From positions 1 through 64,000 of the forward strand of contig JAGCCZ010000033.1 in NCBI GenBank assembly GCA_017651425.1: 64,000 nt of DNA. The letters are read 5' to 3'. Shown in pieces: positions 1 to 64,000 of the stretch. The stretch is from Bacteroidales bacterium. GTDB taxonomy: Bacteria > Bacteroidota > Bacteroidia > Bacteroidales > WCHB1-69. Within the stretch, counting starts at the first letter, position 1; every line of letters starts with the position of its first letter. The position numbers and the translations under genes were made by a program. A model generated the notes under the pieces. The model was given only the letters and a program-made list of their open reading frames with translations, ran no database searches and had not been told where the DNA came from.

Positions 1-36
1 ATGAAAAAATTTAGATGTAAAGCGAGGCAGAAAAAT

Positions 37-1101
37 TTATTTGCTTAGCATCTGGTATTTGTTAAGCATATCTGTTATTTTAGTGATAATTACTTCTTGC
101 ATTTTCTCCGGAGCAAGAACCAACAACTCTTTGCCGAAAGAAGACAATTCCCGGATCAGCTCGTAGTTCTCGATGCAATCAATGGAGAAAAACGCGCCCC
201 CGTCAAGCATCGGGTATTGTTGGCGCAATTCCTTTTCCTTCTCTCCTTTATAATGCCGCTGGGACTCGTGCAAGGGTTTTGTGGCGACATAATCTTTGGA
301 ATAGTCGCTGACCCAGAAGAGGATGGTCTGCAATGGATTGCCTTCGATGAGCGTCACCCCGATGATGTCCTCGAAACATTCGTTGAGATCGCCATCGTAT
401 TCCTTATAATGACGTGCGGACAACGGGACGAACTTGTCCAAGCGGTCGAGGGCGAAGCTGAGTATTTTGCCCGTGTCTTCGGCAGCAGCGATGAGATACC
501 AACGACGGTTATACTCCTTGAGCAAATAGGGGAAAACCACCGCCGAACGGTCTGTTTCAGGCGTGTCGAACTTGTGGAAATGCAACTCCACCACCTGCTT
601 CTGCGTGATGGCAGTGAACAACTCACCCAACAGACTCCTTCCTTCCAAAGGATTCTTGGTGAACGACACAATCTGGCGGTCGGTCTTCACTTTGAGACTT
701 TCCCTGAGCCTTTCCAAACCCTCAAGATTCGGCAGACCGTCAAATTGTCCAAGGAGGGTGAAGGCTTCGCCAAGCAGATGTTTCTCGTCATCCGTAAGCT
801 TCTGCGTGAAGATGGAGAACGATGGATCCGCATAACGATGGCAACTTTTCTTGACCGTCTTGAGAGTTCGTGGACTTACATCATCAATCTGATAATGCTC
901 TATTTCAGCGACAAAAGGGCTTTCGTGTTCCAAATAATGAAGGTCAAGTTCAATGGTTCGACGGCTTACATGCTGTTCCCGTTCCTCCAACTCCTCGTTG
1001 ACCAGACGGCACAAATCCTCGGTCGAGTAGTTGTGATAACGGTTCGCCAACAACTTGTCGAGAATGTAGTAGCGTGTGACGGCGTTTTTGTTTGCGGGCA
1101 T
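37..1101 (-). CDS. WYL-domain transcriptional regulator
   Basis: This is a predicted cytoplasmic DNA-binding regulator of about 354 residues. Residues 1-60 look like a winged-helix HTH (ending in the VSRRTIELDLHYLE stretch), and residues 155-230 form a WYL domain with the signature RRWYLIA at 199-205. The C-terminal part is probably the WCX dimerisation extension. I chose the ATG at 1101 because a -7 box TATTTTTG lies 23 bases upstream; the longer open frame runs into a region with no coding character. WYL proteins bind ligands or nucleic acid and often control defence or stress genes. The adjacent nuclease/PRTase cassette is a possible target, but that is inference from position only. Confidence 0.85.
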   Translation of the reverse strand: MPANKNAVTRYYILDKLLANRYHNYSTEDLCRLVNEELEEREQHVSRRTIELDLHYLEHESPFVAEIEHYQIDDVSPRTLKTVKKSCHRYADPSFSIFTQKLTDDEKHLLGEAFTLLGQFDGLPNLEGLERLRESLKVKTDRQIVSFTKNPLEGRSLLGELFTAITQKQVVELHFHKFDTPETDRSAVVFPYLLKEYNRRWYLIAAAEDTGKILSFALDRLDKFVPLSARHYKEYDGDLNECFEDIIGVTLIEGNPLQTILFWVSDYSKDYVATKPLHESQRHYKGEKEKELRQQYPMLDGGAFFSIDCIENYELIRELSSFGKELLVLAPEKMQEVIITKITDMLNKYQMLSK

Positions 1102-1123
1102 AATGTTTCGATTTTTTCGGCCG

Positions 1124-1131
1124 CAAAAATA
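1124..1131 (-). promoter_or_regulatory. -7 element of the WYL regulator gene
   Basis: TATTTTTG on the minus strand matches the Bacteroidota -7 consensus TAnnTTTG and sits 23 bases before the ATG. Confidence 0.6.
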
Positions 1132-1201
1132 CGAATAATTCACGAAACCTATTTTCGCAAAACCAACAGAGCCGTCATGATTATGGCGGCTCTGCCGATT
1201 G

Positions 1202-1888
1202 TTACATTTTCCTAAGCACCATTTCCGGGACGTATCGGTTCTTTGTTTCCATATTACCAAGTCCCAAACGAGGGTAAACCATACCTCCGATTCCGGGTAT
1301 AACTTCGTTGCCTTCGCGTTCGTCATCAACGGCAAATGTGATGAAATGAAATTTGCTGTTGATCTCTTCCGGAAATTCACGCATCAGATTTGGCACGCCA
1401 TCTTTGTACATTACCGGAGCAAGAATGGCTATCTGATCGGGTGTTGTTTTCCCTATCAGCCTGGTTAATTGCGTCTTAACCACGCAGGAAGTGCTGATAA
1501 TAGATTTGACAATCACCAACAACCGGCAATCGTTGATAGGCTCTTCGTATGCTTTCTCTATGGGAGATATTTCCACTTTAGAGCCGTCTTCATTGGTGTG
1601 GATCACCTCGCGAGAGTTCCAATAAACCGATTTCTTCAATTCTCCTTTGCCAAATCCCGATTCCACCCCCGCCGCCAACCAGTCGGCGTCTTCAGAGGCA
1701 CATACCAACATGGTATGATCGGCTAAGGCCATTCGATATTCAGACGCCAAAATCTTGCCCAATTCCACACCAAGCGTACGAAACGCTTCTCGGTAATCGT
1801 TCACATTGGTGTTCTTGTCTGCCAAAGCATCAAGAGAAGCTTTGATAACAGCTTCATCACCATATTGAAGGTTCTCAAACTTTCTCAT
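1202..1888 (-). CDS. Phosphoribosyltransferase-like protein, third gene of cassette
   Basis: This 228-residue protein is of unknown function. The segment 120-215 has the strand-helix rhythm of type I phosphoribosyltransferases: a hydrophobic strand CRLLVIVKSI, a small-residue loop ISTS where PRTases carry the PRPP loop, then strands around 152-160 and 181-188 and a GIGGMVYPRLGLG tail like that of uracil PRTases. The acidic pair normally preceding the PRPP loop is replaced by K-S, so ordinary PRTase activity is doubtful. A strong Shine-Dalgarno (AGGAGGG, at 1892-1898) precedes the ATG, which is unusual in this phylum. The gene starts 15 bases after the nuclease gene ends. The PRTase call rests on pattern only. 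Confidence 0.5.
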   Translation of the reverse strand: MRKFENLQYGDEAVIKASLDALADKNTNVNDYREAFRTLGVELGKILASEYRMALADHTMLVCASEDADWLAAGVESGFGKGELKKSVYWNSREVIHTNEDGSKVEISPIEKAYEEPINDCRLLVIVKSIISTSCVVKTQLTRLIGKTTPDQIAILAPVMYKDGVPNLMREFPEEINSKFHFITFAVDDEREGNEVIPGIGGMVYPRLGLGNMETKNRYVPEMVLRKM

Positions 1889-1903
1889 AAGCCCTCCTTT
1901 CAG

Positions 1904-2746
1904 TTATAATATTGCAACCAACTCGCGTCTTTTGGTTGGCTTTTTATTTATAATTTCCTGTTCTTTTTCTTCAGGCCAAGGACAACTGCCTGTAAAGTCG
2001 CCAAGCCGCCAGTAAAACATTCTTCCGCTTACATAATAACGGAGCCCTTCTATGTTATCCAAAACCTCACGACAAGCATCACAGACTGTCCCATCCGAAA
2101 AGATGTTCAGATTAAAATGCTTTGTCTGCTCTGCACGAGCAACAATTTCCGACAAACTCACCCTGTGGTTATTTCCGCATCCTCTCCAAACGCCAAGAAA
2201 TACCTGCGCCACATTTGCCAATTCATCAATAGTAGCGTTGTCACCATTGACAGAAATCTGACGGAGAGCATCAACAAATTCATTGCTGATAAGAATCAAT
2301 CCGTTCAAATCCTTCTCGTATGGGAAATACTCCGCAGAAGTGTAATCTCGAATACTTTCCGGAATGTTATCGCCCACTTGACTGCCAGCCGCAGAATAGA
2401 CCAACTTCAAGGCAAATGCCTCATTGCGCTCCCGACAATCTCTTATCTGGTTCTCAAAATCCGATGTGATAGTTCTTGTCGATGAGCCTGTATTCCAAGT
2501 CAAATTCTGAGTGCTCTTCAACTGATGGTACACGTTTTTGTCGGGATGAGCAATCAATAGATCATCGACAAAAGTGTCTTCCAGCTGCGTCTGCAAAGCA
2601 ACGCCATCCAAAGCCGCTTTATACCGAGCTATACACGACACTATCTGAAATACCGCATAATAATCTTCATAAAGACCGCCTTTGGCATTGGAGGCACCTC
2701 CCTGGTGCTTGTTGGCAAGATAAGCCCTGTCTGCTTCACTTCTCAT
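1904..2746 (-). CDS. PD-(D/E)XK-like nuclease (DUF4297/Cap4-like N-terminus)
   Basis: This 280-residue protein opens with GGASNAKGGLYEDYYAVFQI, followed by VDDLLI and YHQLKS. That gives the order E27, D61/D62 and Q75-x-K77, the arrangement seen in DUF4297/Cap4-type PD-(D/E)XK endonucleases. The remainder (90-280) is helical with scattered cysteines (C104, CGNN, CDAC) and no recognised effector-activating domain. Its start overlaps the end of the DUF1653 gene by 11 bases, and the next gene follows after 15 bases, so the three are almost certainly co-translated. A DNA-degrading defence effector is the favoured role. This is inferred from the motif; it could also be a restriction-type nuclease with unknown specificity. 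Confidence 0.6.
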   Translation of the reverse strand: MRSEADRAYLANKHQGGASNAKGGLYEDYYAVFQIVSCIARYKAALDGVALQTQLEDTFVDDLLIAHPDKNVYHQLKSTQNLTWNTGSSTRTITSDFENQIRDCRERNEAFALKLVYSAAGSQVGDNIPESIRDYTSAEYFPYEKDLNGLILISNEFVDALRQISVNGDNATIDELANVAQVFLGVWRGCGNNHRVSLSEIVARAEQTKHFNLNIFSDGTVCDACREVLDNIEGLRYYVSGRMFYWRLGDFTGSCPWPEEKEQEIINKKPTKRRELVAIL

Positions 2747-2966
2747 AAGCTTCTTCCTCAGTTATTTCCGTGAAACGCTTAATAATTTGACCATCCCTCT
2801 CAACAAAACCATCAAACATCTCTTTGGGACGAACCCAAACCTTGTGATCACCATATAGAGCCTGATATACGACAACTAACGCCAACGACTCACTGTCCTG
2901 ACCAATAGCCAGAACTCTGTATTTGCCACCCTTAAAGTGACGATAGTATCGTGTTTCGTCAGACAT
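2736..2966 (-). CDS. DUF1653 family protein, first gene of cassette
   Basis: The protein has about 76 residues. The pattern YYRHFKGGKYRVL, then ALVVVYQALYG and VWVRPKEMF is the DUF1653 signature, a small beta-rich domain of unknown role found in many bacteria, often as a stand-alone gene. I prefer the ATG at 2966 over the GTG at 2984, because the -7 box at 2989-2996 would place transcription start at or beyond the GTG. It leads a tight three-gene operon with the nuclease and PRTase-like genes, and its stop codon lies inside the nuclease reading frame. Confidence 0.8.
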   Translation of the reverse strand: MSDETRYYRHFKGGKYRVLAIGQDSESLALVVVYQALYGDHKVWVRPKEMFDGFVERDGQIIKRFTEITEEEAYEK

Positions 2967-2988
2967 ATCAATCGTTATATTCACGGTG

Positions 2989-2996
2989 CAAAGATA
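2989..2996 (-). promoter_or_regulatory. -7 element of the DUF1653-nuclease-PRTase operon
   Basis: TATCTTTG on the minus strand, 22 bases before the preferred ATG at 2966. The resulting leader would be very short. Confidence 0.6.
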
Positions 2997-3005
2997 AACT
3001 TTTAA

Positions 3006-3308
3006 TTAAAACAGGCAGGGAATGATGAAAAAATATTCATCCACCAAAAGGTCAGTTGCAATATTATTGATGGAAGTTCCAATAGTAGTTATACTATTAA
3101 TATTGATTATCAAACAGTTAACACTACTCTTAGTTGTATCATTAGTTCCAAGGTTAGTTGCACCATTAGTTGCATCATTATCGCTTCAGATTGTGGAAAT
3201 AAACTCGTCACTTAAGTCTATCTCTGGAGCAAGGAGTTCTTTAACAAGCTGTCGTTCTTTTGAGAACTCTGATTGTACGCTGCTTATAAATACTTTATAT
3301 TTGGGCAT
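3006..3308 (-). pseudogene. Remnant of a DUF4062 / AlbA_2-type gene with internal deletion
   Basis: The 5' part encodes MPKYKVFISSVQSEFSKER and about 20 more residues, the N-terminus of DUF4062 proteins, and then stops. In another frame the following sequence reads DNDATNGATNLGTNDTTKS and ends with a stop at 3006. Asn/Thr/Gly-rich linkers of this kind sit before the C-terminal winged helix of AlbA_2/RecG-like proteins. The simplest reading is that the large middle was deleted, joining the head to a decayed tail. The promoter box at 3354-3361 survives. Base composition is much more AT-rich than the neighbours. An ATG at 3314 is an alternative start. Confidence 0.6.
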
Positions 3309-3353
3309 GTTCATCTTGTTATTTTGTCGGTTTGAAACGTATATTGTAGGCGG

Positions 3354-3361
3354 CAAAAATA
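3354..3361 (-). promoter_or_regulatory. -7 element before the DUF4062 remnant
   Basis: TATTTTTG on the minus strand, about 45 bases upstream of the remnant's ATG. It is apparently intact although the gene is broken. Confidence 0.45.
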
Positions 3362-3385
3362 CGAAAAAAGCGGCGGCTGAGGCAT

Positions 3386-3418
3386 AAAAAAAGAGCCCCA
3401 ACGATTGTTGAGGCTCTT
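3386..3418 (-). terminator. Intrinsic terminator of tRNA-Leu / kdsD transcript
   Basis: Read on the minus strand, AAAGAGCC and GGGCTCTT flank a short loop (with an inner CAAC/GTTG pairing), and the stem runs directly into seven T residues. It begins immediately after the CCA of the tRNA. Confidence 0.85.
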
Positions 3419-3503
3419 TGGTGCCCGGAACAGGACTTGAACCTGCACGCCTTACGGCACACGCACCTGAAACGTGCGCGTCTACCAATTCCGCCATCCG
3501 GGC
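3419..3503 (-). tRNA. tRNA-Leu (CAG)
   Basis: This is an 85-nt cloverleaf. The acceptor stem GCCCGGA pairs with TCCGGGC, the discriminator is A and CCA is encoded. The D-arm contains GGCGGAATTGGTAGACG, the anticodon loop is TTCAGGT with anticodon CAG, there is a long variable arm (TGCCGTAAGGCG) and the T-arm is GGTTCAAGTCC. The gene lies directly downstream of kdsD on the same strand and is followed by a strong terminator. tRNA-Leu genes are common integration sites. Here the accessory genes begin just past its 3' end, but I found no duplicated tRNA 3' end in the first 3 kb. Confidence 0.97.
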
Positions 3504-3504
3504 A

Positions 3505-4473
3505 TTAGTAGATACCCTCCTTTATGATGTCGTGAATATGAATCACTCCCAGGTATTCGCCATTGTCGTCAACGACAAAGAGGTTCGTGATATTCTTCGA
3601 CTTCATCAGCTCCAGTGCATCGACGGCGAGGGCATCTTGCGAGACCGTCTTGGGCTGTTTTGTCATAACATCCTGAGCCAGCAGGCGGCTGTAGTCGGGG
3701 TTGCGCTCAATCATCCGGCGGAGGTCGCCGTCAGTGATGGCCCCGATGACTTTCCGGTCCTGCACCACGGCGGTCACGCCCAGGCACTTGCCGGAGATCT
3801 CAAGGACAACCTGCTGCATGGGGGCGTTCGGGGCAACCATCGGGACATCGTTGAACTTGTAGAGGTCGCTGACCTTGAGGGTCAGGCGCTTGCCAAGGAT
3901 GCCTCCGGGATGGAGCTTCGCAAAATCCTCCGGGGTGAAGCCTCGCAACTTGATGAGTGTGGATGCGAGAGCGTCGCCGAGGGCCAGCTGCGCCGTTGAG
4001 CTGCAGGTGGGCGCCAGGTTGTTGGGGCTTGCCTCCCGTGCCACGGAGCAGTTCAGCACGAACTTGGCCTCGCGGGCAAGGAAGGACTCCGAATTTCCGA
4101 CCATTGCAATCAGCACATTGCCATTCGTTTTGAGGAAAGGGGTGAGCTGTGCAATCTCAGGAGTATTTCCACTTTTCGATAAGCAAAGAACAACATCATC
4201 CGGCTGGATGATACCAAGGTCCCCGTGGATGGCATCCGCGGCGTGCATGAACACAGCCGGGGTGCCAGTGGAATTCAGCGTGGCGACAATCTTCTGTCCG
4301 ATGATGGCGCTCTTGCCGATTCCCGTGACTATCAACCTTCCTTTTGAATGAAGAATGGTCTCGACACTCTCGACGAAATCCTCATTCAGATACTGCCTGA
4401 TGCCATTCACGGCATCCGCCTCCTCCTTCAACACCTGACTGGCATAATCCAGTATTTCATTCTTCACGTCCAC
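3505..4473 (-). CDS. kdsD: Arabinose-5-phosphate isomerase
   Basis: The enzyme interconverts ribulose-5-phosphate and arabinose-5-phosphate, the first step to Kdo for lipopolysaccharide. The 322 residues match the family length. A SIS domain spans about 35-175 (GIGKS at 51-55, HAADAIHGDLG at 77-87, SKSGNT at 99-104 and the KLHPGGILGKRL segment near 190), followed by two CBS domains (about 205-320). The start codon is GTG and overlaps the end of queG by 10 bases, so the two genes are co-transcribed. The tRNA-Leu follows 1-2 bases after the stop. KdsD and GutQ types cannot be told apart here, but housekeeping context favours KdsD. Confidence 0.95.
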   Translation of the reverse strand: MDVKNEILDYASQVLKEEADAVNGIRQYLNEDFVESVETILHSKGRLIVTGIGKSAIIGQKIVATLNSTGTPAVFMHAADAIHGDLGIIQPDDVVLCLSKSGNTPEIAQLTPFLKTNGNVLIAMVGNSESFLAREAKFVLNCSVAREASPNNLAPTCSSTAQLALGDALASTLIKLRGFTPEDFAKLHPGGILGKRLTLKVSDLYKFNDVPMVAPNAPMQQVVLEISGKCLGVTAVVQDRKVIGAITDGDLRRMIERNPDYSRLLAQDVMTKQPKTVSQDALAVDALELMKSKNITNLFVVDDNGEYLGVIHIHDIIKEGIY

Positions 4474-5387
4474 GTTGATTCGTCACTTCTATGGGACATT
4501 TTTGTTTGTATAGCGCGGTACAATCGCTCGTACTTTCTGCGCGCTATCGCAGTGTTTCCAAAATAGGTTTTAAATTCCTCGTTCCGGAGGTTTTCGAACC
4601 CCTGATTTTGGAGCCGCAAAAATACAGAAATTTTCGATATGTTCTCTTTGTTGGAAAATATTTTTTTATTCTTGGGGCAAACCTCCTGGCAAACATCGCA
4701 TCCAAAAATAAGCGGAGCTCTTTCAAGCACCTCATTATCAGGATTTTTATTCTCATTCAAATGATAGGAAAAACACTTCTTGGCATCCACCCGATAGGGG
4801 GTCTCCAGGGCCTTGGCAGGGCATTTTTCAATACACAAGCGGCACTCCCCGCAGTCGGATTCGAGGGGAGAATCGTAAAAATCGAAGGTCGCGTCCGACA
4901 AAATGGCACCCAACACGAAGAAGGATCCGGAGTCGTTGTGGACAAGCCCATTTTTGCCATAACGCCCCACACCCGCCTCTACGGCCCAGTTCTTCTCGGA
5001 GATGCAGGAGCTGTCAACGGTGATTCGGCAACGACACACCCCCACCCTCTGCATCTGCGCCACGACATCTTCCAGCAAACGTTTCACGAGAACATGATAG
5101 TCCTCGATCCAGGTGTAGCGTGCCGTGCGGTAGCGGTCGGACGCGGGCACGGCATCCACCAGGTAATTGTAGGTCACCACGATGACACTCTGGCAGCCGG
5201 GCAGCAACTCCTGCGGGTCGAACCGCTTGTCGATGTCTCGCTCCAGAAAGTGCATGTCGGCCAGGAACCCTTTGTCTAACGACTCCTGGAAGCGTGCGCG
5301 CGCCGCCCCAAGCTTGTGCGCACGGGCGATGCCGCAGGCGGAGAAGCCTGCGCGGAGAGCAAATTCCTTGATCAACCGAGAATCCAT
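4464..5387 (-). CDS. queG: Epoxyqueuosine reductase
   Basis: QueG reduces epoxyqueuosine to queuosine in tRNA wobble positions, using cobalamin and two [4Fe-4S] clusters. The 307-residue protein carries both cluster motifs, CGECRLCIEKCPAKAL and CDVCQEVCPKNKK. The upstream part has the family sequences SVIVVTYNYL and VGRYGKNGLV. The ATG at 5387 is preferred to the TTG one codon earlier. It lies upstream of and overlaps kdsD. I do not see a -7 box immediately in front of it. Cobalamin dependence fits the B12-dependent aminomutase encoded further along. Confidence 0.95.
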   Translation of the reverse strand: MDSRLIKEFALRAGFSACGIARAHKLGAARARFQESLDKGFLADMHFLERDIDKRFDPQELLPGCQSVIVVTYNYLVDAVPASDRYRTARYTWIEDYHVLVKRLLEDVVAQMQRVGVCRCRITVDSSCISEKNWAVEAGVGRYGKNGLVHNDSGSFFVLGAILSDATFDFYDSPLESDCGECRLCIEKCPAKALETPYRVDAKKCFSYHLNENKNPDNEVLERAPLIFGCDVCQEVCPKNKKIFSNKENISKISVFLRLQNQGFENLRNEEFKTYFGNTAIARRKYERLYRAIQTKMSHRSDESTWT

Positions 5388-5492
5388 CAATAATCCAACT
5401 CTATTTTTTCAACAATACCCCGCATTGCGGCCTACAGCTTTGTGGGGACAATTTCTATTTGAGGCGAGAAACGAGACGAGGCGAAACTGAAC

Positions 5493-5514
5493 GAGACGAG
5501 GCGCGCCTCGTCTC
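5493..5514. repeat. Perfect 22-bp palindrome, dispersed GAGACG-type repeat, copy 1
   Basis: GAGACGAGGCGCGCCTCGTCTC is a perfect palindrome, followed by TAC and preceded by two direct copies of ACGAGACGAGGCG-like sequence (from 5471). It reaches into the stop codon of the DUF4292 gene. Related palindromes occur at 20259-20282 and 54234-54261, suggesting a dispersed REP-like or MITE-like family that may also serve as a transcript end. Confidence 0.7.
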
Positions 5515-6245
5515 TACAATTTCAATTCCTTAAATTTCTCCGGGATCCTGATCCCTGTGGGGCCGGGCACGTCAAATCTGATATTCTTCAGCGTGGCACT
5601 GATCGAGATGACGCGATCCAGATCCTTGAATGTCACTGCATTAAAGAATGATCGCGTTGAGTCCACTGCAGCATAGTCGCTGTATTCAAAAGAGAATTTC
5701 TGATGTTGGGGCAGTTTTGTCTCGTCGCCGTTGAAGAGGGCCTGTACCATCTGAAAGTCGACCGGAAGATGTGACAGAATCCGCAGCGGGCCGTATGTAC
5801 CGCGATAATACTGGTAAGTAAGCTTGTTGACGTAAATGAAGCTGTCGGGGGTGCAAACCACCCGAATGATTTCGATGCCAGAGGAACTGACATTCAGGTA
5901 CACGATACTGTCCACGCGATTGACCATGAAGAAGTTGCAGTTACGCGTGCCACCCGTGTCCGTGATTTGCGCCTTGCCGCGATAGGAAACCCACTTGTAG
6001 CCGGAAGCCATCGGGGGAAGCGTGTCCCAAACGGCATCGGGCACGTCATCGCCCATATCCTGCGAAGTTTGTCCCAAAGTCGGCACAGCATCATGCTGGA
6101 GAAAAGCATCCTTGAGAATCACAGCCGTGTCTTGCGGCACAGGCTTGTGCATCATCATGTCACGAAACGAGATCGTGTCGGGGGCTTGCGCGTGCAACAC
6201 GGTCACGCACAACCATGCCATCAGGAAAAGGACCGTATTTTTCAT
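5514..6245 (-). CDS. DUF4292 domain exported protein
   Basis: This 243-residue protein begins with a typical signal peptide (MKNTVLFLMAWLCVTVLHAQ), so it is exported to the periplasm or outer membrane face. From about 75 onward it has alternating short beta strands (KWVSYRGKAQI, CNFFMVNRVDSIVYLNVS, YVNKLTYQYYRGTY), as in the DUF4292 family, which is nearly confined to Bacteroidota and may resemble LolA/LppX-like folds. Function is unknown. It follows lpxB by six bases and is probably in the same transcript. The last codons run into a palindromic repeat. Confidence 0.75.
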   Translation of the reverse strand: MKNTVLFLMAWLCVTVLHAQAPDTISFRDMMMHKPVPQDTAVILKDAFLQHDAVPTLGQTSQDMGDDVPDAVWDTLPPMASGYKWVSYRGKAQITDTGGTRNCNFFMVNRVDSIVYLNVSSSGIEIIRVVCTPDSFIYVNKLTYQYYRGTYGPLRILSHLPVDFQMVQALFNGDETKLPQHQKFSFEYSDYAAVDSTRSFFNAVTFKDLDRVISISATLKNIRFDVPGPTGIRIPEKFKELKL

Positions 6246-6251
6246 GACTCT

Positions 6252-7379
6252 CTATTTTCTTCGCGCCAGCTCCAGCACCACATCGGCGGCCTTGGCGGAA
6301 GCGGACCCGTCGCCCAAAAGGGCAAACAGCTCCCGGTAGTCCTCCTTGATGCGGGCGATGTTGGCGGCATCATCGGTGATTAAACGCAGTTCGTCGCGCA
6401 AATGTTGTGTTGTATAGTCATGCTGTATCAATTCCGACACCACTTTCCTGTCCAGGATCAGGTTGACCAACGAGATGTAGTGGATACCGGAAATCAGCTG
6501 TTTGGCGATCAGGTAGGATATTTCACTGCCGGCGTAGCAGACCACTTGCGGGGTGCCGATCATGGCCGTTTCCAAGGTGGCGGTGCCGGAGGCGACCACA
6601 GCGGCCTTGGCATTGGCTAACATCGGGTAAGCGCTTCCCTCGACCCGCGTCACATTGCTGTTTTTCAAATATTTGTCATACAAAGACTTGGGCTGCCACG
6701 AAACCACGGAGACGGCAAACTGGTACTGCGGGAAGAGCGGCACCATCTTGAGCATCTGAGGCAAAATGGAGGTGATTTCCTGCTTGCGGCTGCCCGGTAG
6801 CAGGGCGATTATCTCGCGCTCGTCCAAGCCGTGCCGGCTGCGGAATTGGGCGACCTCCTCGCTGCCATGCAAATCTTTGCTGACAGCATCGAGCAGCGGG
6901 TGACCCACATAACGGACCTTCATGCCGCGGTCGGCGTAGTATTTCTCCTCGAAGGGCAGGATCACCATCATCTCGTCCACATATTTTTTGATCTTCTTGA
7001 TGCGGTTCTTCTTCCAGGCCCAAATCTGCGGAGAGATGTAATAGCAAACCTTGATGCCGTTCTCTTTGGCAAACTCGGCGATACGGAGATTGAAGCCCGG
7101 GTAATCGACGAGTACCAGCACATCGGGTTCATAGAGGAGAATGTCGGTTTCGCAGATGCGGATGTTGCGGAGGATGGTGTTGAGATGGAGGAACACCTCC
7201 CAAAAGCCCATGAAGGCCAGGTCGCGGTAATGCTTCACCAGGTCGCCGCCGGCCGCCTCCATGAGGTCGCCGCCCCAGCAGCGGAACTCCGCCTCGGTGT
7301 CGCGTTGCCGCAGAGCCTTCATCAAGTTGGAGGCGTGGAGGTCGCCGGACGCCTCGCCGGCCACGATGTAGTACTTCAT
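6252..7379 (-). CDS. lpxB: Lipid-A-disaccharide synthase
   Basis: LpxB joins UDP-2,3-diacylglucosamine and lipid X to form the lipid A disaccharide at the inner face of the cytoplasmic membrane. The 375 residues match the family. The N-terminus MKYYIVAGEASGDLHASNL is diagnostic, followed by FMGFWEVF, YYISPQIWAWKKNR, FEEKYY, YVGHPLLDAV and LLPGSRKQEI, and later ASGTATLETA and VVCYAG. It sits between the yqeY-like gene (45 bases upstream) and the DUF4292 gene. With kdsD nearby it confirms an LPS-bearing outer membrane. Confidence 0.98.
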   Translation of the reverse strand: MKYYIVAGEASGDLHASNLMKALRQRDTEAEFRCWGGDLMEAAGGDLVKHYRDLAFMGFWEVFLHLNTILRNIRICETDILLYEPDVLVLVDYPGFNLRIAEFAKENGIKVCYYISPQIWAWKKNRIKKIKKYVDEMMVILPFEEKYYADRGMKVRYVGHPLLDAVSKDLHGSEEVAQFRSRHGLDEREIIALLPGSRKQEITSILPQMLKMVPLFPQYQFAVSVVSWQPKSLYDKYLKNSNVTRVEGSAYPMLANAKAAVVASGTATLETAMIGTPQVVCYAGSEISYLIAKQLISGIHYISLVNLILDRKVVSELIQHDYTTQHLRDELRLITDDAANIARIKEDYRELFALLGDGSASAKAADVVLELARRK

Positions 7380-7424
7380 CCTTGCAATTGTTTGGTGGTC
7401 AGAAAAGCAAGTCCTTCAGACCCC

Positions 7425-7874
7425 TTACGCGAGCAGACGTTTAACGATGTCGGAGACCGTCTTGTTGTCGGCCTTGCCTGCAAATGCCTTGGTGGCCATG
7501 CCCATCACCTTGCCCATGTCCTTCATGCCGGCGAAACCGTTGTCGGCAATGATCTGCTTCAACGTGGCCTCGATCTCCTCCTCGGACATCATTTGCGGCA
7601 GATAGGCGGCAATCACGTCGAGTTGCGCCTTCTCCTCCTGGTAGAGGTCGTCGCGATTCTGCTCCTTATAGATGGCGGCGGAATCCTGGCGTTGTTTCAC
7701 CAACTGCTTCAGCAGCTTGATTTCGGCCTCCTCGCTCATAGTGTCGGCGGCGCCTTTGGAGGTCTTGGCCAAAAGGATAGCAGACTTGATGGCGCGCAGA
7801 GCATTGAGTTTCTCTTTTTCACGGGCCAGCATCGCACGCTTAATGTCTTCATTGATACGTTCTTCCAATGTCAT
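7425..7874 (-). CDS. GatB/YqeY domain protein
   Basis: This is a small cytoplasmic protein of 149 residues, the normal length for stand-alone YqeY. Its N-terminal helices (MTLEERINEDIKRAMLAREK) lead into the family motifs ALRAIKSAILLAKTS, QRQDSAAIYKEQNRDDL and LPQMMSEEEIEATLKQII, with GKVMGMATKAFAGKADNKTVSDIVKRLL at the C-terminus. YqeY resembles the tRNA-binding tail of GatB, and its role is not settled. A -7 box precedes it and lpxB follows, so it probably leads a yqeY-lpxB-DUF4292 transcript. Confidence 0.93.
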   Translation of the reverse strand: MTLEERINEDIKRAMLAREKEKLNALRAIKSAILLAKTSKGAADTMSEEAEIKLLKQLVKQRQDSAAIYKEQNRDDLYQEEKAQLDVIAAYLPQMMSEEEIEATLKQIIADNGFAGMKDMGKVMGMATKAFAGKADNKTVSDIVKRLLA

Positions 7875-7897
7875 AATCGTAGATTTTTAAATTTGCG

Positions 7898-7905
7898 CAA
7901 AGATA
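7898..7905 (-). promoter_or_regulatory. -7 element of the yqeY-lpxB operon
   Basis: TATCTTTG on the minus strand, 23 bases before the yqeY ATG. Confidence 0.6.
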
Positions 7906-7951
7906 CGGAAAATGTATTTCCAATGAAAGGGAAATCGAAACGGATAACGGG

Positions 7952-9031
7952 CTAGCCGATGATCCCGCCTCCCACGACATCGTCGCCCTCATAGAAGACG
8001 GCGCTTTGGCCCGGGGTGACGGACTCCACCGGGGCATCGAACTCCACACGCACGCCTTCATCCGCATGGAAAAGTCGCGACGACACGCCCTTGTTGCGAT
8101 AGCGGATGCGGCAATCGACCCGCATCCCGTCCGTAAAGTCCGCATATTTGGTCAGATTGAGGTCGTGGACGACGAGCGACTGGCACATCAGGTCCTCCTT
8201 GTTGCCCACTAACACGCGGTTGCTTTCGGCATCAAGGGCGACCACATACGCCGGCGCGCCCAAGGCTATGCCAAGACCGCGTCGCTGCCCGATGGTGTAG
8301 TTGTAGAGTCCGCCATGCTGTCCCAGCATCTTGCCTTCGGTGGAGACAAACATGCCGGGCGGCATGCGCTCCGCCAAGTCGGGCACATTCTCGTGCAGGA
8401 AGTTACGATAGTTGTTGTCGGGCACAAAGCAGATCTCCTCGCTCTCCTTTTTCTGCGACAGTTTCACAAAGCCATGTCTGGCTGCAATCTCGCGCACCTC
8501 GTCCTTAGTGAGGTCGCCGAGCGGGAAAATCGTCCGACGCAGATGCTCCGGAGTCAGTTTCCAGAGAAAGTAGGTCTGATCCTTCTGCGCATCGTGCCCT
8601 TTTCTGAGGAACAGCCGTCCGTTCTGCTCTCCAATCCGCGCATAATGGCCCGTGGCAAGGAACTCGCACCCCAGTTCATCGGCCATATCAAGCAGTATGC
8701 CCCACTTGATGATGGGATTACAGAGCACACAAGGGTTGGGCGTGCGGCATTGCAGATATTCGTCGATGAAGTTCTGGATGACCGTCTTGCGAAACGTGTC
8801 GCGGGCATCGAGGATATGGTGCTCAAAGCCCAGCTTCTCGGCCAGATGTTTCGCCTCGAAGATGGAATCGACAGAGCAGCAGCCCTTTTCGCGGGCCATG
8901 CAACTCTCCGTGATGGAGTCGAAAGTGCGGAAAGTCACCCCGACCAACTCATAGCCCTGCTCTTGAAGCATCATCGCGGAGACACCGCTGTCAATACCGC
9001 CACTCATCGCCATTAACACACGTGGTTTCAT
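7952..9031 (-). CDS. mnmA: tRNA 2-thiouridine synthase
   Basis: MnmA adenylates and thiolates U34 of tRNA-Lys, -Glu and -Gln. The mature frame has about 359 residues. The PP-loop SGGIDSGVSA lies at residues 10-19. CRTPNPCVLCNP holds the first catalytic cysteine region, GHYARI and KDQTYFLW follow, and EEICFVPDNNYRNF contains the second catalytic cysteine. The C-terminal beta domain carries VYEGDDVVGGGIIG. I chose the ATG at 9031; the frame opens 10 codons earlier, but that falls inside the -7 box at 9051-9058. It is a single-gene unit, divergent from the outer-membrane pair beginning at 9216. Confidence 0.97.
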   Translation of the reverse strand: MKPRVLMAMSGGIDSGVSAMMLQEQGYELVGVTFRTFDSITESCMAREKGCCSVDSIFEAKHLAEKLGFEHHILDARDTFRKTVIQNFIDEYLQCRTPNPCVLCNPIIKWGILLDMADELGCEFLATGHYARIGEQNGRLFLRKGHDAQKDQTYFLWKLTPEHLRRTIFPLGDLTKDEVREIAARHGFVKLSQKKESEEICFVPDNNYRNFLHENVPDLAERMPPGMFVSTEGKMLGQHGGLYNYTIGQRRGLGIALGAPAYVVALDAESNRVLVGNKEDLMCQSLVVHDLNLTKYADFTDGMRVDCRIRYRNKGVSSRLFHADEGVRVEFDAPVESVTPGQSAVFYEGDDVVGGGIIG

Positions 9032-9050
9032 TGCCTTGCATTTTTGGGTG

Positions 9051-9058
9051 CAAAAATA
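9051..9058 (-). promoter_or_regulatory. -7 element of mnmA
   Basis: TATTTTTG on the minus strand, 20 bases before the chosen ATG. It rules out the upstream start. Confidence 0.6.
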
Positions 9059-9159
9059 CAAAAATTAGACAACAAGGTCGAGAAGTACGGGGGCAAGAGT
9101 TTTCTCGAATTATTTTGATCAAAAAAATAATTTTATATAATATTTATTTAATATTTTAT

Positions 9160-9167
9160 TATCTTTG
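9160..9167 (+). promoter_or_regulatory. -7 element of the outer-membrane / HhH gene pair
   Basis: TATCTTTG, followed by a leader of about 40-50 bases and an ATG at 9216. The 60 bases before it are almost pure A/T. Confidence 0.6.
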
Positions 9168-9215
9168 CAGCGTAAAAACACATAGAACACACAACAGAAC
9201 ATTATCAATAACAAT

Positions 9216-10055
9216 ATGACAGATAACACATTAAACACATTTACCTCAATCATGAAAAGGAACAGTGTTGTTAAATATATTATAATATTATTCCAAATAT
9301 TTATTACAATAACAACAGCAGGATTAACGGGAGAAGCCGCGGCTCAAAACAACATTCTCGATTATTACCGGCTACAAAACCGTCACGAGATGGCTGCGAT
9401 GGGCGGCATGGTGGAGGGCTGTTCGGTTTCGTATTGGTTTCAGAACGATTATTTCATCTCAGAGTTGATGTACAATCTCATCGGAGCACATCTTTCACGG
9501 GGCGAGAATGGCGCATGGCTCTCCCTGTCACACGACGGCTGGATGCAATTTGGGGAAATGCGTCTTGATGCCGGCTATGCACGACGCTTTGGCAAACGGT
9601 TCTCCATTGCCCTTGGCGGAGTCTATCTGTTGAAACACGCCGGACAATACACCCCCGCACACTCCTTCACCATCGATTTTTCCAGTTATTGCCAGATCAC
9701 GTCCACCATCGGTCTCGGCATACGGTTGTTCAATCCCATCCTGATGCGATACGGCGTCACTGGGGATGAAATCATCCCCATGGAATTCGCGTTTCGGATG
9801 CACTATAGCCGCGGCGACAAGATATTAGCGCATCTTGTGGTGGAGAAAAGACTTCCGGGCGGATTGGATGCCGCCATAGGATTACTCTACTTTCCCGTAC
9901 CAACACTTGTCCTCACGGGGGGATGCGGACTACGCAAGATCGGCTTCGGCATACAGATCCCGTGGAAACATTTCCTTTTCGGTGTCCAGACCGACTGGTC
10001 CTATCGCATCAGTTTCTCCACCGCCGCCATGATTCTCTACCGTTTTCAACTATAA
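9216..10055 (+). CDS. Putative outer-membrane beta-barrel protein
   Basis: I do not recognise a named family. The 279 residues contain an N-terminal hydrophobic segment (about 18-44, ending GLTGEAAAQ) that looks like a signal peptide. Amphipathic strands follow (RFSIALGGVYLL, IGLGIRLFNPIL, FGIQIPWKHFLF, YRISFSTAAMILYRFQL), ending in an aromatic residue-plus-L as in many outer-membrane barrels. The ATG at 9252 (MKRNSVVKYI) would give a more usual signal peptide and may be the true start. The next gene, encoding a larger barrel with helix-hairpin-helix motifs, begins six bases later, so the two probably function together. Confidence 0.65.
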   Translation: MTDNTLNTFTSIMKRNSVVKYIIILFQIFITITTAGLTGEAAAQNNILDYYRLQNRHEMAAMGGMVEGCSVSYWFQNDYFISELMYNLIGAHLSRGENGAWLSLSHDGWMQFGEMRLDAGYARRFGKRFSIALGGVYLLKHAGQYTPAHSFTIDFSSYCQITSTIGLGIRLFNPILMRYGVTGDEIIPMEFAFRMHYSRGDKILAHLVVEKRLPGGLDAAIGLLYFPVPTLVLTGGCGLRKIGFGIQIPWKHFLFGVQTDWSYRISFSTAAMILYRFQL

Positions 10056-10061
10056 CAATTT

Positions 10062-11999
10062 ATGAAAAGAGAAATTTGCACCTTGATACTCATACTGTTG
10101 ACTGTCTTTTTGCAAGCGCAAGAAGACAGTGTAATCCTGCGCGATGCGAATATCACCGACCAATTGGAGCTCTATTTGGAACAATGGGACGGCGAGTCGG
10201 CACTTTCCGAGGAGTTTGTGGAAGAGCTGTATGAGGACAGGTCCGATGGAAAGTTGAACCTGAATGAGCTCAGTTACGACAAAGCCATAAAGGAGTTGCA
10301 ACTAACCGACTACCAATACTATCAGCTGCAACTGTACATTGAGAACTTCGGGCAACTGGTCACCGTTCACGAATTGGCAGCCATAGAGGGATTCACATCC
10401 GAAGATGTGGCGCGCTTGCTACCACGGGTAGAAGCATCCCCGACAAAAGAACGGCAGAACATCTTCCATGATTTTTTCCGAAAGAGCAAAAGCAGCCTGT
10501 TGGTCCGCTATGGCCAGATATTGGAACATCAGGCGGGGTATGACACCGCGCGGAGCAACCATTATCCGGGCTCGCCCGGGCACGCCTGTTTCCGGTTCAG
10601 TTTCAACTCGCAGGACAAAGTCATCCTCAAGCTGTCGGGGGAGAAGGATGCGGGCGAGCAGTTCTTCCGGGGGGAGCAGAAAAAGGGGTTCGATTTCTAC
10701 GCAGGCTCGTTGTGCGTGCAGGACATGGGGGTGCTGCAGCGAGCCGTGGTGGGCGATTTCCGGCTCAACTTCGGGCAGGGGTTGGTGTTAGGCTCCTCGC
10801 TGCTGTCCGGGCGCGGCGGCGGAGTGGAGGGGGCACGGCGTTTCGGCAGCGGCATCCGGGCGGCCGCCCCCACCAACGAAGGCGACATCCTGCGGGGCGG
10901 AGCGATCACCATCGGGGACAACCACATTGCCGGCACACTCTTTGGCGGACGGGCATTCGGCAGCCTTGACAACCGCTTCGGTGCCGATCTGTCGTATCGC
11001 CGCGCCCTCTTCAAGGTCGGGGTGCGCGCCGTGCTCCTCACCACCACCGACACCCTGCAAGGGGAACGGCTGCGCAGCACATTTACGCCCGCGGGCTTCA
11101 ACGTGGCCGCCGACTACCACCTCATCGCCAAGCGGCACCTGCTCTTCGGCGAGGCTGCCGTCAACCAATCGGGGAAGTTAGCTCTGCTGCAGGCGGCCCA
11201 GCTGAACCTCTCGCCGGTTTTCAAGATGCTGCTGCTGTTCCGCCATTACGACTGCGGCTTCAGCGCCCCGTTGGGGAGCGGCTTTGGTGCCAGCAGCCGC
11301 AACAGCGGGGAAACAGGCCTTTACATGGCCGCCGACTGCATAGCAGGGCGCAACTGCGAGGTTTCCCTTTTCGCCGACTATTTCCGCCTCTCCGAGCCCA
11401 GCTACCGCACCGACGCGCCCATCGCGGGCCTCGACTGCGGAATCTCCGTGGTGTACCGCATAGGGCGACACGGACAGTTGCTCGGCAAATACAGTTGGCG
11501 CACACGACCGCAGAATGGCGGCGAAAACCCACATCTTCACGAGTTAGCGGAACGGCAACGCCACAAGGTGCGCCTGCAATGGAGCCTTGTACCCCACCCT
11601 CTCGTGAAACTGAAGACAGAGATGGATTGGCAGCTCCAACGCGACGGAGACACCCGGAAGCATTATCAAGGCCTGCTGCTCTTCCAAGACGCCGCCATTG
11701 ATATGGCACGCATCGGATTATCTTTGCACGCCCGCATCGCCTACTTCGACACCGACCGCTATGACGAGCGGCTTTACGCCTACGAGAACGACGTGTACTA
11801 TGCATTCTCCGTCGGCTCCTATTATTACAAGGGTCTCCGGGGATATCTGCTGCTGCGATACAAGTACAAATGGTTCAGCATCTGGCTAAGGCTGGCCCGC
11901 ACCCACTATATTGACAGAAAAAACGTCAGCAGCGGGCTCAATCAGATCGATGCACCGCACAAGACCGAGATAAAGGTACAAATAATGTTTTCCATCTAA
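10062..11999 (+). CDS. Helix-hairpin-helix domain outer-membrane barrel protein
   Basis: This is a 645-residue exported protein with signal peptide (1-20, ending FLQAQ). Residues 60-132 form a ComEA-like tandem helix-hairpin-helix region (NLNELSYDKAIKEL, TVHELAAIEGFTSEDVARLLP), a fold that usually binds DNA non-specifically. From about 140 to the end the chain is a long series of alternating amphipathic strands (SLLVRYGQILEH, DFRLNFGQGLVLG, YKWFSIWLRLARTHYI) with final residues MFSI, consistent with an outer-membrane barrel of about 500 residues. The family occurs in Bacteroidota without a proven role. A periplasmic DNA-binding head on a pore suggests DNA uptake or secretion, but this is inference. 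Confidence 0.75.
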   Translation: MKREICTLILILLTVFLQAQEDSVILRDANITDQLELYLEQWDGESALSEEFVEELYEDRSDGKLNLNELSYDKAIKELQLTDYQYYQLQLYIENFGQLVTVHELAAIEGFTSEDVARLLPRVEASPTKERQNIFHDFFRKSKSSLLVRYGQILEHQAGYDTARSNHYPGSPGHACFRFSFNSQDKVILKLSGEKDAGEQFFRGEQKKGFDFYAGSLCVQDMGVLQRAVVGDFRLNFGQGLVLGSSLLSGRGGGVEGARRFGSGIRAAAPTNEGDILRGGAITIGDNHIAGTLFGGRAFGSLDNRFGADLSYRRALFKVGVRAVLLTTTDTLQGERLRSTFTPAGFNVAADYHLIAKRHLLFGEAAVNQSGKLALLQAAQLNLSPVFKMLLLFRHYDCGFSAPLGSGFGASSRNSGETGLYMAADCIAGRNCEVSLFADYFRLSEPSYRTDAPIAGLDCGISVVYRIGRHGQLLGKYSWRTRPQNGGENPHLHELAERQRHKVRLQWSLVPHPLVKLKTEMDWQLQRDGDTRKHYQGLLLFQDAAIDMARIGLSLHARIAYFDTDRYDERLYAYENDVYYAFSVGSYYYKGLRGYLLLRYKYKWFSIWLRLARTHYIDRKNVSSGLNQIDAPHKTEIKVQIMFSI

Positions 12000-12020
12000 C
12001 CCTCCAATGCGCATTTTTTG

Positions 12021-12028
12021 TATGTTTG
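12021..12028 (+). promoter_or_regulatory. -7 element of the yfhO-like gene
   Basis: TATGTTTG, 22 bases before the ATG at 12050. A TTG start inside this box is therefore unlikely. Confidence 0.55.
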
Positions 12029-12049
12029 CAATTCTTTTTCAAAAAACGC

Positions 12050-14176
12050 ATGACATCTTACATTCGACAACGAGAAAGACACTGGTTTCAGATTATCTTG
12101 CTGTTCATCACATCCGTGGCGGCATTTGGTTCATTGTTCCTTCACCCGCCCGTACACGACTTCTTCAACGAGTTTCTGCCCGAGCGCTTCGTCTTGGTAA
12201 ACAGCATACGCCATGGCATCTTTCCCACATGGAATCCCTACCAATCCATGGGCACGCCAATACATGCCGATCCGCAATCCGGAGCCTTCTACCCGCCGCT
12301 ATGGTTTTTCGCATTGTTCGGAGAATACACCTCCATCAGCTGCGCCTTTGACTTTATCCTGCATGCTTTCATTGCAGCATGCGGCTTTTATGTACTGACT
12401 TTCCGATTCACAAGGCATCGTTGGGCATCCTGCATCGCGGCTGCCGGATATATCATGTCGGGTTTCTTTGTGGGCAATGCGCAGCATCTTTCATGGATTA
12501 TCGCCGGCGCATGGCTCCCTTGGGTATTGTGGGCGTGTTTTTCCCTATTCGAAAAACCAGACCTGAGAAACGCACTTTTCACCGCCATTTTCACTGCATT
12601 TCTCCTCACGGGAGGTTATCCCGGCTTTGCTTTCGTGCTCATATACATCATCTTCGCCATTTTTCTCTACCACGCCATCCGGCACATCCTATCCCATGAC
12701 ATACAAGGATTGTGGCGACTTTTGGCATTCAGCGGCATTGCCGTCGTCGGGTGCATCATCCTTGCATCCCCAACTCTATACTCGATTCTCAGCATACGTC
12801 CGCACATCACCCGGGGAGAAGGCCTTCCCTATGAGAGCATCTCGGAATCTTTAACAGCTCCCTGCCTTCTCTCTGTTCTCTTGCCCTGTTCTCTCTGCAG
12901 CAATGACATAACATCTCATGTCGACGCCAGCATGTGCAGCCTCTTCATGGGGCTTCTCACCCCGTTCTTTGTTGTGATCGGCATAATAAAAAACAAGAAT
13001 GTGCCCCTCTGGATATTCTTCGGTGCCGGAATCCTGGCCTTGCTCACAGCATTCGGAACGAACCTGCCATTTCACAAGTTCGCATACAACTACCTGCCCC
13101 TCATAAGTTTCATTCGACTTCCTGCTCTTTTCCGAATATTCTTCATCATCCCGACATTGGTCTTGAACGGTGTCGGATTGGCCTGTGTCATGGATGAATG
13201 GCCCAAATTCCGAAGGCCGCTAATCATACTCTGCTTTGCCTCGACCTTGCTGCTGGTCCTCCTCTATATCCTCATGCAGACAAGTCTGTGCCCAAAATTC
13301 CAAGCAGAGATGGCTAATCATCAAAAAACTCTGATCGAATGGAAGATAGGCATTTTTGTATTCGCAGCCGCACTGATCATAGCACTGTTTCTCAGGACAA
13401 GAAACAGATTCGCTCCCTGGGTGCTGTTATTCTTGATTGACTTGCTTGTACACACCCACCTGTGCAGTCCCTACACGGTCCACAACCCCATGATAAAACA
13501 CGATGCAATACCGTCAGAGGCCTATGTGACAGACTTCCCCATCCCCGACACTCTGACAAGTTGGCAAAACATCTTACAGGAAGACCATTACTGTATGTGG
13601 AAAAATGCAGGATGTTTTCGAAAAAAAGTGGAATGGCACGGTCGAAACCCCTTGATTTTCCGCGAGCACAAGCGCATGGTGCGCGCCTACCTCGACTCAG
13701 ACAGCATCATGCATCTGCCCATTGCCTTTTTCCCTGCCGCCGTATCGAACGACACCACCCGCTCCTTTTACGACGCCGACACTGTCTTCACGACAGAATT
13801 TCAGGCACAGTATTACGATTCCACCTTCAACTCTGCACTCCGCATCCTGGAATTCAGTCCCAAGTGGATTATAATAGAAACTCACTCCAACAAAGCTCGT
13901 CCGTTAGTACTTTGCCAAAACATCACTCCCTGGTGGCAAGCCACGACAGAGAAGGGCGAACGGCTCGACATCGTGCCAGCCGACCATGCTCTGTTGAGCA
14001 TCCTATCTCCCCCGGGCGACCATACCATCACATTCCAGTATCATCGTCCTATTTTACCCATCCTTTTCATCTTGGAATGCATAGCCTTTTTAATCGCCAT
14101 TGCAATCATACTGAATTCATCCCGTAAAAAACGACAGGGACGAAGCATGTCAAATCCGAACACTTCGTCCCTGTGA
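12050..14176 (+). CDS. YfhO-like multi-span membrane protein
   Basis: This large integral membrane protein (708 residues) has roughly twelve hydrophobic segments between residues 10 and 470 and an extracytoplasmic C-terminal domain followed by one last span near 675-700. The segment HDFFNEFLPERFVLVNSIRHGIFPTWNPYQSMGTP (split by helices) and the conserved GTP-x-HADPQSGAFYPPLWFF motif resemble the YfhO/GT-C glycosyltransferase superfamily, which transfers sugars from lipid carriers to wall or envelope polymers. The acceptor is unknown. The 3' end of the gene carries an inverted repeat that works as the likely terminator for the opposing gyrB-ftsE transcript. Confidence 0.75.
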   Translation: MTSYIRQRERHWFQIILLFITSVAAFGSLFLHPPVHDFFNEFLPERFVLVNSIRHGIFPTWNPYQSMGTPIHADPQSGAFYPPLWFFALFGEYTSISCAFDFILHAFIAACGFYVLTFRFTRHRWASCIAAAGYIMSGFFVGNAQHLSWIIAGAWLPWVLWACFSLFEKPDLRNALFTAIFTAFLLTGGYPGFAFVLIYIIFAIFLYHAIRHILSHDIQGLWRLLAFSGIAVVGCIILASPTLYSILSIRPHITRGEGLPYESISESLTAPCLLSVLLPCSLCSNDITSHVDASMCSLFMGLLTPFFVVIGIIKNKNVPLWIFFGAGILALLTAFGTNLPFHKFAYNYLPLISFIRLPALFRIFFIIPTLVLNGVGLACVMDEWPKFRRPLIILCFASTLLLVLLYILMQTSLCPKFQAEMANHQKTLIEWKIGIFVFAAALIIALFLRTRNRFAPWVLLFLIDLLVHTHLCSPYTVHNPMIKHDAIPSEAYVTDFPIPDTLTSWQNILQEDHYCMWKNAGCFRKKVEWHGRNPLIFREHKRMVRAYLDSDSIMHLPIAFFPAAVSNDTTRSFYDADTVFTTEFQAQYYDSTFNSALRILEFSPKWIIIETHSNKARPLVLCQNITPWWQATTEKGERLDIVPADHALLSILSPPGDHTITFQYHRPILPILFILECIAFLIAIAIILNSSRKKRQGRSMSNPNTSSL
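14126..14174 (-). terminator. Terminator of the gyrB-ftsE transcript, inside the yfhO-like gene
   Basis: ACAGGGACGAAG and CTTCGTCCCTGT form a perfect 12-bp stem with a 17-base loop. On the minus strand it is followed by CGTTTTTTACG. It lies 29 bases past the ftsE stop but is encoded within the last codons of the convergent yfhO-like gene. Confidence 0.75.
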
Positions 14177-14202
14177 AAAAGTGATATTCAACCGCAGGAT
14201 TC

Positions 14203-17014
<2,812 letters not shown>

Positions 17015-17032
17015 TTATTTTCATATAACGTG

Positions 17033-17040
17033 CAAAGATA
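17033..17040 (-). promoter_or_regulatory. -7 element of gyrB-ftsE
   Basis: TATCTTTG on the minus strand, upstream of the gyrB ATG. Confidence 0.6.
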
Positions 17041-17078
17041 CAAAAAAAATGGTTATCCCTGGCACCTCGGAACACAAA

Positions 17079-17128
17079 AAAAACATGGCCAAACCTTCTC
17101 GTCCAATGCGGGCAAAAAAGGTTTGGCC
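17079..17128 (-). terminator. Terminator of the kam operon
   Basis: On the minus strand GGCCAAACCTT and AAGGTTTGGCC form an 11-bp perfect stem with a loop of about 20 bases, followed by ATG and eight T residues. It starts about 30 bases after the kamE stop and insulates kamE from gyrB. Confidence 0.85.
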
Positions 17129-17156
17129 AAGGGTATGGATTCGCCTTGCGGGAAAG

Positions 17157-17945
17157 CTATGCATGCATTCTTCTGTCCATCTCCTGGGCGATGTAGGAGG
17201 CCACGTCGTCGGCATACGTGTTCATGCCGAAGCCGGCATCGAAGCCGAGTTCCTTGGCCAGCTCATGCGTGATGCGCGGGCCGCCGCAGACGACGATGAG
17301 CTTGTCGCGCAGGCCTTCTGCCTCCAGCATCTCGATCATCTCCGTCATGTTCTTGATATGGACATCCTTCTGGGTCACGGTTTGGGACACCAGCAGCGCA
17401 TCCGCGTGCATTTCGACAGCCTTGGCGATGAATTCCTCGTTCGGCACCTGGCTACCCATGTTGAGGGCCTCAAACATGTCGTAGCGTTCGATGCCATAGT
17501 GACCGGCATAGCCTTTCATGTTCATGATGGCATCGATGCCGACGGTATGCGCGTCCGTGCCGGTGCTGGCACCCACGACCACGATCTTGCGACCGATATG
17601 CTCGCGGATAAATTGGTCGGTTTCCGGCATGGACCAGACCGTGGACTCCACCTTGGGCACATGGATGGTGGAATAGTCCACCGTGTGCGTGCAGGAGCCG
17701 TAGCAGTTCACGAAAGTGAACCCCTTGGTGAGTTCCTTATAGTAAACCACCTGCGGGTTGTCGAAGCCCATTTTCTTAAGCAGCTGTTTGGCCGCCTCGA
17801 CGGCCTCGTCGCCACAAGGCACCGGCAGGGTGAAGCTCAGTTGTGTCTTGCCATCGTTCATGGTGTCGCCGTACGGCTTCACACGAGTGAGATCTAAAGT
17901 CTGATCAAAATCCTTTTGATCCATTGAATACAGTCCGCCACTCAT
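17157..17945 (-). CDS. kamE: Lysine 5,6-aminomutase beta subunit
   Basis: KamE is the B12- and PLP-binding subunit of D-lysine/beta-lysine 5,6-aminomutase, which shifts the terminal amino group in anaerobic lysine fermentation. The 262-residue protein carries the base-off cobalamin motif D131-x-H133-x-x-G and the lysine K144 (MNMKG), which forms the PLP Schiff base in the characterised enzyme. Numbering matches exactly. The Rossmann-type cobalamin domain fills 115-262. Two genes upstream on the same strand is kamD, separated by a 181-codon gene. Other pathway genes (kdd, kce, kal) are not in this window. Confidence 0.97.
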   Translation of the reverse strand: MSGGLYSMDQKDFDQTLDLTRVKPYGDTMNDGKTQLSFTLPVPCGDEAVEAAKQLLKKMGFDNPQVVYYKELTKGFTFVNCYGSCTHTVDYSTIHVPKVESTVWSMPETDQFIREHIGRKIVVVGASTGTDAHTVGIDAIMNMKGYAGHYGIERYDMFEALNMGSQVPNEEFIAKAVEMHADALLVSQTVTQKDVHIKNMTEMIEMLEAEGLRDKLIVVCGGPRITHELAKELGFDAGFGMNTYADDVASYIAQEMDRRMHA

Positions 17946-17990
17946 TTTCTTGTTGATTTATTGATTTGTTGATTATTGGCTGTTGGCCTT

Positions 17991-18014
17991 TTAATTTCTT
18001 AGTTTCTTAATTTC
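17991..18014. repeat. Intergenic 24-bp repeat, inverted copy at 46765-46788
   Basis: TTAATTTCTTAGTTTCTTAA plus TTTC occurs here after kamE's upstream neighbour and, as the exact reverse complement, at 46765-46788. Both copies are intergenic. It is preceded by TTGATTTATTGATTTGTTGATT, another simple phrase repeat. Confidence 0.6.
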
Positions 18015-18020
18015 CTAAAA

Positions 18021-18566
18021 TCAGCTTTTCGCCCCAACGAAATAATCCTCTTTGTCCTCAAAGAGAATATTGAAGGAGGTCATGCTGCCGTAGATGCGGG
18101 AGATATACTGCTGCAGGTTCACCTTCTCCTCGTCGGAAAGGGAGTCGCTGCTGTTGATGTTCTGCTCCAACACGCGAAGTCGGTCGCGCATCATCACAAT
18201 CTTGTGGAAGAAGGTCTCAATCGGCATCTCCTTGGGCTTGAGTTCGGTATTGGCAGGTTGGAGGATCATCGTGCCGCCGACCCACTTGCGGCCGAGCGTC
18301 GCCTTGTACTCTATGCCGTTGTACTTGTTGAGGATGTGCGTCAACACCTTCTCGAACTCCTTGAGGTTGAGCTTGGGTTGCGAGTCATCGGCCTCGACAT
18401 TCTCGAGGACATCGAGTTGCACGCTCATCTTGGAGAATTCAATCTCGCCGCCGCGCACAAAGATGATCTTATAGGTCAGCGCATTGTTCTGGCTGATGAT
18501 GCCTTCTCCGTATTTCTCATGCCGCACACGGGTTCCGGCCGGCAGGTTATCAATTTCAGTGCTCAT
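18021..18566 (-). CDS. Conserved protein between kamD and kamE, SH3-like N-terminus
   Basis: The protein has 181 residues and an unknown function. Residues 8-50 (GTRVRHEKYGEGIISQNN, then YKIIFVRGGEIEFSKM) resemble the small SH3-like/Tudor barrel seen at the C-terminus of UvrD-type helicases and in CarD-like domains. The rest is helical (KEFEKVLTHILNKYNG, MRDRLRVLEQNINSSDSLSDEEK). The gene is 22 bases from kamD and 75 from kamE, so it belongs to the aminomutase operon. A role in assembly or reactivation of the B12 enzyme is a reasonable guess from position, not supported by a motif. Confidence 0.6.
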   Translation of the reverse strand: MSTEIDNLPAGTRVRHEKYGEGIISQNNALTYKIIFVRGGEIEFSKMSVQLDVLENVEADDSQPKLNLKEFEKVLTHILNKYNGIEYKATLGRKWVGGTMILQPANTELKPKEMPIETFFHKIVMMRDRLRVLEQNINSSDSLSDEEKVNLQQYISRIYGSMTSFNILFEDKEDYFVGAKS

Positions 18567-18588
18567 TATGGGAAGATTTTGTTTGAAA

Positions 18589-20145
18589 TTATTTTCTATC
18601 CTTCATCAACTGAATAAAGGGGTTGAAATAGTTGTCGCCCTTGGTGACGACACCGGCAAGTCCCTTGCCTCCGTTCATCGGACGCTTCACATCGCCGAAA
18701 GTGCCCTTCTCCAATGCGGTGAACAGTCCCTCGTCCACAATCTGCTTCAGCAAGTCGATAGCCTTGTCGAGGACCTCCTTGGCGCGGGCGCGGCAGATGC
18801 CTCCCTCGCGGAATTCCATCTCCTCGCCGATGCTCTTCATGTCATTGAAGATGTAACGGGCGTTTTCGATGGAGAGGTAACGGTCGCTCATGAAGGGGGT
18901 ATGGATGGCTTCCGTGGGCATGCCTAACAACTGGATGCCCTGATGCGTCCAGATGCCGATCATATTGAAGAGGGCGTCCTGGATATGGCCCCTGAAGATG
19001 TTGCCCGTCATGAACTTTGTAGGCGGCATGTACTTGAGGGTAGCCTTTGGGAAGATCTCGCGGGTCATCTGAGCCTGCGCAAGCTCCAACAGGAAGCCGT
19101 TCTCGAGCATGGGATCCATCTCGAAGGCATGGCCGAGTCCCATCTGCTCCTCGGGCAGGGCTGCCAACAAGGCGAGTTGTTCGTTGATGAGGTCGGAGGC
19201 GAGCACCGTGTGGGCAGCCTCGACCGCATCGGCGGTGGTCAGGTAGTTGTCCTCACCGGTATTGATAATGACGCCGGCGTAGCCGTTGATGACTCTGGAG
19301 AAGTATTGGTCGATGAGGGTTCGCTGCGGGTTGATGTCGCGGAACAGGATGCCATAGAGGGCATCGTTCAGCATCACGTCAAGGCGTTCGAGCGCGCCCA
19401 TGGCAGCGATTTCGGGCATGCACAGGCCTGAGCAGTAGTTGCAGAGGCGGATGTAACGTCCGACCTCCTCGCCCACTTCGTCGAGGGCCTTGCGCATGAT
19501 GCGGAAGTTCTCCTGGGTGGCGAAAGTACCGCCGAAGCCTTCGGTGGTGGCACCGTAAGGCACGTAGTCGAGCAAGCTTTGGCCAGTGGTTCGGATCACG
19601 GCAATGACATCGGCACCTTGGCGGGCACCGGCCTGCGCCTGGACCACATCCTCGTAGATATTGCCCGTGGCAACGATAATGTAGAGATACGGCTTCGGAC
19701 CCTCCCCGATAGTGGAGAGGTATTCGTTACGCTTGGCCACATTGCCCTTGATGCGGGTAAGACACGCATCGATATAAGGCTGCACAGCCTGCTTGATCTC
19801 GTCGATGCCGTGCAAGGGCAGCGTTGTAAGGTCTAACTTGCCGTTCATCACATCCTCGGCAATCTGCTGGGGGTTCTTGTTCGTCTCCAAAATGGCATTG
19901 CCCATGAAATAGAGCATGCCCTGGTTAAGGACGCCTTTTTCCAGGAGGGAGTCCACCACCACATTGGGCAATGGGACGCCGTTCTCGTCCACTCCGTCGA
20001 TACCGATAAGGCGGCAGAGCGTGCGCTCCACCGTCACCGTCGTATAGCCGTCCACGAACTCCTGCACCTGGTCGGCGATGTTTTTGGCCAGCTGCTTCGC
20101 CGCATCCACACGCGCGAAATCAAGACCTAACTTACTCTTATTCAT
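18589..20145 (-). CDS. kamD: Lysine 5,6-aminomutase alpha subunit
   Basis: KamD is the TIM-barrel catalytic subunit that pairs with KamE. The 518 residues match the known alpha subunit. Recognisable segments are TVTVERTLCRLIGIDGVDENG, VVQAQAGARQGADVIAVIRTTGQSL, DYVPYGATTEGFGGTFATQENFR, YCSGLCMPEIAAMGALERLD and the C-terminal GDNYFNPF. It is the first gene of the kamD-orf-kamE operon, with a -7 box 66 bases upstream. The presence of both subunits means the organism can probably use lysine as an energy source, consistent with anaerobic Bacteroidales such as Porphyromonas. Confidence 0.97.
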   Translation of the reverse strand: MNKSKLGLDFARVDAAKQLAKNIADQVQEFVDGYTTVTVERTLCRLIGIDGVDENGVPLPNVVVDSLLEKGVLNQGMLYFMGNAILETNKNPQQIAEDVMNGKLDLTTLPLHGIDEIKQAVQPYIDACLTRIKGNVAKRNEYLSTIGEGPKPYLYIIVATGNIYEDVVQAQAGARQGADVIAVIRTTGQSLLDYVPYGATTEGFGGTFATQENFRIMRKALDEVGEEVGRYIRLCNYCSGLCMPEIAAMGALERLDVMLNDALYGILFRDINPQRTLIDQYFSRVINGYAGVIINTGEDNYLTTADAVEAAHTVLASDLINEQLALLAALPEEQMGLGHAFEMDPMLENGFLLELAQAQMTREIFPKATLKYMPPTKFMTGNIFRGHIQDALFNMIGIWTHQGIQLLGMPTEAIHTPFMSDRYLSIENARYIFNDMKSIGEEMEFREGGICRARAKEVLDKAIDLLKQIVDEGLFTALEKGTFGDVKRPMNGGKGLAGVVTKGDNYFNPFIQLMKDRK

Positions 20146-20210
20146 ATTTTTGAATTTAAATTATTCCATTAATAAACGGCACACGTCGCACCTGTGCCGC
20201 AAAAAACCTG

Positions 20211-20218
20211 CAAAAATA
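20211..20218 (-). promoter_or_regulatory. -7 element of the kam operon
   Basis: TATTTTTG on the minus strand. It implies a leader of about 60 bases before kamD. Confidence 0.55.
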
Positions 20219-20258
20219 CAAAAAAATTTGGAATATCATATTTTCCTCTGTTATTCGC

Positions 20259-20282
20259 AGAGACGCGCCACGGCGCGTCTCT
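20259..20282. repeat. Dispersed GAGACGCGCC palindrome, copy 2
   Basis: AGAGACGCGCC-AC-GGCGCGTCTCT is an 11-bp perfect stem with a 2-base loop in the divergent kamD/msrC intergenic region. It is related to the copies at 5493-5514 and 54234-54261 and is followed by the same TAC trinucleotide. Confidence 0.75.
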
Positions 20283-20325
20283 ACAAACGGTAATTTCATG
20301 TGTCTTTGTATATTCGAAATTTATG

Positions 20326-20333
20326 TACCTTTG
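20326..20333 (+). promoter_or_regulatory. -7 element of msrC
   Basis: TACCTTTG, 28 bases before the ATG at 20361. Confidence 0.6.
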
Positions 20334-20360
20334 CAGTTCTAAAAAGACAAAACCGCGCTT

Positions 20361-20816
20361 ATGTCAGAAAAGGATAAAAAATATGAATTGTTGCATCGGC
20401 AGATCCAATCTTTGGCAGAAGGAGAGACTGATGCCATCGCGCTCATGGCCAACATGGCCGCCGTCATCCACGAGACCTTTCACTTCTGGTGGACTGGTTT
20501 CTACCGAGTAGTGGGTGAAGAGTTGGTGCTCGGACCCTTCCAAGGGCCTCTGGCCTGCACCCGCATCACCCGCGGACGCGGTGTCTGCGGCACGTCCTGG
20601 CAAGAACGCCGCACCCTTGTGGTTCCCGACGTACACCAGTTCAAGGGGCACATTGCCTGCAGCAGTGCCTCACAAAGCGAAATTGTGGTGCCTGTTTTCA
20701 ACGGCGAGGACGTGGTTGCCGTGCTCGACATCGACAGCGAGCGCCTCTCCACCTTCGATGAGACGGACAAGCACTGGTTAGAGAAGATTGTGACCTGCCT
20801 GGGCGATATCTGCTAA
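20361..20816 (+). CDS. msrC: Free methionine-(R)-sulfoxide reductase (GAF type)
   Basis: This cytosolic enzyme reduces free methionine-R-sulfoxide. The protein is a single GAF domain of 151 residues, the family's normal length. The three conserved cysteines are present at C66 (GPLACTRI), C76 (RGRGVCGTSW) and C100 (HIACSS), and the WTGFYR and SEIVVPV motifs typical of fRMsr are seen. The gene is monocistronic with its own promoter and ends within four bases of the convergent glycosyltransferase gene. Confidence 0.95.
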   Translation: MSEKDKKYELLHRQIQSLAEGETDAIALMANMAAVIHETFHFWWTGFYRVVGEELVLGPFQGPLACTRITRGRGVCGTSWQERRTLVVPDVHQFKGHIACSSASQSEIVVPVFNGEDVVAVLDIDSERLSTFDETDKHWLEKIVTCLGDIC

Positions 20817-21553
20817 CCAAAAATCCTGAATTTCCCCAAATGCCATTTCTGCAGGCGATACTGCAGGGCCGTCCAAAGTACACCTAAGCCGTATTTCATG
20901 CTGCGACGGAAATTGATGGAGGAGGCCTCCTGGAAATATTTCGTGGGGCAAGTGATCTCGGCGATTTCATAACCGGCATAGAAAATTTGCGCCAGCATCT
21001 GGTTGTCGAACACGAAATCGTCGGAATTCTCATGATAGCGGATGTTGCGGAGCACTTCAGCCGAAAAGGCACGGTAACCGGTGTGGTATTCCGAGAGTTT
21101 CTGGTGCATCAGCACATTCTGGAAGAGTGTAAGGCAGCGGTTGAAGAAATATTTGTAGCGGGGCATGCCGCCCTTGCGGGCACCCATGCCGAGGATACGG
21201 GAGCCTAACACCACTGGATAGACCTTGTTGACAATAACATAACACATCGACTCTATGAGCATCGGGGTGTACTGATAGTCGGGATGGAGCATGACCACCA
21301 CGTCGGCCCCAAGCTCGAGGGCTTTGTCATAGCACGTTTTCTGGTTGCCACCGTATCCCTTGTTGGACTCATGACGGATAATATGCCGGATGCCCAACTG
21401 ATGTCCGACCTCAATAGTCTCGTCCGAGGAGTGGTCATCGACCAATATAACCTCGTCCACAATGTCGAAGGGGATCTCATCATAGGTTTGCCGCAACGTC
21501 CGCGCCGCATTATAGGCGGGAAGCACCACACATATCTTACTGTTTTTCAGCAT
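20813..21553 (-). CDS. Family 2 glycosyltransferase
   Basis: This 246-residue GT-A enzyme of the dolichol-phosphate-mannose-synthase-like group transfers a sugar from a nucleotide donor, probably to a lipid carrier. The N-terminus CVVLPAYNAARTL, the IDDxSxD-like VDDHSSDET and the SNKGYGGN motif are typical. The usual DxD is HPDYQY here, a variation known in this subgroup. There is no C-terminal membrane anchor. Its 3' end overlaps msrC by 4 bases in convergent orientation. The acceptor is not apparent from context. Confidence 0.88.
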   Translation of the reverse strand: MLKNSKICVVLPAYNAARTLRQTYDEIPFDIVDEVILVDDHSSDETIEVGHQLGIRHIIRHESNKGYGGNQKTCYDKALELGADVVVMLHPDYQYTPMLIESMCYVIVNKVYPVVLGSRILGMGARKGGMPRYKYFFNRCLTLFQNVLMHQKLSEYHTGYRAFSAEVLRNIRYHENSDDFVFDNQMLAQIFYAGYEIAEITCPTKYFQEASSINFRRSMKYGLGVLWTALQYRLQKWHLGKFRIFG

Positions 21554-21578
21554 AGGAAGTCCAAATTATTGAAGCGCG

Positions 21579-21586
21579 CAAAGATA
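21579..21586 (-). promoter_or_regulatory. -7 element of the glycosyltransferase gene
   Basis: TATCTTTG on the minus strand, 25 bases before the ATG at 21553. Confidence 0.6.
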
Positions 21587-21632
21587 CAAAAAACGCAACA
21601 GTCCGGACATCTGAAAGCTCAATGTTTTTTTG

Positions 21633-21640
21633 TAATTTTG
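21633..21640 (+). promoter_or_regulatory. -7 element of the MBOAT-SGNH pair
   Basis: TAATTTTG, 20 bases before the ATG at 21661. It rules out the upstream in-frame ATG at 21622. Confidence 0.55.
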
Positions 21641-21660
21641 CCGCCTCAAAAAAAGCCCGG

Positions 21661-23076
21661 ATGGTTTTCAGCAGCATCGAATTCCTGTTCTATTTCCTGC
21701 CCGCAGCACTCATTCTCTACTATTTGGTGCCGCGCAAAGCCAAGAACGCCCTGCTGTTAGTGGTGTCGCTGCTGTTCTACGCATGGGGTGCGCCCACATT
21801 CATCCCGATATTCATCGTCTCCATGCTGTGCAATTTTTTCATCACGGGAAAAATGCACGCGACGACCGCCCGACGGCCGCGAAAGGGATGGCTTATCGTC
21901 TCGCTTGTCCTCAACATCGGCCTGTTAGCCTATTTCAAGTACATGAACTTCTTCATGGACAACGTCAACGGGCTGCTCCAGTGGGCCGGCCATGCTGCGG
22001 TGCAGTTCACCCGGGTGGCGTTGCCCATCGGCATCTCCTTTTTTACCTTCCAGTCCATCTCCTACGCCGTCGATGTCTATCGGAAGGTGTCGGAGCCGCT
22101 GAAGAAGTGGTATGACTACATGCTCTACATCGCGTTGTTCCCGCAGCTCATCGCGGGCCCCATCATTCGCTACAACACCATCGCGGAACAGTTGGTCAGC
22201 CGTGACATCACCGCCGAGGACCGGCTGGAAGGCATGTACCGTTTCGCCATCGGGTTAGGAAAGAAGGTCCTCATCGCCAACACTCTGGCACTTGTGGCCG
22301 ACGAGGTGTTCGCCATGGACTCCGGGACCTTGGGCACCGGCACAGCGTGGCTCGGCATCGTGGCCTACACATTTCAGATCTACTTCGACTTCTCCGGCTA
22401 CTCCGACATGGCCATCGGCATCGGCCGGATGTTGGGGTTCCGTTTCTCCGAGAACTTCAACGCGCCCTACATCAGCCAGAGCATCACGGAGTTCTGGAGG
22501 CGCTGGCACATCACCCTCGGCGCCTTCATGAAGGACTATCTCTACATCCCGCTCGGAGGGAACCGCGTCCCGCGAGCCCGCATGTACTTCAACCTCGGCA
22601 TGGTGTTCCTCATCTCCGGCCTTTGGCACGGAGCCTCGTGGAATTTTGTGCTTTGGGGCGCCTTTCACGGGATCTTCCTAATCATGGACCGTATCTTCCT
22701 GCTGGACATCCTGAAGAAGACGGGGCGCATTCCCGCCACCATCCTCACCTTCTTGGCCGTGGTGCTGGGATGGGTGATTTTCCGGGCTGACGACCTCCAT
22801 GCCGCAGGGCAATACTACCAGACACTCTTCGCCTTTCGAGGCGGAGAAGGCATCACCCTGACGCCCCAATTCCTCACCTGCCTTGTCGCCGCCGCACTCT
22901 TCTCCTTCCTGCCGATACTCAAACCAATTGAACGTCTTCAGCATCTCGTCTTTGACGAGCACCACACCCGCACCTTCTCCATTGTTTTCTTCTTCATAGC
23001 CCTGTCGCTGTTATTCCTCTCCGTCGGTTCCTTAGCCGTGTCCGATTTCAACCCATTCATATATTTCAGATTCTGA
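21661..23076 (+). CDS. MBOAT family O-acyltransferase (DltB/AlgI type)
   Basis: This integral membrane acyltransferase of about 471 residues has roughly ten spans. MBOAT landmarks are FYAWG near the N-terminus, LPIGISFFTFQSISYAVDVYR, FPQLIAGPI, FWRRWHITLGAFMKDYLYIPLGGNR and SGLWHGASWNFVLWGAFHG, the last holding the invariant histidine. AlgI-type MBOATs move acyl groups across the membrane to acetylate an exopolysaccharide or wall polymer. The SGNH gene overlaps its stop by one base (TGATG), forming the standard two-gene acylation module. Confidence 0.95.
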   Translation: MVFSSIEFLFYFLPAALILYYLVPRKAKNALLLVVSLLFYAWGAPTFIPIFIVSMLCNFFITGKMHATTARRPRKGWLIVSLVLNIGLLAYFKYMNFFMDNVNGLLQWAGHAAVQFTRVALPIGISFFTFQSISYAVDVYRKVSEPLKKWYDYMLYIALFPQLIAGPIIRYNTIAEQLVSRDITAEDRLEGMYRFAIGLGKKVLIANTLALVADEVFAMDSGTLGTGTAWLGIVAYTFQIYFDFSGYSDMAIGIGRMLGFRFSENFNAPYISQSITEFWRRWHITLGAFMKDYLYIPLGGNRVPRARMYFNLGMVFLISGLWHGASWNFVLWGAFHGIFLIMDRIFLLDILKKTGRIPATILTFLAVVLGWVIFRADDLHAAGQYYQTLFAFRGGEGITLTPQFLTCLVAAALFSFLPILKPIERLQHLVFDEHHTRTFSIVFFFIALSLLFLSVGSLAVSDFNPFIYFRF

Positions 23077-24416
23077 TGAAAGACAAAACGCTACATAACA
23101 TCCTGTTCTGGTTGCTGATGGCATTCTTCTGCCTTCCGGCCTTGCAGCAGTGTGCCGGACTCTTTCACTTCAAGGAGTTGGAAGGTTTTGTCGCCACCGA
23201 GGAACCTGTCAAACTAAGCTGGAAGACACTGAAGGACGACAGTTTCCAAAAGTATTGCGGACGACGGGCCAAAAACGGATTTGGATTCCGGGAATTTTAC
23301 ATCCGGACATACAATCAGCTGATGTACAGCTGTTTCAACCAGTCCACCAACGACCACATCGTCATCGGCAAGAATGGGGAGTTGTTTTTGAGGCAATACA
23401 CGGATGTCACCACGGGGAAAGCCCTGCGGGATGAGTTTGGCACCGTGGACAGCGCGCAACGCGCAGCCATATCCAATGTGCAGGAGACCAAGCGCTGGAT
23501 GGACACGTTGCGGGCACGCGGCATCCAGCTTTTGGTGGTCTTGGCTCCCGACAAGCCGGCCATCTACCCCGAATATCTGCCTGACGACATGCAGCGTCTT
23601 GCCGCCGAAAACCCATTTTCGTTGCAGGAGACCTACGCGGAGCTGTATCGCCAATACGGCATCCCGCACATCCATTTCACGCCCATTTTCCAGGAATGGA
23701 AAAAAACGACACCTTATCCGCTCTACACCCGCTATGGCACGCATTGGGCGCACTCCACCATTCCTGCCGTGACCGACACTATCCTGCGGAAAATGGAGGA
23801 GTTGTTGCAACGGCAGCTGCCGAGCGTCCAATACGTTGACAGCAACCTCACCACTCGCTACCAGGCCAGCGACCGCGAGCTGGAAGGCCAGCTGAACCTT
23901 CTGTTCCCTCTCCGCCACCAGCGGCTTCCCATGCCGACATTCGCCTTGAAGCCCGAGGGAAACGATGCCAAACCGAACTTGCTGGTGATTGGCGACAGCT
24001 ATTTCACGCAATTGGAGGGTTCGCCCTTCATGGAGGCATTCAACCGGGTGGATTACTGGAAATACAACAAACAAGCCTTCTCCACCGAAAGCACGCGAAG
24101 CGAGAAAGTGGTGTACATTGACCGATACAAGATACTGGACGAAACCGACATCGTCGTTGTCATGTTCACTTCCATGTATGCCTACAAATACTTTTTCGGT
24201 TTTTTAGAGACCTTGGAGGAGACCCTGCAAGACGGACCTGATTACGACTGGATGCAGGAAGTCCGCAGCACCATACAGCGCATCAAGGCGGACCCGGTCT
24301 GGTACGAGTCGGTCAAGAGACAAGCCGAAGAACGGCAGATCACGGTGGAGCAGAGTCTGCTCGACAATGCCAAGTATGTGTATGAGATGGAGCACCAGAA
24401 ACTCAACGTCCCTTAA
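23076..24416 (+). CDS. AlgJ/AlgX-like SGNH acetyltransferase partner
   Basis: This 446-residue protein has one N-terminal membrane segment (about 9-28) and an extracytoplasmic SGNH/DHHW-type domain. The nucleophile block is LLVIGDSYF (serine near residue 307), and the upstream YTRYGTHWA segment supplies the histidine of the AlgJ-like Y-x-x-x-D/G-x-H-W motif. The segment NDHIVIGKNGELFL is also common to the family. It follows the MBOAT gene with a one-base overlap and should complete O-acetylation of an envelope polysaccharide. The polymer cannot be identified, as no biosynthesis cluster is adjacent. Confidence 0.85.
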   Translation: MKDKTLHNILFWLLMAFFCLPALQQCAGLFHFKELEGFVATEEPVKLSWKTLKDDSFQKYCGRRAKNGFGFREFYIRTYNQLMYSCFNQSTNDHIVIGKNGELFLRQYTDVTTGKALRDEFGTVDSAQRAAISNVQETKRWMDTLRARGIQLLVVLAPDKPAIYPEYLPDDMQRLAAENPFSLQETYAELYRQYGIPHIHFTPIFQEWKKTTPYPLYTRYGTHWAHSTIPAVTDTILRKMEELLQRQLPSVQYVDSNLTTRYQASDRELEGQLNLLFPLRHQRLPMPTFALKPEGNDAKPNLLVIGDSYFTQLEGSPFMEAFNRVDYWKYNKQAFSTESTRSEKVVYIDRYKILDETDIVVVMFTSMYAYKYFFGFLETLEETLQDGPDYDWMQEVRSTIQRIKADPVWYESVKRQAEERQITVEQSLLDNAKYVYEMEHQKLNVP

Positions 24417-24448
24417 TATGCCACCCCTGTGAATTATGGCATTTTTTG

Positions 24449-24456
24449 TATTTTTG
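24449..24456 (+). promoter_or_regulatory. -7 element of the rbfA-lolC-porZ-recO unit
   Basis: TATTTTTG, 24 bases before the rbfA ATG at 24480. Confidence 0.6.
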
Positions 24457-24479
24457 CCGCCCTTAATCCCTATCAGAAC

Positions 24480-24815
24480 ATGAACTCAACAAGACAACAG
24501 AAAATCGCATCCCTGCTCCAAAAGGAGCTCGCCAATATCTTTTTGCAAGACAGCAAGAGCATCTACAACTGCATGATCACGGTCACCAAGGCCACCATCA
24601 CGCCTGACCTCTCCATTGCGCGCGCCTACCTGAGCATCTACATGGCCCCCGACAAGGACGCGGTCATCGCCGCCGTGCGTGCCAACACCAAGGACATCCG
24701 GTTCCGGCTGGGGCAGCGCGTCAAAAACCAGCTCCGCATCGTTCCGCAACTCGAGTTCTTCATTGACGACACATTGGACTATATCGAGAACATCGACCGA
24801 CTTCTTAAGCAATAA
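24480..24815 (+). CDS. rbfA: Ribosome-binding factor A
   Basis: RbfA is a 30S maturation factor that binds near the 5' end of 16S rRNA, important at low temperature. The protein has 111 residues. The KH-like fold signature includes RQQKIASLLQKELANIF, MITVTKATITPDLSIARAYLSI and FRLGQRVKNQLRIVPQLEFFIDDT. The ATG at 24480 is chosen because an -7 box lies just upstream and the longer frame starts before that box. It leads a run of four same-strand genes separated by at most 9 bases. Confidence 0.96.
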   Translation: MNSTRQQKIASLLQKELANIFLQDSKSIYNCMITVTKATITPDLSIARAYLSIYMAPDKDAVIAAVRANTKDIRFRLGQRVKNQLRIVPQLEFFIDDTLDYIENIDRLLKQ

Positions 24816-24820
24816 CTGCA

Positions 24821-26059
24821 TTGGACACCTCCACGAACAAAACCGCCTTTTTCATCGCATTGAGGTATCTCTTCTCCAAAAAGAGGCACAATATCATCAA
24901 TGTCATCTCCGCCGTGTCCGTTTTGGGCATCATGGTCAGCAGTGCGGCTTTGATTGTGGTATTGTCCGTGTTCAACGGCATGCAGAACCTGATCGGGAGC
25001 TGGTTCAACACCTTCAACCCTGATTTCGAGGTTACATTGGTGGAGGGCAAGTCCTTTGCCATCGATTCGTTCCCGTCCACCGAGGTGGCCGCCCTGCCCG
25101 GGGTGGCCGCCGTTCACGAGGTCGTCAGCGACCTCGTACTCACCACCTACAATGAGAAACAGGAGTTGCTGCGTCTCAAGGGGGTGACGCCAGAGCATAT
25201 CGGCAGCAACCACTTTGACAAGCTGCTGATCGACGGCAATTTCGACTTGTACAGAGGCGAGCAGCCCTGCGCCGTACTTGGCACCGGCGCCGCAGGGAAA
25301 CTTCTCATCCAGCTCAACCAATACGACCTGCTCAAACTTTACTACCCCAAACGCACCAAAAAGAACCTGGCCAATCCTGCGGATGCCTTCCGCACGCTGC
25401 ATCTCTACCCTGCCGGAGTCTTTTGCACCAACACGGCATACGACCAGGAGATGGTCTTCTGCCCCATCGACTTCGCCCGCAATCTGATGGGATACCCCGG
25501 CGAGGTGACCTCCATGGAGATCCAGCTCAAGAAGAGCGGCGAATACAGCAAAATGCAGGACGACATCCAGCGCATTCTCGGGCCCAAGTATAAAGTTCAG
25601 AACAAATATCAGCAAGAAGAATCCCTGTTTCGGACCATGCAGTCCGAGAAGCTCGTCATCTATGTCATCCTCGCCTTCATCCTGTTGGTGGCCGCCTTCA
25701 ACATCATCGGTTCCTTGGGCATGCTCATTCTCGAAAAGCAGCGCGACACCTCCGTACTGCGCAGTTTAGGGGCATCCAAGAAACTCGTCCGCCGCATTTT
25801 CCTGTTTGAGGGAATGGGGACATCCTTGGCTGGCGGGTTGGGAGGGCTCCTCCTCGGCACCATCATCTGTCTTCTGCAGCAGTGGTTTCACATCGTCAAG
25901 TTAGGTGGCGACGGCGGGAACTACATCATCCAATACTACCCTGTCCAAATGCGCGCCATAGACTTTGCCATCGTCCTTTTAACCGTCCTGTCCATCAGTC
26001 TGCTGACATCCGTCATTCCCGCAAGAAAACTCCAAAAGACCCTTCAAAGCATACCATAA
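24821..26059 (+). CDS. LolC/LolE-type ABC transporter permease
   Basis: This is a 412-residue inner-membrane protein with an N-terminal span (about 22-48, VISAVSVLGIMVSSAALIVV), a periplasmic MacB-PCD-like domain, and three C-terminal spans with the FtsX-type segment GSLGMLILEKQRDTSVLRSLGASKKLVRRIFLFEG (broken by short loops). This family extracts lipoproteins for the Lol pathway. The only plausible start in this frame is TTG, five bases after the rbfA stop; no ATG or GTG is available nearby. The porZ ATG overlaps its stop by one base. Confidence 0.85.
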   Translation: MDTSTNKTAFFIALRYLFSKKRHNIINVISAVSVLGIMVSSAALIVVLSVFNGMQNLIGSWFNTFNPDFEVTLVEGKSFAIDSFPSTEVAALPGVAAVHEVVSDLVLTTYNEKQELLRLKGVTPEHIGSNHFDKLLIDGNFDLYRGEQPCAVLGTGAAGKLLIQLNQYDLLKLYYPKRTKKNLANPADAFRTLHLYPAGVFCTNTAYDQEMVFCPIDFARNLMGYPGEVTSMEIQLKKSGEYSKMQDDIQRILGPKYKVQNKYQQEESLFRTMQSEKLVIYVILAFILLVAAFNIIGSLGMLILEKQRDTSVLRSLGASKKLVRRIFLFEGMGTSLAGGLGGLLLGTIICLLQQWFHIVKLGGDGGNYIIQYYPVQMRAIDFAIVLLTVLSISLLTSVIPARKLQKTLQSIP

Positions 26060-28422
26060 TGAAACGACTCTTATTCTTCATACTCAGTTTTGCCGCCGCC
26101 GGTTTTGCGGCCGCTCAAATACCCGTGGGCACTTTCCGCTCCCATGTGCCGCTCCACTCCTTCCACTCTGTGGCCGTGGCGGACGACTACGTTTACGCGG
26201 CCTCCACCAACGGGCTGATGATGTTGGACAAGGCCACACGCGACAGTGAGAATCCCGACATTACCAGCTGGAGCAAGACAGACGGCCTTTCCGACATTGA
26301 CATTTCCATAATTCACTACGACAGCGACCATAAGACTTTGGTCGTGGCATACGCCAACGGCAATCTCGATCTCATCGTCAACGACAAACTCTACAACATC
26401 CGCGACATCAAGAACAAGCCGCTCACGGGGTCCAAGGAGCCACGGCACATCCGCTCATACGGCGACCGGCTTTACATCGCATATCCTTTCGGCATCGTCA
26501 TCATCGACCCCGAAAGCCAGTTAATCGAGGACACTTGGTTCACCAAACGCAATGGGGTTCAAGTCGATGCCTACGACATTGCCGTTTCCAGCGACCACTA
26601 TTATATCAGCACAGGCGAAGGAATCTTCAGCATTCCGAAAAGCAGCGGCAACCCCGCCAATTTCCAGGAATGGGAGTTAGCCTTGACAGCGGGAGTGTTT
26701 TTCTACGACCATATTGTCTGCAACTCCGGGCATGTATATGCCAACAAAAACGCCAGTGCCGCAAGCGACGGGGCCGTCCCCGACACGCTCTGCGAGCTTA
26801 CGGACCATGGGTGGACGGCTACTGCGCACACTTACAGTGACGTTCGTTCCATGACCGCAAGCAACGGTGAACTGGTGGTAACCAATTGGGATCATGTACA
26901 GACCTTCGACGACCAGCTCAACGCGACCTCTCTCGTCTATTGGTATCAGGACAACAGCTATCCCAACATCTACGAGGCGGTGTCGGACGGGGACATCATC
27001 TGGGCCGCCGACAACACATACGGTCTCGTGCAGTACAACAGGACATTCTTCTACTACAGATTCTACACCGCCTCCGGACCATTTGCAGTCACGGCGGAAG
27101 GCATCTGCAGCACAAACGGGCTCACGGTCACCGTGCCCGGCACCCGCAAGAAATCGACGGCATACAGTCCGGGGTGGCTGTACCCGTCCTTGAGCTGGTT
27201 CAGCAACCAGGAGTGGCATTACAATGCCACCGATTTCCAATATTATGATTCCCTTCACCTCTCGAACGACCTCAACAACGTCGTCATCAACCCCAACGAT
27301 GAGAAGGAGTGGTACGTTGCCTCGTGGGGCAATGGGCTCTTCAAATGCCGCGACGGCCGTGTGGTGGCACACTACAATGCCGTGAACTCCATTTTGGACT
27401 CCACTTCGGGCGGAAGCACATTCGTTTCCGGATTGGCATTTGACAGCAAGGGCAACCTATGGATCACCAACAGCCAATGCAGCAGAATGCTCAAGATGAT
27501 TGAGCCCAACGGCACCTGGCACGCGTACAACGTCAGCAGCGGTGTCGTGACCGCCTCCCCCAACGGCGTGGTGGCCGAGCATGTGCTTGTGGACTCCAGA
27601 GGGTACAAATGGATCACTTTTCCCCGTGACAACAACTTCAACAGATACCATCTCGTCGCCTTTTCCGACAATGGCACTTACGAGAACATGAGTGACGACA
27701 AATTCGCACGCATTGACATGAACGTGGCCGCCGAGGTGAATTCCGCCACCGTCTATTGCATTGCTGAAGACCATGATGGCGAAATCTGGATCGGCACCGA
27801 CAAGGGTGTCAAAGTCATATACTACCCCAACCGTGTCTTTGAAGGAACCGCCTATCCTCGCAACATCCTGCTGGAACAGGACGGTTATGTTTCCGTATTG
27901 TTAGAGTGGGAGGAGGTGACCGCCATTGCGGTGGACGGTGCCAACCGCAAATGGATCGGCACCGGCAAGGCCGGCGTCTTCCTGATGAGCGAGGACGGAC
28001 AAGAACAACTCCTGCATTTCACTGCGGAAGACAATCCCCTCTTCGCTAACCAAATCACCTCCATCAGCATTGACCCGTTGAGCGGCGAAGTCTTCTTCGG
28101 CACCGCCAAGGGGTTGACCAGTTACCGAGGCACCGCCACCGCCGGGCACAGCAGCTACGAGGATCTTCCCGTGTTCCCCAATCCTGTCGGCCATGATTAC
28201 AGCGGGGTCGTCACCGTGCAAGGTCTCAAGGAAAACTCACTTTGCAAAATCACCGACTCGGCGGGCAAATTAGTGTGGCAAGGCTACAGCAACGGCGGCG
28301 AGTTGGCCTGGTATTGCAAAGACCTCTTCGGGCAGCGGCCCGCCACCGGCGTTTACTATGTCATGTGCTCCGACGAGAATGGCAAGGAACACATTGTCAC
28401 CAAATTCCTGTTCATACAATAG
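26059..28422 (+). CDS. porZ: PorZ-like type IX secretion beta-propeller protein
   Basis: This exported protein of 787 residues has a signal peptide ending FAAAQ. Repeated propeller-blade motifs follow (VAVADDYVYAASTNGLMMLDK, GDRLYIAYPFGIVIID, GNLWITNS, DGEIWIGTDKGVKVIYYP, NRKWIGTGKAGVFLM), making two regulator-type propellers. A C-terminal sorting-like beta domain starts at about 705 (VFPNPVGHDY, ending FLFIQ). PorZ sits on the surface in the attachment complex that anchors T9SS cargo to anionic LPS. Genomic position just before recO is the usual arrangement in Bacteroidales. The match to PorZ is strong in architecture, though no alignment was possible. Confidence 0.85.
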   Translation: MKRLLFFILSFAAAGFAAAQIPVGTFRSHVPLHSFHSVAVADDYVYAASTNGLMMLDKATRDSENPDITSWSKTDGLSDIDISIIHYDSDHKTLVVAYANGNLDLIVNDKLYNIRDIKNKPLTGSKEPRHIRSYGDRLYIAYPFGIVIIDPESQLIEDTWFTKRNGVQVDAYDIAVSSDHYYISTGEGIFSIPKSSGNPANFQEWELALTAGVFFYDHIVCNSGHVYANKNASAASDGAVPDTLCELTDHGWTATAHTYSDVRSMTASNGELVVTNWDHVQTFDDQLNATSLVYWYQDNSYPNIYEAVSDGDIIWAADNTYGLVQYNRTFFYYRFYTASGPFAVTAEGICSTNGLTVTVPGTRKKSTAYSPGWLYPSLSWFSNQEWHYNATDFQYYDSLHLSNDLNNVVINPNDEKEWYVASWGNGLFKCRDGRVVAHYNAVNSILDSTSGGSTFVSGLAFDSKGNLWITNSQCSRMLKMIEPNGTWHAYNVSSGVVTASPNGVVAEHVLVDSRGYKWITFPRDNNFNRYHLVAFSDNGTYENMSDDKFARIDMNVAAEVNSATVYCIAEDHDGEIWIGTDKGVKVIYYPNRVFEGTAYPRNILLEQDGYVSVLLEWEEVTAIAVDGANRKWIGTGKAGVFLMSEDGQEQLLHFTAEDNPLFANQITSISIDPLSGEVFFGTAKGLTSYRGTATAGHSSYEDLPVFPNPVGHDYSGVVTVQGLKENSLCKITDSAGKLVWQGYSNGGELAWYCKDLFGQRPATGVYYVMCSDENGKEHIVTKFLFIQ

Positions 28423-28431
28423 TTTCCCGAC

Positions 28432-29145
28432 ATGATGGTCTCCACCGCCGGCATTGTCATGCACGGCACCAAATACTCGGACACGTCGCTCATCGTCAAG
28501 ATTTTCACCAAAGAGCGAGGCATGCAGTCCTTCATCGTCAAAGGGGCGTACAACAAGAAAAGCCGCTTCAAGGCCGCTCTGTTCTCGCCTTTGGCCATTG
28601 TCCATATCACCTACGACGACCACCACAGCGACCGGCTGATGTATTTGCGCGACATACAGCGACAACCCAACGCCAACGAATGGCTGTATGACCCGGGAAG
28701 AAGCTCCGTCCTGTTGTTTTACAACGAATTGCTATACAAAATCCTGGCAGACTCCGGCCCTGACAGCGTGCTGTTCGACTTCCTTGAAGAAGAGATCAAC
28801 CGCATCCAGGAACCCGACATCGTGCTGGCCGACCAGCCCTTGCGTTTCATGTTAAGGCTCTGCATCGTGCTCGGCTTCCTCCCTGAAAACAACTTTTCCG
28901 ACACCGATCGATACTTTTCTCTCTCAGAATGCCGTTTCCAGTCTTTCTTTGTGGATGAGAATAGCGAAATCCCTTTCGAGGAAAGCCAATACCTGTCCAG
29001 TCTGCTCCGTTTCGATGGACAAATCAACGTATCACGGAACATCCGCAACAGTTTGCTTCATTATTTAATCAAATACTACATGATTCACAACGAACAGGTT
29101 CGCAACATTGAGTCGGCGGAAATCCTGTCCAGTGTTTTGCACTGA
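28432..29145 (+). CDS. recO: DNA repair protein RecO
   Basis: RecO loads RecA on SSB-coated DNA in the RecFOR pathway. The 237-residue protein has the N-terminal OB-fold signature TAGIVMHGTKYSDTSLIVKIFTKERGMQSFIVKGAYNKKSRF (split by loops), followed by a helical domain. The zinc-finger cysteines found in some RecO proteins are not evident, as in other Bacteroidales. It begins 9 bases after porZ, with two adjacent ATG codons; either could be used. It ends convergently with rpoN. Confidence 0.94.
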   Translation: MMVSTAGIVMHGTKYSDTSLIVKIFTKERGMQSFIVKGAYNKKSRFKAALFSPLAIVHITYDDHHSDRLMYLRDIQRQPNANEWLYDPGRSSVLLFYNELLYKILADSGPDSVLFDFLEEEINRIQEPDIVLADQPLRFMLRLCIVLGFLPENNFSDTDRYFSLSECRFQSFFVDENSEIPFEESQYLSSLLRFDGQINVSRNIRNSLLHYLIKYYMIHNEQVRNIESAEILSSVLH

Positions 29146-29150
29146 CACAA

Positions 29151-30659
29151 CTACTCCTTGCGAAGGCGTGCCACGGGAATTCCCATCTGTTCCCGGTACT
29201 TGGCTACTGTACGACGCGCCACGTTGTATCCCTTCTCCTTCAGCATCTCACACAACTTCTCGTCCGCGTATGGAGCACTTTTATCCTCCTGTGCGACAAG
29301 ATCGCCTAAAAGACTCTTGATGGCCTTGGATGAGACATCCTCGTCGTTGACGGCTTCTGAAAAGAGATGTTTGAGCGGGATAATGCCGAAATCGGTCTGC
29401 ACATATTTGCTGTTGGACACACGGGAGACCGTTGACACATCAATGCCCACTTCCTTGGCCACGGTCTTCAGGACCATCGGCTTCAACGCAGCATCGTCGC
29501 CTGTCAGGAAATAGTCACGCTGGTGGTTCATAATGACATACATCGTATTGTACAAAATCATCTCGCGGGTGGAAAGCGCACCGATGAATTGATTGGCTTT
29601 ATCGACGTATGTTTTCATAAAGCGTTCAGCTTCCTCTTTTTTCTTTTCCGATGCTTCCTTGGAGAGGAAACGATACTCGTTGCTGAACTCCTTGTTGATG
29701 CGCACCTTCGGGATGTACTGATTGTTCAAGGTGAGCGAGAGCTGGCCGTTATGGGAGGTAATGGTAAAATCCGGGATGATGGTGTCCGCCGACTTCTGTA
29801 GAGGCGAGCCCGCATCGGCAGGTCTCGGGGAGAGCCGTTTGATGACCGCAACAGCCTCCTTGAGCTGCTCTTCGGTCAGCGACAATGTATTTCGTATTTT
29901 GTCATAATGCTTTTTCAAAAAGGAATCAAAACACTGGTCCACAATCCGGGTGGCGGTAATCACATCCTCACTTTGCGGAGAGATCCTGCGAAGTTGCAGC
30001 ATGAGACATTCCCGCAAATCACGTGCGCCCGTACCGGGCGGGTCCAATTCCTGCACATAATGCGTCAAGACATATTCCACCTCCTTCACATCGGTGTAGA
30101 TGTTATTCATATAGAGCAACTCATTGACAATAGCCTGCAAGTCGGCACCCAAGTAGCCGGACTCATCAAGGTTTCCGACCAGATAACTGGCAATCTTGGC
30201 CTCCTGGTCATCCATGTCCATCTCGCCAAGTTGCTGCTGCCACTGTTCCTGTATCGACTGGTAAAAAACGCCCTGATGGTCGCGGTTCTCCTGCATGTCC
30301 GGGGCATTCGACCGCAGAATCCGGTTTTCAATCTCCCGTTCAGTAGGATAATCGTCCACATCGTCGTAACGGTAATAGTCATCCTTGAAGATTTCATCTT
30401 CAGGAAGCGGCCCGTCGGAAAGCTCGAGTGGGTCTCCATTTTCATCAAACTCGGAGAGCGGCTCGTCGGCAGCGTCCGTCCGGCGGTCCTCCTCGTCGTC
30501 CCTATAAGCTTCCAATGCGGGATTCTCATCCACCTCCTTCATGATTTCCTGTTCCAGAGATGTATATGGAAGTTCCACCAGCTGCATCAGCCGGATAGTC
30601 TGCTGGGTGGCGATTTGTCTTTGTACCGCCTTTTGTTCTTGATTTAAAGACTGCGACAT
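29151..30659 (-). CDS. rpoN: RNA polymerase sigma-54 factor
   Basis: RpoN directs transcription from -24/-12 promoters under enhancer-binding activators. The protein has about 502 residues. Region I is Q- and L-rich (QSLNQEQKAVQRQIATQQTIRLMQLVELP), followed by a long acidic region II (about 55-115). The core-binding and HTH regions include LKHLFSEAV, and the RpoN box ARRTVAKYREQMGIP is near the C-terminus. The ATG at 30659 gives the canonical region I. No bEBP gene is seen in this window. Confidence 0.97.
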   Translation of the reverse strand: MSQSLNQEQKAVQRQIATQQTIRLMQLVELPYTSLEQEIMKEVDENPALEAYRDDEEDRRTDAADEPLSEFDENGDPLELSDGPLPEDEIFKDDYYRYDDVDDYPTEREIENRILRSNAPDMQENRDHQGVFYQSIQEQWQQQLGEMDMDDQEAKIASYLVGNLDESGYLGADLQAIVNELLYMNNIYTDVKEVEYVLTHYVQELDPPGTGARDLRECLMLQLRRISPQSEDVITATRIVDQCFDSFLKKHYDKIRNTLSLTEEQLKEAVAVIKRLSPRPADAGSPLQKSADTIIPDFTITSHNGQLSLTLNNQYIPKVRINKEFSNEYRFLSKEASEKKKEEAERFMKTYVDKANQFIGALSTREMILYNTMYVIMNHQRDYFLTGDDAALKPMVLKTVAKEVGIDVSTVSRVSNSKYVQTDFGIIPLKHLFSEAVNDEDVSSKAIKSLLGDLVAQEDKSAPYADEKLCEMLKEKGYNVARRTVAKYREQMGIPVARLRKE

Positions 30660-30700
30660 GATTCTAAAAAAATCCCCGGAGTTGGAACCCGCGAGGAATG

Positions 30701-30738
30701 TCAATAAGAGAGAAAGGGGAAAGCATGTTTCCCCTTTC
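30701..30738 (-). terminator. Terminator of asnS
   Basis: GAAAGGGGAAA and TTTCCCCTTTC form a perfect 11-bp stem with a 5-base loop (GCATG on the + strand), starting a few bases after the asnS stop. A T/C-rich tail follows on the minus strand. Confidence 0.8.
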
Positions 30739-30740
30739 GA

Positions 30741-32138
30741 TTAAAATTCAGCATTTTGAGGTGTCCTCGGGAAGGGGATGACATCGCGGATGTTGGTCAT
30801 GCCCGTAATGAAGAGCAACAAACGCTCGAAGCCGAGGCCAAATCCGGAATGGGGTGCAGAGCCGAATTTGCGCGTGTCGAAATACCACCAGTACTGTTGT
30901 TCCGTCATGTGCAGCTCGTGTACGCGATCGAGTAGCTTCTGGTAGTCGGCTTCACGCTCCGAGCCACCGATGATTTCACCGATAGTGGGGAACAACACGT
31001 CCATGGCACGGACGGTCTTGCCGTCATCGTTCTGCTTCATGTAGAAGGCCTTGATCTCCTTGGGATAATCCGTCAAGATGACCGGGCATTTAAAATGGTT
31101 CTCCACCAAATAACGCTCGTGTTCAGACTGCAGGTCGATACCCCAGGAGACGGGAAAATCGAACTTCTTGTCTGCTTTGAGCAAGATGTCGATAGCCTCT
31201 GTATAGCCCAGTCGGACAAAATCCTGTTGCAGCACGGATTCCAACCTTCCAATCAGCTCCTTGTCGAACATGTCGTTGAGGAAGCGGAGGTCGTCCATGT
31301 TGTGGTCCAGGGCATAACGGACGAGGTATTTGATAAACTCCTCGGCGAGGTCCATATTGTCAGTGATGTCGTAGAAGGCCATTTCCGGTTCAATCATCCA
31401 GAACTCCGCCAAGTGGCGCGGAGTGTTGCTGTTTTCGGCGCGGAATGTAGGTCCGAAGGTGTAGATATTGCCAATGGCCAGTGCGCCGAGCTCGCCTTCC
31501 AGCTGTCCGGAGACGGTGAGGTTGGTGCGCTTGCCGAAAAAGTCCTTCTTGTAGTCCACCTTGCCATCTTCGGTGCGGGGCACATTGTCAAGGTCAAAGG
31601 TGGTGACATTGAACATCTCGCCGGCGCCCTCCGCATCGGAACCCGTAATCAGCGGCGTGTGGAGATAGAAAAAGCCCTTGTCGTTAAAGAACTTGTGGAT
31701 GGCGAAAGCCATGGCATGGCGGAGACGGAGCACACAGCCGAAATAGTTGGTGCGGGGACGCAGATGGGCGATCTCACGCAAAAACTCCATGGAGTGGCCC
31801 TTCTTCTGCAAGGGGTAGCTCTCGGGGTCCGCGGTGCCATACACTTCGATGAGGTCAGCCTGCACCTCGACAGTCTGGCCCTTGCCGGTGGATTCCACCA
31901 AAGTGCCCTCCACATGGAGGCAAGAACCCGTGGTGATGAGCTTCATCAGCTCATCGCCGAACTTGGCGGGTTCGGCCACGATTTGCAAGTTAGTGACGAT
32001 CGAACCGTCGTTCAATGCAATGAAAGCCACATTGCTGTTGCCGCGCTTGGTGCGCACCCACCCCTTCACACAAACTCTGTTGCCAAATCCTATCTCTTCC
32101 GGATGTTTTATAATATCAATGATTCTTGATCTTTTCAT
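30741..32138 (-). CDS. asnS: Asparaginyl-tRNA synthetase
   Basis: This class II enzyme charges tRNA-Asn in the cytoplasm. Its 465 residues match the family. The OB-fold anticodon domain contains [18 protein letters not shown]. Class II motif 2 is [22 protein letters not shown], and motif 3 is [15 protein letters not shown] near the C-terminus, followed by DVIPFPRTP. The gene stands alone between rpoD and rpoN on the same strand. Presence of AsnRS means Asn-tRNA does not depend solely on a GatCAB amidotransferase. Confidence 0.98.
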
Positions 32139-32177
32139 AACTAAAATGCTAAGAAACTTATTCCTAATGATAAATTG

Positions 32178-33044
32178 CTAATTCAGGTAATTTTGCAAAA
32201 CACGGCATTTGGTGTCGTGGCGCAGGCGGCGGATGGCCTTCTCCTTGATCTGGCGCACCCGTTCACGCGTAAGGTCGAACTTCTCCCCGATCTCGTCCAA
32301 TGTCATCGGATGCTTGCTTCCCAGGCCGTAGTAGAGTTTCAGCACATCCGCTTCCCGTTCGGGGAGCAGGTCGATGACGCGTCTCAACTCGCTCTGCAAG
32401 GATTCATAGATAAGCTCCCTGTCGGGCGGGGCGGTCTCCTCGCTCTTGATGACATCGTACAGATTGGTGTCGTCATCCTTGGTCAGGGATGCATCCATGG
32501 AGAGATGGCGGGGCGAGTTGCGAAGAGAGTCCTTCACCTCGCTTTCGGGGATATCCAGTTTCTCGGCTATCTCCGAGATGCGGGGTTCTCTTTGCAGTTC
32601 CTGCTCCAGTGCCGCCACGGTCTTGGAAATCTTGCTGATGGCCACGACCTTGTTCATGGGCAGCCGGACGATACGCGACTGTTCGGCGATAGCTTGCAGA
32701 ATAGCCTGGCGGATCCACCACACGGCAAATGATATGAACTTGAAACCACGGGTCTCATCGAAGCGATGTGCCGCCTTCATCAGGCCGAAATTGCCCTCGT
32801 TGATGAGGTCCGACAGCGTGACACCCTGGTTTTGGTACTGTTTTGCAACAGAGACGACAAAACGAAGATTGGCTTTCGTAAGTTTATCCAACGCCTCGTC
32901 ATCGCCGTTCTTGATACGACGTGCCAATTCAGCCTCCTCGTCGGCGGTGAGCAACGGCACCTTCGCTATCTCGTGCAAATACTTGTCCAAAGACGCAGTT
33001 TCGCTACGGTTAGTGACTTGTTTAGTAATGTGTAACTGTCTCAT
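32178..33044 (-). CDS. rpoD: Primary sigma factor (RpoD/SigA, short Bacteroidota type)
   Basis: This is the housekeeping sigma factor, 288 residues, as short as other Bacteroidota primary sigmas, which lack the long region 1.1. Region 1.2/2.1 starts at [20 protein letters not shown]. Region 2.4 is [24 protein letters not shown]. Region 4.2 has the [29 protein letters not shown]. This factor would recognise the TAnnTTTG -7 boxes listed throughout this annotation. Confidence 0.97.
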
Positions 33045-33105
33045 TCTATAAGCTCGAAAAATTAAAAACAGCGTTTTTTTACGAACCGATAATGGTTATG
33101 TTACA

Positions 33106-34116
33106 TTAGAAACTATAGCCAACACCGATACCGAGCATTTCCTTGAACTGCACGCGGGCACAAGGATGGCCGGCAGAACCTTCCACACCGTCCCAGTCGG
33201 GCTTGGCAATCATCACCTGGTCGTAATACTTCAACGAAGTCATCAGACTTACGCTCAAAACCTTCAAGAAGTTGTAGGAGATGGCGAAATCCCAGTCAAT
33301 GTCGAAGTTGCCGAATTTTTGTGCCTTGGATGTGTACGGAGTGAACAACGAAACGGTCGTGATGATTTTCAGGTTCTTAATTTTGTCATAAGTAATGCCG
33401 CCTTTAATGCTAAGACCAAGGGCCGAGTGCGAATACGGACGATAGAGGGTGCCATCCGCGCGCTCCTTTTCGGGGATACCGTAGTTGGCACGCAACATCG
33501 AGTCGCGACAGAAAGTAAAACGGCCCGCTATCGGAGAGACATAAATGCTGAAGATGTCGTTCGGCCGCCAGTCGATACCAAGGGAAATGTCAATATAGGC
33601 AGGAGAAAACCAGTTGGATATCAAATATTTGTCACCTGCATCATTATTGGCATACTCATAACCTGGCGCATATTGCGTCCGGAAGCTTCCCAAAGCGGTA
33701 AGATACCACGTTTTGGCCAATTCATAGCCGAACTTGGTAGAGAGGTTCAACTTGTCATTCGATTTTCTCCATTTGGGATTGAGGTCAGCGGAAAAAAGTT
33801 CACCGAACTCCGTGTCAAGATTGCTGTCCCATGAAATTTTGTCCTTCTTGTAAGAGAGGGTCAGGTTGGCATAGAGCACACCCGTGACATTATTGTTGCC
33901 ACCGGCTGCCCAGTTCCAGAACTGGGTCTGGGAAGCGTTCAGTCCAAACATGCCGGAGAACTTCCAGAACTTGACGCTGTCTTTGATTTCGTTGGACTTG
34001 ACCTTGGTTCCCATTGCGGCCTCGGCGGCCTTCTTGGCCTCGTCGTCCTGGGCACGCAACACAGGTGAGCCGACTAAAACAACGGCCACAATGAGTAAAA
34101 GTAGATTTTTTCTCAT
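33106..34116 (-). CDS. DUF3078 outer-membrane protein
   Basis: This is a 336-residue exported protein. The signal peptide (about 1-22, LLLLIVAVVLVGSPVLRAQ) precedes a charged stretch, then WKFSGMFGLNASQTQFWNWAAGGNNNVTGVLYANLTL, which is characteristic of DUF3078, a Bacteroidota family predicted to be a beta barrel. The remainder is made of alternating strands and the chain ends GIGVGYSF, a barrel-like aromatic terminus. Function is not known. It is single-gene, downstream of the arginase-like gene with a 12-base gap. Confidence 0.85.
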   Translation of the reverse strand: MRKNLLLLIVAVVLVGSPVLRAQDDEAKKAAEAAMGTKVKSNEIKDSVKFWKFSGMFGLNASQTQFWNWAAGGNNNVTGVLYANLTLSYKKDKISWDSNLDTEFGELFSADLNPKWRKSNDKLNLSTKFGYELAKTWYLTALGSFRTQYAPGYEYANNDAGDKYLISNWFSPAYIDISLGIDWRPNDIFSIYVSPIAGRFTFCRDSMLRANYGIPEKERADGTLYRPYSHSALGLSIKGGITYDKIKNLKIITTVSLFTPYTSKAQKFGNFDIDWDFAISYNFLKVLSVSLMTSLKYYDQVMIAKPDWDGVEGSAGHPCARVQFKEMLGIGVGYSF

Positions 34117-34128
34117 AACAATTTATTT

Positions 34129-35307
34129 TTAGTGATTTAACTTATTATATGCTTTCCACCATCTCTCCGAGATCCTGTCGTCGCAGGCCATTTCATAGTC
34201 GTGTTTGGAACAGGGGAGATAGTATTTTTGTTCTATATTGTTTTCCTTGGAGACAATCGGGACCACGACCCACCAGCGGCCCGTCTTGCGGCTGCAGTAG
34301 AAGACCAGTTCGTCTAACGCGCCCGAGACGGCGATGCTGTATTGCTTGTAGTTGAGCCGGTTCTTGAACTGGTCGTCCTGCTGGCGATGGAGGAATCCCT
34401 CCACAAAATACCATAATATGTGGGCGATCAGCTGAGAGGTCTGGTTGCCGTAGTCCATTGTGGGGTCATACTCGTAAATGCCGAACGAGGTGAGCTTGTC
34501 GCTCACGCCGGCATACTTGGAGATTTGGCAGATTTCCTCGCCATAAAAGCCGTTGGAGGAGCTGTGCGGACAGCCGGGGGCGTCGGGGCGACGGACGGCG
34601 GAGATGTCCACCGACATCATGTCTGCGTTACGGACAATGGGCTCCACCTCCTCGATGTCGCGGCGCATGGTGCCCACCCTATAGGTTTCAAAAAACAGCT
34701 CATCCATCAGCTTGATGCTCTCCTGGCTGTTCATGTATGTCTGATAGCCCACATTGGCGTAGTTCAGCAAGAAATTGGGCTGCTGGAGGACCATCTTGTT
34801 CAGGTAGGCATCCGAGCGGATGGGCTGATTTTCCGCACCAAGGTCGAAACGCGCATCCACCGAGACAACATTGACAACTCTTTCAATCTTCTCGTAGGCA
34901 CGATAGTTGGCGAACGCCAAGTCATTGCCGCCACCGAGAATGATGGGGATGACATTGTTTTCCAGCATGTCTGCAATCACGTCGGACAACACCTCGTATG
35001 TATCTTCGGCGGTTTTGCCAACAATGAGGTTGCCCATATCGATGATGCGCACATTGCCCTGCCAGCGATAAAGCTGGTAGAACTGACGGCGTATCTCGTC
35101 CGGGGCCAGGGAGGTGGATGCGTTGCGGTAGCTGTTGCGAGACTCCGGGACTCCCACGATGGCCATTTGCGCCTCACCGATGCTCACCGGGGCATCCGGG
35201 TTGAAAAAGAGCACCGACGAAGCCAACTGTTGCGAAGACAGAGGCTCCTGCAAATCGAGCGATTCTAAACTGACGGGATGAAACAACAAGGAATAGTTCA
35301 TAATCAT
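34129..35307 (-). CDS. Arginase/formimidoylglutamase-like protein lacking metal ligands
   Basis: This protein of about 392 residues has the ureohydrolase fold, but its metal-binding motifs are altered. GGGHD/E is GGGND (ILGGGNDLAF), DAHxD is DARFD, and the SxDxDxxDP block is SVDISAVRRPDAP. Loss of both histidines and one aspartate makes a standard dinuclear-Mn hydrolase unlikely. Bacteroidota genomes commonly carry such a protein near topA, usually annotated as formimidoylglutamase-like. The first ATG overlaps the topA stop (ATGA), and a second ATG lies two codons later. A non-catalytic or changed role is inferred. Confidence 0.8.
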   Translation of the reverse strand: MIMNYSLLFHPVSLESLDLQEPLSSQQLASSVLFFNPDAPVSIGEAQMAIVGVPESRNSYRNASTSLAPDEIRRQFYQLYRWQGNVRIIDMGNLIVGKTAEDTYEVLSDVIADMLENNVIPIILGGGNDLAFANYRAYEKIERVVNVVSVDARFDLGAENQPIRSDAYLNKMVLQQPNFLLNYANVGYQTYMNSQESIKLMDELFFETYRVGTMRRDIEEVEPIVRNADMMSVDISAVRRPDAPGCPHSSSNGFYGEEICQISKYAGVSDKLTSFGIYEYDPTMDYGNQTSQLIAHILWYFVEGFLHRQQDDQFKNRLNYKQYSIAVSGALDELVFYCSRKTGRWWVVVPIVSKENNIEQKYYLPCSKHDYEMACDDRISERWWKAYNKLNH

Positions 35308-37796
35308 GCTTTTTTCCGTGTGGAACGTTTCCTGGCAGTCGGAGCCGTGTTCTGAATAATGTTGAGGCACTCCTCGTATGTAAGATTCTCCGGGACAATC
35401 CCCTTGGCGAGTTTGAAATTGTCCGTGCCATTGGTCAGGTAGGCGCCATAACGGCCATTCATCACTTTGATATTCTCATCTTCGGGGAAAGAGCGGAGCA
35501 CATTCTTATTTTGCACATTCTGCAGGAAATCTATCGCTTCCTCCTCAGTCAGGGCGCTGACATTCATGCCCTTACTAAGTGTCACGTTCTTTCCGTCATA
35601 TTTCAGGTAGGGGCCGTAACGTCCCACGGCGGCATAAATCTCCTTGCCATCGAGATGTCCCACCAAACGGGGTGCGCGGGCGGCATCTTTTTCCTGTTTT
35701 TCTTTCAACAACTCCACACAACGCTCGAAGGAGATGGCCATGGGATCCTCGTCCTTGGGGATGGAGACGAAGACGCCGTTGTGGCGCACGTATGGGCCGA
35801 AACGGCCGGCGCCCACGGTGACTTCACCGCCTTCCCATTCGCCCATGGAACGGGGGAGTTTGAAGAGGTCAAGGGCCTCCTCCAAAGTCACGGTCTCAAT
35901 GTATTGGTTCGGACGAAGACGCGCATAACGCGGTTTCTCGTCCATATAGTTTTCACCGATCTGCACCATCGGGCCATACTTGCCCAGCTTGGCGAACACC
36001 TTCGCATTGGTGACCGGATCGTATCCTAACAATCGTTCGCCGCTTGCCTTGGCGGAATAGTTCAACGCATTGTCGACAGACTGGTGGAAATCGCCATAGA
36101 AATAGTGCAGCATGTCCTGCCACTTCTCCTTGCCTTCCGCAATGTCATCGAAACGTTTCTCAACATCGGCGGTGAAACCGTAATCCATGATCTCCTCAAA
36201 ATTCTGTTGCAGGTAATCGTTCACCACCATGCCCACGTCGGTCGGGAAAATCTTGTCCTTCTCATAGCCTACTTTTTCGGTCTTTGTCTCCTCTTCCACG
36301 CGGCCGCCTTTCAGCACAAGACGTTCATACTGGCGCTCATGCCCGGGGCGGGACTGCTTGATCACATAACCACGCTTCTGGATCGTGGTGATGGTGGGGG
36401 CGTATGTGGAGGGACGTCCGATGCCCAACTCCTCCAGTTTCTTCACCAACGTGGCTTCGTTGTATCGGGCGGGGGGTTGGGCGAAACGCTGCGTGGCCGT
36501 GATGGTCTTGGCAAACAGAACCTCATCCAGTTCCATCACCGGTAACATGCCTTTCACCTCCTCGATCTCGTCGTCCTTCGACTCGGTATAGACTTTGAGG
36601 AAGCCTGGGAAGAGAATCACCTCACCACTGGCAACGAACTTCTCTTTTCTGCCGGACACGGGAATGGTGATATTGGTTTTCTCAGTCTTGGCATCACTCA
36701 TCTGGGATGCGATCGTGCGCTTCCAGATCAGCTCGTACAGATGCTTGACAAATGTGTCGCCAGGCACGGTCTGCCTTGCCATGTCGGTGGGGCGGATGGC
36801 CTCGTGCGCTTCTTGCGCGCCCTTGGACTTGGTCACATAATTGTGCATGTGTGAATATTCAGGGCCATAGGTCTCCACAATGACATCTTTGGCGGCAGCC
36901 AGCGCGAAGGTGGACAAGTTGACGGAGTCGGTACGCATATAAGTAATGTAACCGGACTCATACAGCTGTTGCGCCACCACCATGGTTTTGCTGACGGAGA
37001 ATCCCAATTTCCTTGCGGCTTCCTGTTGCAGTGTGGAGGTGGTAAACGGCGGAGCGGGGCTCTTCTTGCCCGGGGTTTTCTCTATGGCAGACACCTTGAA
37101 TTCCGCGCTCTTGCAGGCTTCCAGGAACTCGAGGGCCTCCTCCTTCTGGGCGAAGCGCTTGTTCAGTTCCGCATTCAGATGCACCTTCGCATCTCTTTTC
37201 GGGAAGAAGTCGCCCTCCACCCTGTAGGCGAAAGTGCTGTTGAACTTTTCAATCTCATGTTCACGTTCCACAATAAGTTTCACAGCCACGGACTGCACAC
37301 GTCCTGCGGAGAGTTGCGGCTTCACCTTGCGCCACAGCACAGGGGAAAGTTCGAAACCCACAAGACGATCCAGAACACGACGGGCCTGCTGGGCATCCAC
37401 CAGGTTCACATTGAGCTCACGGGGGTGGTCCAGCGCTGCCTCTATGGCGCTCTTGGTAATCTCATGGAAAACGATGCGACGCACCTTGGCGGGGTCCATT
37501 TTGGCCACCTGCATCAGGTGCCACGAGATGGCCTCACCCTCGCGGTCGTCATCCGTCGCGAGCCAGACCACATCGGCCTCCTCGGCTTTTTTCTTGATGT
37601 CATTGATCAAGGCCTTCTTGTCGTCCAAGATGACATATTTCGGTTCAAAACTCTTGCCGATGTCTATGCCCAAATCCTTTTGGGGCAAATCTCGCACATG
37701 TCCCTTGCTGGAAATGACAGTAAAGTCCTTCCCGATGAATTTCTGAATGGTCTTCGCCTTGGCGGGAGACTCGACAATAATAAGGTTCTTGCTCAT
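35304..37796 (-). CDS. topA: DNA topoisomerase I
   Basis: TopA relaxes negative supercoils by single-strand passage. The protein has 830 residues. The TOPRIM N-terminus reads NLIIVESPAKAKTIQKFIG, with later ATDDDREGEAISWHL. The active-site tyrosine is in SGYITYMRTDSVNLS, and RPSTYAP is also present. Instead of zinc fingers the C-terminus has several small repeats of the GRYGPYLKYDGKNVTLSKG type (around 570-800) and ends in a basic tail. The arginase-like gene is translationally coupled at its stop codon. Confidence 0.98.
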   Translation of the reverse strand: MSKNLIIVESPAKAKTIQKFIGKDFTVISSKGHVRDLPQKDLGIDIGKSFEPKYVILDDKKALINDIKKKAEEADVVWLATDDDREGEAISWHLMQVAKMDPAKVRRIVFHEITKSAIEAALDHPRELNVNLVDAQQARRVLDRLVGFELSPVLWRKVKPQLSAGRVQSVAVKLIVEREHEIEKFNSTFAYRVEGDFFPKRDAKVHLNAELNKRFAQKEEALEFLEACKSAEFKVSAIEKTPGKKSPAPPFTTSTLQQEAARKLGFSVSKTMVVAQQLYESGYITYMRTDSVNLSTFALAAAKDVIVETYGPEYSHMHNYVTKSKGAQEAHEAIRPTDMARQTVPGDTFVKHLYELIWKRTIASQMSDAKTEKTNITIPVSGRKEKFVASGEVILFPGFLKVYTESKDDEIEEVKGMLPVMELDEVLFAKTITATQRFAQPPARYNEATLVKKLEELGIGRPSTYAPTITTIQKRGYVIKQSRPGHERQYERLVLKGGRVEEETKTEKVGYEKDKIFPTDVGMVVNDYLQQNFEEIMDYGFTADVEKRFDDIAEGKEKWQDMLHYFYGDFHQSVDNALNYSAKASGERLLGYDPVTNAKVFAKLGKYGPMVQIGENYMDEKPRYARLRPNQYIETVTLEEALDLFKLPRSMGEWEGGEVTVGAGRFGPYVRHNGVFVSIPKDEDPMAISFERCVELLKEKQEKDAARAPRLVGHLDGKEIYAAVGRYGPYLKYDGKNVTLSKGMNVSALTEEEAIDFLQNVQNKNVLRSFPEDENIKVMNGRYGAYLTNGTDNFKLAKGIVPENLTYEECLNIIQNTAPTARKRSTRKKA

Positions 37797-37835
37797 ATTC
37801 TTCTATTTTTTTGAATGATTGACAGACACATCCAA

Positions 37836-38429
37836 TCACTCATTTGATATTCGTTTTTGTTCTATAGTATAAGGGTACCCCAACAGTTCCGATGCCAATG
37901 CTTCGTCGCCCTCGCGTATGGCTTGCCGGATCTTGGAGGAATGGACACCTGCCTCATGCAGCATCAGCTCCGGGATTTCCAGCACCTCGATGCCATGGCT
38001 CTCACAGAACCGCTTCAGCAGGTCATGATTGCCGGCACGGTTGTGCCCCATAGCGTGGTTCGGCCCCATCACAAGGCATCCCACATGAAGTCCGTCCATC
38101 AAATACTGTCTTACAAACTCCATATAGGAAAGTTGGGAAAAGTCACGTGTGAAGGGGATGACCACGGCGGCATCCACACCTTCCGCCTCTATCAGCTGCA
38201 GATTCCTTGTGAGGGAATTGATCACGAAGAAATCAGAGTCCGGGCGGAGCAATTGCTGCGGATGGGGGTCAAACGTCACGACGGCGCTTGGGACCGCATG
38301 TTCATGGGCATACGTGGTCAGGAAATGCAGAATCCGGCGGTGTCCCAAGTGGACACCGTCAAAAGAGCCAATGGCCACCACGGGGCGGCTCAACGGTATG
38401 GGTTCATCAAATCCTCTAAAAACTTGCAT
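37836..38429 (-). CDS. RibF-like FAD synthetase domain, without riboflavin kinase
   Basis: This 197-residue protein has the nucleotidyltransferase half of RibF: VVAIGSFDGVHLGHRRIL (HxGH-type motif), VTFDPHPQQLL, VGPNHAMGHNRAGN in place of the usual VGxDFRFG block, and SSKIRQAIREGD. Bifunctional RibF proteins have about 310 residues with a C-terminal flavokinase; here the chain ends at ISNE soon after SELLGYPY. It may be a FAD synthetase-only paralogue, with kinase activity elsewhere in the genome, or a diverged protein. It lies 40 bases upstream of topA on the same strand. Confidence 0.8.
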   Translation of the reverse strand: MQVFRGFDEPIPLSRPVVAIGSFDGVHLGHRRILHFLTTYAHEHAVPSAVVTFDPHPQQLLRPDSDFFVINSLTRNLQLIEAEGVDAAVVIPFTRDFSQLSYMEFVRQYLMDGLHVGCLVMGPNHAMGHNRAGNHDLLKRFCESHGIEVLEIPELMLHEAGVHSSKIRQAIREGDEALASELLGYPYTIEQKRISNE

Positions 38430-38464
38430 GCTGTTCCTTTCTTTTGCCCGACATGCATTTTCGA

Positions 38465-40933
38465 CTAACGGAGCCGCGCGCCCGCCTCACGCTCGAAGGC
38501 GGCCACCAACTTGTTCATCGTCTTGTTGATCTCTTCGTCCGTCAAGGTCTTGTCCGGATGCTGAAGCACGAAATTCAAGGCATAAGACTTCTTGCCCGTG
38601 AGAATTTTATCGCCCTCGTAAACATCGAACAGGGAGATGTGCTTGACCAGCTTGGAGCCATACTTGTAGCCGATGCGCTCCAACGTCTCGTATGTGACGT
38701 CCTGATCCACCACCAAGGCCAAGTCGCGACGCACGGCAGGATGAACCGCAATGGGATGATACAGGACCGGGCGGCCGGCGACAGCTTCCACCAAAGGCTT
38801 CATTTGGAAAACGGCGTAATAAACGGGTTTCTTCAGTCCAAAATTCTTCGCCACATCCCAGCTGAGCTGTCCCATGCTGACAATTGGCGTATCCTGAAGC
38901 GCATAGGTGATATGGTCGGAGAACATGGGCAACGTGTCATCCGTAATATTTTGCAACTCCTGAACGGGGAAGTTTACCCGTTGGAGAAGGTTTTCCACCA
39001 TATTTTTCAAATAGTAGAAATCCAGATCCTGGGCTGCGTGATTCCACGTGTCCTCGCCCTCCTTACCTGTCACGAACAGGGCCAGCTCCTCGCGTTCCCG
39101 ATAGCGCAACATAACATCGTCCTCCCGCTGGGTTGCAGGATTCAAATGATAGGTCTTGCCGAACTCAAAGAGACGGAGATTGGCGTTTTTGTTATTGACA
39201 TTGCGTTCGATATTCTCCAATCCGGAGAAGAGGAGCGTCTGGCGCAACACACCGAGCTCGCTGCTCAACGGATTGAGCAATTTCACCGTTTCATTCTCAT
39301 CAATGAAATCGAACTTTTGCACATACTCCAACTTAGTCAAGGAGTTGTTCATCACCTCGAAGAACCCGTTGTCAGCAAGATACATGGAGATCTTCTGTTG
39401 CACAACAGGATATTCATCAACCTCCACTTTGTTATCAAGGCGGTAGGTCAGCACATCGGGGACTTCGATATTATTATAGCCGTAGATACGGAGAATCTCC
39501 TCAATCAAGTCGATGGGACGAGTCACGTCGGCCTTGGCGAGCGGCACCCTCACGGAGAGCTGTTCCTCGCTCAGGGGATGGACTTCCATGCCCAGTGTCA
39601 GCAATATCTTGGAGACGATCTGCTTTTCAATCACCTTGCCGGCCACTTCGTTCACATGCTTATAGTCGAGCGTGATCTGCACAGGTTCGAGTTTGACGGG
39701 ATAGTAGTCCATCACCTCAGATATCACGGACGCGCCCGTAAGTTCAACGATAAGCTCGGCGGCGCGCTTGATGGCATAGACGGTGATGTCGGGGTCGCAG
39801 CCGCGCTCATAGCGGAAAGAGGCGTCGGTCTTGAGACCGTGGCGCTTGGCAGTCTTCCGAATGGAGACAGGATTGAAATAGGCGCTTTCAAGGAACAAGC
39901 GGGTGGTATATTCCGTGACACCCGACTTGAGGCCACCATAGACGCCAGCGATGCACATGCCCTCCTCTTCGTTGCAAATCATCAAGTCTTCCGCGCTGAG
40001 CTTGACCTCGTTTCCATCTAAAGTAACAAATGAGGTTCCTTCTGGCAGATTCTTGACAATCACATGGTTACCAGTAATCTGGTCTGCATCGAAAGCATGC
40101 ATGGGCTGACCGATTTCCAGCATGATGTATTGGGTGATATCGACCACGTTGTTGATAGGGCGGACACCCACCGAGCGGAGCTTGTCCTGCAGCCATGCCG
40201 GAGAGTCGCCGACCTTCACGTCGTCAAAAAGCAGTCCCGTGTAACGCGGGCACGCCTTTCGGTTCTCGACCGTGACGTTGACTCTGAGCTTGGCATTGGA
40301 CACGGGCTTCAGGTCTGAGGCCGTGGGCAGGATCAGCGGGGAGCAGGGGATGCCGTGCTGGGTGAGGGCAGCATAGAGGTCGCGGGCCACGCCCATATGG
40401 GAGATGGCATCGCAGCGGTTCGGCGTGAGACCGATTTCAAAGATGGTATCCGACTCCAAATGGAAGTATTCGCTGGCGGGAGTGCCGGGCACAGCCTCGG
40501 GGTCCAGCACCATGATGCCGTCATGCGAGCTGCCCAGGCCGATCTCATCCTCAGCGCAAATCATGCCCTCCGAAGGCTCGCCACGGAGTTTGGATTTCTT
40601 GATGGTGAAAGACTCGTCGCCCTGATAAAGCGTCGTTCCGATGGTGGCCACCACCACCTTCTGGCCGGCAGCCACATTGGGGGCGCCGCAAACAATGTGC
40701 AGGGGCTCTTCAGCACCCACATTGACCGTGGTGACATGGAGGTGGTCGGAATTAGGATGAGGCTCGCAAGTGAGCACTTCGCCAATGACCAGGCCTTTCA
40801 AGCCGCCGCGCACTTTCTCGAAAGTTTCAATGCCCTCGACCTCAAGACCGCAGTTGGTCAGAAAATCGCTCGTCTCCGCAGCCGGCAAATCGAAAGACAG
40901 GAGTTCTTTCAGCCATTTATAAGAAATCTTCAT
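38465..40933 (-). CDS. pheT: Phenylalanyl-tRNA synthetase beta subunit
   Basis: The beta chain pairs with PheS to charge tRNA-Phe. The 822 residues are the normal long form. The protein begins MKISYKWLKELLSF. A tRNA-binding (EMAP-like) domain covers about 40-150 (LVIGEVLTCEPHPNSDHLHVTTVNVG), and B3/B4 and B5 domains follow. The catalytic-like core includes LLNPLSSELGVLRQTLLFSGLENI, and the ferredoxin-like anticodon domain is at the end (YHPIAVHPAVRRDLALVVDQDV). pheS is not adjacent, as in other Bacteroidota. Confidence 0.98.
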   Translation of the reverse strand: MKISYKWLKELLSFDLPAAETSDFLTNCGLEVEGIETFEKVRGGLKGLVIGEVLTCEPHPNSDHLHVTTVNVGAEEPLHIVCGAPNVAAGQKVVVATIGTTLYQGDESFTIKKSKLRGEPSEGMICAEDEIGLGSSHDGIMVLDPEAVPGTPASEYFHLESDTIFEIGLTPNRCDAISHMGVARDLYAALTQHGIPCSPLILPTASDLKPVSNAKLRVNVTVENRKACPRYTGLLFDDVKVGDSPAWLQDKLRSVGVRPINNVVDITQYIMLEIGQPMHAFDADQITGNHVIVKNLPEGTSFVTLDGNEVKLSAEDLMICNEEEGMCIAGVYGGLKSGVTEYTTRLFLESAYFNPVSIRKTAKRHGLKTDASFRYERGCDPDITVYAIKRAAELIVELTGASVISEVMDYYPVKLEPVQITLDYKHVNEVAGKVIEKQIVSKILLTLGMEVHPLSEEQLSVRVPLAKADVTRPIDLIEEILRIYGYNNIEVPDVLTYRLDNKVEVDEYPVVQQKISMYLADNGFFEVMNNSLTKLEYVQKFDFIDENETVKLLNPLSSELGVLRQTLLFSGLENIERNVNNKNANLRLFEFGKTYHLNPATQREDDVMLRYREREELALFVTGKEGEDTWNHAAQDLDFYYLKNMVENLLQRVNFPVQELQNITDDTLPMFSDHITYALQDTPIVSMGQLSWDVAKNFGLKKPVYYAVFQMKPLVEAVAGRPVLYHPIAVHPAVRRDLALVVDQDVTYETLERIGYKYGSKLVKHISLFDVYEGDKILTGKKSYALNFVLQHPDKTLTDEEINKTMNKLVAAFEREAGARLR

Positions 40934-40994
40934 TACAGTATAGTGTTAATTTTTAATTAGATACATAAAAATCACGCCCGAATTTTCGAGCGTG

Positions 40995-41002
40995 CAAATA
41001 TA
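40995..41002 (-). promoter_or_regulatory. -7 element of pheT
   Basis: TATATTTG on the minus strand, about 62 bases before the pheT ATG. Confidence 0.5.
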
Positions 41003-41044
41003 AAATATATAATAATATAGTCGGTTCCCGTCCTCTTCTTTTTT

Positions 41045-41287
41045 TTAAGGCACTGGATCATAGCCACTACCGCCCCACGGATTGCAGGAGAGAATACGCT
41101 TCAAGGTAAGCCAGCCCCCCTTGAAGGGTCCATATTTGCGAATGGCCTCCAACCCATAGTTGGAACAAGTGGGGGTATAGCGACACGAGCGCCCAATAAG
41201 AGGGGAAAGGGTTGCCTGATAGATTTTAATTATCCCTATCATAATGAAAGACAGGAATTTGCAAAAAGCCCCCCATATTTTTTTCAT
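41045..41287 (-). CDS. yidD: Membrane protein insertion efficiency factor
   Basis: This small amphipathic protein of 80 residues is associated with YidC-mediated membrane insertion. The family signature is complete: IKIYQATLSPLIGRSCRYTPTCSNYGLEAIRKYGPFKGGWLTLKRILSCNPWGGSGYDPVP (read in sections), with three conserved cysteines. Its ATG overlaps the rnpA stop (ATGA). The rnpA-yidD pairing is conserved widely in bacteria. Confidence 0.98.
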   Translation of the reverse strand: MKKIWGAFCKFLSFIMIGIIKIYQATLSPLIGRSCRYTPTCSNYGLEAIRKYGPFKGGWLTLKRILSCNPWGGSGYDPVP

Positions 41288-41697
41288 TGTTCTCCCTCCA
41301 TTATGGCATTATTGATTTTTTCGAAAAGAGCTACGGCAGCCTTGAAGAGCGTTTCCGTCGCAGGGATCTCTTTCCCGATATAGATCCAGCACATCTGGAG
41401 TGTCGTGTCCGGGTGCTCTCCAATCATCTGTTTTTGAAGACGGTAGGCCTCGCGCATTTTTCTCTTGATGGCATTCCTGTCCACCGCGCGCTTAAAGCGC
41501 CGCTTGGAGACCACGACAGCCACTTGGGTCGCGGTTTCCGCATACGGGATTTGGCGCCAAAAACATTTCAGGGGATACGAGGAGCATGAAAGCCGCCCTC
41601 CCACAATGGTCTTGATGGTCAATGACGACTTGATGCGTTCCGCCTTCGAGAGGGTTGCACTACCTTCTGCGCGTGGCGTTTTCCTTGAGGAAGGCAT
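41284..41697 (-). CDS. rnpA: Ribonuclease P protein component
   Basis: RnpA is the protein subunit of RNase P, which assists 5' maturation of tRNA. I take the ATG at 41697, giving about 137 residues. The N-terminal part has LSKAERIKSSLTIKTIVGGRL, and the RNR motif is KRRFKRAVDRNAIKRKMREAYR. The frame stays open upstream, but that part reads as an antisense-like shadow of hemD. With this start it overlaps the 3' end of hemD by 38 bases and yidD by 4, so hemD-rnpA-yidD are coupled. Confidence 0.92.
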   Translation of the reverse strand: MPSSRKTPRAEGSATLSKAERIKSSLTIKTIVGGRLSCSSYPLKCFWRQIPYAETATQVAVVVSKRRFKRAVDRNAIKRKMREAYRLQKQMIGEHPDTTLQMCWIYIGKEIPATETLFKAAVALFEKINNAIMEGEQ

Positions 41698-42424
41698 CGA
41701 GTGCATGGGTGATGGATGGGTATTCTTTGGTGGGGGCCACCACATGGGCTTTCCAGCCCGCCGCCTCAATTGCATTGACAGAGGTGGAGCCCAGGGCGCC
41801 AAAGGCAATTTCACCCTGCTCGAAATCCGGGAAATTGGCTTGCAGCGACTTGACCCCATTGGGGCTGAAAATAATGATCATGTCATATTTCGTGATGTCC
41901 ACATTGCTTGCCAAGTCGGCGGGAGAGGTCTTGAACACTTCGGCAGGATCGTATTTGATGCCCTTTTCATCCAGGAAGTCAATCAACTGCGGGGTGACGC
42001 CGTCCTGTCCGCATGGAATCAGCATGTTCAGATCCTTGTTTTTCATCAGAAGCTGGTGAAAACTCTCCTGCATGCTGTCCTTGGCGGCAAAGATCTTGCG
42101 CTTCCGGTACTGGATGTATTTTTGGAGATAGAACGCCACGGCGTCCGTCGTGCAAAAATACTTCATCGACTCGGGCATCACCAACCGCATGGAAGCACAC
42201 AGCTCGAAGAAATGATCGATTGTGTTCTTGCTGGAGAAGATGATGGCTTGATGGTCCAGAATGTTGACTTTCGACTTTCTGAACTCGATGGCAGAGACGC
42301 TTTCGATCTTGAAAAACTTATAGAAGTCGATATTGATGCTATACTTGCGTTTCAATTCGGCATATGGCGACTTTTCAAAATCCGCCGGAGCGTTCTGGGA
42401 TATCAGGATGTTTTTGATCTTCAT
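41660..42424 (-). CDS. hemD: Uroporphyrinogen-III synthase family protein
   Basis: HemD cyclises hydroxymethylbilane to uroporphyrinogen III, the branch point to heme, siroheme and cobalamin. The 254-residue protein has the two-domain pattern with low sequence conservation typical of the family. IIFSSKNTIDHFFEL and DMIIIFSPNGVKSLQANFP are the paired FTS-N-type motifs, and IAFGALGSTSVNAIEAAGWKAHVVAPTKEY is the C-terminal signature. An ATG at 42424 is preferred over TTG two codons earlier. Location between DUF4271 and rnpA is standard for Bacteroidales. B12-dependent enzymes in this window give a use for the pathway. Confidence 0.9.
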   Translation of the reverse strand: MKIKNILISQNAPADFEKSPYAELKRKYSINIDFYKFFKIESVSAIEFRKSKVNILDHQAIIFSSKNTIDHFFELCASMRLVMPESMKYFCTTDAVAFYLQKYIQYRKRKIFAAKDSMQESFHQLLMKNKDLNMLIPCGQDGVTPQLIDFLDEKGIKYDPAEVFKTSPADLASNVDITKYDMIIIFSPNGVKSLQANFPDFEQGEIAFGALGSTSVNAIEAAGWKAHVVAPTKEYPSITHALDAFLKENATRRR

Positions 42425-42476
42425 TTTCAATCAATTTCTCACAAGTTTCAAAACCCACACATCTATTTGATTATCA

Positions 42477-43169
42477 TTACATTGAAACCAACTTCACCAA
42501 CCAGACGTAGGGTATAATTTCGAGGGTGCAAAAATAGAGAAAAAAATTGAATAAATTGACCTGCCTCGGATTAATTTTCAATAATTTGTAAGAGAACAGG
42601 ACAAATAAGACACAAAATACAGGAATATAGGCATATAACAACGGGAAAAAGCCCGCAAACTGCACAATGGCGAGAACCGGGAACAAAACGATGGCCGCAT
42701 CAGTGATGAAAATAAACTTGTACAGGTTTATGGGATACAGGTCTTTGGGATGGTCGAACAGGGAAGTGTAGATGAAATTGAAAAGAAATTTGAGCCAATA
42801 GACGCCGAGCATGATGGCAAAGAGAACTCCAAAAGTCCCCATTGTGGAGAGCTTGTCCACCAAAGGGTTGCGGAATTGCCGCAGCAACATCAGCGCACCG
42901 AGCGCGAAAACCATCACGTCAAACAAGAGCATGAAGACGAAGACGCGTTCCTGGAGAATCTTGCTCTCGCGCGTCAACAAGGAGAAGTGGCGCTGCGAGA
43001 AAAGGGCACGGAGAATCAGGGAGCATTTCCGGCGGAACGGGACCACCACAAGGGTCAACAAGAACAGTGCGGCACAAATCAGGATGGTCGCCCATGGGTC
43101 GCCCTTAGACACCAATTCCGGATTGAATCCGGAAAAGGCCAGCTGGTGATTTTCAAAAAAGGAGTGCAA
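42477..43169 (-). CDS. DUF4271 integral membrane protein
   Basis: This 230-residue protein has about six membrane spans (for example TILICAALFLLTLVVVP, VFVFMLLFDVMVFALGALML, FGVLFAIMLGVYWLKFL, AIVLFPVLAIVQFAG). DUF4271 is specific to Bacteroidota and its role is unknown; it is regularly placed before hemD. The apparent start codon is TTG, seven bases after the stop of the T9SS cargo gene. No ATG gives a full-length product, so the start is uncertain. Confidence 0.85.
   Translation of the reverse strand: MHSFFENHQLAFSGFNPELVSKGDPWATILICAALFLLTLVVVPFRRKCSLILRALFSQRHFSLLTRESKILQERVFVFMLLFDVMVFALGALMLLRQFRNPLVDKLSTMGTFGVLFAIMLGVYWLKFLFNFIYTSLFDHPKDLYPINLYKFIFITDAAIVLFPVLAIVQFAGFFPLLYAYIPVFCVLFVLFSYKLLKINPRQVNLFNFFLYFCTLEIIPYVWLVKLVSM
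42529..42536 (-). promoter_or_regulatory. Possible internal promoter for hemD-rnpA-yidD
   Basis: TATTTTTG followed by CACCC lies inside the 3' end of the DUF4271 gene, about 105 bases before the hemD ATG. The flanking AT-rich codons look like a promoter, but it may be chance. Confidence 0.35.
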
Positions 43170-43176
43170 GGGAATC

Positions 43177-43905
43177 CTATTTTACCAAGAGTTTCTTGGT
43201 GCAGATCATTTTGCCGGAAGCATCCTCCAAGCCATAGAAATAGACGCCTGCCGGGACACCGGAGAGGGAGATTTGGCACTTGCCGCTGCCGTCCAGGGAG
43301 TGGCGGCTGACAACACCGCCCAGCAGGTTCTTGATCACAATGCTACCCCTGTTCCCCAGCGCAGAGCTGTATTCAACCGTTACCATAGAGGTGGCAGGAT
43401 TGGGATAGGCATTCATTTCCTGAACCGCGGACAAGTCGCTGACGCCCGTGGCGTAGTAGTACATCGCATAGAAGCTCACGGCGTCGGAGGTGTTGTTGGC
43501 ATTCTCAAAAGTGAACTTCACCACAGAAGTGCCTTCATTATCCGGCGTGAAATTGGCATGGAAGGAGCGCTCGTCCTCCGCGGAGACCGTTTCTCCCGCG
43601 GCGAGCTCGAAAGTGGCTGTTCCAGTCGCATAGCACTGGCCGTTCACGCACATCTGGATGGAATGGCCGGGAGCGAGATACTCCTCCGCGATGCGGGTGG
43701 TGAGTGTCAGTGCATTGCCAGACACATTCGAAAAGCCGAGCAGCGGTTCCACTAAAAACTCGCCAATGTCAAAAGAGGTATAGGGAATATACAGCGTGTC
43801 TCCGTCGTTCACGGCGTTGCCATCATAATACAGCTGAACAGACTGGGCGGAAACCATGGCGGACAAAAATGCCAATGCGACTACAGTAGTAAAAATCTTC
43901 TTCAT
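43177..43905 (-). CDS. Type IX secretion cargo protein with C-terminal sorting domain
   Basis: This 242-residue secreted protein has a signal peptide at 1-20 (VVALAFLSAMVSAQ). The middle part is beta-rich with paired cysteines (CVNGQC). Residues 165-242 form a type A T9SS sorting domain: AYPNPATSMVTVEYSS, IVIKNLLGGVVSRHSL, LSGVPAGVYFYGLED and the terminal KKLLVK. It should be exported through the T9SS and anchored on the cell surface. No enzymatic motif is visible. It has its own promoter and is followed seven bases later by the DUF4271 gene. Confidence 0.88.
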   Translation of the reverse strand: MKKIFTTVVALAFLSAMVSAQSVQLYYDGNAVNDGDTLYIPYTSFDIGEFLVEPLLGFSNVSGNALTLTTRIAEEYLAPGHSIQMCVNGQCYATGTATFELAAGETVSAEDERSFHANFTPDNEGTSVVKFTFENANNTSDAVSFYAMYYYATGVSDLSAVQEMNAYPNPATSMVTVEYSSALGNRGSIVIKNLLGGVVSRHSLDGSGKCQISLSGVPAGVYFYGLEDASGKMICTKKLLVK

Positions 43906-43925
43906 AGCTTTTGATTTTAACGGTG

Positions 43926-43933
43926 CAAAAATA
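43926..43933 (-). promoter_or_regulatory. -7 element of the T9SS cargo gene
   Basis: TATTTTTG on the minus strand, 20 bases before the ATG. Confidence 0.6.
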
Positions 43934-43973
43934 CAAAAAAAACAAGAACTTGATGTCGTCCCACCGCAAAAGT

Positions 43974-44708
43974 TTAACCGATTTCTTCTTCCATCAAATT
44001 TTTTCCGGACAAGATTTTATCGAACAACGGATTGAAGGGCGGGGCCTCCACGTCGATCACAATGTGGGAGACTGGATGCTCGAAGCGAAGCCGGCGCGCG
44101 TGCAGGCAAATCGAGCCATCCTCATTGGAACGCTTCGCCCCATACTTGAGGTCGCCCTTGATGGGGCATCCGATGTGCGAAAGCTGCGCACGGATCTGAT
44201 GGTGGCGACCCGTCATCAGCTTGACTTCCAAAAGACTATATCTTTCTGTCTTAACCAACACTTTATATTCGAGTTCAGCCCTTTGCGTGCCTTCCTTTTC
44301 CTCATCATACACGGTGGTCCGGTTCTTGGCCTCATTCTTGACGAGCCAATTCACCAAGCGGTTTTCCGGAAGTTCGGGACATCCCTCCACTATGGCCCAA
44401 TAGATCTTGTCAATATTGCGGTCCTTGACAATCTGGATCATTCGGGAGAGTGCCTTGGAGGTCTTGGTGAGGATGACGGCGCCGCTGACAGGGCGGTCGA
44501 TGCGATGCACCAACCCACAGAAGACGTTGCCCGTCTTCTGTTTCTTCACCCGGATATAATCGCGCACCATGTCCTGCAGCGCCTTGTCGCCCGAGACATC
44601 GGCCTGCACTGGTTCCTTGGCGCACTTGTTGACGATAATCAGGTGATTGTCCTCGTACAGCACGCGGTCCTCCGTGAGGATGGGGCCATCAATATTGTTC
44701 GGATTCAT
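43974..44708 (-). CDS. RluA-family pseudouridine synthase
   Basis: This RNA-modifying enzyme has about 244 residues. The RluA motif with the catalytic aspartate is [42 protein letters not shown] precedes it, and [25 protein letters not shown] follows. No S4 domain is present. The target uridine (rRNA or tRNA) cannot be assigned. The chosen ATG overlaps the 3' end of panB by about 20 bases, so they are co-transcribed. Confidence 0.94.
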
Positions 44709-45510
44709 TGGGGAAATCGCAGCTTTTGACGTCATCAATATAATGTTCGATGGCACCCACAATCTCCTCGCTGAGATTCAGATAGCGGCGCAGGAACCTT
44801 GGGGAGAACTGCTGGGTGATGCCCATCATGTCGTGGAAAACGAGCACCTGCCCGCTGGTGGCGCCGCCGGCACCGATGCCGATGGTCGGGATGTGCAGGG
44901 TCTCCGTCACCTTGGCGGCCAAAGTAGCTGGGATCTTCTCCAACACAAGGGAGAAGCAGCCGTGTTCTTCCAACAGTTTGGCATTTTCAAGCAACTGATT
45001 TGCCTCCTCCTCTGTGGTGGCGCGCACAGCGTATGTGCCGAACTTGTTGATGGACTGAGGCGTAAGGCCAAGGTGCCCCATCACGGGAATGCCCGCGCTG
45101 AGAATGCGGTCAACGGATTCGATGACCTCCTCGCCACCTTCGAGTTTGATGGCATCCGCACCCGACTCCTTCATAATGCGTATGGCGGAGCTCAAAGCCA
45201 TCTTGGAGTTACCCTGATATGTGCCGAAGGGCATATCCACCACTACGAGCGCGCGCTTCACGGCACGCACCACGGACGAAGCATGATAAATCATCTCGTC
45301 AAGCGTGATGGGCAGTGTGGTCTTGTAACCGGCCATCACATTGGCGGCCGAGTCGCCCACCAGCACTACATCTATCTTGGCCATATCCAACAACGTAGCA
45401 ATGGAATAGTCGTACGCGGTAAGCATCGCTATGCGTTCACCTTCGTTGCGCATACGCTGCAACGTATTGGTAGTTATTTTGTTAACATTACTTGAAAGAT
45501 ACTGAGACAT
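44689..45510 (-). CDS. panB: 3-methyl-2-oxobutanoate hydroxymethyltransferase
   Basis: PanB makes ketopantoate for coenzyme A synthesis. The protein has about 273 residues. [54 protein letters not shown] and [20 protein letters not shown] are the family's conserved blocks and include the metal-binding aspartates and catalytic glutamate. ATG at 45510 gives the standard N-terminus; a -7 box lies 19 bases upstream. It leads a panB-rluA transcript. Confidence 0.97.
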
Positions 45511-45528
45511 AGTTGTGTTTTTAGGCCG

Positions 45529-45536
45529 CAAATGTA
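45529..45536 (-). promoter_or_regulatory. -7 element of panB
   Basis: TACATTTG on the minus strand, 19 bases before the ATG. Confidence 0.55.
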
Positions 45537-45609
45537 GAAAAAAATATGAACACTGCAAAAAAAACCTCAACCATTCACTTCAACGCCCCGTTACAACGGG
45601 CGCCATCCT

Positions 45610-46314
45610 CTACAGGAGCAGCATCACCACCCGGTAACACACCCATACCGTGTAGGCCAAAAACAGCAGGGCCCAAAAGAAAGCCGGCACATGAGTCGTT
45701 TTGGCCAAATTGGTGGCATCGCCGGCCTTGTCACCGTCGCGAATGGCCAGCACAACGATGGTGATGGTGGAGGTGACAGACTCCACCAGAATCATCACGG
45801 CATAAAAGAGCGCGACATAATGCAGCCAGTCTGGCTCGCCATAATACAGCAGCAGCCCGTTGCCCACGCAGAAGAGAACCACCCAGAGTGCCCCGTACCA
45901 ATTGCGTATCCAAAAGAGAAGCATCACCACAAAGAGGATGGAGAGCCCGATTACCAGGCCTTGTTCCGCCCCCTGTCGGATCAAATAAAATGACAGCCAC
46001 GCCACTGATGCTGCAAACGGATAACCGGCCAAAGAGACCAAGATTGCAGAAAACCTGGAACTCGACTTCGTGGTCGTTGTGCCCGACGTGTCCCTGAACA
46101 GCTCGATCTTGTCCACACTACCGCCTGTGACCAAGGCCATCAAAGCATGCCCGAACTCATGCAACGCTGTGTTGATGATATTGAAAAACTTACCCACCAC
46201 CGGGATGCGCGGCAGGATGAAACCCAACGCGAAGAAAAGCACCAGCAGCCAGTTAGACTTGACAAAATCCAACACAAGGGCAAAATCGACATGTGCGGTT
46301 AGAGGCATGAGCAT
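45610..46314 (-). CDS. M50-like membrane metallopeptidase
   Basis: This membrane protein of about 234 residues has six or so spans. It carries the HExxH motif H52-E-F-G-H56 in NIINTALHEFGHALMALVTGG, as in M50 site-2-protease relatives and the B-like M50 group. A second metal ligand may be supplied by an aspartate in DGDKAGDATNLAK, though the usual NPDG-like element is not obvious. The substrate is unknown. ATG codons at 46314 and 46308 are both plausible. It follows the 139-codon gene with a gap of about 20 bases. Confidence 0.75.
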   Translation of the reverse strand: MLMPLTAHVDFALVLDFVKSNWLLVLFFALGFILPRIPVVGKFFNIINTALHEFGHALMALVTGGSVDKIELFRDTSGTTTTKSSSRFSAILVSLAGYPFAASVAWLSFYLIRQGAEQGLVIGLSILFVVMLLFWIRNWYGALWVVLFCVGNGLLLYYGEPDWLHYVALFYAVMILVESVTSTITIVVLAIRDGDKAGDATNLAKTTHVPAFFWALLFLAYTVWVCYRVVMLLL

Positions 46315-46332
46315 CACGGCCAAAGAAAACGA

Positions 46333-46752
46333 CTAACTTCTCCTGAACTTGTGGATGTCGGAGGAATCCCACGACTGGTGCATCAAGATTTGCTGAATCT
46401 CATTGATAATCAACACGAACAGTTTCAAATCCTTGTCTGCGAACCATTTCATTGCCGGCACATTCTTGCGGCAGGCGGCAGCAAACAACAGCAGAAAATC
46501 GCAGTGATACTTCTGGAGCCACTCAATGGCCTCGGGCTCGTCATCGATGGCATTGCTGAGCACCGCGAACTCGGGGTATCCGTTATCCAACAGCCACTGC
46601 ATGGCGGCCACATTGGAATGGATGCCCTGCGCCAACGCCTCCAATTCCGGGAAGCCGTTCTGCATCAGGAACTCGCTGAATTTCTTGTCCCCTTTCAGAC
46701 TCATATAGAAAGCCAGCAATATTTTAGTGTCGTAATCGGTGAGACAGTGCAC
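46333..46752 (-). CDS. Hypothetical helical-repeat protein
   Basis: I do not recognise this family. The 139 residues show three repeats of about 31 residues with the pattern A-M-x-W-L-x-D-x-x-x-x-F-x-L (AAMQWLLDNGYPEFAVL, EAIEWLQKYHCDFLLL, PAMKWFADKDLKLFVL), suggesting stacked helix pairs similar to ankyrin or SEL1-type repeats. The frame starts with GTG; an internal ATG at 46704 is an alternative that would lose the first 16 residues. It is probably co-transcribed with the M50-like gene. Confidence 0.55.
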   Translation of the reverse strand: MHCLTDYDTKILLAFYMSLKGDKKFSEFLMQNGFPELEALAQGIHSNVAAMQWLLDNGYPEFAVLSNAIDDEPEAIEWLQKYHCDFLLLFAAACRKNVPAMKWFADKDLKLFVLIINEIQQILMHQSWDSSDIHKFRRS

Positions 46753-46762
46753 GGGAGGGGGG

Positions 46763-46797
46763 AAGAAATTAAGAAACTAAGAAATTAAGAAATTAAA
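46763..46797. repeat. AAGAAATTAAG-type phrase repeat
   Basis: Near-tandem copies of GAAATTAA/GAAACTAA. The core 46765-46788 is the exact reverse complement of 17991-18014. Confidence 0.65.
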
Positions 46798-46842
46798 TTG
46801 AGGTGCAATTAATTTATCAAGCGTTAGATGGGAAGAGCATTA

Positions 46843-46896
46843 CCAATATCCAATATCCAATATCCAATATCCAATATCCAACATCCAATATCCAAC
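46843..46896. repeat. Tandem heptamer repeat (CCAATAT)7.7
   Basis: Seven full units of CCAATAT (the sixth is CCAACAT) plus five bases, directly after the glnS 3' end. This is a simple-sequence tract that may vary in length between strains. Confidence 0.95.
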
Positions 46897-46902
46897 CTTC
46901 CT

Positions 46903-48534
<1,632 letters not shown>

Positions 48535-48564
48535 ACTCTTTATTATTTTTGAAAAAACAAGCCG

Positions 48565-48572
48565 CAAAAATA
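48565..48572 (-). promoter_or_regulatory. -7 element of glnS
   Basis: TATTTTTG on the minus strand in the glnS/gcvT divergent region. Confidence 0.6.
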
Positions 48573-48667
48573 CAAAAAAGCGGTTTACGATGACAAGGGT
48601 CCGCGCAAACCGCCATATTTTTTTTATGCGTGTTTGTTTTTTGTGTGTGTTGTGCCGTTCTTTTTCG

Positions 48668-48675
48668 TATTTTTG
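48668..48675 (+). promoter_or_regulatory. -7 element of gcvT
   Basis: TATTTTTG followed by CCGCCG, with a 46-base leader to the ATG. I see no glycine-riboswitch-like structure in so short a leader. Confidence 0.6.
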
Positions 48676-48721
48676 CCGCCGTTTAAAACCGAATATCCAT
48701 TCAAAAATTAAAATTATTACT

Positions 48722-49816
48722 ATGAAAGAAACCGTTTACAGAGCGACACACGAGAAACTCGGTGCCAAAATGGAAGAATTTGCAGGCTTTTATATGCCCA
48801 TCCAGTATGACAGCATCACCAACGAGCACCTCCAGGTGAGAAACAAGGTCGGCGTGTTCGACGTCTCCCACATGGGTGAGTTCACCGTCAAGGGCCCCAA
48901 GGCATTGGCCTTGTTGCAGCACATCACCACCAACGATGTGGCCGCCCTGTATCCCGGCAAGGTGCAGTACTCCTGCTTCCCCAACGGCAAGGGCGGTATC
49001 GTGGACGACCTGTTAGTCTATAACCTGCACGACGAGGATTACCTCCTCGTGGTGAACGCCGCCAACATCGACAAAGACTGGGCATGGGTTGTGGAGCAGA
49101 ACAAGGCCTTCGGTGCCGACATCGAGAACATCTCCGACAACATCTCCCAGCTGGCCGTCCAGGGTCCTCTGGCCCTCAAGGCGATGCAGAAGCTGACCGA
49201 CGCTTCCGTCATTGATATGGAATATTACACCAACAAGATCATCAAGTTCGCCGGTTTCGACAACATCCTCTTCTCCACCACGGGCTACACCGGATCCGGT
49301 GGCTGCGAGATCTACTTCCCCAACGAGGTGGCCCTCCAGATGTGGGACGCCGTCTTTGAGGCAGGTGCCGAATTCGACATCAAGCCCATCGGTCTGGGCG
49401 CCCGCGACACCCTCCGTCTCGAAATGGGCTTCTGCCTCTACGGCCACGAGATCGACGACACCATCTCCCCCATCGAGGCCGGTCTTGGCTGGATTACCAA
49501 GTTCGTGGACGGCAAGGACTTCATCGACCGCAAGTTCATGGAAGACCTGAAGGCCAATGGCGTGACCCGCAGAATCGCCGGTTTCGAGCTCATCGACCGC
49601 GGCATTCCGAGAAACGGCTACGAGGTTTGCGACGCCGAGGGCAACGTCATCGGCGAGGTGCGTTCCGGCACCTTCGGCCCCTCCGTCAACAAGGGCATCG
49701 GCACGGCGCTCATCAAGAAGGAGTTCGCCAAAGCCGGCACGGAGATCTTCATCAAGGTGCGCAACCGCCTGCTGAAGGCCGTCACCGTGAAGATGCCGTT
49801 CTACAAGGCGGAATAA
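48722..49816 (+). CDS. gcvT: Aminomethyltransferase (glycine cleavage T protein)
   Basis: GcvT transfers the methylene group from lipoyl-bound aminomethyl to tetrahydrofolate in the glycine cleavage system. The 364 residues are of normal length. The N-terminus [34 protein letters not shown], the folate region [16 protein letters not shown], the [20 protein letters not shown] block and [20 protein letters not shown] are all present. gcvH and gcvP are not in the window. Codon usage is strongly C-ending, suggesting high expression. Confidence 0.97.
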
Positions 49817-49927
49817 TCATCCCATCCATTACTAACAATGCGAAAAGGCGCGGATATCCATAAGGATTCCGAGCCTTTTTCGTAAACCGCAACTCGCAAA
49901 TCGAAAATCGTACATCGTAAATCGCAT

Positions 49928-51277
49928 ATGACCTCCTCCTCCGGCGAAATCACCTCCTCCTTTGAGAAAATCTCCGACACGTTCACCGCGTATGCCGAAA
50001 TACCCTCGCAAGGGTTCAACCGGCTGTTCAAAGCGCAACGGTACGGCAAGTGGTACGTGCTGAAGGGGCTGAAGCCTGAATATCAGCAAAAGGAAGTCTA
50101 TCGCCAGCTGCTCTCCAAAGAGTTTGAACTGGGTGTTCAGATGGAGCACCCCAATATTGCACGCATCTTCAGCAAGGAGAGCTGCGACTCCGTGGCAGGT
50201 CCCTGCGTGGTGATGGAGTATGTGGACGGCTGCACGCTCAAGGAGTTTCTTTCGCAAAAACCGTCGCGTAACACGCGGATGAAGATTGCGAAGGAGATTC
50301 TTTCGGCAATGGCCTATTACCACAGCAAGCAGATCATCCACCGCGACCTGAAACCCGACAACATCCTCATCACGAACAACGGCCACAACGTGAAGCTCAT
50401 CGACTTCGGCTTAGCCGACAGCGACTACCACGGTATCCTAAAGCAGCCGGCTGGTTCCGACAAGTATGCCGCACCGGAACAGAAAGCGGGAAATGTAGCC
50501 ATCGACAACCGCGCCGACATTTACGCCTTCGGGGTCATCCTACGGCAGCTATTCCCACACGATTACGGCGGCATAGTACGCAAATGTACGCAAGCCAACC
50601 GTGAGAAACGGTATAACAACGCGGAGGAGATTCTGCGGCGACTGCAGCGGAGCCGGCAGCTAATCCCCATCTTCATCACTCTGGTCTCTCTGCTTATCAT
50701 CGTGGTGGGCGCGTGGATGTTGTGGCCGATGGCAAGCGAGGTACAATCCGAGCCCTTGACACCAGAGACAGAGGAAATTGCGCCCTCGGTTACACCATCC
50801 GAAAATATTGGGGAACAACAGCAGCTTCAGACTGCGCCGTTGCCTCAAGCGGAACCGGGCAATACGGCTGCGCCAACAACCCAAATGGAAAAGAACAGCC
50901 AAACTGCACAGGAAAAGGAGGTGGATGTGTTTTCGGAAGAGTATATTTACCGACAGATTCCCTCAGAGGCCAAACGGCAGATAGAGCAGTCGCTGGACAC
51001 GCTTTTCCGTCCGTTCTGGGATTGGAACCGGGCTGCGGAGGCGCAGGGGATGGTTCCTATCGACAAGCTTGCGCACTACACCGAGTCCGACTTCTTCAAG
51101 AACAACTATGATATTCGGGAGCGGCACCGGGAGGTGGTGGTGAACGACCTCCTGCGGCGTCACCCGCAGTGCGAACCGGTCAAGGAGAAGGTGACGATGT
51201 ACTACAACGCCCTGTTCGCGAAAAAGATGATTGCTGTGAACAACGTGGTGGTCGGGTGGCAGAAGGCAGTGCGTTAG
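49928..51277 (+). CDS. Transmembrane Ser/Thr protein kinase (Hanks type)
   Basis: This is a 449-residue receptor-like kinase. Cytoplasmic kinase domain 15-240: the glycine loop is degenerate (SQGFNRLF), but the ATP lysine K46, helix-C glutamate E65, catalytic HRDLKPDN at 138-145, DFG at 159-161, AAPE at 181-184 and the D in RADIYAFG are intact. A single span is at about 245-266. The outside part is an E/P/Q-rich linker (270-330) and a helical domain of about 115 residues without recognised PASTA or repeat motifs. Substrates and ligand are unknown. It ends convergently with the large FISUMP gene, overlapping by 4 bases. Confidence 0.9.
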   Translation: MTSSSGEITSSFEKISDTFTAYAEIPSQGFNRLFKAQRYGKWYVLKGLKPEYQQKEVYRQLLSKEFELGVQMEHPNIARIFSKESCDSVAGPCVVMEYVDGCTLKEFLSQKPSRNTRMKIAKEILSAMAYYHSKQIIHRDLKPDNILITNNGHNVKLIDFGLADSDYHGILKQPAGSDKYAAPEQKAGNVAIDNRADIYAFGVILRQLFPHDYGGIVRKCTQANREKRYNNAEEILRRLQRSRQLIPIFITLVSLLIIVVGAWMLWPMASEVQSEPLTPETEEIAPSVTPSENIGEQQQLQTAPLPQAEPGNTAAPTTQMEKNSQTAQEKEVDVFSEEYIYRQIPSEAKRQIEQSLDTLFRPFWDWNRAAEAQGMVPIDKLAHYTESDFFKNNYDIRERHREVVVNDLLRRHPQCEPVKEKVTMYYNALFAKKMIAVNNVVVGWQKAVR

Positions 51278-54200
51278 TCGCGGAGACAGCGGACAGAAAC
51301 AGCGTCAAGTAAAGTCCCTCCCATGTACACCCCTCTTCCACTTTTTTCCATCTGTATTATGTAAATATCGGAATTATTAGATCTAATAGTAGAACTCCAG
51401 AAAAGGGAAATTTCGTTGGTTTCGTGGGGACCGTATGAATAATGGCCAGCGGGGAGAGCCGAAAATCCTGTTGAATTATTGGCGTTCACATCAAATCCTG
51501 GTGAACAAGGATTAATGCTTTGCTGCCAACCTGAAGTGGCGGCCAATGACTGGGCTATGTCATTGCTGCCACATCCGCAACGGTATTCTACTCGACTGCC
51601 CAAAAAGTGTACCAATTGTTCCCATTCCGCTTTACTTGGCACGTGCCATCCTGTAGGGCAAATGCCCTGCACCCCGCTCGGATTGGTATTGCTGGGGGAG
51701 CATCCGTTCATCACGGCATATCTATTGTACAGGTAACCATAGGAAGAAACGAGGCTGCTGTCGTTATTCGGAATAAAACGGTAAGGTTCATAATAGACTG
51801 TTGTTCCAACTGGAATGGCTGTTCCATTAGGAAGGTGCGTGGTGCGGAGGTTCTCTCTCATCCAGCACTGCTGCCCGATAACTACGGTGTGATAAATGTT
51901 GCCATCATAATCGGTCAATGTGGAATCACAGATGAGAGAATCACAAGTGGTGAAACTTTGCTGTTCGCCATAGGCCGTGCCCACGCTGTTGGTGGCGTAG
52001 GCACGCATATAGTAGGTGGTGCCGGGCGTCAATCCGGCCAGATTCTCGGTAAACCTGCCCGTGCCGCTGCCATTTACAGTGTGATTGTCGCTTACGGTAG
52101 GGTTTGGAGCTGTGCTCCAGCAGAATCCCCTCCCGGTCACAGGTGTGCCGCCGCTTGCGGTCACAAAGCCCTTGAACTTGGCCGATGTGGAGGTGATGTA
52201 TTCTGTTTGGGCGGTTGTCACCAAAGGTGTTACTGCATTGGAACTGCCCACACCCGAGTCATCGAGCAGACAGCGGACAGAAGAAGCGTAACAAACAACA
52301 TTTGGCTCCACACTTATTCCGTCATATCTTATTGCAAGTGTAGCCGCGCCATGTAATCCATACGAATAGTGTTCAGTAGCAGAGCGCAAGTGACAACTTG
52401 TTCGATAATTAACAAAGCAAAACTGACATACACCGTTACCAGCGTAGCCCGCAGGAACAGCGGAAAAACCAGTGGCATTGTTGAGAAATTGATTATAGTC
52501 TGCATTGCAAGAGCTGACACCAAGGCATTCCCATCCAATATTGGAGGCCAATGCTCTAATGATGTTACTGGTATCTCCTCCGCACCCATACTGGCCCTGG
52601 CCAGCCACATAGGTGGTCAGTTGAGCGAATTCCGCCTCACTCGGCACATGCCAGCCTGGCGGGCAGATGCCCTGCACTCCGCTTGGATTCTCGGAACTGG
52701 AGGCAGCTCCGTGCATCACCGCAGCCCAATTGTAGAGATAACCGTAAGCAGGCACGTTTACACTGCTGCCTGATGGATAATAGCGATAGGCAGTGTTCTC
52801 TGAAAGCTCCGTTCCGATTGGGATAATGGTTCCGTCAGCATAGTGCGTAGTGCGCAAATTCTCTGTAATCCAGCACTGCTGCCCAATTTCCACCGTATGA
52901 TAGACGTTGCCGTCATAGTCGGTCACGGTGTCGAAACCACAGAAGAATGGAGATGTGGTTGTAAAGCTCCGTTGATCGCCGTAGGCCGTGCCGACGCTGT
53001 TGGTGGCGTAGGCGCGCACATAATAGGTGGTGTCGGGTGTCAGTCCCGTAATATGGCTTGTGAAAACACCGAGGCCGTTGCCGTCATCGGTATGGCTGTC
53101 ATTGAGTGTAGGGTTCTGTGCCGTGCTCCAGCAGACACCCCGGTGGGTCACGTACGCCCCGCCGGTGGCCGTCACATTGCCCGTGACCGTGGCCTTGGAA
53201 GCCTTGACATCCATCACATCCAAGGCAAGTACGGTGGGCATTTCCGCCTGCGTATCAAAATAGAGCACATCCCCGTAGGTGATACCCATCGCCGATTGAG
53301 CGTATGCCTGATAGTAGTAACGGGTGGCCAGCTGCAAGTTGGAGACGGTGTAGTGGAACTGGCCGCTTCCAGCACCGGTTGAATACTCCACAGCACCATT
53401 GAATTGCGTGTTATCTGCGAACAGGAAGCCCCTCTCCGTGACAGGATAGTCGGGATGCTCAGTCAACGAACCATTCAGCTGTCCCTGGGTGCTGGATATA
53501 GCCGTGGCGGCTTCTGTGGTCACCGTCGGCAACGGCAACGTGAAAATCAGCGGAATCAGGTCCGAGCCGTATTGAGCCTGCACTACCGGGACGCTTGCAA
53601 AGTCGCGGCCGGCAAGATGTACATTGCCCACATACGACATCGTGTCACCGTAATGGAACGGCATCGTGCTGTTTCCTTTAGAGCCATTATGCAGATTGTC
53701 CACCCTAAGTGAACCGCCTTTCCCTGTGTATTCGATGCGGCTTTGTCCGGCGTGGCCCGCATTGACCATCATAATCTGAACCACGCCATTCTCAGTACGG
53801 GCGTTCAGCAAATAGGTCTGCGGAGTCGCCAGCCACGCCCGGAACAGGTGTGTCCCCTGGTCGAGTGTGCCTTTGTAGGAGGTCTCCATCCTGCCGCTCA
53901 GGTCATAAATCTCCAACTGCACATTTGATGCTTCTGGCAGTTGTAAGGCAAAGTCCGTCACGCCGATAAAAGGGTTCGGCACATTCTGGAAAAGCCGCAC
54001 ACCTTGGCCGTCCAGACCAGGCTCTGCAATACCAACGCCACCAATATTGAGCACCGTGTCGGGGTAATAGAGCACCTCCTGCCAGCGTTTGGTAAGGTTC
54101 TCCACAAAGACGGTGTTCAACCGCACATACTGGCCGCTCTGGTCCTGCCCGGTGAACTGCAGGCTCACCTGATCCTGCGCGTGCAGGAGGAGAGGAATGG

Positions 54201-54312
54201 CGAAAAACAAAGCCAAAACAAACAAACGATGTAGTAGAGACGTGCCCTGGCGCGTCTCTACAGGAAAACAACCATATATATTTGCATTATCCATATTCAC
54301 AACATTCATCAT
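51274..54312 (-). CDS. Large secreted FISUMP/fibronectin-like multidomain protein
   Basis: The protein has 1012 residues. A signal peptide core LFVLALFFAIPLLLHAQ (about 30-46) follows a long n-region. Residues 105-190 resemble a T9SS sorting-type beta sandwich (LFQNVPNPFIGVTDFALQLPE, LEIYDLSGRM), but near the N-terminus. Three fibronectin-like modules (about 262-355, 358-455, 695-785) with the repeated GLTPxTTYYxRAYATNSVGTAYG pattern alternate with two FISUMP domains (about 456-690, 786-1012; QCWITENLRTTH, GVQGICPPGWHVPSEAE, VRCL). The C-terminus has no sorting domain. Probably surface or secreted, perhaps adhesive or glycan-binding. Other starts (54309, 54294) are possible because a palindrome lies in the signal peptide coding region. 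Confidence 0.8.
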   Translation of the reverse strand: MMNVVNMDNANIYGCFPVETRQGTSLLHRLFVLALFFAIPLLLHAQDQVSLQFTGQDQSGQYVRLNTVFVENLTKRWQEVLYYPDTVLNIGGVGIAEPGLDGQGVRLFQNVPNPFIGVTDFALQLPEASNVQLEIYDLSGRMETSYKGTLDQGTHLFRAWLATPQTYLLNARTENGVVQIMMVNAGHAGQSRIEYTGKGGSLRVDNLHNGSKGNSTMPFHYGDTMSYVGNVHLAGRDFASVPVVQAQYGSDLIPLIFTLPLPTVTTEAATAISSTQGQLNGSLTEHPDYPVTERGFLFADNTQFNGAVEYSTGAGSGQFHYTVSNLQLATRYYYQAYAQSAMGITYGDVLYFDTQAEMPTVLALDVMDVKASKATVTGNVTATGGAYVTHRGVCWSTAQNPTLNDSHTDDGNGLGVFTSHITGLTPDTTYYVRAYATNSVGTAYGDQRSFTTTSPFFCGFDTVTDYDGNVYHTVEIGQQCWITENLRTTHYADGTIIPIGTELSENTAYRYYPSGSSVNVPAYGYLYNWAAVMHGAASSSENPSGVQGICPPGWHVPSEAEFAQLTTYVAGQGQYGCGGDTSNIIRALASNIGWECLGVSSCNADYNQFLNNATGFSAVPAGYAGNGVCQFCFVNYRTSCHLRSATEHYSYGLHGAATLAIRYDGISVEPNVVCYASSVRCLLDDSGVGSSNAVTPLVTTAQTEYITSTSAKFKGFVTASGGTPVTGRGFCWSTAPNPTVSDNHTVNGSGTGRFTENLAGLTPGTTYYMRAYATNSVGTAYGEQQSFTTCDSLICDSTLTDYDGNIYHTVVIGQQCWMRENLRTTHLPNGTAIPVGTTVYYEPYRFIPNNDSSLVSSYGYLYNRYAVMNGCSPSNTNPSGVQGICPTGWHVPSKAEWEQLVHFLGSRVEYRCGCGSNDIAQSLAATSGWQQSINPCSPGFDVNANNSTGFSALPAGHYSYGPHETNEISLFWSSTIRSNNSDIYIIQMEKSGRGVYMGGTLLDAVSVRCLRD
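54234..54261. repeat. Dispersed GAGACG palindrome, copy 3, within a signal-peptide coding region
   Basis: GTAGAGACGTGCC-CT-GGCGCGTCTCTAC: a 13-bp stem with one T/G wobble and a 2-base loop. It encodes ETRQGTSLL in the n-region of the FISUMP protein and resembles the intergenic copies at 5493-5514 and 20259-20282. Confidence 0.8.
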
Positions 54313-54328
54313 TCTTAATTTTCAATTC

Positions 54329-55234
54329 TCAATTCACCACCACCCTGATCCCGTTCGACACACTTTTGGCCTCACCGTTGTATGCATCCCGGCACGTCAC
54401 TCGGCAATAGCTTGGGAGGTAGGTCCACGCGCCGCCGCGCAGCACAAACTTATCTCCCTCATACGAAACCGGATTTGTCTGCGACGTTCCGGAATAGGGA
54501 CCGTACGCGTCCAAACACCATTCCCACAGGTTGCCGCTCATATCGTAAAGTCCCAATTCGTTGGGCTGCTTTTCGCCCACAGGGTGCAATATGCTGCCGG
54601 TGTTGCCCTTGTGCCAGGCCACATCATCCACACTGCTGCTGCCACTGAAGCGGTAATGCCGGGTATAGGAACCACCGCGCGCCGCGAACTCCCATTGGGC
54701 TTCGGTAGGCAGCCGGAAAGGGAGCCGTGTCATCGCGCTCAGTCGATCCGCAAACTGCTGGGCGTCCATCCGCGACACGTTGTAGGCCGGGAACTCGTCG
54801 CCTCTGCCATACTGTTCCGACCAGTCGAGTTCGTAGCCCATTACCGTGCGCCACTCCAGTTGAGTAACCTCATACAGGCCGATATAGTAGCTGTTCAAGG
54901 TCACCTCGTGCACGGGGCTTTCGTTGTCGGCAGCCTCCGGGTCATAGTTGTCGCCCTGCGTGTCGGAGCTCTGAGCGCCCATCTTGAAGGTGCCGCCATC
55001 CACCCGCACCAGGTTGGCAACCAGATTCCTGATTACGGTTTTCTGCTCCTCGCTGATTTCAACATTATCCGCCCAATGTATGATAATGCCGTTGACATTG
55101 TCAACACGGGTGAAATCGTCGTTTTCATAAATATAGTCACCCTGCTCGAAAACAGGGTCTTTTCCGCAGGAGATGGCTGCGAAAATGCCAAAAACAAACA
55201 GCAACGCAAAATATGTCAACTTTCTCAAAATCAT
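54329..55234 (-). CDS. SUMF1/FGE-like domain lipoprotein
   Basis: This protein of about 301 residues has a lipobox (LFVFGIFAAISCGKD, cysteine near residue 23), so it should be an envelope lipoprotein. A linker of about 55 residues is followed by a SUMF1 domain at about 75-301: LVRVDGGTFKMGAQ, EVTQLEWRTVMG, FRLPTEAQWEFAARGG, LGLYDMSGNLWEWC, RGGAWTYLPSYCRVTCRDAY and GIRVVVN. The CxxxC near the end differs from the C-x4-C of catalytic formylglycine enzymes, so it may be structural or ligand-binding. It follows the SUMF1-barrel gene on the same strand and precedes the FISUMP gene by 16 bases. Confidence 0.85.
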   Translation of the reverse strand: MILRKLTYFALLFVFGIFAAISCGKDPVFEQGDYIYENDDFTRVDNVNGIIIHWADNVEISEEQKTVIRNLVANLVRVDGGTFKMGAQSSDTQGDNYDPEAADNESPVHEVTLNSYYIGLYEVTQLEWRTVMGYELDWSEQYGRGDEFPAYNVSRMDAQQFADRLSAMTRLPFRLPTEAQWEFAARGGSYTRHYRFSGSSSVDDVAWHKGNTGSILHPVGEKQPNELGLYDMSGNLWEWCLDAYGPYSGTSQTNPVSYEGDKFVLRGGAWTYLPSYCRVTCRDAYNGEAKSVSNGIRVVVN

Positions 55235-55235
55235 T

Positions 55236-55316
55236 CTCAATTCTTAATTCTCAATTCTTAAGCCGCGCGACCGCACGCCTCTATAATTCTTAATTCTTCA
55301 TTCTTAATTCTTAATT
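55236..55316. repeat. TTAATTCTCAATTC phrase repeats
   Basis: Several imperfect copies of AATTCTTAATTCTCAATTC flank the SUMF1 lipoprotein gene (here and at 54313-54335). In the middle (55261-55282) lies GCCGCGCGACCGCACGCCTCTATAA, possibly a decayed member of the GAGACG palindrome family. Confidence 0.5.
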
Positions 55317-56809
55317 GGCAAACAAACCCCCACCCCCACTCTCGCCCCTACAGCGTATCGTGCATCATTGAGCGCGTTGAGGTTATATACCATACTGATA
55401 GCTTCTGCGGACAACACAAAACTCTTGATATGAAACATCACACCAACCGAAGCCGTTGGTCCGTAATATGTTCTTTTCGGATAGTGGTGCCAGTCCTGGT
55501 CGCTCTCGAATGTGAGGGCGCGGTAGCCGAAACCGGCCCCGATGTGAAGCGAGAGCAACTGATGGGGGCGAACGACCAGCCCGAGTTGGCCGCCCAAGTA
55601 AGTGGTCTTGGAGACACCGGTGAGGACGTAGTGTCCGTTGGACTGGAATGAAGAGAAGGCACCCCGGTAGTGGAAGTTGGTCATCGCGCTGAAATACCAG
55701 CCGAAGAGTTTCACGGTGCCCACCTTGAAGCCGTACGACCATTGCGGCATGGAGGTATAGGCGGCGTTGAGAGTAAGGAAGAAGATTTGCGGCAGGGAGT
55801 CGATGCGGGCCCTCCTTTCGGCGGCCTTACACTTGCGGATCTCGGCCTTCTGTGCTCTTTCGGCGGCTTTCTCCTTGGCAAGGAGTTCCCGTATGGAAAG
55901 ATTTCTGAGTTCCTCTTCATAGCGGTGTTCCTCGTCGGAGGAGGGCTGTTCAGAGGATGGGGGCGACAGTGCCGCCTTGTCGGTGCTATCGGGTAATTCG
56001 GGTTCAAGATCCCAGTCCATGGCCAGCCGGAAGCCCGTAAAGTTGTCGCTGCCGCCCTGGTAGAGGCTTTTGCGGGCGCTCACGCGGCACTGCGGGGCGC
56101 GGCTGTCAGCCCCACCGCCGCGAATCACCCGGGCGATGCCGTCGGTGGCGCCGGAGGGGTTCTCCAAGGCCTTCTCGCCGTACATCCCGTAGAGGTCGCT
56201 GCACCATTCCCACACATTGCCGCTCATGTCATAGAGGTCGCTCCCATTGGGTTTCTTGGTGCCCACGGTGTGCGGGGTTCCGCCGCTGTTGTCGTAGAAC
56301 CAGCCCACGGTGGCGAGGTCGCCGCCGCCGCTGTACAGCAGGGTGCGACCTCCGTCCTGCCAGTCGCCCACCCGCGCGGCGCGCTCCCACTCCGCCTCCG
56401 TGGGGAGACGGTAGTGCATCCCCGTCTTCTGATTCAGCCAAAGGAGGAAAATCTGCACCTCGTCCCAGGAGACGTTCTGCACGGGCAGGTCGTCGCCGAC
56501 AACACGGCTCGGGTTGGTGCCCATGATCGCCTTCCACAGTTTCTGCGTGACCTCATATTTGGCAATGGCAAAGCTTTTGAGGGCGACCTGGTGCGCGGGC
56601 TTCTCGTCGAAGGCGCACTGCCCGGCCTGCTCGAAGGTGCAGCCCATGGTAAACGTCCCGGCGGGGATGACGACCATCTCCAAGCTCACGTTACCCTCAA
56701 GGGAGACATCGTTTTGGGAATAAACATGCAGCGGAAAGAGGGACAGCAAAAGACACACTGCCAGCATCATACACAAAAAAGGACGTGTAGCCGAGATGTT
56801 TTTTGCCAT
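55304..56809 (-). CDS. SUMF1 domain fused to coiled coil and membrane barrel
   Basis: This exported protein of about 501 residues has a signal peptide ending PLHVYSQ (about 1-31). The SUMF1 domain spans about 40-270 (VVIPAGTFTMGCTFEQAG, EVTQKLWKAIMGTNPSR, YRLPTEAEWERAARVG, SDLYDMSGNVWEWCSDLYG, VIRGGG, QCRVSARKSLYQGG). A charged helix of about 60 residues (EEELRNLSIRELLAKEKAAERAQKAE) follows. The last 140 residues are amphipathic strands like a small beta barrel (GYRALTFESDQDW, RVGVGVCLPIKN). Such a fusion would tether a SUMF1 domain at the outer membrane. Start: ATG at 56809, 41 bases after a -7 box. Confidence 0.82.
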   Translation of the reverse strand: MAKNISATRPFLCMMLAVCLLLSLFPLHVYSQNDVSLEGNVSLEMVVIPAGTFTMGCTFEQAGQCAFDEKPAHQVALKSFAIAKYEVTQKLWKAIMGTNPSRVVGDDLPVQNVSWDEVQIFLLWLNQKTGMHYRLPTEAEWERAARVGDWQDGGRTLLYSGGGDLATVGWFYDNSGGTPHTVGTKKPNGSDLYDMSGNVWEWCSDLYGMYGEKALENPSGATDGIARVIRGGGADSRAPQCRVSARKSLYQGGSDNFTGFRLAMDWDLEPELPDSTDKAALSPPSSEQPSSDEEHRYEEELRNLSIRELLAKEKAAERAQKAEIRKCKAAERRARIDSLPQIFFLTLNAAYTSMPQWSYGFKVGTVKLFGWYFSAMTNFHYRGAFSSFQSNGHYVLTGVSKTTYLGGQLGLVVRPHQLLSLHIGAGFGYRALTFESDQDWHHYPKRTYYGPTASVGVMFHIKSFVLSAEAISMVYNLNALNDARYAVGARVGVGVCLPIKN

Positions 56810-56849
56810 AACAGGAATATCTTTGATTAGATTGTGGAGAATCAGGCTG

Positions 56850-56857
56850 CAAAGGTA
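56850..56857 (-). promoter_or_regulatory. -7 element of the SUMF1-barrel gene
   Basis: TACCTTTG on the minus strand. It probably drives the SUMF1-barrel, SUMF1-lipoprotein and FISUMP genes. The region 56858-57003 contains no gene that I can see. Confidence 0.55.
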
Positions 56858-57003
56858 AATAAAATACAAATATACATATATAGTATTTGCCGAATCATGC
56901 CCAATTGCCGCAGCCAGTCTATTCCCGCGCCACTCGCGCGCTGTATGGTAGAACAACACCGGTTTCTGTTATTTGAATTAACATTTATCACAGTTGAATT
57001 TTA

Positions 57004-57011
57004 TATTTTTG
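57004..57011 (+). promoter_or_regulatory. -7 element upstream of the DUF559 element
   Basis: TATTTTTG lies 68 bases before the left arm of the element and 144 before the gene, so a transcript would read through both a hairpin (57051-57070) and the left inverted repeat. Confidence 0.4.
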
Positions 57012-57050
57012 CATTCTCATTGTTGAGCGGAAATGTGCATCATTTTTGTT

Positions 57051-57070
57051 GTCCGCACAACTGTGCGGAC
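57051..57070. repeat. GTCCGCACA hairpin upstream of the DUF559 element
   Basis: GTCCGCACA-AC-TGTGCGGAC is a 9-bp perfect stem without a T-tract, nine bases before the left arm of the element. It could be an operator, an insertion target site or an RNA stem. Confidence 0.5.
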
Positions 57071-57079
57071 ACCCCATGA

Positions 57080-57126
57080 CTCCCCTTCTATTTTAGAAGG
57101 GGTGGCCGAAGGCCGGGGTAGTAATA
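57080..57126. repeat. Left inverted repeat of the DUF559 element
   Basis: This 47-bp arm contains two hairpins: CCCCTTCT-attt-AGAAGGGG and GGCC-gaa-GGCC, followed by GGGGTAGTAATA. The reverse complement matches 57627-57676 with two paired substitutions and three one-base insertions. Confidence 0.85.
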
Positions 57127-57154
57127 TAAACAAACACAATACCTTAGAAAACAA

Positions 57155-57571
57155 ATGACCATCATCAACGGCATCAGAATCAAGGACCGTCCTGTCCATA
57201 ATCTACCAGCAAGCAGTGAACTGTCGGGCTATGCACGCAATAACCGTAAGGCAGGCAATTTGGCGGAAATCGTCTTTTGGCTTCAAGTACACAGAAAATC
57301 CTTCCACGGACTTGATTTTGACAGGCAGAAGGTCATCGGAAATTACATTGTTGATTTTTATGTGAAGAGACTTGGGCTTGTGGTGGAAATAGACGGCGGC
57401 TCCCACAACGAGAAGATGGACTATGATGCACGACGTGATGATTTTTTGGAGGGGCTTGGATTAAAGGTGTTCCGCACGACGGACTACGATGTCTTGCAGC
57501 ATGTGGACATTGTGCTGGAAGACTTGAGGAAATTCATTGTTGAAAATTATGAGCATGAAGATGTCAAATAA
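57155..57571 (+). CDS. DUF559 (Vsr-like) endonuclease-domain protein
   Basis: This 138-residue protein of the PD-(D/E)XK class is related to the very-short-patch repair endonuclease fold. AGNLAEIVFW gives E38, GNYIVDFYV gives D67, and LVVEIDGGSH gives E78, D80 and H84. FDRQKVIGNYIVDF and RRDDFLEGLGLKVFRTT are diagnostic for DUF559. The full-length chain appears intact. No cytosine methyltransferase is adjacent, so a Vsr role in mismatch repair is unlikely. Its placement between inverted repeats suggests a link to mobility or maintenance of that element, which is inference. Confidence 0.9.
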   Translation: MTIINGIRIKDRPVHNLPASSELSGYARNNRKAGNLAEIVFWLQVHRKSFHGLDFDRQKVIGNYIVDFYVKRLGLVVEIDGGSHNEKMDYDARRDDFLEGLGLKVFRTTDYDVLQHVDIVLEDLRKFIVENYEHEDVK

Positions 57572-57626
57572 GGAATCCCCAAAGAATCTTTAATTTCACA
57601 AGGATGGCCTAACGGCCAATCTCTCA

Positions 57627-57676
57627 TATTAACTACCCCGCCCTTCGGGCACCCCTTCTGAAAATCAGAAGGGGAG
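57627..57676. repeat. Right inverted repeat of the DUF559 element
   Basis: This 50-bp arm, the inverse of 57080-57126, begins TATTAACTACCCCG and contains GCCC-ttc-GGGC and ACCCCTTCTG-aaaat-CAGAAGGGG. Against the left arm the inner stem GGCC/GGCC has become GCCC/GGGC, and the outer stem is longer by one G-C pair. Confidence 0.85.
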
Positions 57677-57862
57677 TTTGCGCCTCGCGGCACTGCTGTG
57701 CCACGGGTGTTTATGGGGTACCGCGCCTATTGTATTTGTCTCTCTGGGTCAATATCTATATCATTGCCCTCTATTTTTATTCACGGAGGAGTTTATCGAT
57801 ATTATTCTCCTCCACGAATCGATTTTTGAAGGTTCGTGGAGATTTTTACATGCAACTCGTCG

Positions 57863-58435
57863 TCATTCCCGCACCACTCGCGCCTCCGTAAGCCCTCCTT
57901 TGTTGCCCACCACGAAGAGCGTGGGGGCGTTGCTCCCGTGTACGAAGTTGTCGAGGTAGAGCGGCTCGCCGATGATGAAGCAGGAGCTGTGGAAACTGTC
58001 GCCGGGCTTGAGTTTGGAGTTCTCGCTCTCCACCACTTGGAAAGCCCCCTCACCAAGATGGCGCAGCAGCACCCTGCGGTCGGGCGACCAGGCGATGCGC
58101 ACAAAACCCTCGGCGGGGATGTCGCCAGGGAAGAGGGCACGGCCGAGCACCAGGTTGGAGGATTCGCCCGAGCGGCTGTGGTTGGCCAGGAAATCGTCCC
58201 AGTCGCGGAAGCCTACGCAGCGCGCGAGGATGGAGAGTGTGGAGTAGCGGGTGGTGTCGTAGCCCTCCACATAGCCCCAGATGCGCTTGAGGGTGGTGAT
58301 GCCGAGGGTCTCCTTGCAGCGTTCCTGGATCACGCCGGTGAGGAACTGGAAATCGGCAGGAGTTTTCATTTTGCGGGAGACAGACGCCTCCACCATTTCA
58401 CGGAGTTGCAGGATGGTTGTTTCGTTTGGGGACAT
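57863..58435 (-). CDS. Bacteroidales HTH-like protein of unknown function
   Basis: This protein has about 190 residues. The N-terminal 75 residues (EMVEASVSRKMKTPADFQFL, GITTLKRIWGYVEGYDTTRYSTLSILARCVGF, RDWDDFLA) look like a helix-turn-helix region of a family that I remember as frequent and multi-copy in Bacteroidales. The C-terminal half is beta-rich with RIAWSPDRRVLLRHLGEGAFQVVESENSKLKPGDSFH and GEPLYLDN. Regulatory function is presumed, not proven. A -7 box lies 34 bases upstream. Bases 57677-57862 downstream hold no feature that I can support. Confidence 0.6.
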   Translation of the reverse strand: MSPNETTILQLREMVEASVSRKMKTPADFQFLTGVIQERCKETLGITTLKRIWGYVEGYDTTRYSTLSILARCVGFRDWDDFLANHSRSGESSNLVLGRALFPGDIPAEGFVRIAWSPDRRVLLRHLGEGAFQVVESENSKLKPGDSFHSSCFIIGEPLYLDNFVHGSNAPTLFVVGNKGGLTEARVVRE

Positions 58436-58439
58436 TTTT

Positions 58440-58466
58440 GCGATTTGCAGTTTACGATTTGCGAGA
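58440..58466. repeat. CGATTTGCAGTTTACGATTTGCGA phrase repeat
   Basis: Imperfect repeats of the word TTTACGATTTGCGA. A similar tract lies upstream of the Ser/Thr kinase gene at about 49886-49926 (CTCGCAAATCGAAAATCGTACATCGTAAATCGCAT). Confidence 0.45.
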
Positions 58467-58468
58467 TG

Positions 58469-58476
58469 CAAAAATA
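58469..58476 (-). promoter_or_regulatory. -7 element of the HTH-like gene
   Basis: TATTTTTG on the minus strand, 34 bases before the ATG at 58435. Confidence 0.5.
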
Positions 58477-58592
58477 ATTAAATAATCAAAATAGGGTTTA
58501 AAAAAGTTATACAACATATTGATTATGTCATTCAACTTCCAGGTGACCATTCTTTAATTTTTTCATATAGTATTCCATAACTATTATGATTT

Positions 58593-58724
58593 TTAGTTTT
58601 TTTTCCTAAAAAACGCCGCCGCACCGATGACAACTATCAGCACAGTGACAAAGTTCACGAAGAGGGTGAGGATGAGGTGACTCTTTTCGTCTTCAGCTTG
58701 GCGTTTCAACTCATTTGTAAACAT
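58593..58724 (-). CDS. 43-residue single-span membrane microprotein
   Basis: This very small gene encodes MFTNELKRQAEDEKSHL, a hydrophobic helix ILTLFVNFVTVLIVVIGAAAFF and the basic tail RKKN. The layout (charged amphipathic head, one span, positive end) is that of a real single-pass protein and not of random sequence. The start overlaps the last 19 bases of the TerB-like gene, which suggests translational coupling, and it is the final gene of the small-gene operon. Type I toxins, holin-like peptides and membrane effectors share this layout. Which of these it is cannot be decided. Confidence 0.55.
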   Translation of the reverse strand: MFTNELKRQAEDEKSHLILTLFVNFVTVLIVVIGAAAFFRKKN

Positions 58725-59173
58725 TTCATTCTTATTTTTGCGAGAAGGACTGTTTCGTTCACACCTGCCTCGCGGGCGATGTCCTTCAGGTATCCCATCT
58801 CCTCATCGGACAATTCGCCGTCTTCGGCAGCTATTTCTATCATCTGGTCCAGTATGGCCTGGAGATCCGCACGCTCCGCTGCCGCCGCTTTTTCTTCCCC
58901 GCATATATCACAGTCATTCCTGTCAATTGGCTCATTACCGGTTCCGACATTCTGGACAAGGGCGGCGGTTTGTACGCCGGTACCGAGAAGACGGTTGGCC
59001 ACAGGACGCCATTTGATCAGCATCTTGAGGAATTTTATCACGTACAACAATGGGGTCCCAGCGGCGGGAATAAGCGGCGCCACAGACTCAGCCGTCTCCA
59101 GAATGGATTCCAACGGCACGGACTGCATCGCTTTCTGCACTTTCAAGAAGGTATTTTCAGCATCCATGATCAT
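58706..59173 (-). CDS. TerB-like domain protein with CxxC motif
   Basis: This protein has 155 residues. A hydrophobic region at about 32-52 (VAPLIPAAGTPLLYVIKFLKM) may associate with the membrane. A CDICGEE motif (C88, C91) lies in the middle. The C-terminal 50 residues (ILDQMIEIAAEDGELSDEEMGYLKDIAREAGV) match the TerB-like helical, possibly metal-binding, domain. TerB domains occur in tellurite-type stress and phage-response systems. The ATG overlaps the stop of the preceding gene (ATGA). Confidence 0.6.
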   Translation of the reverse strand: MIMDAENTFLKVQKAMQSVPLESILETAESVAPLIPAAGTPLLYVIKFLKMLIKWRPVANRLLGTGVQTAALVQNVGTGNEPIDRNDCDICGEEKAAAAERADLQAILDQMIEIAAEDGELSDEEMGYLKDIAREAGVNETVLLAKIRMKCLQMS

Positions 59174-59487
59174 CCCACAGTCTGAAGTTTTTTAAGGAAA
59201 TCTATCAGATTGCTGACATCCTTGCCTGTTTTCTCCTGGTATTCCTCTAAAGACTTGATGGTGTTGCCGAGTTTCATCCTTTTAATAAGATTGGCGACCA
59301 TGACATCCATAAAGGCTTTTGCGTTGTCTTTGACACGATGTCTCTTTTCGTCGATTTTCCCGAAAGTTTTTTTAGACGCTTTGACGAGTTGGGACGAGCA
59401 GTTCACTACCGCAGCAGAAACGCTCTCCTTTGCATTCTCAAGTCCGTTGCCTAACGAGTCTTTGAAGTTTTTCAATTTGAAGGCCAT
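59170..59487 (-). CDS. Small helical protein, unknown
   Basis: The protein has 105 residues, is basic and almost entirely helical (LKNFKDSLGNGLENAKESVSAAVVNC, DNAKAFMDVMVANLIKRMKLG, SLEEYQEKTGKDVSNLIDFLKKL). No known family. It lies 20 bases after the 141-codon gene and overlaps the TerB-like gene by 4 bases, so it is surely part of the same transcript. Confidence 0.6.
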   Translation of the reverse strand: MAFKLKNFKDSLGNGLENAKESVSAAVVNCSSQLVKASKKTFGKIDEKRHRVKDNAKAFMDVMVANLIKRMKLGNTIKSLEEYQEKTGKDVSNLIDFLKKLQTVG

Positions 59488-59507
59488 AGCAAAAGGATGG
59501 TTAATCG

Positions 59508-59933
59508 TTAAAAATCTAACTTTCCAGCTTTTCTAACCAAAGAGAGGGCATCGTCAATCGCACTGTTCTCTCCCAAAATTTTTCTAAAAAGGTTGAGTTC
59601 GGACATCATTTTGTCATTTCTTTCCTCTTCCGTCAGAAAAACCTCGTCAAAATCTCGGTTAAATTGGTCGGTATCGAAATAATCATCGCATTTCTGTTTC
59701 CGGAAAAGAGAACCTTTACAAGCCCGTTTTTTTACGGCGGCCAAAGATTCCCAAAGCAATCGGAATTCTTCGGGATCCATTCCCAAGCCAACGGCTTTTT
59801 GAGTCAGATAATCCAGGTCTTTTGGTGTGATCTCACTTTTTTTGAGAACGGCACGTGCCAAAGGGCGGAGAGGCTCATACTTTGCAGTGTGGCGAGACCC
59901 CACGTTGGTATTTGCGTCTTTCAAATAATCCAT
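59508..59933 (-). CDS. Small acidic/basic helical protein, unknown
   Basis: The protein has 141 residues and no recognised domain. It contains ITPKDLDYLTQKAVGLGMDPEEFRLLWESLA, reminiscent of a SAP/UBA-like helical hairpin, and a cysteine pair region (RACKGSLFRKQKCDDYF). The final part is acidic. It sits 18 bases after the membrane protein gene and 20 before the next, in the small-gene operon. Confidence 0.55.
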   Translation of the reverse strand: MDYLKDANTNVGSRHTAKYEPLRPLARAVLKKSEITPKDLDYLTQKAVGLGMDPEEFRLLWESLAAVKKRACKGSLFRKQKCDDYFDTDQFNRDFDEVFLTEEERNDKMMSELNLFRKILGENSAIDDALSLVRKAGKLDF

Positions 59934-59951
59934 ATAGTGTGATGTTGGGCT

Positions 59952-60245
59952 TTACAAGAATTCGATGATGCAAGCCACTGCTGCAGGGATGCAGAAAAAC
60001 ATGAAGGCATAGCTCAGTGCGGTGAAAACGCGGCTGTCGAAAAGGTCCACGCTGCTTTTCACCCAAAACCAGCGCGGCGGCACGGTTTCAGCCCAGCCGG
60101 TGAAGCCGATGATAAGGCCGAGCAGTGCCGAACCGGCACCCGCATAAAGCACCCAGTCCTCAATGTCGCCCATGGCAAAATAACCTATAGCTGCAATAAG
60201 GACAATGGGGCTGATAATGTTTAAAATCCAAAGAAGTACTTTCAT
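59952..60245 (-). CDS. Small three-span membrane protein
   Basis: The protein has 97 residues with three hydrophobic stretches (LLWILNIISPIVLIAAIGYFA, WVLYAGAGSALLGLIIGFTG, ALSYAFMFFCIPAAVACIIEFL). The ATG at 60245 removes an upstream extension without coding character. Family unknown. The gene lies between cytosolic small proteins in the operon, so it could form the membrane component of a complex. Confidence 0.65.
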   Translation of the reverse strand: MKVLLWILNIISPIVLIAAIGYFAMGDIEDWVLYAGAGSALLGLIIGFTGWAETVPPRWFWVKSSVDLFDSRVFTALSYAFMFFCIPAAVACIIEFL

Positions 60246-60295
60246 AGACTTGTTTTTAACAAAGTGGGGCAATATGCCCCACTTTGTCTGAAAAA

Positions 60296-60532
60296 TTACT
60301 TGCCTTCGGCAAAATCCAACAATTTCTTTCCGAGCTGTTGGACCGTCCAGTCCGGATCGAATTTGAATCCGGCCTTGGTCGCCAACTCTCTCAAAGCAGC
60401 TTTCACGGAGCCGCATTTTTCAACCATCTCCTTGCTCACTTCGATGGAGTTGTCTTCGTTTTGCCAAACCATGTGACCGGCAATCTTTTTGCCTCTTTTC
60501 TTGTCACCTTTTGTGATTTTTCCAGTTGCCAT
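60296..60532 (-). CDS. Small basic protein, unknown
   Basis: The protein has 78 residues. The lysine-rich N-terminus (MATGKITKGDKKRGKKIAGH) is followed by a short helical part (KAALRELATKAGFKF, TVQQLGKKLLDFAEGK). It could bind nucleic acid through the basic head. No family is recognised. It belongs to the small-gene operon, 50 bases before the membrane protein gene. Confidence 0.5.
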   Translation of the reverse strand: MATGKITKGDKKRGKKIAGHMVWQNEDNSIEVSKEMVEKCGSVKAALRELATKAGFKFDPDWTVQQLGKKLLDFAEGK

Positions 60533-60613
60533 AAAAAACGTTTTTTAATGCATTAGTGCCTACTCTTTTCCGGATTTTCGGCGGCCTCCTTTAATCTGAT
60601 TGTATTCAATGTT

Positions 60614-61096
60614 TTAACGCATTGCGAAATATGCGACGATACCCAAAATGATGATGGCGAGAATCAGCCAGAGAAGCCAGTTGAATTTCTTCTTTTCCGA
60701 AAGAACCTCCAAACGGTAGTTGCCACGCTTGCCAGCCCCTTTTTCCGTTTCACTGACTTCAAAATCAATATCATATCGCTGTGCCAATTGCGTGATTTTC
60801 TGGAATTTGTCGGCGGGCCACATCGGATTGGTAAAGGCCACTTTTGTCCCGTCTTTCAGGGTCAGGAACATGTCCATATCCCCAACTTGCTTGGCGAGTT
60901 TTTCTTCAAAATCGCCCGACTTCTTCTTGCCCGAAATGTTGTCCACAGAATCGATTTCGTTGCCGATTTCATTTTTCGGGAATGCTTTCTGCAAATCGGC
61001 AAGTGTGGCGTTCGGGTGCATTTCAAGATAAGCCGCCACAATTCCCAAGGCCGTCCATTTCTGTGACTGGCCATAAACTTTGATTCGTTTTGCCAT
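60614..61096 (-). CDS. Tail-anchored protein with HTH-like N-terminus
   Basis: This 160-residue protein begins with KRIKVYGQSQKWTALGIVAAYLEMHPNATLADLQKAFP, which looks like a small winged-helix or SAP-like region. A mixed alpha/beta segment follows, and the C-terminus has one hydrophobic helix (FNWLLWLILAIIILGIVAYFAMR), as in tail-anchored proteins. Role unknown. It is separated by 21 bases from the coiled-coil gene upstream. Membrane tethering of a DNA- or protein-binding head is a reasonable inference. Confidence 0.6.
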   Translation of the reverse strand: MAKRIKVYGQSQKWTALGIVAAYLEMHPNATLADLQKAFPKNEIGNEIDSVDNISGKKKSGDFEEKLAKQVGDMDMFLTLKDGTKVAFTNPMWPADKFQKITQLAQRYDIDFEVSETEKGAGKRGNYRLEVLSEKKKFNWLLWLILAIIILGIVAYFAMR

Positions 61097-61117
61097 CGTA
61101 ATTTTTTTTTTAGTTTG

Positions 61118-61375
61118 TTATCTCTTTTTCTTCTCACGCAGTTTTGCAAGGTCTTCTTTCAGCTGGGCTAAAATCTCCTTGTTTCTTTTCATCGTGTGTT
61201 CAAGCCCTTCGTATGTCACGGACTTTTTGCCAACGGCCTTGTTGTATGCTTTTGCGTCGGCAATGCTTCTTTTCGCGGAATCGATTTTTGCTTTCAGATC
61301 CTCAATCTGCTTTTTTTTAGAAGCAATTTGCTTGTCGATGTCATCTTTTGATGAACGGAAAAATAAAAATCCCAT
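61118..61375 (-). CDS. Short coiled-coil protein
   Basis: This 85-residue protein is dominated by a coiled coil (IDKQIASKKKQIEDLKAKID and EILAQLKEDLAKLREKKKR), with a highly charged surface. No enzymatic motif. It is the second gene of the small-gene operon, 30 bases after the GIY-YIG-like gene. Confidence 0.6.
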   Translation of the reverse strand: MGFLFFRSSKDDIDKQIASKKKQIEDLKAKIDSAKRSIADAKAYNKAVGKKSVTYEGLEHTMKRNKEILAQLKEDLAKLREKKKR

Positions 61376-61405
61376 AGTCGTTTCTTTTTATTTGAAGGTG
61401 TTCCT

Positions 61406-61936
61406 TTACTTTTTCAAATCAGCTCTCAACTGTTTCAGCTCTGCAATCCATTCGGGAGGCACCGTGTTGTTCTTGCTGATGTTGAGCGGATAGGCGAACT
61501 TATGTTGGGCAAGTTCCTCTGTTTCGCGGCATTCTGCCTGTTCCACGGTCTCGGTGTATTCCCATTCCCAGAAACAGCTGTCGATCAGCTTGTTGACGAT
61601 TGCTTCGGCTGTGTTGTCATCCGCGTCTGGAGCAATAATAGCCCGCAACGTCCTTCGCAGCGTGGAACTCTTGAACGGACCGCGGATATGCCAGCGGATA
61701 CGCCGACTCATGTCGTTGCTGATGCCGAAATATAACGCAAGATAAGGCGCTCCTTGAATAGAACGTTCTTGCAATTTCCTGTCGTCTATCAAAGTGCGAT
61801 TCTTGAAATTAGCCAATAGTTTTTTTGCTTCAGCTTTGGGAAACCACCAGCGATAGACGCCGGGGCGTTTTTCCACCTCCGAACATCGGTTTTGAATCTG
61901 TTGCCGTATCAATGCTGCGAATTGTAGATTTTTCAT
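61406..61936 (-). CDS. GIY-YIG-like nuclease domain protein
   Basis: This 176-residue protein starts with a helical segment, then RPGVYRWWFP (GVY at 26-28) and ALYFGISNDMSRRIRWHI (YFG at 69-71, with the R of the metal-binding helix). Near the C-terminus are an acidic TEEL (E140/E141) and YPLNISKNN, where GIY-YIG proteins place the metal-binding glutamate and asparagine. It is the first gene of the small-gene operon, with a long leader. Related proteins are recorded in Bacteroidales as GIY-YIG family members without known function. Activity as a nuclease is inferred. Confidence 0.7.
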   Translation of the reverse strand: MKNLQFAALIRQQIQNRCSEVEKRPGVYRWWFPKAEAKKLLANFKNRTLIDDRKLQERSIQGAPYLALYFGISNDMSRRIRWHIRGPFKSSTLRRTLRAIIAPDADDNTAEAIVNKLIDSCFWEWEYTETVEQAECRETEELAQHKFAYPLNISKNNTVPPEWIAELKQLRADLKK

Positions 61937-62194
61937 ATTTTAATGTTGATAATCATTGATGAACATACTGCAAAAGCTTCACTGGCAGGCACAAAAAAGG
62001 CGCGGCCTGTCTTTGTCGTCAAAGAGGTTCTAGCAAAACCCAAGCAGAAAACAAAAAACAATCCACGCCTGTTGCAGACATGATCACTGTAATTGCTTTT
62101 CTGCTGTTGGTTAAAATTTGCTAGATTTCTTTGACAAACAAAAAGCGATTGCACGATAACAAAAGAACGTCAGTTTTCCGTGGAAAACATGCTG
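61937..62194 (-). promoter_or_regulatory. Structured leader of the small-gene operon (no gene seen)
   Basis: No convincing coding sequence occurs here; a 73-codon frame is short, cysteine/phenylalanine-rich and lacks a plausible ribosome site. On the minus strand AGGCGTGG (62063-62070) can pair with CCGCGCCT (61999-62006), directly followed by six T residues, giving a possible attenuator or sRNA terminator about 60 bases before the first gene. Between them is the sequence GGGTTTTGCTAGAACCTCTTTGACG. Confidence 0.35.
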
Positions 62195-62202
62195 CAAAAA
62201 TA
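62195..62202 (-). promoter_or_regulatory. -7 element of the small-gene operon
   Basis: TATTTTTG on the minus strand, 259 bases before the GIY-YIG-like ATG. A second TATTTTTG occurs at 62282-62289, followed by a GTGAAAT/ATTTCAC hairpin (62252-62277). Confidence 0.45.
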
Positions 62203-62289
62203 TAAAAAAATCATACACAAGCGTGAATTGTGTTTTTTTTCAAAGAACGGCGTGAAATCCGTTGCATGTAATTTCACACCGCAAAAATA

Positions 62290-62372
62290 ACAACTTGATG
62301 GATTGGATGTTTGGTCCGAATTGGTCCGAATTAGCTATTAGCCGTTAGCTATTGGCATTAGCTGTTGGCAGC
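62290..62372. repeat. Simple phrase repeats between divergent genes
   Basis: TTGGTCCGAATTGGTCCGAATT is a direct repeat, followed by TAGCTATTAGCCGTTAGCTATTGGCATTAGCTGTTGGC, made of imperfect copies of TAGCTATTGGC. A weaker relative lies at 17971-17989. Confidence 0.55.
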
Positions 62373-62394
62373 CACGGCTGTAAAATATTTTTTC

Positions 62395-62402
62395 TACTTT
62401 TG
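62395..62402 (+). promoter_or_regulatory. -7 element of the DUF3298 lipoprotein gene
   Basis: TACTTTTG, 22 bases before the ATG at 62425. Confidence 0.55.
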
Positions 62403-62424
62403 CACCCCTAAAAACAATATCACG

Positions 62425-63264
62425 ATGAAACACAAACTCTTTCTCTCCCTGTTCATTATGGCCTGTGTTGTCACAGGATGCAACAAACCCTTAGGCCCGT
62501 TCGCCACCATCAGTATCTCAGGAAGCCACTGCTTTATGGTCAAAACCGACGATCCCTACCTGCCCGAAGAGATGAACCCCTACGGCGTGGAGAACAGCTA
62601 CACCCTCGTCTGGCCCCTCAAAGGGATGATGACCGAAGAGGCCGAGAAAGAACTCATCCGCCAGGTGTTCGCCGACAGCACCGCCTCCTCCGTGAACGAG
62701 GCCGCTGAAAAATGGATGAAGAATATGTGGCTGTATGACGATGAGGTCAAAGCGGTGTCAACCCGACCTCTCGACAAAGTGGACGATCAGAAGCCATACA
62801 CCTACGCCCACCTCCAGAACAGTCTCCGGGAAGACGGCGAGCTGGTGACCTTCACCAACACCACCGAGACCTTCCTGGCCGGCGCCGCCCACGGCTCCTA
62901 CATCGTGGAATACCTCACCTACGACCGAAAGAAGAAACGCGTGGTGCATCTCAACGACCTGGTGGACACCTCCAAACTCGGTGAGATCATCGTCCGCGCC
63001 GTGCAGGACCTGACCGTCAACAAAGAGGTGCTCGACTGCATGTTCGACGAGTACAAGACCGCGGAGAAAATCATCGTCCCCGACAACTTCTTCATCGACA
63101 GCACCCGGAGCACAATCAACATCGTGTTCCAGCAATACGACATCACCCCATACGCCTGCGGGCTGCAGACGGTGGTGATGCCCATCTACTGGCTATCAAA
63201 ACACACTCCCCTCACACCGTACGCGAAGAAGGTGTTTGGGGAGGAGAGTTATTTGAGGGAGTAG
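62425..63264 (+). CDS. DUF3298-type lipoprotein
   Basis: This protein of about 279 residues has a lipoprotein signal (LFIMACVVTGCNKPLGP, cysteine near residue 19). The following domain contains LAGAAHGSYIVEYLTYDRKKKRVVHLNDLVD and FQQYDITPYACGLQTVVMPI, which match the DUF4163/DUF3298 arrangement known from Bacteroidota and Bacillus (RsiV-related lysozyme-binding proteins carry the same fold). It is probably in the periplasm or on the surface. Ligand unknown. The gene is monocistronic with its own -7 box. Confidence 0.85.
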   Translation: MKHKLFLSLFIMACVVTGCNKPLGPFATISISGSHCFMVKTDDPYLPEEMNPYGVENSYTLVWPLKGMMTEEAEKELIRQVFADSTASSVNEAAEKWMKNMWLYDDEVKAVSTRPLDKVDDQKPYTYAHLQNSLREDGELVTFTNTTETFLAGAAHGSYIVEYLTYDRKKKRVVHLNDLVDTSKLGEIIVRAVQDLTVNKEVLDCMFDEYKTAEKIIVPDNFFIDSTRSTINIVFQQYDITPYACGLQTVVMPIYWLSKHTPLTPYAKKVFGEESYLRE

Positions 63265-63282
63265 TTTGAGACCGGAGAACGA

Positions 63283-63316
63283 AGACCATAGACCAGAGAT
63301 CTAAGGTCTATGGTCT
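63283..63316. terminator. Perfect inverted repeat between convergent genes
   Basis: AGACCATAGACC and GGTCTATGGTCT form a 12-bp stem with a 10-base loop. The tract continues as CAAGTCTAAAATC. There is no long T-run, so its action as a bidirectional terminator is likely but not certain. The wording resembles the other simple phrase repeats in the window. Confidence 0.5.
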
Positions 63317-63332
63317 CAAGTCTAAAATCCGA

Positions 63333-63881
63333 TTATTTCTTAAAATACCGGTTGAAGAGGCCTTCAAAGCCTTTGCCGTGGCGAGCTTCGTCTTTCGCCA
63401 TCTCGTGGACAGTGTCGTGGATGGCATCCAGGTTCAGTTCCTTGGCACGGCGAGCGATGCGCATCTTGTCCTCGCAAGCGCCGCACTCCGCCACCATACG
63501 CTTCTCGAGGTTGGTCTTGGTGTCCCAAACCACCTCACCCAACAGCTCGGCGAAACGTGCGCAGTGGTCGGCCTCCTCGAAAGCATAACGGCGGAAAGCC
63601 TCGGCGATTTCAGGATACCCTTCGCGATCGGCCTGACGGCTCATCGCCAAGTACATACCCACCTCGGTGGCCTCCCCCATGAAATGGGCGTTGAGATCCT
63701 TCTTCATCTCGTCATCCGTATCCTTGGCGATACCGATCACGTGCTCGGTGACAAAATTCAGGCCGGCACTCTCGTCCAGCACTTTCCATTCCACCAGTTG
63801 TTTGCATTGGGGACATCTTTCAGGAGCTTCCGTTCCTTCGTGAACATAGCCGCAAATCGGGCATACAAATTTCTTCATCAT
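63333..63881 (-). CDS. Rubrerythrin with N-terminal rubredoxin domain (reverse rubrerythrin type)
   Basis: This peroxide-detoxifying protein of anaerobes has 182 residues. The N-terminal iron site is [21 protein letters not shown] (two CxxC pairs). The diiron four-helix domain follows: [41 protein letters not shown] and [16 protein letters not shown], with E-x-x-H ligands. Placement of rubredoxin first is characteristic of the NADH peroxidase/reverse rubrerythrin group. It supports an anaerobic or microaerobic lifestyle. Two adjacent ATG codons are possible starts. Confidence 0.95.
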
Positions 63882-63931
63882 TTTGGTTGGTTTTTATTGG
63901 GTTAGATATTAATAAATGTAGTTGTTGTCCA

Positions 63932-64000
63932 TTACCGTTCAAACCACTTCAGCAGTTTCATCTTCAGTTCGCCGGCCTTGCCCGTGTAGGGGTGCTCGCG
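63932..64000 (-). CDS. 3' end of an unidentified gene (cut by window edge)
   Basis: Only about 22 codons are visible, reading REHPYTGKAGELKMKLLKWFER before the stop. They are in coding-like usage and lie 50 bases upstream of the rubrerythrin start on the same strand, so the two genes may be co-transcribed. The family cannot be recognised from this piece. Confidence 0.4.
   Translation of the reverse strand, partial: REHPYTGKAGELKMKLLKWFER

Follow-up and report, generated by a model that had tools for sequence, protein, structure and literature searches.

A compact nine-gene operon from a cassette-built gene cluster family of Bacteroidales

A nine-gene operon from a gut or rumen bacterium is a modular, compact form of a gene cluster family built from cassettes. 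It lies at positions 58593-61936, minus strand, of the window, by which we mean the whole 64,000-nt stretch analysed (contig JAGCCZ010000033.1, positions 1-64,000; assembly GCA_017651425.1; Bacteroidales bacterium, WCHB1-69). We tentatively favour the reading that this family, previously undescribed and restricted to Bacteroidales, encodes a complex of the inner membrane whose nuclease can be swapped, most likely protective against phage or mobile DNA. Bacteroidales dominate the gut and rumen, and no description of the cluster family was found in the literature searched.

Operon layout and conserved core

An earlier note on this DNA had proposed a nine-gene operon, and all nine ORFs were confirmed, with gaps of no more than 81 bp and two overlaps. 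The proteins g1 to g9 are 176, 85, 160, 78, 97, 141, 105, 155 and 43 aa long; intergenic gaps from g1 to g7 are 30, 21, 81, 50, 18 and 20 bp, followed by overlaps of 4 bp (g7/g8) and 19 bp (g8/g9). Relatives are known elsewhere for g1-g8 and none for g9. In sister genomes, relatives of g1-g6 are found in conserved order and strand. The stable part consists of g1 and g3-g5, g2 and g6 vary in presence, and g7-g9 form an exchangeable 3' cassette.

The leading gene, g1 (61406-61936, minus strand), had been called GIY-YIG-like, and it does encode a GIY-YIG nuclease-family protein. It matched Pfam GIY_YIG_2 with E 4.5e-16 and 59.6 bits, above the curated cut-off of 22.4, and its motif residues (GVY 26-28, YFG 69-71, R78/R79/R81, E138 and N152) were invariant across eight relatives. 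g1 thus shares the profile match and motif residues of the GIY_YIG_2 superfamily, but it does not stand by itself, being part of a multi-gene operon that also encodes membrane proteins. GIY is head gene or nuclease-slot gene in 19 g3 loci, the window counted. A search of solved structures in the PDB by sequence gave no credible relative of the GIY protein.

The hallmark protein of the family is g3 (60614-61096, minus strand), which has an alpha/beta cytosolic domain and a C-terminal transmembrane helix at residues 138-159. In most g3 relatives an OmpA-type peptidoglycan-binding domain follows the helix, whereas the g3 of the window has no OmpA domain. Of 73 such OmpA domains, 71 retain GHT, LSxxRA and NRR; in ZorB, wall binding and defence depend on His, Leu and Arg residues of this kind (PMC11890865). 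Solved-structure searches with a long g3 returned OmpA relatives only. No family was assigned to g3 in Pfam, NCBIfam or PADLOC, and no fold is assigned because its AlphaFold model (pLDDT 85) gave no confident match (no Foldseek match below E 0.27; best VIA-align Z 3.7), a missing match that is not proof of a new fold. The suggestion that g3 is HTH-like found no support in any library, nor in the predicted fold, which had no confident match. A g3 profile that included OmpA was dropped from the counts, as its generic OmpA part alone made it match 147 of 148 genomes. At larger distance the dN/dS of g3 was 0.11-0.14; against its nearest relative (L047), and likewise for g2, changes were too few for dN/dS to be judged.

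Downstream of g3 lies g4 (60296-60532, minus strand), a small basic protein with a beta hairpin and three helices, consisting of one copy of a domain that mostly occurs as a tandem. It is the slowest-evolving gene of the operon (dN/dS 0.01-0.09) and was found in 49 of 88 loci; its predicted model (pLDDT 78) matched no solved fold. The three-span membrane protein g5 (59952-60245, minus strand) carries a near-invariant VPPRWFW motif in the alignment, with a dN/dS of 0.04-0.11, and was present in 16 of 17 g3 genomes versus 9 of 131 others. The short protein g2 (61118-61375, minus strand) had generic coiled-coil matches only. It occurs in five g3 loci including the window and varies in position, following the GIY gene in L045 and L047 and standing elsewhere in L050 and L052.

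Variable genes and family distribution

The helical protein g6 (59508-59933, minus strand) is related to TerB-like helical segments of other clusters. Its relatives were found at ten loci at profile level, some within LRR/TerB-like fusions, and are 77-79% identical in L025 and L026 (dN/dS 0.13). The amphipathic helical protein g7 (59170-59487, minus strand) is the first half of an exchangeable g7/g8 pair: in L043 and L044 its relatives stand beside relatives of g8, and in L060 the partner is a g8-like N-terminus next to g5. g8 (58706-59173, minus strand) combines a hydrophobic helical N-terminus with a TerB-like C-terminus, a CxxC motif lying between the two. The TerB-like label given to it earlier stands in part: g8 did match Pfam TerB (E 1.8e-4), but at 22.2 bits, below the cut-off of 24.4. 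It also matched a PHROG tellurite resistance family (1e-4) and has a homologue in L044; the TerB9 and EcsC-TerB proteins of relatives scored above the Pfam TerB cut-off. The weakest member is g9 (58593-58724, minus strand), a possible single-span microprotein seen as an ORF only, with a marginal coding score (3.0) and no homologues among the fetched loci. In the sister loci L045 and L047 an EcsC-TerB gene stands in place of g7-g9.

Relatives of g3 were located at 134 places; 80 were kept, and all 80 are Bacteroidales. Their distribution is patchy (17 of 148 genomes), and the order GIY-g3-g4-g5 is kept in ten loci. Across the neighbourhoods of 87 g3 loci we counted OmpA-fused g3 (72), bg (66), TerB (51), basic protein (50), coiled coil (49), g4 (46), ion channel (44), PD-(D/E)XK (31), g5 (30) and GIY (19). 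With the flanking gene 'up' set aside, 734 of the 738 family assignments were on the g3 strand (fusions counted more than once). The fuller forms, such as the cluster of Muribaculaceae Isolate-104 (L069), have the same parts together with OmpA-type g3, TerB proteins, coiled coils, and either an ion channel or a KAP NTPase, and their nuclease is GIY-YIG or PD-(D/E)XK. Thus, the kinds of part guessed for the operon (TerB, coiled coil, membrane parts and nuclease) are present in its fuller relatives. The small bg proteins may have a beta-grasp fold, to judge by their sequences alone. Hallmark proteins of the family stand at no fewer than 80 Bacteroidales genome sites, yet had no family in the libraries searched.

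Proposed complex and comparison with known systems

In the protective complex that we tentatively favour, g3, whose cytosolic domain is held by a membrane helix, would form the membrane core with the three-span g5. The TerB-like g6 and g8, together with g7 and the coiled coil g2, may act in sensing or scaffolding at the membrane, and the GIY-YIG protein would cut DNA, either invading or the cell's own, once the envelope or an invader gave the signal. By analogy such logic would resemble that of Zorya, coupling membrane or wall sensing to a swappable nuclease through non-homologous parts. The g3 of the window has no OmpA domain and the operon no ion channel, TerB9 or bg; therefore the full machine is absent here. 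A bolder and rather doubtful extension would make the family a categorically new class of conflict system in Bacteroidales. Its machine would be built on g3, sit in the inner membrane, be tethered to the wall and take the nuclease as a plug-in, together with bg proteins, TerB sensors and either an ion channel or a KAP ATPase; DUF805b RNAs would govern how some parts are expressed, and the window would hold a stripped-down GIY-YIG form. If the family is a defence machine, it would join the few known systems that combine a wall tether with a plug-in nuclease, such as Zorya, and would explain the orphan families together.

Full clusters share with Zorya (ZorA/ZorB plus ZorCD or ZorE) an OmpA-type membrane protein, channel-type proteins and an exchangeable nuclease. 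However, their sole similarity to ZorB is the OmpA domain (9e-8), the N-terminal g3 domain being unrelated, and they have no MotA/ZorA-type protein, weak matches to ZorA falling on an amphipathic, coiled-coil-like protein. The window operon itself has no MotA/ExbB-type ZorA and no PADLOC match to ZorC/D or ZorE, and its g3, unlike most g3 relatives, lacks the OmpA domain of ZorB. With TerB/TerY-P systems, including CoCoNuTs, the clusters share TerB-like helical proteins, a nearby Ser/Thr kinase, coiled coils and nucleases, whereas no vWA TerY, PP2C phosphatase, zinc-ribbon kinase, McrB GTPase/McrBC core or helicase of the TerY-P triad or CoCoNuTs was found in the operon or its recurrent neighbours.

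The earlier note had recognised no described system, and PADLOC likewise gave no meaningful match for any of the nine proteins. Among neighbours it returned only candidates or superfamily-level kinase and ATPase matches. The EcsC part of the L045/L047 cassette matched PDC-S29 (1.4e-71), the KAP NTPases that adjoin some clusters resemble PDC-S20/PifA, and PDC-S57 is a weak match (0.0087) to the g3 domain of one long relative. These three are predicted single-gene candidates (PifA apart), put forward through guilt by association rather than as tested systems, and none matched a window protein. PADLOC matches in the flanks were mainly superfamily-level kinases, the flanks were mostly housekeeping, and a defence-island test of them, run without a matched control set, was negative.

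Genomic setting and alternative readings

The neighbours bear on the most credible alternative, which we regard as a serious, if less likely, possibility: an envelope-stress or signalling complex in which kinase, FGE-like proteins, DUF4230 lipoproteins, OmpA-anchored g3 and TerB sense wall or membrane damage and the nuclease serves post-stress DNA repair or processing. Among 146 flanking proteins there were 12 DUF4230, 11 Pkinase and five FGE, and a kinase stood beside 31 of the 87 g3 loci; neighbours of these kinds agree no less with a role in envelope stress than with defence. Just outside the operon lies 'up' (57863-58471, minus strand), a recurrent neighbour with no Pfam family, found in 40 of 88 loci (39 in the tally of 87 g3 loci) and often beside membrane Ser/Thr kinase or FGE-sulfatase genes. 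However, 'up' and FGE genes also adjoin other cargo without the operon, and therefore may merely mark an exchange slot. In keeping with a stress role, a published account (PMC11090510, citing Anantharaman 2012) connects Ter-linked triads with tellurite resistance, signalling and DNA processing. High cassette turnover, patchiness and nuclease swapping, in contrast, are features that typify conflict systems more than they do a housekeeping response to stress. If it were a stress machine, the complex would represent an unrecognised envelope-to-DNA route in Bacteroidales.

Regulated expression, which would also suit a stress complex, is suggested by a DUF805b RNA element (Rfam RF02914; 60557-60591, minus strand), a two-stem pseudoknot 24 nt upstream of the g4 start codon. 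It scored 41.9 bits against the covariance model (E 1.7e-9), above the gathering threshold of 35.6, and 18 elements showed covariation, with 95.2% of pair cells standard, a value reached in 0 of 500 shuffles. Eight other compact loci were scanned, and the element precedes the 78-aa type of g4 in seven of them (L045-L050 and L052) but not in L053. No association of DUF805b with g4 or these clusters was found in the literature searched; the clusters supply a gene context for this candidate regulatory RNA.

The operon occupies an exchange slot behind a conserved 5' leader (61965-62334, minus strand) with a long imperfect hairpin (core 61993-62063) that ends in a T run. The leader is shared with other gene sets: it is 94% identical to that of L041, where bg genes follow, and 15 copies in 14 of 148 genomes stand ahead of at least five different cargos. 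The reading of the hairpin as a structured RNA is unproven, a fold over six sequences showing no compensatory change. The leader indicates an exchange hot spot whose cargos are directly comparable, and with it an improbable alternative in which the operon is an array of unrelated small cargo, like acquired immunity-gene arrays, that forms no joint complex. DUF805b elements precede many different small genes too, the 3' cassette is replaced between sister genomes, and dS leaps from 0.01 to 0.9 between adjacent genes, a mosaic of recombined cassettes. Against such an array, the same families recur jointly across several Bacteroidales families, and g3, g4, bg and TerB-like segments occur fused to one another (g4-g3-OmpA in L036, L063 and L078; also g3-bg). 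The operon itself gave no match to a recombinase or immunity family. Over 148 genomes g5, g4 and GIY track g3 (P = 3e-14, 5e-13 and 5e-8, respectively; phylogeny uncorrected), with g4 and g5 far beyond chance. The families that make up the operon are mostly undescribed and occur together in Bacteroidales; the core genes travel together rather than independently.

It is also distinctly improbable that the nuclease is the working part, as a restriction-type or homing-type enzyme, with the other genes as regulators or bystanders. GIY relatives without g3 do occur, in up to five genomes; three have a conserved 143-150-aa protein as neighbour, with a coiled coil also adjoining in one of these cases. 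However, g4 and g5 are more conserved by dN/dS than the nuclease (g1, approximately 0.2), and clusters persist with PD-(D/E)XK in place of GIY-YIG or with no recognised nuclease. A degraded prophage, raised earlier as a counter-explanation, or mobile-element fragment is scarcely credible: the small overlapping genes are superficially like a phage module and transposase-like genes lie near one relative (L032/L053), but neither g3 nor GIY matched viral contigs or phage records, g3 matched no plasmid, a PHROG search of the operon gave no convincing match, and the frames are open and under purifying selection (dN/dS 0.01-0.2 for g1, g4, g5 and g6).

The operon and its proteins

The nine-gene operon described in the earlier note is present on the minus strand, running from 61936 to 58593; adjacent genes are separated by 18–81 bp or, in two cases, overlap (4 and 19 bp), and g9 is the sole doubtful gene. 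As that note had proposed, g1 encodes a GIY-YIG protein (GIY) by library match with the motif residues retained, and judging from its sequence it is probably active. None of the other eight proteins exceeded the cut-off of any family in the libraries searched, and g8, which had been called TerB-like, fell near TerB but narrowly under the cut-off. The model of the hallmark protein g3 (pLDDT 85) has an alpha/beta domain and then a long helix (138–159), which we read as a membrane span; fold comparison gave no confident match. The model of the small basic protein g4 (pLDDT 78) has a beta hairpin plus helices, and fold comparison gave no match.

Co-inheritance and the wider cluster family

A g3 search gave matches in 17 of the 148 related genomes, own genome counted, and sister genomes retained the order GIY-(g2)-g3-g4-g5-(g6) at 57–100% protein identity. 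The three-span membrane protein g5 occurred in 16/17 g3 genomes v 9/131 others, g4 in 14/17 v 5/131 and GIY in 10/17 v 5/131, with p-values that ignore phylogeny, the g3 genomes being clumped in few genera. In a species-level genome collection, g3 relatives were encoded at 134 places. The best 80, retained for analysis, were all in Bacteroidales; they come mainly from gut and rumen MAGs and include at least one isolate genome, that of Muribaculaceae Isolate-104 (L069). GIY-g3-g4-g5 was retained in ten loci, the tenth being L053, whose g5 gene is visible in the same stretch (L032); L052 has all four in a different order. GIY-YIG relatives without g3 have a second, smaller setting, adjoining a conserved 143–150-aa protein (e.g. 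MSTIYLISCSKSK...) at three loci (L179, L180 and L181), one of which also has genes of the recurrent neighbour family bg.

Profile annotation of 88 neighbourhoods defined a wider cluster family, with the window operon as one of its compact forms. Full clusters contain, in rough order, HTH, tandem g4, PD-(D/E)XK, small basic and TerB proteins, then g3-TM-OmpA, a bg protein, the coiled coil cc5 and an ion channel or KAP NTPase. All family assignments except four lie on the g3 strand (flanking gene 'up' excluded). Library matches in relatives included OmpA (3.7e-19), Ion_trans (1.4e-19), KAP_NTPase (2.3e-35), DUF4230 (2e-29) and Pkinase (4e-33); the TerB and EcsC-TerB proteins were above cut-off, and PDDEXK_4 was under it in its common form and over it in another. 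Fusions joined g4-g3-OmpA (L036, L063, L078), bg-g3-OmpA (L085, L099, L104, L105) and g3-bg (L038/L041), and GIY also lay inside full clusters (L054, L057, L080, L084, L087, L092, L093, L124). Our impression, from sequence, is that bg proteins look beta-grasp/ubiquitin-like.

Cassettes, leader and DUF805b

Synteny with L045 and L047 extends through g6 and breaks off at about 59520, where an EcsC-TerB gene stands in place of g7–g9. Against L047, dS was 0.09 for g1, 0.01 for g3, 0.32 for g4, 0.89 for g5 and 0.94 for g6, while dN/dS was 0.02–0.2 for g1, g4, g5 and g6; g2 had too few changes for an estimate, and g3 gave 0.11–0.14 at greater distance. The jumps in dS between neighbours, with this low dN/dS, indicate cassettes that recombined but were selected. 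Some GIY genes open with the first codons of a g4 paralogue (MAAESAISGEYIIQKEES in L028), the kind of trace expected from recombination at gene starts.

Over 371 bp, the leader 5' of g1 shared 94% identity with the leader of another gene set, in L041. Its 71-nt hairpin core (61993–62063, minus strand), highly conserved and ending in a T run, had 15 copies in 14/148 genomes. What follows it differs between copies, with at least five kinds of cargo: GIY operons, bg/TerB clusters, a small-protein-GIY-coiled coil set, an ATP-grasp-like set with cc5, and lipoprotein-type genes. In L184 the leader and 'up'-FGE-FGE genes flank quite different cargo, bracketing it as they do the window operon, which points to an exchange slot. 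The hairpin could be a common promoter/attenuator or a recombination point. In L183 (reverse strand, 2133–3413) and L188 the leader is followed by a small peptide gene and an ATP-grasp-like gene, a pair whose sequences recall a graspetide (RiPP) system with its precursor and ligase.

The Rfam RNA element DUF805b lies at 60557–60591 (minus strand), 24 nt before g4. It preceded g4 in 7/8 other compact loci scanned, the exception being L053, where g3 is truncated. Elsewhere it precedes g3, cc5, PD-(D/E)XK, DUF4230 and LRR genes, mostly 18–26 nt from the start codon; the small genes that it accompanies in these clusters are very different (e.g. in L124, L041, L171, L174). Since it was over cut-off in 85/148 relatives, it is not specific to the g3 clusters. 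Covariation among 18 elements backed two stems, with a pseudoknot, in a structure derived from, and so favoured by, the same sequences. DUF805b is a shared cis-element, and no link to these cluster genes was found in the literature searched. The own genome's second copy (G000:C74:233–267) adjoins a remnant with a g5 pseudogene containing a stop (L125, G000:C74:2119–2376); another remnant in this genome (L126, G000:C3) has a g4-domain gene adjoining a PD-(D/E)XK gene.

Possible function

The earlier note's interpretation stands in part: the operon is a conserved, selected, co-inherited and modular set with a probable nuclease and membrane parts, while the defence purpose is inferred. The proteins may form a complex at the inner membrane, in which TerB-like and amphipathic proteins would serve as sensor or scaffold and the nuclease as effector. 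Binding and defence by ZorB depend on His, Leu and Arg residues in its wall-binding site (PMC11890865). GHT, LSxxRA and NRR were retained in 71/73 OmpA domains of long g3, a correspondence by motif rather than by superposition. The likeness to Zorya is one of logic, not membership, because there is no ZorA or ZorC/D/E and a wall-binding domain is missing from the window g3. The cluster family is itself undescribed and belongs to the broad kind of modular membrane-and-nuclease systems.

Envelope-stress signalling comes close behind defence, because kinase, FGE and DUF4230 genes rank among the commonest neighbours of g3 clusters and the flanks, examined for defence islands, were not such islands. 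In the window the neighbouring recurrent module (51274–58471) comprises 'up', two proteins of the FGE-sulfatase type and one of 1012 aa; it often occurs with a membrane Ser/Thr kinase, and adjoins many g3 clusters and also other cargo. A small gene at 57155–57571 (plus strand), adjoining the exchange slot, encodes a putative endonuclease-like protein of the DUF559/very-short-patch-repair type.
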